Part shown: positions 1-37,243 of the stretch, piece by piece
Numbering within the stretch: the first letter of the stretch is position 1
Layout of the letters: every line of letters starts with the position of its first letter
Assembly: GCA_945870145.1 (NCBI GenBank)
Contig: CAMBQV010000008.1
Span: 1-37,243 of the forward strand
DNA length: 37,243 bases
Direction: 5' to 3'
DNA from: Akkermansia muciniphila
GTDB lineage: Bacteria; Verrucomicrobiota; Kiritimatiellia; RFP12; UBA1067
Notes under the pieces: generated by a model
Database searches by the model: none
Told to the model about the DNA's origin: nothing
What the model saw: the letters and a program-made list of their open reading frames with translations, nothing else
Made by a program: the position numbers and the translations under genes

Positions 1-271
1 CCTTCCAGAGGAGCTTCACCTTCAAGAAGGGAAGCTGGCGCTTGGCTGCAGTAAAGTAGCGAAAATCGGTATAGAAGACCGGCTCATCCTTCGTAATCAG
101 GAGAATACCGGCGGAGGCGCAGAACCCTGTGAAATAATAGCGATTCACCGCCGTAGCAATCACGACGGCATCGAGTTTCTCTTTTTTACGATAGGCGACT
201 GCGGCACGTAAACGTTTGATAAATTCAGTGGCGGGAAGGGAGTGGGCCGGAAGGGACTGTTGTTGTATCAT
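1..271 (-). CDS. Xaa-Pro aminopeptidase-like protein, N-terminal part (cut by window edge)
   Basis: The first 90 codons are present; the rest lies outside the window. The translation begins MIQQQSLPAH and contains KLDAVVIAT, NRYYFTGFCASAG, ILLITKDEPVFYTDFRYF. This is the pattern of the creatinase/prolidase N-terminal domain (M24B family): a 'DA..v....N.rYltGF..s.g.l.it..e...ytD.RY' signature. The catalytic pita-bread domain would follow beyond position 1. The family removes N-terminal residues preceding proline, usually in the cytoplasm, and no signal peptide is seen. The ATG at 271 is preceded by GAGG about 5 bases upstream and lies 9 bases after the stop of the M6 protease gene, so it is probably the distal gene of the protease operon. 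The family call is fairly secure; the exact specificity is not visible from this fragment. Confidence 0.8.
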   Translation of the reverse strand, partial: MIQQQSLPAHSLPATEFIKRLRAAVAYRKKEKLDAVVIATAVNRYYFTGFCASAGILLITKDEPVFYTDFRYFTAAKRQLPFLKVKLLWK

Positions 272-280
272 AAAACCTCG

Positions 281-3200
281 TTACTTTAACTGAACCTCTA
301 AGCGGAGGAAACGTTGCGGCGCATTGGTCGTTGGAGTCGTATGAAAATTAGTGACCCACGACCACACGCCTGTCTGTCCAACACCCCAGGGCGTAAGCTG
401 GACAATATTATTCGTCGTCCACAGGTCTGCACTATCTGCGAGATTCGTTTTTCCCGTCACAAAAAAGTCCAAGTCTGTAGCTGTCAGCGAACGGCGATAG
501 ACAAAGTATAGGTAATTCCCATCTGCCACACTGGGAACCCCTGTTGCATTTGTCAGACCTCCGAGTATATAGACACCGGTATTCTGGATCGTGGGGTCCA
601 ACCCCATGCCGTACTTGATCAAATTAGGGATGCCGTCACCAGAGTCCACCCCGTCACCCGGATAACTACCTGAAACAGGATAGTAATGTTGTATCCACTC
701 TTGATAAGGCGTAAGGGTGCCACTCCAAATCCGCAAGGAATACATTTGCGTGGTGGTCACACTATTTGGATCCTGAACCGTTACGCCAAAGGTGTATAGT
801 CCATACTGCGTAGGAGTTCCACTGATGACACCATTCGTGGGATTGAGCGTCAAACCTGGGGGGAAGATATCCGACGTCACGATGCGCCAAGTATAGGGAA
901 GGGCTGTGCCTCCCATCGCTGCAAGCGTGACATTTGGGTAGATCACCCCATTCGTCCCGGCCGGCAACGGATCAGGCGTCGTAATCACTAAGGGTGGCGC
1001 TGTCCGTTCACCAAAGACAATCAGATCGTCGATACAGATACCACAACCACCCTTTGTCACACCTTCAAACTTCAGTCGATACGTTGCGGTTGGCTCGGGC
1101 AATGCGAAAGTTTTGTTTGTCCAATGTGAGAACAGAACAGCATTACTACTTGAAAAGTAAGTGCTGTCATAAGCCACCAACGTTTTCCATTCCCCAGTTT
1201 CATGTGCACGATAAGAAACTGTCAACCAGTCTTGGTTATCTTTGCTACCGTTATACTGCCTCATGGCCAAGTTGAAAGAGACTGTTGTGTTGGAACACCC
1301 CCCCAAATTAATGGGCGGCGTGATGACTGCGGCAGAATGAATTTGTGGAACCTTCGCCCACAGACAGAGGTTATTCGACTCGCTCACAGGTAGTGACGGG
1401 TAATGATAGGGTGATGGATAATCATTATACGTTCCGCTCACCGATTGCCAGGTAGACGTACCACTCACAATCGTCTGCTCCCAACCCGACGGCAGGGTTG
1501 TTTCATTAAAACGCTCAACATAAGGGATGAAGCCTGGGGGCAAAATATTCAGATAAAAGATGTTTGTTGAGGCCTTATTGTCCCAACCTGTCACCGCCAC
1601 ACGGAAGACCGTCTGCGTACTTCCGACTGGTTTACCACTGATAACCCCCGTATTGGGGTCTAAGACTAGACCGCGTGGCAATGCATTTGAAACAACCGTC
1701 CACTGATAGGGAGGTGTCCCGCCCACGGCCTGGAGCTGTGTCTGGTAATTAAAGTTTTCAAAGCCAGAGGGAAGCGTATCGCGCGTGAGAATGATGGGAG
1801 CACTGGCATCATCCGTAATAGAGACACTATCCACGCACACACCATATCCCGATCTAGCCGAACCCTCAAACGCGATTTGATAGGTGCGCGAGGGTAAAGG
1901 CAATTGAATGGTCCGCTGGGTCCAACTGGTCACGTTGTTCGTATAGACTGCTAATCTTGTCCAAGGTGCGCCCGTGACGTTCCGATAGTAGACACGTAAC
2001 TCATCCTGTCCACTCCACTTTTGCATGAAGTGCCAGAAGATGAGCCTTGAGTTATTCGGCATTTGCGTCAGATCAAAGACAGGAGAGACCAATTTTGACA
2101 CCATATATGTGCCGATACTTGGCGTTCCGAAGAAGAAAGCATATTGGGAATCACTTTGGGCCGCTGAAGGAGGTGATATACCATCCTTACCCCCTGGACG
2201 CCCAATTTGCCAATCAACTCGATTGGCCACATACTCGATAGTCCAACCCGAGGGCAGGCTACCATTGCTCGTCAGAAAGTTCTCTTGAAGGATCGGAGCA
2301 CGCAGATACTCCACCGCAAAGGCCAGTGTGTTCGTGGCCTTTGCTCCGCTCACGAGATCTGTCACTTCCACATCAAAAGAGGTCACGACAACTGGGATGT
2401 CCCATCGGCCAATGATCAGACCATTTGTCGTCAAGGTGAAGCCAGGGGGGAGCAGCGAGCCTCCTACCAACGCATACGCATACGAGGTTTGCCCAGAGCC
2501 ATTGGTATACCCTCCCACGGATTGCAGCGTGACAAAGGGTGAGGCAAGCGTATAATTAGTCCCACACAACGCTGGATTCAGAGGTGACGGGGTGCTGATT
2601 TGCAAAGTGGGGACTGGATCGTCAATCCGTATGTCATCCAAACTGACGCCATGGCCACCTAACGCATACCCTTCGATTGCGAAATAAATGCCCTTACCTG
2701 CGGCGGACTCGGGCAAGATCACGTGATGTTCGAGCCAGAGAGGGGCCGTGGCTTCATAGGTTGCAACAGGTCCGGTCCATTCGTTGGACCAAGCCGTCTT
2801 ATAATAAATCTTAAAGGAATCTTTGAGAATCGTATTCCGATCTTCCAAGTAGTAGGCAAACGAAATACGCGCCTCACGTGCAGTGGGCGCGAATTGAATC
2901 ATCGGTGAGATGAGACGCGTGATATGATTAGAAAGGGTAGCACTGCCATTATCATTGTAGATGCCCAAATAGGCATTCTTATCACCCTCAAACGGTCGTA
3001 ACGGACGCTCCGAAGGCGAGCCATACCTTGTACGCCAGGGTACCGTGTTTGAAACACTCTCCTGATTCCATCCGGTCCGGGGGGCTTCCATCACGCCATT
3101 AAAGCCCTCTGTGTAGGGTGCCGTATAGGCTGGAAGGATCACCAACTCAAAGGTATTTGTTGTCGTAATCGGCGAACGCCCCGCCACCACAATATCGAAG

Positions 3201-5035
3201 AAATTAGTTCCGGCTACCGTTGGAACACCACTCAGCAGTCCAGAGGGAGCCAACGTCAGCCCCGGGGGAAGGGTCACTGGATTGACAACGCTCCAGATAT
3301 TACCTTCCTTATTTGCCACGGTTAAAAATTGGAACCAGTAAGGATTACCCACGCGTCCCTCTGGCAATGGACTCTGGGATGCAATCTCATCAGGCAACCT
3401 GGTCAGGCTCATGGTCATCGACTCGCCAGGAATGCTAAAATCACCGACAAACAAGTCAGAGAGAGAACCATCCCACCAGCGTGAGCTCGGAGCCGACTCG
3501 TCAAAAAACTCATTTTGATAACCTGCAGAAATATTGCCAGCGTAATAAAGATCCTGTTGCTCGCCAGAGTTGCTATATTTATTTAGATGCCAGAGGTTAT
3601 CCGCCTGCATGAGCTGGACTTCGTAGTTCTCGTGCGCTGTATTATAGGCATAGCGCTGATCATCTTTATCACCGAGCTCATCGCAGTGCCAGATGGCAAT
3701 ACCGCTCCCCGGTATATTCGCATCTCGGCCGCTCCTCTGGCGATTTTCAAAGAGATAATACTCCGTAGTTGCTGTGGGCTTTGTATACTTATAGACAGAG
3801 GTATCACTGATCGTCAAGGTCAATTGATAATCTGGCACGGTTGCCAAATCCACTGCATCGAGCCAGCCTGAGTGCATGCGCAAATACGCACAGGGTTTGA
3901 CAGGGTTGACTCCATGACCACCAGAATTCATTAAACAAAAAGCGCCAGCACCACCCGTTGAATCATACCCGTAATCGTAGATGTCGGGATAATCACACAG
4001 CATGTGTCCGTTTTCATGGCAGAAGGTTCCCAATGTCAATTGGTCGCCAATATCCGTCATCTGATATTTATAGACGCTGACCCCTGGGCCTAAGGACTGG
4101 GCTCCTACTTGGTACAATGACCAAGAATGCGGCCAGAGACCTTGCGCCCAACCGACATCGGGATGGCCCGCATAATACACATTACACGCGACAACGCTAC
4201 CGCCACCATCCACTGTCAACGTTTGCATTTGTGGCCAGATCTCGTCTTGGTAATTCGGAAGGGCCTTCAAGGCATCAATCGCATCCTTGACTAATTGATT
4301 GGCAGCATTCGTAGTGACTGGATTATTGTAAAACGTTTTAGGATGGGGAACCCTGAGATAGACCGTCACAATGTTGTTATACGTCAGCCGCTGGTTCGAA
4401 ACATCAAAAAAATACTCTTTAACTGAACCATTATTGCCATAGCCTGTATAATTATCCCCGTTGCAAAACGCATCAATATTGGCCTGAGAAATCGTTGCGC
4501 TGTCATCAGAGAAATCAACCAGCAAGCAAAGGCCAACCTTATTTCCAAGCGTGGTTTGACTTGGAGGCGCAAAAATTGGGCCCGCAACTGTTGTGAGGAG
4601 CGGCGCAAGAGTCAATGTCGTGGCTGTTTTACGAGCCTTCCAACGACTACTGCTCATTGTTGCCTCATCCCAGCGTGTGTACCGTTCGAGGCGTTCAGCC
4701 TTTAGAATGGCAGCATCTGGACGCAGATGCTGCATCAAATTCAATGAGGCTGGATTATCACGTCCAGCGACAAGTCCAGACGACTCCAACTTCCCGTCCA
4801 CCGTACGGGTTGCATAGACATAGAACTTCGTTTTAAGATCACAAATGACGGTATACCCGCCGACCTCCATGTTTGCAGAGAAATCGTCTCCCTGTCCATG
4901 GACCTGAACCACACGTCCATCGGGTTGTTTGACATTCCACGTGCGATCAAAAGGCGCAGCTAAAAGACTCCCGCTTGTCACAAGTGACAACGCGAGCAAT
5001 AACCCCAACCGACTTTTATTCGCTAAGAACTTCAT
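281..5035 (-). CDS. Secreted M6-family metalloprotease with alternating Ig-like and jelly-roll domains
   Basis: 1,584 residues. A signal peptide covers about residues 1-27 (cleavage near LLAA/PF). The peptidase domain spans roughly 150-550, with the zinc motif HENGH at 340-344 (His340, Glu341, His344) followed by YPDIYDYG, Asp351 being the likely third ligand; this HExGHxLxxxPDxYDYG pattern is typical of M6 (immune inhibitor A-like) peptidases. After it come four putative-Ig (He_PIG-type) segments with the LPPGL...GxxxGxP signature (about 555-640, 815-910, 1085-1175, 1340-1435). They alternate with three jelly-roll/MAM-like segments that start with FN or FL...GW and end in GxxVxxDDIxI or similar (about 640-808, 920-1075, 1178-1338). 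The C-terminus has one DGIPNLIKYGMGLDP calcium-loop-like motif. No LPXTG or PEP-CTERM tail is present. The gene follows the giant subtilase gene after 72 bases containing a stem-loop. The ATG lacks a clear Shine-Dalgarno. Likely role: degradation of extracellular protein or glycoprotein, with the jelly rolls as binding modules (inference). Confidence 0.88.
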   Translation of the reverse strand: MKFLANKSRLGLLLALSLVTSGSLLAAPFDRTWNVKQPDGRVVQVHGQGDDFSANMEVGGYTVICDLKTKFYVYATRTVDGKLESSGLVAGRDNPASLNLMQHLRPDAAILKAERLERYTRWDEATMSSSRWKARKTATTLTLAPLLTTVAGPIFAPPSQTTLGNKVGLCLLVDFSDDSATISQANIDAFCNGDNYTGYGNNGSVKEYFFDVSNQRLTYNNIVTVYLRVPHPKTFYNNPVTTNAANQLVKDAIDALKALPNYQDEIWPQMQTLTVDGGGSVVACNVYYAGHPDVGWAQGLWPHSWSLYQVGAQSLGPGVSVYKYQMTDIGDQLTLGTFCHENGHMLCDYPDIYDYGYDSTGGAGAFCLMNSGGHGVNPVKPCAYLRMHSGWLDAVDLATVPDYQLTLTISDTSVYKYTKPTATTEYYLFENRQRSGRDANIPGSGIAIWHCDELGDKDDQRYAYNTAHENYEVQLMQADNLWHLNKYSNSGEQQDLYYAGNISAGYQNEFFDESAPSSRWWDGSLSDLFVGDFSIPGESMTMSLTRLPDEIASQSPLPEGRVGNPYWFQFLTVANKEGNIWSVVNPVTLPPGLTLAPSGLLSGVPTVAGTNFFDIVVAGRSPITTTNTFELVILPAYTAPYTEGFNGVMEAPRTGWNQESVSNTVPWRTRYGSPSERPLRPFEGDKNAYLGIYNDNGSATLSNHITRLISPMIQFAPTAREARISFAYYLEDRNTILKDSFKIYYKTAWSNEWTGPVATYEATAPLWLEHHVILPESAAGKGIYFAIEGYALGGHGVSLDDIRIDDPVPTLQISTPSPLNPALCGTNYTLASPFVTLQSVGGYTNGSGQTSYAYALVGGSLLPPGFTLTTNGLIIGRWDIPVVVTSFDVEVTDLVSGAKATNTLAFAVEYLRAPILQENFLTSNGSLPSGWTIEYVANRVDWQIGRPGGKDGISPPSAAQSDSQYAFFFGTPSIGTYMVSKLVSPVFDLTQMPNNSRLIFWHFMQKWSGQDELRVYYRNVTGAPWTRLAVYTNNVTSWTQRTIQLPLPSRTYQIAFEGSARSGYGVCVDSVSITDDASAPIILTRDTLPSGFENFNYQTQLQAVGGTPPYQWTVVSNALPRGLVLDPNTGVISGKPVGSTQTVFRVAVTGWDNKASTNIFYLNILPPGFIPYVERFNETTLPSGWEQTIVSGTSTWQSVSGTYNDYPSPYHYPSLPVSESNNLCLWAKVPQIHSAAVITPPINLGGCSNTTVSFNLAMRQYNGSKDNQDWLTVSYRAHETGEWKTLVAYDSTYFSSSNAVLFSHWTNKTFALPEPTATYRLKFEGVTKGGCGICIDDLIVFGERTAPPLVITTPDPLPAGTNGVIYPNVTLAAMGGTALPYTWRIVTSDIFPPGLTLNPTNGVISGTPTQYGLYTFGVTVQDPNSVTTTQMYSLRIWSGTLTPYQEWIQHYYPVSGSYPGDGVDSGDGIPNLIKYGMGLDPTIQNTGVYILGGLTNATGVPSVADGNYLYFVYRRSLTATDLDFFVTGKTNLADSADLWTTNNIVQLTPWGVGQTGVWSWVTNFHTTPTTNAPQRFLRLEVQLK

Positions 5036-5067
5036 GTAAGATCAGCCCAGTCTACAAGGCAAGGAGT

Positions 5068-5101
5068 ATTGAGCGAGGGGGTATCAGCCCCCTCGCTCAA
5101 T
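5068..5101 (-). other. Perfect 14-bp stem-loop between giant gene and M6 gene
   Basis: ATTGAGCGAGGGGG (5068-5081), loop TATCAG (5082-5087), CCCCCTCGCTCAAT (5088-5101): all 14 pairs match. It lies 7 bases after the giant gene's stop and about 32 bases before the M6 start. No T-run follows on the minus strand, so it is not a classical intrinsic terminator. It could stabilise the 3' end of the giant message, attenuate transcription into the M6 gene, or be a dispersed palindromic repeat. Confidence 0.85.
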
Positions 5102-5107
5102 CGTTCA

Positions 5108-8100
5108 TTATTCAATCTCGACATAGAAGAATCCGTTCGCTCCTGCTACGGGATTCTTATAATCTGGACTCTTGATTGTCTCTCCGTTCACAACCGACAC
5201 CGTACCTGATTCAGCGATCGTCGTCCACGGACGTGGCGCATTTAGCGTTTCAGAGAACCTCACATTATACCTGTAGGTCGTCTGGGCGGCTTGTGCGCTT
5301 ATGGTATCCATCAGCGCTGTAAACAGGGCTGACGTGTATTTCGCGGGCTGAGCTGGGGTCAGATCGAAAGCCAGGCTCGGACCACTCTTGCCGAAGCTAA
5401 GATTCTCGATTATGACGGATGGCTTCACAGCGGGTGTTACCACTTGGCCCTCCGTTGAAACCAGCTTGATGATTGCCTCCTGCTGCTCACTCGAGCCAGC
5501 GGACATAGCCATCATCACTTCTGGGAAGGATCCGGGATTCAACAGGCTGAAATTGAGCTCCCCATCACCTCGATTAGTAGAGGTTTGGTCTGGCCCCGTT
5601 TGTTCCAGGAAGTTCGAGAAGGCCCGATATTCTTCATACTCGTAGGCATCTGGGAACCAATCTTGATCTGTATCAGCATCCTCAATATAGACAGTTGCCA
5701 GCGGAGTAATCGAGGAATAAGAGACCGTGACCGGGCGAACATCGTAATACGATTTTTGCTCACCCAGGTAGTTGGCATAACCCCACGACTCCCAGCTATC
5801 CAAGACACTATTGGTGTTGGAATCTATAAAGGCGCGCACATAATAGACACCTGGTTTGAGGCCTCGCATTGGGATAGCATTCGTCGCGGAGAGACTCAGG
5901 TTTGTCAGCATCGTATTCTGGCTCGCAGAGAAGGCATACTGAGCAGCAGGCTGTCCAGTGAAGCTTCTGTTCTGGAAGGCTTGGAGGATGACGCGGTTAG
6001 CAACCGTATTCGTCACCGCACCAAAGTACTTCACAACCGCACGAAGTTGACCATAGCCTGCGGATGAACCATTTAAGTTCGTCGCTGTCCCTACCGGAGG
6101 AAGAGGTGTATTCACATCCCAACGGAAGATCCGCCACGGTGACCACTCGGTGCTGCTCCAGGTGCTGTACTTCGAATTCAACATCTGAACGCGCCAGTAG
6201 TAAACGCCGTTATTGACCGTGGGGGAGCCATTAACCATCTTGTCACCCATATAGAACGGGGCTTCCCATACATAGTAACCCGTCGAAGCGTCTTTCGTGG
6301 GCACTTGACGCGCCGTGATTGGAGAAACCAACGTCCCGGCTTGACCTCCGCTACGCAATTCAAAGGCAAAAGCGTTATACCCATTATTACTGGAGACAAC
6401 CGACCACGAGAAGGACGGACGTATGGAATACACGTATGCCCCGTGAGCCGGTGCCACAGGAGCTGCCACTGTACGAACCGTATCAAACTGATTCGTGAAG
6501 GTAGCAATGAGTGTGTTCTGAGTCAGGACGTCTGCATCGCCGACATAAACCTTGTAGACGGCCTTCCAGGCGTTCAACGGGTAATCAACTTCGATCAATC
6601 CCCAGTCCAGGCCATACCCGCCAAACCTCGGCAGGTTCATGATGTCGCCCTCGTGAATATAGTCACGACCGTAAATGACCTTGTCAAAGATTGTATGTTG
6701 CGTGAAACCAGAGGTTACAATACTTGACCGTTGAATACGCACACGCCTATACCCCGTACCAGCCGCGACGGCTCCACCACCTTGCGCTCCACCGCCAGCC
6801 AAGACGACATCCTCAGAACGAAGTCCTGTGGACAACGAAAGCCTCAGATTATAGGGCGTATAGTCCGTCAATTGCAGACTCAAAAGGTTCTTATCCCAGC
6901 CGATTACGGTTGCAAAGGGCGTTGAGATACCTGCTGGCTCTCCAGCATCCCAAGAGTCTGCTGTTCCCCCTACATCCAAGAAGGCGAAGAAGTAGTTTGT
7001 TCCCCCCTTGATCATGCCCTCGGTTGGACGTCCCAGATAGAGTTTTTGCGGCCAGCCGCCCAGCAACTTTGTCGAGTAGAACACATCGATGTACGAGGCG
7101 TCAACATCCACATACGTGGCTGCATTTGTGACAGCACCTGCCTGCGCCGCCGTAACGATAAGTTGCTCACCTTGATAGAAGCCCATGTTCACGACGATCT
7201 CGCCGCTAACATAGTTAATGGTTCCAATGGGGGTATCTTTAGCACCCGCCGTTAAGGCGTTGGCATAGAGAATACCATCCCGATCATAGCCATTGGTGAT
7301 GCTCAACCCAGACAAGGTGTCTGTGAACTGGATAATAAAGGTTCCAGGAACAACGGAACCTGGTGTCAGATAGGTTTTTACGACCTTATCTTCGTAGAAG
7401 CCTAATGGGAGCGTTTGCGCCTCCACATCACCTCCAATAGCCAATATCCATTTAGCATCTGGCGTCCCGTTCATATCTGGATTTGCATAAGCCTGTATGA
7501 CCACGCTACCAGCAGCTTGTACACCCTTATAGCTCACATACGTCTCAATCAAGGGCACAGGGATCTCTGTGATTGTCCGGCCACCGATAATAACGCGTTC
7601 CTTAATGTCGGGCCTTGTACTCATGACTGCTTGACTATAGCGCGCTTCAGCCCAGTTGGACCAGCCATCTGCATCGCTATCTTGGAGCGGATCATAGATG
7701 AAGGGACTTGCGACAGAGGGCATATAGTTCCCCTCCCACCAATCCTCTATGAAGTCATGGTCAGAGAACATGAAGCCATACGTCAGTTTTGAACCAGAAG
7801 GCTTATTGAAGTAATCTGGCAACTGATTCAGTGACTGTGCACTTCTTGGGTTCACGCCAGCTAACGCATACCGGGTGGAGATCAGATATTCGGCATAATT
7901 AGACAGTCCGTCATTATCCATGTCTCCTAGGGAGGCATTCGGACCATAAGGGTCAATACCATTGCGTTTAGACCAAGCATCCGGCATGCCGTCTCCATTG
8001 GAATCCTTGGTGTTGATATCCTCGCCACTATAGGGCAGGATCTTCGCACCGGTGCCGACGATCGTGCCTGCATTGCGCCACCCCATATTCCAGTCCTGGA

Positions 8101-11100
8101 GCGTGAAGTTCGCCAGTCTCTGCTTATTGGCAGGCCAGAAGGTACAGGCGAAATCCTGAACCTGACCAGAACGCCAGCCAGCCTTTAGACTGACATTGTT
8201 CTGAATAATATCTCCACTGTTATCCACAGCCGAGGTACCATCATCAAAGGTATAACAACCGTATAAGTTCTCGGTCTCATATCCGAGAAGACCCAGCCTG
8301 TTGTTTTCCGTGTCGCGAAGGGTTTTCAGCGTCTGCGCTGTAAGGATCTCACGATAGAAGGCGATATTATCCATCTTACCTTCAAACCCTTCACCGAACC
8401 GCACATCCACAAGGCTTAAGCTGTTCTGAGCTGTAATGAGCGATTTTAGTACGGGCAGTGTGGAGAAGCCAGCGACCTCACCATTAATCAGGAGGTTTGC
8501 ACGCAGAGACTCTGCTTCAACCATAAAGGTGACGGTTGACCACGCGTTTGTCGGCAAGCTCACCGTCGAAGTCAACGTGAGATTTGTCAAGGTGATCGGA
8601 TCCAAGGTCGTCTTCGCCTCAACTCTGCCATCGGCCAGTAGCTGGAGCGTATAGTTGTAGACGCCATGTCCAAGGTCACACGTTGCAAGCCAGTTTGTCT
8701 CGCCCGCCAGCGGATAGCGGGACGGATTGACATCCAAGATGATCGTGAAGGATTTTCCATCGCTCGTCCACCGCATCATCGGGGTAGGCTCCGCGAAATG
8801 ACGTCCAGCCGGCACCTGCAGATAAGCCGTACCTGTCAGACTGAGATAACGATTGAGCATCGGGAGCAGGCTGTTTTGAGCCCACACGCTGCGCGACTGG
8901 GCATCAAAGCCCTCATCCATGTCCAGCATGCCGTCATCATCCGTGTCCGCCAATCCGAGGTTAGTTCCGATGGCAGCCTCGTCAGCATTTGACAGCCCGT
9001 CGTTATCGCTGTCTTCCATAGCATCCAAGAAGCCGTCATCGTCGCTGTCCTGATCCCAGGGATCCGTCCCTGCCTGGTATTCAGCAAGATAGCTCAACCC
9101 GTCGCCGTCATCATCATCCAAGGGGTCATCAATGTCGTCGCTATCCGTGTCTTTGCTGTACGGATCGAGACCGTTGCTGGATTCCCATTCATCCGGCAGT
9201 CCATCGCCATCCGAATCGAGGCCCTCTATCACCCAGAAACCGGCACTGCGATTCGTGAAGCTGACACCCGCACCCAGACGGCCTGCATACGCCGCTTGTG
9301 TGAAGGGCTTGAAGCCTTGACGATAGATCCGGTCTTCAAGCGTCAGACCACCATCAATCGCATTGAACATACCCACCAGGGCAACTCCCTGAATGGAGAG
9401 CAGCGGATCAAAGGTGATCGGAGGTCCGTCCTGAAGATCCGTGATGCAACGGGCATTGCGAATGTAGATGCCGTACTCAAGGTCTGGATCCCTGATCCCT
9501 GCACGTTCATCAGCAGTCTTACCCATCTGGAAGTCAAAGTTGAAGTAGGAGACCAAGCCCGGTTCGATTCCTGCAAGATTCTTCTCCGCGACTTTCTTCA
9601 ACTCAACGACGGGCAGGGCACGATTCCAAATACGGATTTCATCGAGCGAGGTCATCCATGCGTCACCCGCGCCTTCGCCCAAAATCAACGGCCCACCCTG
9701 GGCTCTGACACGTGCGTAGTTCATCGGATCGTCGATAATGTTCGGAATGGGCGGTATGCGAACCCTTGACTGCTTGGTATCCAACATGCCATCCACATAG
9801 ATATAACAGAAGTTGGCGTCACGCACATACGCGACATGGTGCCAATCCCCGTCGTCCACCGGAATTTCACCCGTGATGTTATTAATGGTCGGATCCGTTC
9901 CGGCCACCCAGACAAAGAACGGCTGGCCCGGATCTGTCCAGAAACCATATTCAAGGTTATAGCGGCCTTGGATGGTACCTGCCGGCGTCAAACCGAGCGC
10001 ATAGTTGAAATCATCATCTGTCTGATCGCTGAGGTTGCGACGGGCGATGAGCCGGCCTGCTACACCCGGGTTCTGGACCCGCACCCAGCATTCGAGCGTC
10101 CAGTCCTCCTGCAGCATGTCCACCGTCTGTCCATTGGGCTTGAGGGTCGTTGCAGACTCCTTGACAAACCCATCTGCTTCAACCTGCAGATACCCTGAAC
10201 GGTTGCCGACATTGCCGCCGAGCAACTCAGACCGCATCATTTCGAAGACGGCCAAATCGCTCTGCGCAATACGCCAGACGCGCGCATTCAGCATCTGTCC
10301 TGCAAAGCCACTGGAACCGAGGACCAGATCGCCGGCGCCGGTTGCACACCGCAAGCCTGTACGCGTCTCGCCTACCGCGATGCCATTCGCAAAAAGCGTG
10401 AGGTGGTTCATGTCCAGAGGCTCTCCGAGCGCGAAACGGCCCGTGAGATGAGTCCAAGTGTTCAGCGGCACCTGAACGCCGCCATGGCACTCGACGCGAC
10501 TTCCACCCAGTACGTCAAAGGAGACGTAGGGGAAACCATTACTCAGTCCGAGTTCGTAGTTATACAAGCCCAGCTCAGTCACCTTGCGCGAGAGGAGCAC
10601 CTGACGCCCGGCGACATAGGCTGTCGGATAAATCCAGGCCTCGACGGTCCACTGCTCTGCGCTGTGGCGCAAGGTATATTCCCCGTTGACCTTATCTGCG
10701 ATCACAACCGTGTTACTCACGGCGCCACCAGAGAAGGTCAGGGCGATATTTTGCTTGGGCGAAACCGCGTCTGTGGGAAGTGTACGTGAAGCCAGTTCCG
10801 CACCATCTAAGAAACCATCATCATCCGTATCCGCGTTACCTGGATCCGTCAGATGGATGTTCTGCTCCGAGATGTTAGAGAGGCCGTCATTGTCGGTATC
10901 CTCGTTCGCATCTGTCACGCCGTCACTGTTTGTATCCGACAAGGTCGGACTCAAGCCACGTTCGCTACGAGCCAGGCGTGCCAGGGAAGCGCGATATTCC
11001 GAGAAGTTCAAAAGTCCGTCGCGATCATCATCCCGCTCGCCATCGAGGACAAGGTCATCACTCATGGCCTTGAGCGGATCCAGACCAACCGTCTCCTCCC

Positions 11101-14100
11101 ACCAATCCGGCAGGCCGTCAAGATCCGTATCACCGTAGGAGAGATACGCTACTGAATTTGTAACTGCTGCGGAACCGAGCTTACGTCCAGCAAACTGCCA
11201 GTTCTTGCGCCAGTTGGCGTTAATGGTGAAGTCCTCGATTGTCGTGCCACCATCGTCAAACCTGAACCAACCCGAGAGGGTACGGACTCGCAGACCACCT
11301 GCGCCGCCCTGCATAGCCGGGATGATGTTTCCGATGTTCAGACGCGCACCCGTGAGGATCTTGCCATCCAGCGAGGCGAGGCTATCTGCATTGTTGTAGA
11401 GGGCACTGATCACCGCCAAGTAGTTCAGCGAACTATTGACGGAGAGGATGAGCGCAGCCGCGCCTGTCACGTGCGGGGTTGCCATGGAGGTGCCGCTCAT
11501 CGTGCCGTAGCTGCCCATGGAGACCGGGAGCGTGCTGAGAATGTCTTGTCCTGGAGCCGCGATATCCACCGAGGTGGCGCCATAACAACTGAAATACGCC
11601 ATCTCATCATTATTATCCGTCGCAGCGACCGCCACGATGTTATCGAGGTCATAACTGCTGGGATAGTGCGGAATCTTATCATTGTCGTCGGAACTATTAC
11701 CCGCCGCAGCAATGAAGAGGTGACCCTGGTCACGGGCTTTCGCGAGGGTGTCGTAGAGCGCCTGCGAGTAACCGCCGCCGCCCCAACTGTTGTTACTGAC
11801 CATCACCTTCTTTTCAAGGGCATACTCAATACACGTGATACCATCCGCCGTTGTACCGCCGAACGGACCGAGGAACTTGAGTGCCATGATCTTGACTTTC
11901 CAGTTCACGCCAGCCACGCCGACGCTATTATCGCCGATCGCACCGATGGTTCCTGAGCAATGCGTACCATGGTCAATATCGTCCATGGGATCACCGGTCA
12001 CCACGCCATTCTCCGCCTTCATGCCATAGACATCGTCAATGATGCCGTTTCCGTCATCATCAATGCCGTTCGCGGGAATCTCATCGGGATTGACCCACAT
12101 GTTTGCCGCGAGATCGGGATGGTTATAGTCAACACCGGTGTCAATGACTGCCACAATCATGCTGTCACTGCCTGTTGCAACTGCCCACGCCTCAGGCGCG
12201 TCAATATCCGCATCTGCGGTACCGTTTAGCTGCCCTGTGTTGTCCATGCCCCACAACTCTGGGAATCTCGGGTCATTCGGAGTCTTCTGCTGGGTCGCAT
12301 GCACGATGTAGTTGGGTTCGATATACTTGACATTAGTATCCGCTTTGATCTTCTGCTTGGCAAGGGTCGCATCAACGCCCTGCGGAATACGCACATAGAG
12401 GGCATTCGCCAGCTTCAACTGACGCACCGTGTCAACCTTGTAGTCGGTCTTGAACTTCTGGATCAGGGTTGCGGGATTGATTCCCTGACGCATGCCCACC
12501 AAGAACTCATTGGGGACTGCTTCAGTTGCAGGCTTGGTCAAGGTGCTAGGCATCTGGGCGACCGCAACTATATTGGTGTCTACGACCCCGCGGGTATCAA
12601 TGATCAGTTGCTCACCCATCATATTGCGGATGCCTCTGTAGTCCACGGCATACGAGGCGAAACGCACATCGTCCAGCGCGCCGATAAAGCCGTTTACATA
12701 CGTCCCAGGTCCCGTGACACGGCGGGCGCCGATCACGAGCTGCGGCTGATCCGTAAACCGTTCGTCCGTGGCAATCGGCAACGGGATAGCGTCTGTGCGA
12801 TACGCCACGCAATCGCCGTTGATATAGAGGCGCAACATGTGGTCGGCCGGCGCATAGACCGCCGCGAGGTGGGTCCAGTCATTCTGTATCAAACGGATGA
12901 CCTCGTTGCTAGCTCCGTAGACCGGAATCGATCCGGGGGCCAGGTTTTCGTGGCTAACCTTCACATTATAAGCCACACCGTTCACACCGACTGCCGAGTA
13001 ACGAGCGAAGGGACGCAGGATGGTACCATCGACTTCGATACCCAGCTCATAGTTCGCAAGGCCATTGCTGAAGCTGCGTGCGAGAACAGTCCCGTTGGCG
13101 AGGGCACTGGGATTAACCCATGCACCGAGAGTCCATTCGATCAGCGCATGGCGAGCCTGATTCGTCACAATCACCGCTCCGTTGCCGTCGAGGACTAAGC
13201 CGCGAGGGATGAAGGGCGAGAGGGAGTTGAGGGGGTCAGAGAGACCGACTGCCTGCGTGCCAGCAACATTTGTCCCATAGATCTCCTCATAATCCCCAAT
13301 ACCGTCATCGTCGGTATCCGCATGATTGGGCATCGTTCCATTCGCCTGCTCCAACTGGTTCATCAAACCATCGCCGTCGTCGTCACGCTCAATGTCAAGG
13401 GTGACACCATCCGTGGAAGCTTTGCGCGGGTTGAGGCCTGCCAGATACTCGTAGTAGTTCGACAGTCCATCGCCATCCGTATCCTCATCACCATCGGCAA
13501 TCGTATTCCCATTGCTGTCTGGGTTGTAGGGATCAAAGCCATTCGCAATTTCCCAAGCATCCGAGAGTCCATCCTCATCGCTGTCGAGTTGGTCTTCCGT
13601 GATGCCTTCGGCGTTGAAGTAAATCATGGTCGCATTGCCGGCGAGCGTACCTGCCGCGCTGAAGCGGTTCAGCCAGACTGGACCCTTCCAGTCTGCAGCC
13701 ACCGCACTCACCGCAGCTGCTGTATCTTCAACCTGCCCTGCCTGTTCATATTGAGTCACTACGCTTCCGAAGGCGGGCGTTGGTGTTGTCGAATTAAAGG
13801 AGCTTCCGTCATCAAAGTTGTAGACGAGACATGAACGCGTTGTATCCGAAATCGACACATTGTCCATATATCCCGCAAAGTTACGACCAACAATTGTTCT
13901 CGCCTCTCCGTAGAAAGCCTTTGACCGTGCGATATACGTCGTGGAAACAGCTGCGACCTCTTTACCGTTGAAATAGATCTTCAACGTGTCATTTAAAGGA
14001 TCGAGGACCGTCTGTACTGAGGTCCACTTGTTCAGTGGAACGACAAAGTCTGTGGTCAACACGATGGTCGTCGAATAATCCTTTGGCGTAAAGGCCGCGG

Positions 14101-17100
14101 TCACCGTCATGTCACTGTTGAGCGTGAACATATAATTTACGACACCAGGAGTAATTTCACGCCTAATGAGATCAGCGTCGTTTGTTGGCGCAACAAGTGG
14201 GAACAGATCTGCACTCAGGATGAAGGATTCTAAGGCCAAGCGGTTCGTATATGCTCCGTACGGGAAGTCGGGCACCTCAATATAACTATTTGCGGTACCA
14301 TCCAGAGACAAAACGCGACGTTGACCAGGTGACGTGGATAATGTCGGATCCCATCCAAACATCACTTCACGGCTGTCTTCGAAACCATCATCATCCGTAT
14401 CCGTGAGTTGAGGAAGAGTCTTAAATATCATCTCTTCTCCATTCAACAGGAGATCACCATCAAAATCACGATCGGAATCCAAGATGCCATCATTATATGA
14501 AAAGGCTCGGCTGGGATCTGTAAGACTCCAGTACTCATAAATGTTTGAAAGCCCATCATTATCTGGATCACCATCTGCTCCATGCTCTCCGAGTGGATTT
14601 ACGGCATCAAGTCCAAAAATGTGCTCCCACCAATCAGGCATACCATCCATATCTGTATCGGCAACCGAGGTATAGGCGGCATTGTAATCGTTATACGCTG
14701 TTGCCGAGGGCAGCCAGCCAAGCGCCAGGTCATATTGATACGCCTGTCCGTTGGTCAGGCCCAACGCAACGTAAAGGGCGTTGGCACCTGTGTACATCTG
14801 GGTCCAGAAGTTTGTATAGTTGTTCGCAGGGTCATACGATCCGTAGTTGCGTCTAATCCAGGAGCTGGGCAGGCCGTCAAACGTGGTGTCGCTATTTTCG
14901 AGCCAGGAAGCTGTCGCGCCGAGGTCATCCCAGAAGTCAGTGCACTGCTTAGCCCAGGTCTGCCCCAAGGGGAGCAGGTCCACAGGAATCTGCGAACCAT
15001 ACGTAAAGGTATAGGGGTTGTTACTCATCGGGAAGCTGTTCGTCTGAGCAACACCGCCGGCGCTGGTCCCTGACCAGTAGACTGAATCCAGCACCAGGCC
15101 ATACGTGACCTCAAACAGGTTACTCGTATTGATGATGCTGTTAATCCGAGGCAGATGCGCAGGGACATTCTCGATCCAGGGCAGGTAGTGATAGTTGGTA
15201 TAGACGGTATTCCTCAGCAGGAATTCCCTCCACCAACCCACGGCTGCGCCACCGACATCCCCAATCAGGTCGCCATCAGAGTCGGGACGATTAACATTGA
15301 CTTCCGGTGCGTTAAAGCCACGCGGAACCTGGGCCACATATTGTTCCTCATGCGCACTGAAGAGGTTGTTGAAGGTATAGTAGTTCAACAGGATGGGTGA
15401 GAGATAGAGATCGGACGCCAAGTGCAAGGCGGTGCGGCCTCTGCCCTGCCCAAGCTCGATAACCAAGCGGGCACGATTGTCATCAAGGTCTGCGCGTGTC
15501 AGCCGTTTTTTGAAGGTGTCCGCGATCTCGGTGTCGCTGCGTGGACCATCCCAGACGCGCACTTCGTCAATCCAGCCGCGATAGAAGTTAGCATAGTTAT
15601 TAGCCCACGTTGCATCCCAAGTCATGTAGGGGAACATCGGCGGGAAGTTCGCCAGACTGCCGTAACCGAGCGCTAACGAGCTGAAGGCGAGGTTGGCCGC
15701 GCCCAAGGTCAGGGAGCCGTTCCGGATGACCGGGGGTTCGTCCGGGTTCGTTGCGAGCGCCGGGTCAATACCCGTAGCCGGGATCAAGGCCGTGGCCATA
15801 CGTCCCTGCTGCTGGCCGTTGACAAAGAGGGCGAACTCCTGTGTCCGTCCATCCATACGGATGGTAATGTGCACCCACTTATTGGACTGAATAAATTGAC
15901 CATAGAGGCGCACGGAGTCGGTGTGGGGGTCATGTCCACCTGGATTATCAAAACCACCGAAGAGGCGTCCATCTGGAGCAATGCCGATCAGGAAGTTACG
16001 GCGCATACGCGGGGCCCCCGCAGGCTGGCTGGCATCAGACTGTCCATAGTCAAAGGTACGCTCAATCAGGATCTGTTCGTTGGTCGAGGTCGCCCACTCG
16101 GGACGTGCCCAGAGCTCAACGGTAAAGCTTCGGAAGGCATCATTCATGCCAGTGAACTGCTGGCCGATAACGGTGGCGCCATCGGTGTAGAGGTCGGGCG
16201 TGGTGGCTGCTGATTGAGCACCGGCGAACCAGAGCGCCTGTCTGCGTAGCTGATCTTCGGAGTCGAGCGGATTCGACTTGGTGTTGCGGTTAGCCACCAG
16301 CTCATCCTTGTCGGAAACACCGTCATTGTCCGTGTCATACCCTTCGTTCATCTCGAACTGATAGGTGAAGAAGGGCGGTAAACCAGCAGGCCAGAACCAC
16401 ATATCCCGATAGAGGGGCACCAAGAGTGACTTATAGCCCGTATAGCCATACGGCGGATAGAAACGAGCCGTCAGGCTGTTGATGTTGGAGGGATCCGTCA
16501 TCCAGAGCGGCGTCGGATCTGTGTTGTAATTTTCCGGCAGGGGCATGTTGACAATCAACATCTCCTCCAGATTCAGGAGCCCGTCCGCATCCGGATCAGC
16601 CGTCGGCATACCATTGAGCCATGGATAAAGATTGAAATCCATTGTGAAACCGATGACTGGAGTCTGAACAAACATCCACCAGTTAAAGTCATACATGGTA
16701 AGCGGGAAGCCATTCACGATCCACGCATAAGCGACGCGATCATCAAGGAAGTCAGGACGGATCCCATTGCCCAACAACGGATTGAGGCCATGGTACATTT
16801 CATAGAAGTCATCCATGGAGTCGTAGTCTGAGTCCGGATTATTCGGATCTGTGGAACAGTAGCCGTTTGGTCCTGCACGACGCATCCACCAGAGAACAGA
16901 AGCGGGAGCCGGCCAGCCTAACATGCATTGATCCCACTCGTTCGATACAGCTTCAAAGAGGGCACCCACTTCAAACGTGATATCCATGGGTTGACCAATA
17001 TTTCCAGTAAACGGGTCTACAACCGTTGCATCATTGGGGATAGCTCCCTTCGGAATATCGTAGCGGTAACACCGCAACGATTGCGTCATATACTCTTGAT

Positions 17101-20100
17101 AACTGGCAAGTCCGTCAAGGTCAGCATCCTTGTACTCGTCTGTGACTGTTCCATCCTGTCCATTCGTGATGACCATCGCCACAAAGAGCTCCGGTTGCCC
17201 TGGGAGAAGCGCAGGCAAGGTTGTGGCACCTAGTGCATCAACAGGCGTCCCCGCGAACTGATTTTCCCAAGGATCGGGCAGCGCATCGCGATCCGTATCA
17301 ATCGAACAGGGATTCAAGCCGCCGCCTGCGATACAGGTGCCGCCGATATCTACCGCGTTGCCATATATAAACGCACGTTCCGCACCATCACCCATACCGT
17401 CATTATCCGTATCTCCGCTCCACGGATCCGTCGGCCAGAATTTATTGACCCAGTAGTTATCTGGATCATCCACGGGCCTAATGATAGTCACGACACCGGC
17501 CATCGGCTGATTCGTGATGCCGAAATAATAGAGGTTAGCATTTGTATACGGTCTAATCGAATCCGTCCCCCAGTACTCCCAATTAGACGCATCCACCCCA
17601 ACCCACGGGGTGTGGGTAAATACATTTACATTGCCCCCTGCGCCCAAAGGAACGGCGACATAGAGCTCCCAGCCATCAGGCACACCATCCCAGCCGCCCG
17701 TCGTAGCATCTGTATCTGGCGTGTGCGCGTGCGTCGTAAAGCGACTCCAGGACTCTTGAATCAGAATACGCCGGGTGTTATTAAAGACGATGGCATTGTT
17801 GTTCGAGGTATAGAGATTGATCGCCGTATTAAAGCGCGCAATCCAGCCCGTGTTATTGGTAGCGACCATACCATTCAGTTGAAGTTCGTACATGAACTTC
17901 AGTAGCAAGTATTCATCCACTGCGGTAAAGGGCCGCGTATCCGGGGCCATTCCTGCTGCCCAGGGGCCAAAGCGATCTGCATTATCATAGGGCCATCCAG
18001 CACGTGGCCCAGGGCCAGCTCCGTACCCGCCAAAGCGAGGGACAGTACCAATCCATGCGGTTCGAGGATCAAACAAGTACTCATTACGAACCTGGAAGTG
18101 CATGATCAGAGGATTTTCATTCGTGGCTGCAGGACTTGCAATCATATTGGTAGGCGTCAGAACAGCGTCGGCCACTGGACGACCTACTGCCCAGGGTCCA
18201 TTCGCATCATTACCATAGCGATAGGCGGTCGTCACTCTACCAGGATAATTCGTAAACGTGAGCGGGTCAAACGCTACAAAGTAGTGGTTCGTGGCAATGA
18301 TCAGAATCGGATCATTGAACACATCGAAGCCTCCGTTGGTGGTCACAACCTGAATGTGACGACGCGGTGCTGTGGAAATCGCGAAATAGTCTGCGTCGGG
18401 ATTATTCTGCATGGGCAGATTTCCGTCGCGACCGTCGCAAGGTTCGAAGCCATTCAAAACTTCCCAGCCATCCGCCATGATATCGCCATCGGTATCCCAG
18501 TTCGTGGGATCTGTTCCAAGGACAAGCTCTTCAACGTCTAAAAGCCCGTCATTATCAAAATCGTCTCGCCACAGGGGCTCTGAATATGCACTACGAGGCG
18601 ACCTCGGATCAAAGGCGGTAACGATCTCCGAGTCATCAATCAAGTCGCCCTGCGCGATATTAAACGGATTATAGCGGGAACCCACGCGTCCGTGAATGTT
18701 AGATTCATACCAGAACCAATACTCCCAGCCATCTGGGTAACCATCGTTATCGGTATCGTTTCGGGTCGGATCCGTCTCACGATCATCTGGCGTCCCCAAA
18801 TAACCATCGGTGCCGCGAATTTCCTTAAAGGCGGTAAAGGCATTCACCGCTATACCACTTGGCAATGTGCTCGGATTAGCCACTGGAGCGAAGCTTAAGA
18901 CCCCCTGATTATCACCCGTCGGATAGACTGGCAGGTAGTCCTCGTCCGCATTGTAACCACCGAGATTTTGGAACCAAATTCCGCTCAAGCTTGTAGCACT
19001 TGTGGCTCCGGCACTCGTGGCGTTCGTACCACTCACAAAATAGCTCTGCACCAGACGATCGGGCACACCGTCCTGATTCAAGTCGCCGTTATTGACGCCT
19101 ACGGGATTTTCCACGTCATTTGCATTATATTCAATGGTAAAGATTGCACTCACCTGTACGATATTACCATTGAGAGTTGTACCTGCGGCGCCCCCGGTGC
19201 CAACCGTTCCTGAGGGCAAGTTGATGATGGTTGAACGCGGTGCCAAGGGTTGGGTCACGTGCGTCGGGTCCTGGAAGGCTACAAGAGGTCCGTTCCACGC
19301 AAAGAAGTAACTGCTCTTACCGACGTCCTCTGGCAACGCATTCAGTATCGAAAGCGGGGTCGGCGACGGTATGGCCAGCAACTGTGCCGACATGTCGTCA
19401 GCACCGAAGTAGAAGGTATAGAAAAGACCCGCCGTATCATAGACTGAGGGGCTTGCATTCGTGGCGATGATGGTACCTTCTCCCAGTCTCGTAAGTCCAT
19501 TAAAACCGGCTGTATTGGGCCTGATCGGCAGGGCAATGATCTTCTTGGAGTCCTTAACAATGACAATGAAGTTGATAATCGTAATAGCACCATCTTTGTC
19601 TGTAGCGGTCAAGCTAACGGGCGTCTGCAAATTCGCTGCCATATACGTATGGGTTATTGACCCAGATCCGCCATTGGTCGTCGAGGAGGTGCCGTCACCC
19701 CATGTCCACACCAGTTGCATGTTCAGATTATCTGCCGGGACATCAATCACGGACCAGTTAAAGGTACACGGCTGTCCCACCGTGGCAATTGTATTCGTGC
19801 TTCCATTAACAGGAAGCTGGATAACGGGAGCTTTGTTCTGAACTCTAATCTCCCCTGCATTTATTTCTGTGTAAATGTTCGCTCCCACGGCACCCGAGGC
19901 AATGCGCGGTGTCACCGTAAAACCTGATGAGACACTTAACGCTGTACCATCTTGAACCTGGAAGTAGACCGTTTTGTTTGTTTGCGAAGGATTGAATTCC
20001 ACGAAGGCAGGAACCGTGATAGCACCGTTGAGCGCGTCGTTTGGAGGCGTCACATCAAGAAAAACGACCACACGATTTGTGATACCGACTGAGCTCGGAG

Positions 20101-22456
20101 GACGCGAGAGGTAAATCTCCATTGTTTTGTTAATACTGTCATCTTCAAAACTGAACGCAGAGCCCGGGGGGACCAAAACAGTAATTGAGGGAGGTGCCAC
20201 TACATTGATCGGGAAGGGGACTGTACCCACGCCACCATCCTTATCCGTCGCGACCATGAATACCGTCTGACGACCAATCGCATTAAAGGTTTTTGTCACT
20301 GTGCCAGTTGCACCCGTGCTAAACAGAGACGACCCATCCTCAAACTGGAATTCAACCGTGATGGGTGGAGCCCCGGTGACATCGGCTGCAATATCAGTTG
20401 CTTTATATCTAAACGTGAAGGGAGTATTTATGATAATAGAGTCATAAGGAGACACGGGAGACGTGGAAGGCGCTATGGGTTGGCTGGTGGGTTGCGTATC
20501 AACAGTAGGTGGATTGTTTAAGATAGCGACAAACCCAGCATAAGCCCTCGGATACTGGGCTTGCGCAGCAGCATTCGTAATGGTCGGCACAAGCAGAATG
20601 CCTGTAGCAGTGTCTAGCGTGCCGTCTTTGATCGTCATGCCATAGAATGCTGAATTACTCCGACCCGCCGCAACGGTGATATTCGTTATTGAAAGGCCAA
20701 GACAGTTATTCGCAGAGGAACCATCGGTAACATACTGTGCCACGACCGTGACCATGGTATCTTGCAGAGCTTCAGCCGAAAGAACAACTTGATACTTGGC
20801 TGTTGTATCTCCCTCATAATAGGTGGAGTCCGGACTATTGACCGCAATAGAGACGTTTGGCGGTTTGGGTGCCGGATTTATCGTGATTGTATGAGCCGGC
20901 ATCGTATAACTTCCGCCATCCGCATCTTTAATGGTCAGCGACACCGTGTAGTTGCGGGCAACGGGGCCAATCCCTGTATAGGTATGGCTAATGGATCCGA
21001 GATCCAAAAAGTTTGTCTGTGTGATACGTGTGCCATCGCCAAAATTCCATCTAAATTCAATTCCCCTTGCCATATCTTCAGTAACATCTGTCAGGTTTTC
21101 CCACTCAAAGGTCACAACCGTGTTCTCATCCTCCGTGGTTGGCGCATAAGCCCATTGGACACTCGGGGCAACATTTAAGACATTTAAACCACCAGGGTTG
21201 GAGATCGTATATTTCGAGGTATTCGTCGCCATCGGCGTGATAAGAACAAGGTAGTCAATGTCACTATCTTTAGTTCCGTTAATGACGTTAAAGGGATACC
21301 AGACCGAGGTCTCTTCGTTTTGTCTGACTCTATAAGAGGGTTGCGGCGTGATCACAATATTAGTCAAGGTACTGGGCTGGTGCGTGAGGGCGAAGCTAAC
21401 ATAGACGTCGTTGGTGGTGTCTGCCTCGGAGAGCACAATTCGGAATTCGCCTGTTCTTAATGCGTTAGTCTCTGAGAGGGTGGTCTGCTGGGCCAGTGTA
21501 TTTCTGAACTCAATACCGATCGTCGGCTCGCCTGGCGGCTCAATCTGGACAGTACTGGTGATAAAGTTGGTAATAGATGTAGCATTATTAACATAGTCTG
21601 AGGGTCGTTGAGCATAGACGGTTGCAATGGTCGGGATTGCATTGGTGTTTAAGCCCTTTATCGGGAAGTCCACATAATCAACCCCCGCAGGAATGGTCAC
21701 CTCGAGCGCCTTATTCGGAGATAAACCGACCTGAAGCAGATTGGTATGAGGCGTCCAGACCCAGACCTTGATCGGAACCGAGCTTGTCCCCCCCGAGTTG
21801 ATTCTCCAGTAAGTCGAAGGCGCCCGAGCGACGAGCGTCGGGGCATTCGCACTGTCAAAACTAAGGGTGTTCACTCGGATGTTCTGATATGCTAGGTTTG
21901 AGTCACCATATTCCACGACAGCATCCAACACCGGATTCCACTTCGGATTATTTAGTTTCCAAACCACATTACTTTTAATGCTTTCCGAGAAGGCCAAATA
22001 TATCCAGCACTGATTGTCGAGGATTGGATAAACTGACGTAACGTCTGTGAAAATCTTTAAAGGATCTGCCATGTCACCTGGACGAATCGTATAAGAAAAG
22101 GTCAAGTCTGTACGCGTAAGCTGATCATATGGGGCTCCTGTCCGCGAAGTCCTTTTAAGCGTAGCATACGCTGTTGAAGATCCGCCCTCCGAGCCTACTT
22201 GCATACGTATTTGCGGCTGAACATATATGGTGTTGAATAAATTGGAGACTACAACCGTCCCTTCGACACGGATTGTAAACTCTATAGTTGCTCCAGGCAC
22301 ATTATTAGGGGAAGTATTTCTATAATCCGAATAGAAACCAATCACATCACCGGCGGAATCCTGTGCCAGCGCACCTGTTGCACACATCATTCCGCAGACG
22401 GCCAAGGGGAGCACCATCTTCTTCACTAGATTACTGAACCGTGTTCTTGTATTCAT
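5108..22456 (-). CDS. Giant secreted multidomain protein (about 5,782 aa) with embedded I9-S8 subtilisin
   Basis: The ATG at 22456 is preferred over the in-frame GTG at 22471 because GGAG lies 9 bases upstream of the ATG and the product then starts directly with a signal peptide (MNTRTRFSNL..., cleavage after ALA31). Domains in order (approximate residues): a divergent beta-rich N-terminal region; PKD modules near 430-530, 670-755 and 880-970 (WNFGDG, FQFEDG, WTWGDG) separated by Calx-beta-like stretches; then about thirty thrombospondin type 3 calcium motifs (DTDNDG, DSDGDG, DTDDDG...). Among these sit six LamG-like modules (about 2070-2315, 2710-2875, 3085-3280, 3900-4080, 4085-4285, 4535-4720). 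An I9 propeptide (3314-3385) and S8 protease (3409-3709) carry Asp3439 (VIDTGVD), His3496 (HGTHCSG), Asn3587 (AAGNS) and Ser3657 (GTSMATPHV), so catalysis looks intact. The C-terminal about 900 residues have Fn3-like segments and one last DTDQDWFPD motif. No sorting signal or beta-barrel is seen. It is the second gene of the minus-strand operon. Likely role: calcium-stiffened cell-surface or secreted protease binding glycans. Confidence 0.93.
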   Translation of the reverse strand: MNTRTRFSNLVKKMVLPLAVCGMMCATGALAQDSAGDVIGFYSDYRNTSPNNVPGATIEFTIRVEGTVVVSNLFNTIYVQPQIRMQVGSEGGSSTAYATLKRTSRTGAPYDQLTRTDLTFSYTIRPGDMADPLKIFTDVTSVYPILDNQCWIYLAFSESIKSNVVWKLNNPKWNPVLDAVVEYGDSNLAYQNIRVNTLSFDSANAPTLVARAPSTYWRINSGGTSSVPIKVWVWTPHTNLLQVGLSPNKALEVTIPAGVDYVDFPIKGLNTNAIPTIATVYAQRPSDYVNNATSITNFITSTVQIEPPGEPTIGIEFRNTLAQQTTLSETNALRTGEFRIVLSEADTTNDVYVSFALTHQPSTLTNIVITPQPSYRVRQNEETSVWYPFNVINGTKDSDIDYLVLITPMATNTSKYTISNPGGLNVLNVAPSVQWAYAPTTEDENTVVTFEWENLTDVTEDMARGIEFRWNFGDGTRITQTNFLDLGSISHTYTGIGPVARNYTVSLTIKDADGGSYTMPAHTITINPAPKPPNVSIAVNSPDSTYYEGDTTAKYQVVLSAEALQDTMVTVVAQYVTDGSSANNCLGLSITNITVAAGRSNSAFYGMTIKDGTLDTATGILLVPTITNAAAQAQYPRAYAGFVAILNNPPTVDTQPTSQPIAPSTSPVSPYDSIIINTPFTFRYKATDIAADVTGAPPITVEFQFEDGSSLFSTGATGTVTKTFNAIGRQTVFMVATDKDGGVGTVPFPINVVAPPSITVLVPPGSAFSFEDDSINKTMEIYLSRPPSSVGITNRVVVFLDVTPPNDALNGAITVPAFVEFNPSQTNKTVYFQVQDGTALSVSSGFTVTPRIASGAVGANIYTEINAGEIRVQNKAPVIQLPVNGSTNTIATVGQPCTFNWSVIDVPADNLNMQLVWTWGDGTSSTTNGGSGSITHTYMAANLQTPVSLTATDKDGAITIINFIVIVKDSKKIIALPIRPNTAGFNGLTRLGEGTIIATNASPSVYDTAGLFYTFYFGADDMSAQLLAIPSPTPLSILNALPEDVGKSSYFFAWNGPLVAFQDPTHVTQPLAPRSTIINLPSGTVGTGGAAGTTLNGNIVQVSAIFTIEYNANDVENPVGVNNGDLNQDGVPDRLVQSYFVSGTNATSAGATSATSLSGIWFQNLGGYNADEDYLPVYPTGDNQGVLSFAPVANPSTLPSGIAVNAFTAFKEIRGTDGYLGTPDDRETDPTRNDTDNDGYPDGWEYWFWYESNIHGRVGSRYNPFNIAQGDLIDDSEIVTAFDPRSPRSAYSEPLWRDDFDNDGLLDVEELVLGTDPTNWDTDGDIMADGWEVLNGFEPCDGRDGNLPMQNNPDADYFAISTAPRRHIQVVTTNGGFDVFNDPILIIATNHYFVAFDPLTFTNYPGRVTTAYRYGNDANGPWAVGRPVADAVLTPTNMIASPAATNENPLIMHFQVRNEYLFDPRTAWIGTVPRFGGYGAGPGPRAGWPYDNADRFGPWAAGMAPDTRPFTAVDEYLLLKFMYELQLNGMVATNNTGWIARFNTAINLYTSNNNAIVFNNTRRILIQESWSRFTTHAHTPDTDATTGGWDGVPDGWELYVAVPLGAGGNVNVFTHTPWVGVDASNWEYWGTDSIRPYTNANLYYFGITNQPMAGVVTIIRPVDDPDNYWVNKFWPTDPWSGDTDNDGMGDGAERAFIYGNAVDIGGTCIAGGGLNPCSIDTDRDALPDPWENQFAGTPVDALGATTLPALLPGQPELFVAMVITNGQDGTVTDEYKDADLDGLASYQEYMTQSLRCYRYDIPKGAIPNDATVVDPFTGNIGQPMDITFEVGALFEAVSNEWDQCMLGWPAPASVLWWMRRAGPNGYCSTDPNNPDSDYDSMDDFYEMYHGLNPLLGNGIRPDFLDDRVAYAWIVNGFPLTMYDFNWWMFVQTPVIGFTMDFNLYPWLNGMPTADPDADGLLNLEEMLIVNMPLPENYNTDPTPLWMTDPSNINSLTARFYPPYGYTGYKSLLVPLYRDMWFWPAGLPPFFTYQFEMNEGYDTDNDGVSDKDELVANRNTKSNPLDSEDQLRRQALWFAGAQSAATTPDLYTDGATVIGQQFTGMNDAFRSFTVELWARPEWATSTNEQILIERTFDYGQSDASQPAGAPRMRRNFLIGIAPDGRLFGGFDNPGGHDPHTDSVRLYGQFIQSNKWVHITIRMDGRTQEFALFVNGQQQGRMATALIPATGIDPALATNPDEPPVIRNGSLTLGAANLAFSSLALGYGSLANFPPMFPYMTWDATWANNYANFYRGWIDEVRVWDGPRSDTEIADTFKKRLTRADLDDNRARLVIELGQGRGRTALHLASDLYLSPILLNYYTFNNLFSAHEEQYVAQVPRGFNAPEVNVNRPDSDGDLIGDVGGAAVGWWREFLLRNTVYTNYHYLPWIENVPAHLPRINSIINTSNLFEVTYGLVLDSVYWSGTSAGGVAQTNSFPMSNNPYTFTYGSQIPVDLLPLGQTWAKQCTDFWDDLGATASWLENSDTTFDGLPSSWIRRNYGSYDPANNYTNFWTQMYTGANALYVALGLTNGQAYQYDLALGWLPSATAYNDYNAAYTSVADTDMDGMPDWWEHIFGLDAVNPLGEHGADGDPDNDGLSNIYEYWSLTDPSRAFSYNDGILDSDRDFDGDLLLNGEEMIFKTLPQLTDTDDDGFEDSREVMFGWDPTLSTSPGQRRVLSLDGTANSYIEVPDFPYGAYTNRLALESFILSADLFPLVAPTNDADLIRREITPGVVNYMFTLNSDMTVTAAFTPKDYSTTIVLTTDFVVPLNKWTSVQTVLDPLNDTLKIYFNGKEVAAVSTTYIARSKAFYGEARTIVGRNFAGYMDNVSISDTTRSCLVYNFDDGSSFNSTTPTPAFGSVVTQYEQAGQVEDTAAAVSAVAADWKGPVWLNRFSAAGTLAGNATMIYFNAEGITEDQLDSDEDGLSDAWEIANGFDPYNPDSNGNTIADGDEDTDGDGLSNYYEYLAGLNPRKASTDGVTLDIERDDDGDGLMNQLEQANGTMPNHADTDDDGIGDYEEIYGTNVAGTQAVGLSDPLNSLSPFIPRGLVLDGNGAVIVTNQARHALIEWTLGAWVNPSALANGTVLARSFSNGLANYELGIEVDGTILRPFARYSAVGVNGVAYNVKVSHENLAPGSIPVYGASNEVIRLIQNDWTHLAAVYAPADHMLRLYINGDCVAYRTDAIPLPIATDERFTDQPQLVIGARRVTGPGTYVNGFIGALDDVRFASYAVDYRGIRNMMGEQLIIDTRGVVDTNIVAVAQMPSTLTKPATEAVPNEFLVGMRQGINPATLIQKFKTDYKVDTVRQLKLANALYVRIPQGVDATLAKQKIKADTNVKYIEPNYIVHATQQKTPNDPRFPELWGMDNTGQLNGTADADIDAPEAWAVATGSDSMIVAVIDTGVDYNHPDLAANMWVNPDEIPANGIDDDGNGIIDDVYGMKAENGVVTGDPMDDIDHGTHCSGTIGAIGDNSVGVAGVNWKVKIMALKFLGPFGGTTADGITCIEYALEKKVMVSNNSWGGGGYSQALYDTLAKARDQGHLFIAAAGNSSDDNDKIPHYPSSYDLDNIVAVAATDNNDEMAYFSCYGATSVDIAAPGQDILSTLPVSMGSYGTMSGTSMATPHVTGAAALILSVNSSLNYLAVISALYNNADSLASLDGKILTGARLNIGNIIPAMQGGAGGLRVRTLSGWFRFDDGGTTIEDFTINANWRKNWQFAGRKLGSAAVTNSVAYLSYGDTDLDGLPDWWEETVGLDPLKAMSDDLVLDGERDDDRDGLLNFSEYRASLARLARSERGLSPTLSDTNSDGVTDANEDTDNDGLSNISEQNIHLTDPGNADTDDDGFLDGAELASRTLPTDAVSPKQNIALTFSGGAVSNTVVIADKVNGEYTLRHSAEQWTVEAWIYPTAYVAGRQVLLSRKVTELGLYNYELGLSNGFPYVSFDVLGGSRVECHGGVQVPLNTWTHLTGRFALGEPLDMNHLTLFANGIAVGETRTGLRCATGAGDLVLGSSGFAGQMLNARVWRIAQSDLAVFEMMRSELLGGNVGNRSGYLQVEADGFVKESATTLKPNGQTVDMLQEDWTLECWVRVQNPGVAGRLIARRNLSDQTDDDFNYALGLTPAGTIQGRYNLEYGFWTDPGQPFFVWVAGTDPTINNITGEIPVDDGDWHHVAYVRDANFCYIYVDGMLDTKQSRVRIPPIPNIIDDPMNYARVRAQGGPLILGEGAGDAWMTSLDEIRIWNRALPVVELKKVAEKNLAGIEPGLVSYFNFDFQMGKTADERAGIRDPDLEYGIYIRNARCITDLQDGPPITFDPLLSIQGVALVGMFNAIDGGLTLEDRIYRQGFKPFTQAAYAGRLGAGVSFTNRSAGFWVIEGLDSDGDGLPDEWESSNGLDPYSKDTDSDDIDDPLDDDDGDGLSYLAEYQAGTDPWDQDSDDDGFLDAMEDSDNDGLSNADEAAIGTNLGLADTDDDGMLDMDEGFDAQSRSVWAQNSLLPMLNRYLSLTGTAYLQVPAGRHFAEPTPMMRWTSDGKSFTIILDVNPSRYPLAGETNWLATCDLGHGVYNYTLQLLADGRVEAKTTLDPITLTNLTLTSTVSLPTNAWSTVTFMVEAESLRANLLINGEVAGFSTLPVLKSLITAQNSLSLVDVRFGEGFEGKMDNIAFYREILTAQTLKTLRDTENNRLGLLGYETENLYGCYTFDDGTSAVDNSGDIIQNNVSLKAGWRSGQVQDFACTFWPANKQRLANFTLQDWNMGWRNAGTIVGTGAKILPYSGEDINTKDSNGDGMPDAWSKRNGIDPYGPNASLGDMDNDGLSNYAEYLISTRYALAGVNPRSAQSLNQLPDYFNKPSGSKLTYGFMFSDHDFIEDWWEGNYMPSVASPFIYDPLQDSDADGWSNWAEARYSQAVMSTRPDIKERVIIGGRTITEIPVPLIETYVSYKGVQAAGSVVIQAYANPDMNGTPDAKWILAIGGDVEAQTLPLGFYEDKVVKTYLTPGSVVPGTFIIQFTDTLSGLSITNGYDRDGILYANALTAGAKDTPIGTINYVSGEIVVNMGFYQGEQLIVTAAQAGAVTNAATYVDVDASYIDVFYSTKLLGGWPQKLYLGRPTEGMIKGGTNYFFAFLDVGGTADSWDAGEPAGISTPFATVIGWDKNLLSLQLTDYTPYNLRLSLSTGLRSEDVVLAGGGAQGGGAVAAGTGYRRVRIQRSSIVTSGFTQHTIFDKVIYGRDYIHEGDIMNLPRFGGYGLDWGLIEVDYPLNAWKAVYKVYVGDADVLTQNTLIATFTNQFDTVRTVAAPVAPAHGAYVYSIRPSFSWSVVSSNNGYNAFAFELRSGGQAGTLVSPITARQVPTKDASTGYYVWEAPFYMGDKMVNGSPTVNNGVYYWRVQMLNSKYSTWSSTEWSPWRIFRWDVNTPLPPVGTATNLNGSSAGYGQLRAVVKYFGAVTNTVANRVILQAFQNRSFTGQPAAQYAFSASQNTMLTNLSLSATNAIPMRGLKPGVYYVRAFIDSNTNSVLDSWESWGYANYLGEQKSYYDVRPVTVSYSSITPLATVYIEDADTDQDWFPDAYEYEEYRAFSNFLEQTGPDQTSTNRGDGELNFSLLNPGSFPEVMMAMSAGSSEQQEAIIKLVSTEGQVVTPAVKPSVIIENLSFGKSGPSLAFDLTPAQPAKYTSALFTALMDTISAQAAQTTYRYNVRFSETLNAPRPWTTIAESGTVSVVNGETIKSPDYKNPVAGANGFFYVEIE
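11270..12610 (-). other. I9 propeptide plus S8 subtilisin module embedded in a LamG/TSP3 array
   Basis: Within the giant protein, LamG module 3 breaks off after GEQL (near 12610). A propeptide-like stretch follows (EFLVGMRQ ... YVRIPQGVD ... VKYIEPNYIV, about 12515-12305), then the full subtilisin domain. Codons of the catalytic residues: Asp 12140-12142, His 11969-11971, oxyanion Asn 11696-11698, Ser 11486-11488. An NPDEIPANGIDDDGNGIIDD segment is a probable calcium loop. Downstream the sequence resumes with SGWFRFDDGG (near 11255), which matches the strand that directly ends other LamG modules (YNFDDG near 13815, YTFDDG near 8240). The protease therefore looks like an insertion of about 450 residues. 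Confidence 0.8.
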
Positions 22457-22465
22457 GACTATTTT

Positions 22466-22469
22466 CTCC
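22466..22469 (-). promoter_or_regulatory. Shine-Dalgarno deciding the giant gene's start
   Basis: GGAG on the minus strand, 9 bases before the ATG at 22456. The alternative GTG at 22471 overlaps this site and would add only MEKIV before the signal peptide. Confidence 0.7.
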
Positions 22470-22505
22470 ACTTAAACTAACTGATCTAATCAAAAATGAA
22501 TCGGG

Positions 22506-23036
22506 TTATTTCTCTTCCACTGGCACACTGGGCTGGGCATTGTCGAGTGCCTTTGCCTCCCCTTTGGAGAGTGCCTGATTATCGCGAAGCGCATCTTTCA
22601 TGCGATTTCTAACCATATCTTGGGCCTGCTTACGCGTCTCTTTCGCGGCTACATCGGCCCTCTTCATCTGGTTGTCGAGTTCCTGCCACGTCGGGTCTGC
22701 CTCTAGGGCCTTCTGAACAACCTCAGCCGTTGCCTCAGGCGGAAGCGCTCCACGCACGCGTGTAACACATTGGGTCATCTTTAAAGAGAGACTGAGACGT
22801 TCGCGAGCATCCTTAGCTTGCTGTTCACGATTGGCCATCAATGTGGCAATATAGGCCTTGTCATTGACTCGATCCGCATAGACGGCAGGCAATGCTGGGG
22901 CTGGCTTCTTCGGCTCTTCCTTCTTTTTACAGCCAGAAAAAACAAGGACGGCGGCAACGAGGATAAGCGTCCCTTGCCCAAGGGCCCTCACGCTCCATTT
23001 AAAATGCTCTTTCATCGGACTCTGAACACACCACAT
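22506..23036 (-). CDS. Small predicted lipoprotein of unknown function
   Basis: 176 residues from the ATG at 23036, chosen because a perfect GGAGG (23046-23050) lies 9 bases upstream; a downstream in-frame ATG at 23015 (MKEHFKW) is possible, and an upstream one at 23075 is less likely. A hydrophobic stretch ends in the lipobox VFSGC (Cys36), followed by a KKKEEPKKPAPA linker, so the mature protein would be lipid-anchored. The rest is charged and helical (residues about 60-150, rich in K, R, E, A, Q), possibly coiled coil, with no recognised domain. It is the first gene of the operon, 34-49 bases ahead of the giant subtilase, which suggests an accessory role for that protein such as periplasmic escort or anchoring. 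This is inferred from position only. Confidence 0.8.
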   Translation of the reverse strand: MWCVQSPMKEHFKWSVRALGQGTLILVAAVLVFSGCKKKEEPKKPAPALPAVYADRVNDKAYIATLMANREQQAKDARERLSLSLKMTQCVTRVRGALPPEATAEVVQKALEADPTWQELDNQMKRADVAAKETRKQAQDMVRNRMKDALRDNQALSKGEAKALDNAQPSVPVEEK

Positions 23037-23045
23037 AAAAGAAAA

Positions 23046-23050
23046 CCTCC
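23046..23050 (-). promoter_or_regulatory. Strong Shine-Dalgarno of the lipoprotein gene
   Basis: GGAGG on the minus strand, 9 bases before the ATG at 23036; it fixes the start 13 codons inside the longest open frame. Confidence 0.7.
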
Positions 23051-23110
23051 GGCCATTTTCCTGAACAAATTCCACCCTATTTTGGGGAGAAACTACTACA
23101 CAAAAGTTTT

Positions 23111-23139
23111 CTTATATTACCATGAGGCTAAGGTTACAA
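23111..23139 (-). promoter_or_regulatory. Candidate sigma-70 promoter of the lipoprotein/protease operon
   Basis: Read on the minus strand: -35 TTGTAA (23134-23139), a 17-base spacer, -10 TATAAG (23111-23116). Transcription would start near 23104, giving a leader of about 68 bases with the GGAGG site. Matches to consensus are 4/6 and 5/6; no experimental support. Confidence 0.5.
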
Positions 23140-23144
23140 ACAAG

Positions 23145-23174
23145 GCGAAAATGGTTTTTTTTTCCATTTTCCGC
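23145..23174. repeat. Imperfect inverted repeat with T9 centre between divergent promoters
   Basis: GCGAAAATGG, nine T, then CCATTTTCCGC. AAAATGG/CCATTTT pair perfectly and the outer GCG/CGC pair after a one-base bulge. It sits immediately upstream of the -35 boxes of both divergent promoters, so it could be a shared operator or an A/T-rich UP-like, bent element. Confidence 0.6.
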
Positions 23175-23175
23175 A

Positions 23176-23204
23176 TTGACTAAAAGGCTGTAACGTGTAA
23201 GAAT
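23176..23204 (+). promoter_or_regulatory. Candidate mutS promoter, possibly leaderless
   Basis: -35 TTGACT (23176-23181, 5/6 to consensus); a -10 of TAAGAA (23198-23203) or, with an extended TG motif, AAGAAT (23199-23204), spacers 16 or 17. Predicted start of transcription is near 23210-23212, beside the mutS ATG at 23213. Confidence 0.5.
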
Positions 23205-23212
23205 TTACGTTC

Positions 23213-25711
23213 ATGTCTTCTGAAGAACTTACACCCATGATGCGTCAATATCGGCGGATCAAAGCCGAGCTGCCGGAAGGCGTGATTCTGCTCTTCCGTC
23301 TCGGTGATTTTTATGAGCTGTTCTTTGAGGATGCCCGTGTGGCTGCACCGCTTCTCGGGGTAGCCTTGACCCAGCGAGCAGGGACACCGATGTGTGGGGT
23401 CCCGTACCACGCCTTGGACGTCTATCTGGCTAAACTCATCCGAGCAGGGAAAAAGGTAGCTATTTGCGACCAGATGGAGGACCCTGCCCAAGCCAAGGGG
23501 ATCGTTCGGAGAGAGGTCACCCGCGTCGTTACCCCTGGCACAGTCACCGAAGATGATATCCTCGACTCTTCCCGGAACAACTTCCTTGCAACGCTCTGTA
23601 GTGCGGAAAAAGCGCTCGGTCTGGCGCTTTTGGACCTTTCCACGGGTGAATTCATGGCGGAAACCCTCTCGGATGTCCCCTCTTTAGCGGAGGCTTTGAA
23701 ACGTTATGCCCCCAGTGAGTGTCTTGTCGGACAGACTCAACGGTCAGACCCCCGTCTGTCGGAGCTCTTAACCCAAGGAATCGCTGGAGCCGTAACGGAA
23801 ATTGACGATTGGACCCTCGAGTATGATTGCGCGTATGACCGCTTGTTGCGCCATTTTAAGGTCCACTCTCTCCAAGGGTATGGTTGCGAAGGCACCCCCT
23901 CCCTTGTCTGCCCGGCAGGTGCCCTCCTCCAGTACGTTTGCGAACAACTCCACCATACTGCTGAACATATCCGGTCGCTTCAGATCCGCCATTCTGCAGA
24001 CTTCTTGATGCTGGACGAAAATACGTGCGTCAACCTTGATCTAATCCCCCAAAAAGGGAAGTCGAAGGATAATACGCTTCTTGGTGTCCTTGACAACACC
24101 CAAACCCCGATGGGTACTCGGCTCCTACGAGCTTGGATCGTCCGTCCCTTGCGCCAAGCCACGGAGATTAATGCGCGTTTAGAAGCCGTTGATTTCTTTA
24201 CGCGTAACCGTATACCATTAAACATGTTACGTGAGAAATTTTCTGGGGTTCGAGATCTCGAACGCCTCATTGCCCGTATCGCGGCCAACCGCTGTAACGG
24301 CCGTGATGTCAAAGCGTTAGAGGGATCTCTCCTCCCCCTGCCTGAAATCCGCGATTCCATGACCCTGACCGGGAACCCCCTACTCTCTGCGCTTGCTCGT
24401 CGTATCCACCCCCTGCCTGAGCTGGCAGACCTCATTCAGGTTGCCATCGCCGACACCCCTGCCATTGGACTAAAGGATGGAGGCATCATCCGGCAGGGGT
24501 ATAATAAGGATTTAGACGAGCTCCGTGCCCTCGCCTCAGAGGGTCATGCGTGGCTGGCTCGATATCAAGCGACCGAGCAGGAACGCACCGGAATCAAGAC
24601 CCTCAAGGTACGCCATAATAGGATCTTTGGCTTCTATATTGAGATCTCCAAGGGACAAGCTGCCTCGGCCCCCCCAGATTATGAACGTCGACAGACCCTC
24701 GTGAATGCAGAGCGCTTTATCACGCCTGAACTGAAAACGTACGAGCAGAAGATCTTTGGTGCCCAGGAGAAGGCTGTTGCCATGGAATTCGAGCTTTTTT
24801 GCGAAATCCGGGAGAAAATTGCCCTTTATACAGCGGAAATCCAAGAAACCGCCGATGCATTGGCCCATTTGGATGTCCTCTCCTCATTTGCAGATCGAGC
24901 CCTCGCACTCGGATATGTACGCCCGACCATGACCCCGGACGACACCCTTATTATCAAAGATGGACGCCATCCGGTCATCGAACAGCTCCCAGATGCCGAA
25001 CAGTTCGTCCCAAATGATGCCTTGCTGGATTGTTCCCAGAACCAGATTATGCTCATTACCGGACCCAATATGGCGGGCAAGTCCACCTATATCCGACAGG
25101 TCGCCCTCATCGCGATCATGGCCCACATGGGTTCTTTTGTTCCAGCCCGAATAGCCCAAATCGGCCTCTTAGACCGTGTTTTCACACGCGTGGGCGCGGG
25201 AGATGATCTTGCCAGAGGCCGTAGCACCTTCATGGTTGAGATGCAGGAGACCGCCAACATTCTGAACAATGCTACCGAGAAGAGCCTTATCGTGCTGGAT
25301 GAGATTGGCCGTGGCACCAGTACCTTTGATGGCATCAGTATCGCCTGGGCCGTGGCCGAGTATCTCCACAATACAACACGCGTCAAAGCCAAGACGCTCT
25401 TTGCCACCCATTATCATGAATTGACCGATCTGGCCATCACCCTTTCGGGCGTAAAAAATTATACGGTTCAGGTCCGTGAAAGCGGTGATAGTGTCGTCTT
25501 TCTCCGTCGTATCGCCCCGGGTACGGCTGATAAGAGTTACGGGATCCATGTTGCGCGACTCGCGGGTATGCCCGATGAGGTGATCAACCGCTCCAATGAA
25601 ATTTTAGCCAATCTTGAGGAGGGGGAACTCGAGGCCGGACTCCCCAAACTCGCCAAACCCCCGACCAAAAAGAAAACCCAACCCCCCACCAATCAATTGA
25701 CGCTCTTTTAG
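23213..25711 (+). CDS. mutS: DNA mismatch repair protein MutS
   Basis: 832 residues, within the usual MutS range (about 800-900). The N-terminal mismatch-binding domain has the Phe-x-Glu motif in GDFYELF (Phe33-Tyr34-Glu35) that stacks on the mispaired base. The C-terminal ABC-type ATPase carries Walker A GPNMAGKS (617-624) and Walker B IVLDE (693-697) followed by GRGTSTFDG, then a late ATHYHELT motif. The last residues, NQLTLF, match a beta-clamp-binding QLxLF peptide. The start [13 protein letters not shown] fits the family N-terminus, yet no Shine-Dalgarno is visible and the predicted transcription start is almost at the ATG. It diverges from the lipoprotein operon across 176 bases and is followed by paired hairpins and folD. 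No mutL is in the window. Confidence 0.98.
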
Positions 25712-25714
25712 TAC

Positions 25715-25758
25715 GGGTAGGGCGTTGTCCCTACCCTCATGCAGGGCGTCGTCCCTGC
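25715..25758 (+). repeat. Twin palindromes (REP-like) between mutS and folD
   Basis: Hairpin 1: GGGTAGGG (25715-25722), loop CGTTGT, CCCTACCC (25729-25736). Hairpin 2: GCAGGG (25741-25746), loop CGTCGT, CCCTGC (25753-25758). Stems are perfect (8 and 6 bp) and the two loops differ by one base, so the pair looks like a duplicated element. No T-run follows, so simple terminator function is doubtful. Confidence 0.8.
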
Positions 25759-25779
25759 CCCATCAGAAAGGAAAACCAA

Positions 25780-26670
25780 ATGCCAGCAAAAATTCTCGAC
25801 GGCAAACTACTCGCTGCGACCATGCGAGCCGACATCGCAAAACAGGTCGCCGAACTCAAGGCGGCCAAGGGAATCACCCCTGGACTCGGCGTCATTCTCA
25901 TCGGCGCAGATCCAGCCTCCACCTCGTATGTCACTGCCAAGGAGAAGGCCTGCGAAGAAGCAGGCATGTACTCCGAGGATGTACGCGTCCCGGCGGAAAC
26001 CACCCAGGCGGAGGCCCTGGCCCTCGTCCAGAAGATGAACGCGGATCCCCGCATCCATGGCATTCTCGTGCAACTCCCCCTGCCCAAGCACATTGACGAG
26101 GCGGCAGTCATCAATGCCATCGCCCCAGAAAAGGATGTAGACGGCTTCACACCCATCAATGTCGGACGCATGATGATTGGTGAAACCTGTTTCTTGCCTT
26201 GCACCCCCAACGGAGTCATTCAGATGCTGCTCAGCGCTGGCGTCGAAACCTCTGGTAAACATGCCGTGGTGATCGGACGCAGCAACATCGTTGGCAAACC
26301 TGTCGCTCACCTGCTGATGCGCAAGGCCAAAGGCGGCAATGCGACCGTCACGGTCTGCCATACGGGCACCAAGGATCTCGCAACCTTCACAAAACAAGCG
26401 GACATTCTGGTTGTCGCCGCAGGCCGACCCAACACGGTTACAGGCGAGATGATCAAACCCGGGGCAGTCGTCATTGATGTTGGCGTGAACCGTGTTCCTG
26501 ACGCAACCAAAAAAAATGGTTTTCGCCTCGTGGGCGATGTCGACTTTGACTCAGCCGCTCAGGTGGCCTCTCTGATCACCCCCGTCCCTGGCGGCGTAGG
26601 CCCCATGACCATCACCATGTTACTCTATAACACACTCGAATCTGCCCAACGCCTCTCGGCAAAGGGTTGA
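25780..26670 (+). CDS. folD: FolD bifunctional methylenetetrahydrofolate dehydrogenase/cyclohydrolase
   Basis: 296 residues, a normal FolD length. It interconverts 5,10-methylene-, methenyl- and 10-formyl-tetrahydrofolate with NADP in the cytoplasm, supplying one-carbon units for purines and formyl-Met. Visible motifs: [13 protein letters not shown] with catalytic Lys54 four residues after Tyr50; [23 protein letters not shown]; the Rossmann segment [17 protein letters not shown]; and the C-terminal signature [22 protein letters not shown] lies 7 bases before the ATG. The gene begins 68 bases after mutS, behind the twin hairpins, and is followed closely by ridA. Confidence 0.98.
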
Positions 26671-26701
26671 TGCTTCAAATCACCACATGGACAACACGCC
26701 T

Positions 26702-27100
26702 ATGAAAATAATCAACGCATCTCAAGCCCCCGCTGCGATCGGCCCCTATTCGCACGCCATTGAAACCCATGGACTTCTCTTCTGCTCAGGACAGCTCCCC
26801 ATCAACCCTGCCAGCGGCAACATTGAGGTGGCAGGTCCCGGGGAACAGACCATGCAGGTGCTCCTCAACCTTCGCGCGGTCTTGACTGCCGCAGGCTCGG
26901 ACCTGAGCAAGGTACTCAAGACCACTGTCTTCCTCACGGATATGGGAGACTTCCCCTTTATGAATAAGGTGTATGAGGAGATGTTCGCCGGCCATAAACC
27001 TGCACGATCCACCGTTGAAGTGGCTCGCTTGCCTAAAAACGCCCGTGTCGAGATTGAAGCTGTCGCTGTTACTGCCGTGCCACATTCTTGTGGCACATAA
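26702..27100 (+). CDS. ridA: RidA/YjgF family imine deaminase
   Basis: 132 residues from the ATG at 26702, chosen because MKIINASQAPAAIGPYSHA matches the family N-terminus; an in-frame ATG at 26687 would add five residues. RidA hydrolyses reactive enamine/imine intermediates released by PLP-dependent dehydratases. Key family residues are present: Arg102 in ARSTVEVARLPK and Glu119 in VEIEAVAV. There is also SGQLPINPASG in the N-terminal half. The C-terminus has a short extra VPHSCGT tail. It lies 31 bases after folD and 4 bases before the sugar transferase gene. The Shine-Dalgarno is weak for either start. Confidence 0.93.
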   Translation: MKIINASQAPAAIGPYSHAIETHGLLFCSGQLPINPASGNIEVAGPGEQTMQVLLNLRAVLTAAGSDLSKVLKTTVFLTDMGDFPFMNKVYEEMFAGHKPARSTVEVARLPKNARVEIEAVAVTAVPHSCGT

Positions 27101-27104
27101 AAAG

Positions 27105-27677
27105 ATGAAACGCGCCTTTGATATACTGCTCACCCTCATCACAGCGCCACTCTGGGTGCCGCTAGGGGTAGCGGTGGCGTGTGTTGTCGCTGCAGGTATT
27201 GGCTTCCCGATCTTCTTTATTCAAGAGAGGCCAGGGCTGAACGAAGCGCCCTTTCGTTTGATTAAGTTTCGAACCATGCGTCCGGGTGACGCTCCAGATG
27301 CCGAGCGGCTAACGGGCCTTGGTAACTTCCTGCGTGCGACCAGCCTCGACGAACTACCCGAACTGCTCAATGTGCTGAAGGGCGAGATGTCCCTCGTAGG
27401 ACCACGCCCCCTACTGCTGCGCTACTTGCCTCGCTACACGCCCGAGCAGAAACGCCGACACGAGGTTCGTCCTGGCCTCACGGGTTGGGCTCAGGTCAAT
27501 GGACGAAACGCGCTCACGTGGAAAGAGAAATTTGCGTATGACTGCTGGTATATCGATCATCAATCATTCGCCTTGGATCTGAAAATTTTAGGACTGACGC
27601 TCTGGCGCGTCGTGACGCGTCAGGGAATCAACGCAAACAACGAAGCCACCATGGGTGAATTTAGAGGAGACACATGA
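27105..27677 (+). CDS. PglC-like initial sugar phosphate transferase (monotopic phosphoglycosyl transferase)
   Basis: 190 residues. The ATG at 27105 was chosen because MKRAFDILLTLITAPL matches the family start; a longer open frame from 26973 would overlap ridA by about 130 bases. Features: one N-terminal membrane-entry helix (about 5-40), FIQERPG, FRLIKFRTM, the catalytic Asp82-Glu83 pair in SLDELPELLNVLKGEMSLVGPRPLL, RPGLTGWAQVNGRN, and a C-terminal LDLKILGLTLWRV. The family moves a sugar phosphate from a UDP-sugar to undecaprenyl phosphate on the inner membrane face, the first step of a lipid-linked glycan. The small size (no long N-terminal domain) fits the PglC type. Its stop overlaps the next gene's ATG (ATGA), and PglD- and PglE-like genes follow, suggesting that the first sugar is a diacetamido-trideoxy hexose such as bacillosamine (inference). 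Confidence 0.93.
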   Translation: MKRAFDILLTLITAPLWVPLGVAVACVVAAGIGFPIFFIQERPGLNEAPFRLIKFRTMRPGDAPDAERLTGLGNFLRATSLDELPELLNVLKGEMSLVGPRPLLLRYLPRYTPEQKRRHEVRPGLTGWAQVNGRNALTWKEKFAYDCWYIDHQSFALDLKILGLTLWRVVTRQGINANNEATMGEFRGDT

Positions 27678-28294
27678 AAAAAATCATCATCATCGGCGCA
27701 AGTGGCTTTGGCAAGGAAGCCACATGGATACTGGAACGCATGAGCCAATCTGGCCAGGCCTTGGGCCTACTGGGTTTTTGTGATGACGCCCCTGACAAAC
27801 AAGAGGGACACTTCGTGGGCGTCCCTCTCCTTGGCAACGTCGAAGCAGCAGCAGCGCGTCTTGCAGGCGCACGCTTCTTCTGCGCGATCGGCAACAATCG
27901 CATACGCCAATCCGTGACCGCGCGCGCCCTCGCCGTCGGACTCCTCCCCTTCACGCTTGTGGATCCCACCGCGATCATTGCACCGGGCACAAAAATTGGC
28001 GAAGGCTCCTTCATCGGAATCAACAGCATCGTCTCAGCAGGGGCCACAATCGGAAACCACGTGATTATCAACCATCAAGCCTGCATCGGCCATGATGCCC
28101 GGCTGGCTGACTTTGTGCAGGTCTGTCCAGGTGCCCGCATCTCCGGCGGCTGTGAGATCGGAGAAGGCGCACTCCTTGGTACAAACGCCTCCACCATTCC
28201 CCTCATTCAGATAGGCGCGTGGTCCACACTCGGTGCTGGCACGACCGCACTCACCAGCCTTCCTGCCCACACCACACATGCACGTTTAAAATAA
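27674..28294 (+). CDS. PglD/NeuD-like sugar O/N-acetyltransferase (left-handed beta-helix)
   Basis: 206 residues, typical for the family. The N-terminal Rossmann-like part has IIIIGASGFGKEA (residues 4-16) for sugar-nucleotide binding. The C-terminal part has hexapeptide repeats (IIAPGTKIGEGSFIGINSIVS... onward). The family acetylates a UDP-4-amino sugar using acetyl-CoA. The presumed general base is His140 in IGHDAR. The residue nine positions later, His in C. jejuni PglD (His134, acetyl-CoA contact), is Gln149 here. The start overlaps the transferase stop by 4 bases, implying coupled translation. The DegT-type aminotransferase two genes downstream could supply its substrate; a PglF-like dehydratase is not in the window. 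Confidence 0.9.
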   Translation: MKKIIIIGASGFGKEATWILERMSQSGQALGLLGFCDDAPDKQEGHFVGVPLLGNVEAAAARLAGARFFCAIGNNRIRQSVTARALAVGLLPFTLVDPTAIIAPGTKIGEGSFIGINSIVSAGATIGNHVIINHQACIGHDARLADFVQVCPGARISGGCEIGEGALLGTNASTIPLIQIGAWSTLGAGTTALTSLPAHTTHARLK

Positions 28295-28297
28295 AGC

Positions 28298-29717
28298 ATG
28301 CGCAAGTACTTCTATCTACTGCTATTTGTCTTTTTCTTTCTCCTGTATGCAGCAACTGCGCAACGGGGAGTGAGTTGGCAGGACAGCGGCGAGTTTCAAT
28401 GGCGCATCCTCTCCGGAGATCTGCGTTGGTTTGCTGGACTTGCACGCGCACATCCGCTCTACCTGCATCTGGCGACGCTGTTTAGCGCTGCATTCCCCGC
28501 GTCCGCGTTCTTCTTCTCAACCCACTTACTCAGCGCTGTTGGCATGGCGGGTGCGGCAACCCTCATCGCCTTACTGGTTACACTGCAGACACACCGCTGG
28601 ACATGTGGCTTACTTGCTGCGCTCCTCTTCGGCCTTTCGCACATGCCGTGGTGGCTCGGAACCATTGCGGAGGTTGATGCCTGGGGCTGCCTTTTTCTCG
28701 CTCTGGAGCTTCTCGGCCTGCGCTGGGCGCTTGAGAAACAAACCGCGCTTCCTTGGCTCTTATTGGCCTTTCTCAATGGACTCGACTTCAGCCTGCACAA
28801 TATTGCGCTTCTGAATATTCCCATCTTGTTAATCGCGTGTCCGACTCGTTATTGGTTGGGGTGTTTAGCTGGATGGTGCGTGGGCTGCTCGCCCTTATTA
28901 TATTTGTTACCGCACGAAATCAAAGTGTACGGCATCGGCGGGGGCATCAAGAGTCTCTTGTTTGGATATGACTACGCGCACGCCGTTCTTGGAACGACCT
29001 TTAAATTCAAAATGGTTCTAGCAAGCTATGCCCTCTTTTCCATCAACCTCATGAACCCCGCTTGGTTCACGGCCCTGAGACCGCTGTGGCGGGAAAAAGG
29101 ATCTTTCTCACATGCCCTCAGGGGCTTGTTGCTGATCCATGCGCTCTTCTTTCTACGCTACTTCATTCCCAGTCAAGCGTTGTTTTCAACAACCACCCTC
29201 CTGCTGCTCTCTGTATGGGCTGGCCTCGGCGCCTCCTACCTGTCACAACGTGCCCTACTCCGTCTCTCGCTAGGGTCTATTGTTTGTTCGATAACTGTCC
29301 CCATACTCCTACTCTTTGCTGTTGACACCTATCACCTTTTCCCAAATCGACAGAGAGCCCTGCCCTTCCGAAAGGAGGCTCGCTATTGGCTCTTGCCGTG
29401 GAAACACAACGAGACCTCTGCTCAACAGTTTGTTGACCATATCGGGAAACTACTCCACGATACGGATGTCTTGATTGCTGACCCCACAATTGCGGGCCCT
29501 CTGATGGCGGCCCAAAAGGCTGGGGTGCTTTCCACAGGCTGGCGTTTGATCACGCCCTGGTCAGGCGAGACAGATGATATGCTGAAAGCCTTAGTCGGTT
29601 CTCAACAGCGAATATTTGTTCTTTCGCCCGTAGCTGGTTATACGCCAGCCGTCTTCTTAAACGGATCCTTCCGTTTTGAAAAAGAGGATATCCTCTATCG
29701 CGTCAGGAGTGTACATC

Positions 29718-29725
<8 letters not shown>
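28298..29725 (+). CDS. DUF2723-type multi-pass membrane protein (predicted glycosyltransferase)
   Basis: 475 residues with about ten hydrophobic helices in the first 370 residues and a soluble C-terminal part of about 100 residues (from RKEARYWLLPWKHNETSAQQF). After the first membrane helix it has WQDSGEFQ (Asp29-Ser30-Gly31-Glu32), and after a short loop LARAHPLYLHLATLF. Together these match the DSGE...HP(P)xYP(L) signature of DUF2723 (TMEM260-like, GT-C fold) proteins, where the acidic residues in the first outside loop are thought to be catalytic. Such proteins are predicted to transfer a sugar from a lipid carrier on the outer face of the membrane, in some cases to proteins. It starts 3 bases after the acetyltransferase and overlaps the next gene by 8 bases. 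The donor and acceptor cannot be read from sequence; an undecaprenyl-linked product of the upstream genes is one option. Confidence 0.8.
29705..29709 (+). promoter_or_regulatory. Shine-Dalgarno deciding the aminotransferase start
   Basis: AGGAG, 8 bases before the ATG at 29718, inside the end of the preceding gene. It favours this start over the open frame beginning at 29676. Confidence 0.7.
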
Positions 29726-30869
<1,144 letters not shown>

Positions 30870-30885
30870 AGAGAGAACGCTTACT

Positions 30886-32580
30886 ATGACACAGAATACA
30901 GTCAATCGTCTTCGGTGGGGTGCAATATCCCTCTTGATTGTCTTTGCTTGGTTTAATTATTACGACATGTTTCAATATGCGATTTACATGTTTAATAAGC
31001 CTGACGAGGATATGTCACACGGCTGGGTCGTGCCTTTTGTCAGCGCGTATGCGCTTTGGACACAACGCAAGCAGTTTTCCAAAGTAGCGGGTGTTCCTTC
31101 TGCACGAGGCTTAGCCTGGGTCGTTGTCTCCCTCCTTCTGGCGTGGCTGGGCGGCCGGGGCGGCCAGTTGCGGATCAACCAACTCTCTTTCATCGGGCTC
31201 CTCTGGTCGGTTCCGTATGCCTTCTGGGGCAAGGGGGTGGCTAGGCTCATGCTATTCCCTGCAGCTTATCTGTTGTTCACGATTCCGCTGACGAATGCAC
31301 TCGACTTCTTTACGATCTTTTTACGGCTCTTCTCCTCGGGCACCGCCGCCGCGATCTTAAACGGCTTCGGCATGGAGATTGAACGTTCGGGAACCGCGCT
31401 CTTCTCCCGCGTGCCTGGGAGTGAGTTCAATGTCGATGTCGCGGATCCGTGCAGTGGCATTCGCTCGCTCTTTGCCATGATGGCGCTGACCGTTTTCTAT
31501 GGCCATTTCACACTAAAGACCCGCCTCCAGAAAGGCCTTCTCTTTGCCTGCTCCATTCCCATCGCTGTCATCGGCAATATGTTCCGCATCTTCTCGATCT
31601 GCCTGATCGCCAATTTTTTTGGCGAGAAGATTGCCACAGGTTTCTACCATGATTACTCAGGATATGTTATTTTCGTCATTGGTGTCTTATTGATGTTCCA
31701 AGCTGCGGCTTTCTCAAAAATAGCGGATCGATGGCTATGCTCACGCTGGACATGGCTCGGGCAGTTATCAAAGCAGGATGACATCGGTGCTCATGTCCCC
31801 TCACCATCCCAAGACGCCCCTGCCCAGAAGAGATTACCTGGCCTGCTCGTTGTCTCACTGGCCCTCCTCCTGGTCAGCTCTGTTTTTGCCGCGCTCCTCT
31901 TCTCTGGGCCTCCGACGTATGATGAGACCCGCTTTATTGCAAGCTCGCTTCCGTTGCAGGTTCGCAACTTGACCAGTGACAAACCTTGGTTCTGTCACAA
32001 TGACCAGTGTGCTGTTTCGTTTGAAGAACAGGAGTTGATCAACAAAGGACAACAGACCAACACACTCTTCAGTTGTCTCACCTGTCGACAGCCCCTCTAC
32101 ACCTTTTCGCTAGGGGAAAAGACCTTGTTGCCGAAAGACACAACGATCCTCAAGCGTAATTATAAATCCTCTGCTGGCCTCAGCTACTCCGTCAGTGTGG
32201 TCTTGTCAGGCAAGAGCCGTGCCAGCATTCATCGTGCAGAAATGTGCCTGCCTGCGCAAGGCTTTGTCATGCTCGATGCCTACACCCTGCCCTTGAAGAC
32301 CCCGTCTGGAAGACCTAAAAACATACGTGTCATACGGGCCCAGCGCTCCAACTCAACCAGTGAGTTCGCGCTGGTCTATTGGTTTGCGAACCGAACGGAT
32401 GAGTGTACGTCACATTACAAACGGATTCTGCTAGACATGTGGGACCGCTCTGTTCATAATCGAATCAATCGATGGGCCATGATTGCGATTAACGTACCGA
32501 CACCCCTAGATAATGACCAATCGATCGAAGCCCTTGAAGCCTTTACAGAAGAGTTATACCAGAAGATCCTCTTGCCCTAA
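30886..32580 (+). CDS. Exosortase fused to an EpsI domain, with a Cys4 zinc-ribbon-like linker
   Basis: 564 residues from the ATG at 30886 (GAGAGA about 10 bases upstream). A longer frame from 30607 only shadows the aminotransferase gene. Residues 1-285 form the multi-pass exosortase/archaeosortase membrane domain. The triad is intact: Cys189 in ADPCSGIRSL, Arg234 in GNMFRIF, His255 in FYHDYSGY. After another membrane helix (about 318-340) comes a segment with CHNDQC (Cys370, Cys375) and CLTC (Cys397, Cys400), a zinc-ribbon-like spacing. The EpsI/DUF3485 domain follows, with SLGEKTLLPKDT (408-419) and SIHRAEMCLPAQGF (447-460). Exosortases cleave C-terminal sorting tails (PEP-CTERM type) of exported proteins at the inner membrane and are linked to exopolysaccharide loci; the neighbouring glycan genes fit that. 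No substrate with such a tail is in the window. Confidence 0.93.
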   Translation: MTQNTVNRLRWGAISLLIVFAWFNYYDMFQYAIYMFNKPDEDMSHGWVVPFVSAYALWTQRKQFSKVAGVPSARGLAWVVVSLLLAWLGGRGGQLRINQLSFIGLLWSVPYAFWGKGVARLMLFPAAYLLFTIPLTNALDFFTIFLRLFSSGTAAAILNGFGMEIERSGTALFSRVPGSEFNVDVADPCSGIRSLFAMMALTVFYGHFTLKTRLQKGLLFACSIPIAVIGNMFRIFSICLIANFFGEKIATGFYHDYSGYVIFVIGVLLMFQAAAFSKIADRWLCSRWTWLGQLSKQDDIGAHVPSPSQDAPAQKRLPGLLVVSLALLLVSSVFAALLFSGPPTYDETRFIASSLPLQVRNLTSDKPWFCHNDQCAVSFEEQELINKGQQTNTLFSCLTCRQPLYTFSLGEKTLLPKDTTILKRNYKSSAGLSYSVSVVLSGKSRASIHRAEMCLPAQGFVMLDAYTLPLKTPSGRPKNIRVIRAQRSNSTSEFALVYWFANRTDECTSHYKRILLDMWDRSVHNRINRWAMIAINVPTPLDNDQSIEALEAFTEELYQKILLP

Positions 32581-32582
32581 GT

Positions 32583-33656
32583 ATGACCTTAAAACAAAAA
32601 TTATTTTTAGACAACATTCGTTCACTCACCCTCGGCCTGGTGATTGTGCTTGGGGGTATGCACTTTAGAGAGCTGTTGCCGCTAATTCTTGAGTTTAAGA
32701 TCACCGCTCTTTCTCCCTCGCAACTGTTGACCTACGAATGGATCATCCCACTTGTGAGTGCGCTCATCCTGCTGGAGCGACGACGAAACATTCGCCTAGC
32801 CGCGAGACTTCCTTCGTGGAGAGGCGTGCTCTATATGACGCTCTATCTGATCGCCTTCGCCACCTCCATCCAACTCAAAAAGCCACCTTTACAATTCCTT
32901 TCGCTCGTAGGATTGACCTACTCGGCCTCGTATGCGCTGTGGGGCAAAGGCGTCGCAACTCTCTTACGTTTTCCGTTGAGTCTGCTCGTCTTCGCCATTC
33001 CCGCTACTTTTTACTTAGACTTCTTCGGGAACCTCTCACCTCTCTTCGGCCCCTTGTTCTGCTGGCTGAGTAACGCGATTGATTTATCGGGATTTGAATT
33101 CTTTCGAAATCTCTTTGAATTAAAAGATTTCACGCTTAAGCCTTACTCGCCTTCCAGTGGCATCCAGTCACTCTTCGCCATTAGCGCCGTGACCTTCTCT
33201 TTGTCGCATTTCACGGTCACGAAAACGTCCCAACGTTATCTACTCTATGCCTGCATCCTTCCGCTCACCTTTGCGGTGGATATTGTACACTCGTTCGTCA
33301 TCTGTTTGATCGCGGCTACACTAGACCCAACCTGGGCTCAGGAATTCTATAATTCCATGTCCCACTATGTCGCCTTTTTTATTGCGATTCTCTTTATCTT
33401 CCAACTGGCCAATCTGATCGTCACGATCAGTGCGCGCTTAAAAAAGCCTTCGCCTGACGAGTGGCTCAAAGGTGTTGAAAAGATTGACAAACGAGCGGAA
33501 GAACCTGAGCAAAACCTCTTTCACTCCATCATTATCGTCTTTGTCGTGGTATTATTGTCCTTAGCGACCTACATGTTTGCCGTTGAGACAACCCCTAGAA
33601 ATATGAGCCCGAAAAAAGCTCCCCCCGCAGCGCCGACCTACCGTATTACACGGTAA
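32583..33656 (+). CDS. Exosortase-fold paralogue lacking all three catalytic residues
   Basis: 357 residues, 2 bases after the active exosortase. The multi-pass topology and sequence follow that protein: ALWGKGVATLLRFP versus AFWGKGVARLMLFP, and SGIQSLFAISAVT versus SGIRSLFAMMALT. Over the triad region the two align without gaps at an offset of two residues, and each catalytic position is changed: Cys189 to Ser191, Arg234 to His236 (DIVHSF), His255 to Asn257 (FYNSMSHY). Arg192 of the CSGIR motif is Gln195. The EpsI domain is absent; instead there is a loop of about 35 residues, one more membrane helix (about 310-330) and a short basic, proline-rich tail ending APTYRITR. The frame is intact, so it appears maintained. 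Possible roles: subunit or regulator of the active enzyme, substrate recruiter, or a changed chemistry with Ser-His-Asn. Confidence 0.87.
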   Translation: MTLKQKLFLDNIRSLTLGLVIVLGGMHFRELLPLILEFKITALSPSQLLTYEWIIPLVSALILLERRRNIRLAARLPSWRGVLYMTLYLIAFATSIQLKKPPLQFLSLVGLTYSASYALWGKGVATLLRFPLSLLVFAIPATFYLDFFGNLSPLFGPLFCWLSNAIDLSGFEFFRNLFELKDFTLKPYSPSSGIQSLFAISAVTFSLSHFTVTKTSQRYLLYACILPLTFAVDIVHSFVICLIAATLDPTWAQEFYNSMSHYVAFFIAILFIFQLANLIVTISARLKKPSPDEWLKGVEKIDKRAEEPEQNLFHSIIIVFVVVLLSLATYMFAVETTPRNMSPKKAPPAAPTYRITR

Positions 33657-33660
33657 TCCA

Positions 33661-34341
33661 TTACTGATGGAAGGGCATGGCTTGCAGGCTTTCTAAGGAG
33701 GGCACACAGGGCATGAGGAGCCACTCCTGCTGAGGGGTCATAACAAGGGCCGCCCCCTGTAAATATCCGATCCAGTCTTCTGCCGTGTAGCTCTTAGCCT
33801 TGACCCCTGCTAACAAGGCTGCAATAAAGATATCGTGCGACACCAGAACCGTCAGCTGCTGTGTCGTCTTCGCCTTCAGCCATGCCACCATCTTAGGTGT
33901 TGCAACCGCGACATCATGGGAATAGAGTGCAGACCCCGTATGCAAATAATCCAGCATATAGTTAATATACCCACGCCGCATCATCTCGGCTGGCAACTTC
34001 TCAATATCATCATAATAAAAATTCTTTAACCCCAGAATTGGCTCCTCTACAACCGTAGCCTCGGAGCAACCTATGCCCTCCGCAAACATTTTCGCCGTCA
34101 ACTGGCACCGCATCATGGGACTCGACAGGAAGCGAACATCCGCGTGTCCAGACAACAACTGCCCCGCCTCGCGCGCCATGGCTTCGCCACGCGGCGTCAG
34201 GGCGAGGGCATGCCCGAAGGTCGTATCGCCTGGGACAATCGGTGGCCGCTCCGAATGCCGGATCAGCAGGGAGACCTTACAGCCCTCTGCTAAAAATTGT
34301 CTGATCTTCTTGAAATCAATTGTCTCTGTCAAAATGTTCAT
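33661..34341 (-). CDS. Histidine phosphatase superfamily protein (branch 1)
   Basis: 226 residues from the ATG at 34341 (AAGG 8 bases upstream); a longer frame to 34404 would run into the repeat region. LLIRHSERPP (Arg28-His29) matches the RHG catalytic motif with Ser in place of Gly. The second-half motifs are SSPMMRCQLTAKMF (phosphate-binding Arg) and LVSHDIFIAALL (second His). LTPRGEAMAREAGQLL follows the usual LTxxGxxqA pattern. No signal peptide is evident. The substrate is not predictable; the family includes phosphoglycerate mutases, SixA-type protein phosphatases and cobalamin or sugar phosphatases. It converges on the exosortase cassette with only 4 bases between stops, so it is a separate unit. 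Confidence 0.88.
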   Translation of the reverse strand: MNILTETIDFKKIRQFLAEGCKVSLLIRHSERPPIVPGDTTFGHALALTPRGEAMAREAGQLLSGHADVRFLSSPMMRCQLTAKMFAEGIGCSEATVVEEPILGLKNFYYDDIEKLPAEMMRRGYINYMLDYLHTGSALYSHDVAVATPKMVAWLKAKTTQQLTVLVSHDIFIAALLAGVKAKSYTAEDWIGYLQGAALVMTPQQEWLLMPCVPSLESLQAMPFHQ

Positions 34342-34370
34342 AAACATTGCCTTGCATGCTAATTCATTTT

Positions 34371-34474
34371 TTACCGCAGAGAACGCAAAGATCGCATAGA
34401 TCACCTTCGAAATACTTTGTCTTGCAGTTCTGGGGCTTCTCTTTTCTTTGTGTTCTATGTGTTCTTTGCGGTAA
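34371..34474. repeat. Inverted-repeat element with 9-base periodic arms
   Basis: Left arm TTACCGCAGAGAACGCA (34371-34387); the right arm 34458-34474 reads TTACCGCAAAGAACACA on the minus strand, 15 of 17 identical. Both arms continue inwards as degenerate copies of a 9-base unit like AGAACRCAW. No open frame or transposase lies inside, so it is a small non-coding element, possibly MITE-like, able to fold into a long hairpin. Confidence 0.75.
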
Positions 34475-34504
34475 TAATTCTCAGTCCTCTAAATCCTATC
34501 AAAA

Positions 34505-34564
34505 CTCTGCGCCAATCTGTGTTCATCTGTGGCAAGCAACCTCCGTGCTCTCCGTGACTCCGTG
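34505..34564. repeat. Short periodic repeat blocks (ATCTGTG and CTCCGTG)
   Basis: ATCTGTG occurs at 34515-34521 and 34525-34531 (period 10) in a context CTCTGCGCCAATCTGTG. CTCCGTG occurs at 34541-34547, 34550-34556 and 34558-34564 (period 8-9). With the adjacent inverted-repeat element they fill the spacer between tilS and the phosphatase gene. They resemble low-complexity intergenic motifs I recall from other environmental bacterial genomes; this has not been checked. Confidence 0.65.
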
Positions 34565-34572
34565 TTAAACTA

Positions 34573-35985
34573 TTATCGCGCCACTTCAATCCGTAGACTC
34601 TTCGCATGATTCGAGCGCACTGCAAAGCGATCCGCAATGCGATACCCGGGGATCCAGACAATCTCGTCACCACAAACCAAGACGGGGATACCATCTCGCG
34701 TATACTCCGGCACCTTCCCATCCACAAAAATATCCTGGAGTTTTTTGGTGCCCTTCATTCCATATGGCACCATGCGGTCACCTGGTTTTCGCCCCCTGAC
34801 CACCAGCGGCCGACCGTTTAAAACTTCCGGGTTAATGGTACAAACCGCTGGATACACACCGATTCCCTGCGTGACACTCTCAATTCCTTGCACCGAACGG
34901 CAGGTGAATACCAGGTTATCCCAGCGCGTCTTACCGCGCAACCTAACCTTCGCCTCAGGACGTTGCTGTGGAACACCTTTGATGATTCGGAGTGCGCCCA
35001 CCTGATAAATCACGTAGCCGTTTTCGGTCAATTGAATTTTATCGTCTGCCTCCATGGCGCATAAGCGGTCTACCCCTTCGAAGCCGCTGCACTGGGGAAG
35101 TTCATACTGCCAGAGCCAGAGCCTCAACACGCGACGTTGAAGGGCCAAGGGCGCTGTTCGTAAGCGTTTTACATCCAACGCGTTCTCAGGGCCTCCCAGC
35201 AGGCAGTCAGCAAGCAGAGCCTGCGACAGTTCTTCCAAGAAAGAATCCTCTTCGCGCAGAATCTCTGCGCTTTTACAGAGATTAGAACGTACACCGACAC
35301 CAAAATGCTTCTCCAGCATCGGAAGGATCTCATGACGCATCCTGTTGCGTGGAATGGTCACATCCTTGTTTGTCAGGTCTTCGCGCCATTTCTTTTTTTG
35401 CTGTTTCAGCCAGTCACGCAGGGCAGAACCTGTGACAGAAAGCAACGGACGTATAAAGCCTCTCGCCCGTGGTTTCAAAGGTGCCAAGCCTGTCGCACCT
35501 GCCCCGCGCATAAGGCGCAGCATGAGCGTCTCAGCCACATCATCAGCCTGATGTCCAGTGGCAATCGCATCTAGCTTGTGCTTCGTTCGACAGGTTTCGA
35601 AAAATTTTTGGCGCACCTCCCGTGCCGCCATCTCCATCGAGACTGCTTCCTGCAGATGTGCCGTGACCGCGTGGCGTTCGACCACGCACTGTACGCTGAC
35701 TTTCTTGGCCAGCGCCTTGACCCATTTCGCATCTTGTGCAGAGTCACTACGAAGTCCATGATCAAGATGAAGAAGGAAGAGTTCGATCTTATTTTTTTTA
35801 CAGGGCGGCGCCAGCAGATGGAAGAGCGCGACAGAGTCCGCCCCGCCCGAGAGTGCGATGCCCAAGCGCTTCACGCCCTGCAACAGCCCCTCTTTTTCAA
35901 CAAAGCGCTGCACGGTCTCCTCCAGGGTATCTACCGCCTGGCAGTAAGATCGGTTTCCACTCTGTTTTCTGTGTGTTACGCCCAT
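34573..35985 (-). CDS. tilS: tRNA(Ile)-lysidine synthetase TilS
   Basis: 470 residues, normal for full-length TilS. It attaches lysine to C34 of the CAU-anticodon tRNA-Ile so that it reads AUA. The N-terminal PP-loop ATPase motif SGGADS is at 46-51, followed by LLHLDHGLRSDSA and ATGHQADDVAETLMLRLMRGAGATGL. The C-terminal TilS domain has VRGRKPGDRMVPYGMKGTKKLQDIFVD and IPVLVCGDEIVWIPGYRIADRF. The start ATG overlaps the stop of the upstream ATPase gene (TGATG), and GGGGG lies just before it, so translation is probably coupled. The unusual partner is noted as a finding. Confidence 0.97.
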   Translation of the reverse strand: MGVTHRKQSGNRSYCQAVDTLEETVQRFVEKEGLLQGVKRLGIALSGGADSVALFHLLAPPCKKNKIELFLLHLDHGLRSDSAQDAKWVKALAKKVSVQCVVERHAVTAHLQEAVSMEMAAREVRQKFFETCRTKHKLDAIATGHQADDVAETLMLRLMRGAGATGLAPLKPRARGFIRPLLSVTGSALRDWLKQQKKKWREDLTNKDVTIPRNRMRHEILPMLEKHFGVGVRSNLCKSAEILREEDSFLEELSQALLADCLLGGPENALDVKRLRTAPLALQRRVLRLWLWQYELPQCSGFEGVDRLCAMEADDKIQLTENGYVIYQVGALRIIKGVPQQRPEAKVRLRGKTRWDNLVFTCRSVQGIESVTQGIGVYPAVCTINPEVLNGRPLVVRGRKPGDRMVPYGMKGTKKLQDIFVDGKVPEYTRDGIPVLVCGDEIVWIPGYRIADRFAVRSNHAKSLRIEVAR

Positions 35986-37151
35986 CAGATATCCCCCAGC
36001 ATCAAGCTTTGATTGGGTGTGATCATCTCAACATTGACCTGATAAGCATGTGAAAACGCACGACTGCTCCTAGGACGGACTGCCCATTTGATCTCAAAGG
36101 CCCGAATCACGTCATTACATCTGACCACCAGATCCACCTCGGATTGTGACCGTGTCCGCCAGAAATAGAGCTCCGCTGGATAACCTCGAAGCGCATTGTT
36201 CTTTGCCACCTCAGCGATCACCCAATTCTCCCATATCTTTCCAATATCCGGACGTAATTCATCTTGCGAGAGCTGATTCAGCAAGGCATTCCGAATGCCT
36301 GTGTCCCAAAAGAAAATTTTCTGACTCTTCGATATTTCTTTTCTAGGATTCGTGCTGTAAGAAGGGAGACGGAAAATAACAAAGGTCTGAACTAACAAAT
36401 CCAAATAGCGTTCTACAGTCGGCCGCGCGATGCCCAGCTGAGTAGCAAGCTCGCTAACCGACACCTCTGAACCCACCTGATGTGCAAGAAGCAGGAGCAG
36501 ACGCCGAATCATATCAGGATGTTTTACAAGTCCTGTTTGCATCACATCTTTCCAGAGATAGTCCGAACTCAACTCCCTCAGTAAGGATTCTGGCTTGGAA
36601 CTTGTCACGACCTCTGGATAGCTTCCATAACAGAGCCGCTGCATGAGAAATGATTTCAGTTGAGGCGCAAAATGAAGTTGCACATTATCCTTAGGTAAGT
36701 CCGGATTAAACCAGCCCGTAGACTGGATCGCCTCGCTAAACAACAGAGGAGGCAAGGTCAGTTTTCGATTCCGGCCAGTCAGACTTTCTGCGGATTGGCT
36801 CAGCAAATCGAGCGAAGAGGAACCTAAAAGTAATATTTTAACTGGGAGCCGACTATCAAACCAACCCTTAATGATCCGTGAAACTTCGGGCATCCGCTGC
36901 GCCTCATCAATAACAAGTATCTCTGGCATTCCAAGAGCTTTTAAACCCTCTAATGGAGGAAGTGCCGCCGCAGACAGGAAGCGCGCTTTATCGCTTTCAA
37001 TATCAAAATTCAGAAAACAGACCTTCCGAGCCCCAAACACATGCTCGACAAGCGTCGTCTTGCCGACCTGCCTTGCCCCAAGGATAATCCCCACCTTCCC
37101 GTCGGCTGTGATCTCCTGAAGAAACTTTTCCGCCTCTCTTTTTAAATACAT
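35985..37151 (-). CDS. AAA-type ATPase with DUF4143 C-terminal domain
   Basis: 388 residues from the ATG at 37151, which gives the usual family start MYLKREAEKFL; in-frame ATGs at 37172 and 37193 would extend it by 7 or 14 residues. Walker A is LGARQVGKTTLVEH (Lys31) and Walker B is ILVIDEAQRMPE. A winged-helix-like section follows (SVSELATQLGIARPTVERYLDLL). The DUF4143 part ends with FWRTRSQSEVDLVVR and AFEIKWAVRPR, a restriction-endonuclease-like E...D...ExK pattern. These proteins are widespread, often in many copies per genome and apparently mobile; their function is unsettled. The gene is translationally linked to tilS and has a repeat-rich promoter region. Confidence 0.92.
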   Translation of the reverse strand: MYLKREAEKFLQEITADGKVGIILGARQVGKTTLVEHVFGARKVCFLNFDIESDKARFLSAAALPPLEGLKALGMPEILVIDEAQRMPEVSRIIKGWFDSRLPVKILLLGSSSLDLLSQSAESLTGRNRKLTLPPLLFSEAIQSTGWFNPDLPKDNVQLHFAPQLKSFLMQRLCYGSYPEVVTSSKPESLLRELSSDYLWKDVMQTGLVKHPDMIRRLLLLLAHQVGSEVSVSELATQLGIARPTVERYLDLLVQTFVIFRLPSYSTNPRKEISKSQKIFFWDTGIRNALLNQLSQDELRPDIGKIWENWVIAEVAKNNALRGYPAELYFWRTRSQSEVDLVVRCNDVIRAFEIKWAVRPRSSRAFSHAYQVNVEMITPNQSLMLGDI

Positions 37152-37160
37152 AGATACATA

Positions 37161-37217
37161 ATAACCTATCATTCTGTATAGTGCAAGTAGCAAAATGATC
37201 GGTTATTTTGTATAGTG
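37161..37217 (-). promoter_or_regulatory. Candidate operator/promoter of the DUF4143 ATPase gene
   Basis: An inverted repeat ATAACCTATCAT (37161-37172) and ATGATCGGTTAT (37195-37206) matches at 11 of 12 bases with a 22-base gap. Each arm is followed on the plus strand by a direct repeat, TCTGTATAGTG (37173-37183) and TTTGTATAGTG (37207-37217). On the minus strand these read CACTATACA, giving two possible -10 boxes TATACA; no good -35 box is seen. The spacing suggests dimeric or tetrameric repressor binding. Confidence 0.55.
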
Positions 37218-37243
37218 GTCAGTGTAATAGCCACCTAAAGGCC

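Follow-up and report, generated by a model that had tools for sequence, protein, structure and literature searches.

A putatively inactive exosortase paralogue kept by selection directly behind an intact exosortase-EpsI fusion

The window, i.e. the whole stretch of 37,243 nucleotides that was analyzed, carries on its forward strand at positions 32583..33656 an open reading frame of 357 amino acids with an ATG start, whose product is an exosortase homologue (PF09721) and is referred to here as pseudo-exosortase. Its exosortase domain extends over residues ~46-277 and is followed by a single extra transmembrane helix (residues 309-335; 33507..33587) and a 22-aa tail, and the protein contains no EpsI domain. 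The gene starts 2 nt after the end of an intact exosortase-EpsI (DUF3485) fusion on the same strand (30886..32580; 170.3 bits for the exosortase part, 56.1 bits for EpsI/DUF3485), in which the codons of the catalytic Cys, Arg and His (31450, 31585 and 31648) as well as the SIHRAEMC motif of the EpsI domain (31861..32565) are intact. Further upstream, also on the forward strand, lie surface-polysaccharide genes (26973..30869) for a sugar transferase, a NeuD-type acetyltransferase, a TMEM260-like membrane glycosyltransferase and a DegT aminotransferase. On the other side follows a convergent conserved gene on the reverse strand (33661..34404), 89% identical at the amino acid level in the sister species, which we take, judging by eye, to be phosphoglycerate-mutase-like (PGAM). 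A mostly non-coding segment at 34351-34650 is 97-98% identical between the two species and thus above the genes on either side, and the reverse strand carries one long open frame (5108-22471, 5787 aa) whose start resembles a signal peptide.

An alignment of the window protein with 35 exosortases of its own family and order bore out a preliminary description of this DNA, made from the sequence alone, with regard to the replacement of the catalytic triad by Ser191, His236 and Asn257, the numbering of these residues and the gapless fit of the active-site region to the upstream protein, which carries C/R/H at positions 195/240/261, a constant offset of 4. At the position of the catalytic Cys the gene has a TCC codon (33153..33155, PSSGIQS versus PCSGIRS), D233-I-V-H236 (33279..33290) stands in place of the N-x-x-R motif, and N257-S-M-S-H261 (33351..33365) in place of H-x-x-x-G. 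All other homologues covering the region, except the orthologue described below, have C/R/H at these positions, and the C, N, R and H residues are common to 50 of 50 triad-intact homologues, rows that had been preselected for the intact motif. Among the six invariant residues by which exosortases are recognized, C-x-G, N-x-x-R and H-x-x-x-G (Haft 2006, PMC1569441), five are lost and Gly193 is the sole survivor, so that the window protein falls outside this definition. The change reaches further into the domain: of 48 near-invariant columns, defined by conservation in at least 85% of 46 intact exosortases, 27 are altered here, compared with at most 11 in any intact exosortase. The earlier statement that the neighboring residues are conserved consequently does not hold.

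Despite these replacements, the protein belongs to the exosortase family by its domain model, since it matches PF09721/EpsH over nearly its whole length (63.8 bits, cut-off 25.7, profile positions 22-252 of 254). In contrast, all curated NCBIfam exosortase cut-offs (TIGR02602, XrtA-XrtW) are missed, with scores of 38.9 versus 105.55 bits for TIGR02602 and 60 of 400 bits for XrtD, and TIGR04178 reaches 18.8 of 23 bits. The AF2 model, based on 40 sequences, is helical and of moderate confidence (mean pLDDT 77.9, pTM 0.69), while that of the live fusion is better (pLDDT 88.8, pTM 0.86). Neither model gave a match at E ≤ 0.001 in the PDB structure comparison, nor did the sequence of the live fusion find a relative in the PDB. 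The best Foldseek matches of the live-fusion model include DcrB, EagT6 and PA94 (probability 0.5-0.94, E 0.02-0.35), which are not significant and may at most offer a lead to the fold of the EpsI domain (31861-32565).

A single orthologue was found, in the sister genome of the same genus (G001; L026:6170-7243); it has the same length and is 84% identical at the amino acid level. Its triad positions are Ser, Arg and Ser (D-I-V-R and S-S-S-S-Q at the second and third motif), so that the loss of Cys and His is common to both species, the Arg is lost only in the window gene, and Gly and Arg remain of the six classical invariants. The preliminary description had proposed to look for conservation of the replaced residues, and of these Ser191 is indeed kept, while His236 and Asn257 are Arg and Ser in the orthologue; orthologues with an intact triad, which would have spoken against its reading, did not appear in the genomes searched. 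The nucleophile is thus missing in the one orthologue known. No further full-length orthologue was present in 115 genomes of the family, 162 of the order and 346 of the class, and a contig scan with just two N-terminal peptide patterns returned the same contig of the sister genome, which leaves two members in total; the conservation of the pseudo-exosortase among orthologues is that of one pair. Both of them (2/2) sit directly behind an exosortase-EpsI fusion, as the earlier description had noted for the window, and the 2-nt spacing is identical. A related paralogue fragment in the sister genome (L025; N-terminal half, 49% identity, catalytic part missing) lies elsewhere, behind ExbB/ExbD-like genes, and is cut at the contig end. 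Since this fragment shares changed columns with the pseudo-exosortase, the family is probably older than the split of the two species.

Between the two species the pseudo-exosortase shows a dN/dS of 0.18 (bootstrap 0.12-0.25; 0.24 by YN00), with values of 0.17 for residues 185-275 and 0.14 for the C-terminal part, based on ~97 synonymous and 71 amino-acid-changing differences, and the frame is free of stops and indels in two separate assemblies. Maintenance by selection is therefore well supported, in agreement with the earlier view that this is not simple decay. In the tree the pseudo-exosortase is nested within a group of fusion-type exosortases from the same family (97*), with a long stem and short tips, as would be expected from fast change followed by constraint. 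Moreover, its transmembrane helix 309-335 corresponds in position to the helix in front of EpsI in the live fusion (model residues 310-336), and the retention of this linking helix together with the absence of EpsI suggests a duplicated fusion gene minus EpsI as the likely source. The loss of the catalytic residues, the retained fold, as far as the helical AF2 model describes it, and the purifying selection are those of a pseudoenzyme, and the sequence indicates a catalytically dead, selection-maintained paralogue of the fusion's exosortase domain.

The two sides of the gene junction probably have different histories. The live exosortase-EpsI is only 59% identical at the amino acid level between the species, with saturated dS, and the upstream aminotransferase and membrane glycosyltransferase are 73% and 45% identical, respectively, whereas the pseudo-exosortase has a dS of about 0.4-0.5 and, together with the convergent gene and TilS, falls within a range of 0.4-0.8. 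Identity climbs from about 60-70% to more than 80% at the junction, and one side of it was probably exchanged. The low identity for members of one genus points to the polysaccharide side as the exchanged part; the drop on the upstream side of position 32583, which extends back to 28298, suggests the exchange of a polysaccharide cassette. The divergence of the live neighbor supports neither tight partner-specific co-evolution nor a strictly partner-specific complex, and the independent exchange or divergence of this neighbor and the upstream genes makes an obligate specific partner less likely. Contacts formed by conserved parts would nevertheless survive such a swap, and the dedicated two-component membrane complex that the preliminary description had put forward is one candidate arrangement.

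Dead exosortases also came to light in other lineages. For this purpose, weak or second copies were read individually in genomes of the phylum that encode several exosortases. Nearly all of these copies keep the triad. Candidates with T for G in HxxxG or S for N in NxxR, as well as masked or cut frames, proved on inspection by eye to be false alarms of the pattern search and were not counted as dead. Eight further dead exosortases belong to the same class. One of them, in a class relative (G406; L088:2047-3075), is the immediate upstream neighbor of a live exosortase, itself followed by EpsI, and this tandem (L088:932-3075) is part of a polysaccharide locus. The other seven occur in family f12 (G173, G206, G180, G492, G491, G381 and G493), each in a second exosortase-EpsI module. 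A second module with a dead exosortase (L230, L231, L232, L233, L234, L235 and L178) was seen in 7 of 7 f12 genomes showing a second copy, and in G299 of the same family just one copy was seen. The dead exosortase of G173 is fused to EpsI in one protein, and in G206, G180, G492 and G491 the next gene is EpsI with an intact SIHRPEVC motif; the frame of G492 ends early and may be damaged. A DUF3485 match beside the dead copy of G381 lacks the HRxExC motif, and no motif was found in the EpsI-like match adjoining that of G493. Altogether, EpsI with the HRxExC motif stands beside or is fused to 8 of 10 dead copies.

Across the ten aligned dead copies the Cys position is occupied by S, S, D, R, T, T, T, P, A and L, while nine copies retain the Gly of CxG and seven the Arg, which is invariant in the five f12 copies that were aligned. 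Six of the seven f12 regions, read over 14-19 kb, showed no intact exosortase, and an ORF with a triad-like pattern lies ~8 kb from the dead copy of G493. The best tree, in which long branches are present, places the dead copies in two separate sets, although a single origin of all of them is compatible with the data (AU p 0.32) without being established. Screening the class genomes with a profile built from the dead f12 copies, with at most 6 first-look candidates scored per genome, added no members beyond f12. The dead exosortases of other lineages may do something different from the window protein. With respect to other exosortases, the window's own genome encodes two further, divergent triad-bearing copies (C139, L043; C58, L044), each beside a large membrane protein and the former ending in a PEP-CTERM-like tail, and a genome of a related genus (G029) contains five triad-intact exosortases of this subfamily (L024, L028, L029, L030 and L031).

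The position behind the fusion, the retained fold and the recurrence beside EpsI are best explained if the pseudo-exosortase serves the exosortase-EpsI/polysaccharide machinery as a scaffold or as a membrane partner that does not cleave, a reading to which we assign a probability of roughly 0.5. A fusion-type exosortase was probably duplicated within this bacterial family and its copy then lost the EpsI domain and the Cys/His chemistry; the duplicate would have changed quickly and would now be constrained in its genus. Most likely it resides in the inner membrane and is a partner of the exosortase-EpsI/exopolysaccharide system that does not itself cleave, and there the retained helical fold and the S-G-I loop at the former Cys site could hold a substrate without cutting it, candidates being a C-terminal sorting helix or a lipid-linked glycan. 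Alternatively, fold and loop might dock and space EpsI or the live exosortase. The recurrence beside EpsI, mostly with an intact motif, and the six of seven f12 regions without a detected live exosortase favor EpsI-tied scaffolding or binding over the pure regulation of one partner. In a broader sense, dead copies in at least two lineages make it quite possible, although not more likely than not, that pseudo-exosortases are a recurrent, selected exosortase-EpsI component in this class. The fold would then have a second, non-proteolytic job, in which it serves EpsI and the polysaccharide machinery as scaffold or receptor.

The strongest competitor, which we consider rather unlikely, is a function of the protein's own in surface-polysaccharide assembly, e.g. 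the binding of lipid-linked sugars, in which case no partnership with the neighbor would exist and the adjacency would result from tandem duplication. The far greater divergence of the neighboring allele next to a conserved pseudo-exosortase, the break between them and the related copy at another locus of the sister genome agree with this explanation, but the common strand and the 2-nt spacing kept in both species do not, nor does the finding that dead exosortases elsewhere also adjoin EpsI. It seems improbable that the protein competes with the live exosortase for sorting signals as a decoy or substrate trap and thereby tunes PEP-CTERM processing. Four canonical PEP-CTERM proteins above the cut-off in the window's genome (G000) and the combination of a retained fold and SGI loop with a lost nucleophile would fit such a regulator; however, the sister species keeps the gene with no PEP-CTERM protein above the cut-off, though its exosortase triad is intact, and most f12 dead copies have no live exosortase detected nearby. 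Very improbable is an active enzyme with a new Ser-based mechanism (Ser-His or Ser-Asn): although the orthologue shares Ser191, alone of the three replacements, the partner residues N, D and G have disappeared as well, and in other dead copies the Cys is replaced by T, R, P, A, D or L. The Ser-His(-Asn) chemistry that the preliminary description had entertained was rejected because the orthologue has Ser/Arg/Ser. Finally, that the gene is a recently formed, decaying pseudogene or an artefact of assembly, as the loss of all three triad residues might suggest, is hardly credible and was rejected in view of an upper bound of 0.25 on dN/dS and a frame intact in both assemblies.

A dead exosortase kept by selection beside EpsI separates a non-cleaving role of the fold from its protease role and, together with its recurrence beside EpsI, suggests that the exosortase fold has a job independent of cutting. 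EpsI has no known function (PMC1569441), and such loci represent a natural test of what it needs. No paper on pseudoenzymes or catalytically inactive members among exosortases was found in the open full-text literature, subscription journals being mostly outside this scope.

Compared with known systems, the pseudo-exosortase resembles exosortase EpsH/Xrt (PF09721, TIGR02602; XrtD/XrtA/XrtW-like) in its homologous helical domain of ~230 residues and in its exopolysaccharide locus with EpsI next door, but differs from it by the absence of the catalytic Cys, Arg and His, the altered near-invariant columns and the scores below the curated NCBIfam cut-offs. Archaeosortase ArtA, likewise polytopic, belongs to the same superfamily with the shared signature model TIGR04178. 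The activity of ArtA depends critically on Cys173, Arg214 and Arg253 (PMC9263693), whereas the pseudo-exosortase lacks the Cys and one of its two orthologues also lacks the Arg. The dead exosortases of G406 and f12 share with the window protein the exosortase domain, the loss of the Cys, the Gly of CxG in all but one case and the adjacent EpsI or EpsI-like sequence, but they mostly keep the Arg and form a separate cluster in the tree. In rhomboid pseudoproteases, such as iRhoms and derlins, a polytopic protease fold has lost catalysis and is kept as a non-cleaving partner, and although these proteins form an unrelated family, the role suggested here for the pseudo-exosortase would be analogous to theirs.

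Follow-up and report, generated by a model that had tools for sequence, protein, structure and literature searches.

The window, by which we mean the whole 37,243-nucleotide stretch of DNA analyzed here, carries a gene run in the order initiating sugar transferase, NeuD, TMEM260-like protein, DegT, exosortase-EpsI and, in last place, a second exosortase homolog that starts with an ATG and that we refer to as the pseudo-exosortase (Table 1). The exosortase-EpsI gene stops 2 nt in front of it, and a histidine phosphatase gene faces it at a distance of 4 nt. The upstream open reading frame as listed (GTG at 30607) is too long, and the most likely start of exosortase-EpsI is the ATG at 30886, after the end of DegT at 30869. 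Both known species of the genus share the order TMEM260-DegT-XrtEpsI-pseudo-HisPhos-TilS and the 2-nt gap, i.e., the two exosortase genes are adjacent in conserved linkage, and the position directly behind an exosortase-EpsI fusion, described in the first-pass annotation, recurs in the second species.

Table 1 Features of the pseudo-exosortase locus (positions in the window)
Feature	Position	Strand	Remarks
Initiating sugar transferase (Bac_transf) and NeuD/PglD acetyltransferase	26973..28294	+	Same exopolysaccharide cluster
TMEM260-like membrane protein	28298..29725	+	Same exopolysaccharide cluster
DegT/LegC-type sugar aminotransferase	29676..30869	+	Same exopolysaccharide cluster
Active exosortase-EpsI fusion, 564 aa	30886..32580	+	Intact C-S-G, N-x-x-R and H-x3-G; PF09721 and DUF3485
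Pseudo-exosortase gene, 357 aa	32583..33656	+	Exosortase fold (predicted), without catalytic triad and without EpsI domain
Ser191 codon	33153..33155	+	Catalytic Cys position; Ser also in ortholog; Cys in 44/44 other family proteins aligned
Asp233 codon	33279..33281	+	Position of invariant Asn in N-x-x-R; Asp in both species
His236 codon	33288..33290	+	Catalytic Arg position; congener retains Arg, hence a species-specific change
Asn257 codon	33351..33353	+	Catalytic His position; Ser in congener
His261 codon	33363..33365	+	Position of invariant Gly in H-x3-G; Gln in congener
Predicted last helix, residues 312-336	33516..33590	+	Probable remnant of exosortase-EpsI linker helix; alignments to fusions reach residues 323-355 (weak support)
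Histidine phosphatase	33661..34404	-	Convergent; 89% identical in congener; marks vertically inherited flank

The sole Pfam match of the pseudo-exosortase is PF09721 (63.8 bits, E 2e-17; gathering cut-off 25.7 bits), which makes it a member of the exosortase/EpsH family by homology. It scores far below the cut-off of every named exosortase model in NCBIfam (the best, XrtD, gives 60 bits against 400) and reaches 38.9 bits with 8TM_EpsH, the cut-off of which is 105.55. AlphaFold2 returned a mean pLDDT of 81.9 and a pTM of 0.78, and the exosortase fold is predicted with fair confidence to be kept. Among solved structures there was no sequence or fold match, and we found no solved exosortase structure; the active site is therefore without an experimental template.

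Two more exosortases are present in the window genome (G000:C139 and G000:C58; L037 and L038), both with Cys, Arg and His and both beside large membrane proteins. Elsewhere in the window, a reverse-strand gene (5108-22471) encodes a 5787-aa secreted-type protein (subtilase, LamG-like, PKD, TSP3 repeats) without a PEP-CTERM tail. Four PEP-CTERM proteins exceed the PF07589 cut-off in the window genome, and none exceeds the Pfam cut-off in the congener genome, which is 92% complete. Because the congener has no such protein, shared substrates cannot be named, and those of the system that includes the pseudo-exosortase may carry a different signal.

A remodelled active site under purifying selection

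The pseudo-exosortase and the exosortase encoded upstream are 36% identical over 240 aa (E 5e-38), with residues 191-276 aligned free of gaps, and the upstream Cys, Arg and His fall on Ser191, His236 and Asn257. The first-pass annotation had read the locus in this way, as a pseudo-exosortase aligned gaplessly across the active-site region with an active exosortase in front of it, and we agree. Haft and colleagues (2006; PMC1569441) defined six invariant exosortase residues in the motifs C-x-G, N-x-x-R and H-x3-G, and the Cys and two Arg are required for activity of Haloferax archaeosortase A (reviewed in PMC9263693). In the window protein the motifs read S-x-G, D-x-x-H and N-x3-H, with one of the six residues kept (Gly193), while the congener ortholog has S-x-G, D-x-x-R and S-x3-Q, keeping Gly193 and Arg236. 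The invariant Cys-x-Gly, Asn-x-x-Arg and His-x3-Gly of a working exosortase are thus missing from the pseudo-exosortase.

The changes extend over the rest of the site. A comparison set of 44 exosortases from its family and order has Cys, Arg and His throughout. Relative to this set, the pseudo-exosortase has replaced the near-invariant polar residues E47, D48, R97, R102, R153, D186, R195, G254 and D258, and likewise N233 and G261, and retains scaffold residues including P56, G81, G121, F130, P131, P140, G170, P227 and F265. In both species further conserved polar motifs have given way to other residues. The first-pass statement that the neighboring residues are conserved therefore applies to the hydrophobic scaffold and fails for most of the polar residues conserved in the family; judging from the alignment, the whole polar site is remodelled, beyond the triad alone.

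The only complete ortholog found, in a scan of genome contigs that returned no other, is in the congener genome G001 (record CAIZQW01, a metagenome bin), where it is 84% identical and has the same gene order. Its residues at the triad positions are Ser, Arg and Ser, i.e., this close relative is also without Cys and His, and of the three replacements singled out in the first-pass annotation Ser191 is conserved whereas His236 and Asn257 are not. Pairwise dN/dS of the pseudo-exosortase gene is 0.18 (NG86) to 0.24 (YN00), with a dS (0.41-0.52) about equal to that of the next gene (0.43-0.51). The frame is intact in both species and conservation is even along the protein, at 76-86% per 51-residue block. 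When the same number of differences was simulated under neutrality, the frame stayed open in 0.5% of cases and identity averaged 69%, never exceeding 75%. We reject pseudogene decay based on the dN/dS of about 0.2 and this simulation, in line with the first-pass view that the gene is not simply decaying.

A third, partial relative (L036 7826-8264, G001:C449) is 49% identical over 141 aa and stops at the contig edge before the triad. It has Q-L-L in place of E-D-M and x-K-P-P-x-Q in place of R-G-x-Q-x-R, together with a two-residue insertion, and shares the remodelled motifs Q-L-L-x-x-E-W and K-P-P-x-Q with the pseudo-exosortase. It is joined inside ExbD, exactly at the end of synteny with the window genome, and the contig ends 440 bp further on; its genomic place is probably an assembly join, and we used it as a sequence only.

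With Cys and His gone in both species, purifying selection on the gene and a model at pLDDT 82, the comparison of the two complete orthologs known confirms that 32583..33656 encodes a real, selected and, as far as sequence can tell, catalytically dead exosortase paralog, i.e., a pseudoenzyme.

Origin, partner turnover and other inactive exosortases

In the tree, both pseudo-proteins group among the family's exosortase-EpsI fusions, in sets of 13-14 rows with 96-97% bootstrap support; their stem measures about 2.8-3.5 changes per column and ends in tips of about 0.1. These branch lengths indicate rapid change along the stem and constraint afterwards. Alignments of the pseudo-exosortase to the fusions extend into the helix preceding EpsI, and therefore the simplest source looks like a truncated duplicate of such a fusion. 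The fusions closest in the tree (in G004, G026 and G016) differ from the pseudo-protein, which probably retains their linker helix, in that it has no EpsI domain, a remodelled catalytic site and a long stem.

The active neighbor has a different history. Between the two species the active exosortase-EpsI is 58% identical and saturated at synonymous sites, compared with 84% and a dS of about 0.5 for the pseudo-exosortase gene. DegT and the TMEM260-like gene are likewise saturated at synonymous sites, the histidine phosphatase has a dS of about 0.5, and the pseudo-exosortase start codon marks a rise in nucleotide identity from about 0.55 to 0.87. Seen as a block, window positions 28298-32580 and L035 11246-15667 form a saturated exopolysaccharide segment that includes the active exosortase and has a sharp boundary at that codon. 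This suggests that the upstream block, with the active exosortase, was replaced in one lineage. Because the active partner turned over and the pseudo-exosortase stayed, the latter is not locked to one neighboring allele. The two-component membrane complex suggested in the first-pass annotation would fit the gene order, but the two proteins show no coupled divergence, and a stable heterodimer with matched evolution is unsupported, the partner being far more diverged between species. Partner turnover is what speaks most strongly against a heterodimer in tight co-evolution; it is compatible with a partner role alongside any exosortase of that type.

Tandem exosortase genes occur in the window genus only, among 112 family genomes, and a search of 346 class genomes for relatives outside the genus gave none above about 35% identity. 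Further exosortases without the Cys were found in the class, in 24 genomes chosen mostly for having several exosortases and in a later search; this sampling is biased, and the cases therefore give no frequency. In one genome of another family (G300; L128, G300:C377), a dead exosortase is encoded directly in front of an active one, with a separate EpsI behind (2044-3075 and 929-1948, reverse strand). In each of six genomes of a further family, f18 (G186, G187, G189, G190, G191 and G192), a dead exosortase is accompanied by an EpsI of its own, and an active exosortase with EpsI lies elsewhere. These f18 modules (at L129, L130, L131, L139, L140 and L173; dead exosortase and EpsI are fused in L140) sit apart from the active exosortase, in exopolysaccharide clusters that mostly include an initiating sugar transferase. 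Their dead exosortases have Thr, Arg, Ala or Pro where the Cys would be, retain the Arg and in most cases have no His; the one in G190 appears to be truncated. When all dead exosortases of the class outside the window genus are considered, the residues at the Cys position are Thr, Arg, Ala, Pro and Asp. Given that the f18 dead copies lie away from the active enzyme, obligate pairing of an active and a dead exosortase is not a general rule.

In the free tree, the f18 and G300 copies form their own set apart from the window genus (90/93 support), which favors two origins; an AU test did not reject a single clade of all dead exosortases (p 0.119), and long branches make the separation unsure. Other variants were seen in passing. 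Two exosortases (L067 1923-3032 and L162 1459-2484) have Cys and Arg intact and Glu at the catalytic His position (VYEQxSG), and one family member (G029) has six PF09721 matches on separate contigs, of which those read retain the triad.

Possible roles and known systems

We propose that an exosortase-EpsI fusion was duplicated and that, ahead of the split between the two known species, the duplicate lost its EpsI domain and its Cys/His chemistry. It would have evolved fast on that branch and then come under purifying selection. The pseudo-exosortase would now serve the sorting system as a membrane partner without catalytic activity: its retained helical scaffold would most likely bind the hydrophobic sorting helix at the C terminus of substrates, or else the active exosortase, and it might hold, select or hand over cargo that the active enzyme cleaves. 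We favor this reading because of the catalytic loss, the selection, the kept fold, the conserved order with its 2-nt gap and the recurrence of dead copies in G300 and f18. Partner turnover, the f18 dead copies that are not beside an active one, the congener's lack of a PEP-CTERM protein above the cut-off and the number of complete orthologs, only two, argue against it. On balance, a role in an exopolysaccharide-linked sorting system, as a receptor or partner without catalysis, seems plausible at a little short of an even chance, with complex formation something that we only infer. The broader reading, which we hold as possible but doubtful, is that pseudo-exosortases are recurrent and functional in the surface-sorting and exopolysaccharide machines of the class and evolved at least twice: in the window genus as the tandem partner that follows the active enzyme, and in f18 and G300 as dead modules, mostly with EpsI.

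The protein may instead be a repurposed exopolysaccharide component that acts in glycan assembly or export, or in envelope organization, takes no part in protein sorting and is independent of its active neighbor. The pseudo-exosortase gene remains linked to its chromosomal flank even though the two species have strongly different alleles of the active exosortase, the f18 modules lie in exopolysaccharide clusters away from the active exosortase and the congener has no recognizable PEP-CTERM substrate, all of which fit such a role; we nevertheless regard it as somewhat unlikely, given that every genome read has at least one active exosortase, adjacent to the dead one in the window genus and in G300. 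A regulatory decoy that reduces processing by competition with the active enzyme, over substrates or EpsI, would have the same scaffold in the same operon without catalysis, as expected of a common mode of action of pseudoenzymes (reviewed in PMC10211241), but nothing specific favors inhibition over assistance and we consider it improbable.

Very improbable is a decaying relic of the duplication on its way to loss: although the catalytic residues are gone and the two species have different residues at two of the three triad positions, the low dN/dS, the frame open in both, an identity well above that of the active neighbor, the even conservation and the protein's own motifs kept in the 49% relative all speak against it. 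The first-pass annotation also raised the possibility of a different chemistry based on a Ser-His pair, with Ser191 as nucleophile and His236 as base. Ser191 and its S-G-I context are conserved in the ortholog, but Arg stands there for His236 and Ser for Asn257, and the replacements of the Cys in other dead exosortases make loss of the nucleophile the rule. We reject Ser-His chemistry since His236 and Asn257 are not conserved, and find a serine-type enzyme the least likely of the roles considered.

A dead exosortase under selection suggests that a dead enzyme copy has a job of its own. Near an active enzyme, it offers a handle on sorting-helix recognition apart from cleavage, on the role of EpsI and on whether exosortases work as complexes; if pseudo-exosortases are indeed recurrent, certain exosortase systems would be two-component complexes in the membrane, one subunit catalytic and the other not. 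Exosortases are counted as active from family models that also match dead copies, and a PF09721 match alone should not be taken to mean an active enzyme.

In the literature searched we found no description of inactive exosortases, neither of a selected pseudoenzyme beside an active exosortase nor of modules of a dead exosortase with EpsI; the 2012 family survey by Haft and colleagues lies outside that literature and could mention them. Descent from known exosortases is evident. With the PF09721/EpsH family (XrtA- and XrtD-like), the pseudo-exosortase shares the helical plan, the exopolysaccharide cluster, a neighboring EpsI domain and a match above the Pfam cut-off across the whole domain, and it differs in having no catalytic Cys, Arg or His and in having lost five of the six invariant residues. 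In Flavobacterium johnsoniae, exosortase F (XrtF) and an adjacent associated protein are both needed for biofilm and colonization (PMC10936215); this system also pairs an exosortase with an adjacent gene, and its partner, annotated as exosortase F system-associated protein, is likened to ours by gene adjacency only. Inactive paralogs kept beside an active enzyme are likewise known from Fam20A/Fam20C and from the inactive homolog of S-adenosylmethionine decarboxylase, where an allosteric role is proven (PMC10211241), whereas for the pseudo-exosortase it is a role that we infer.
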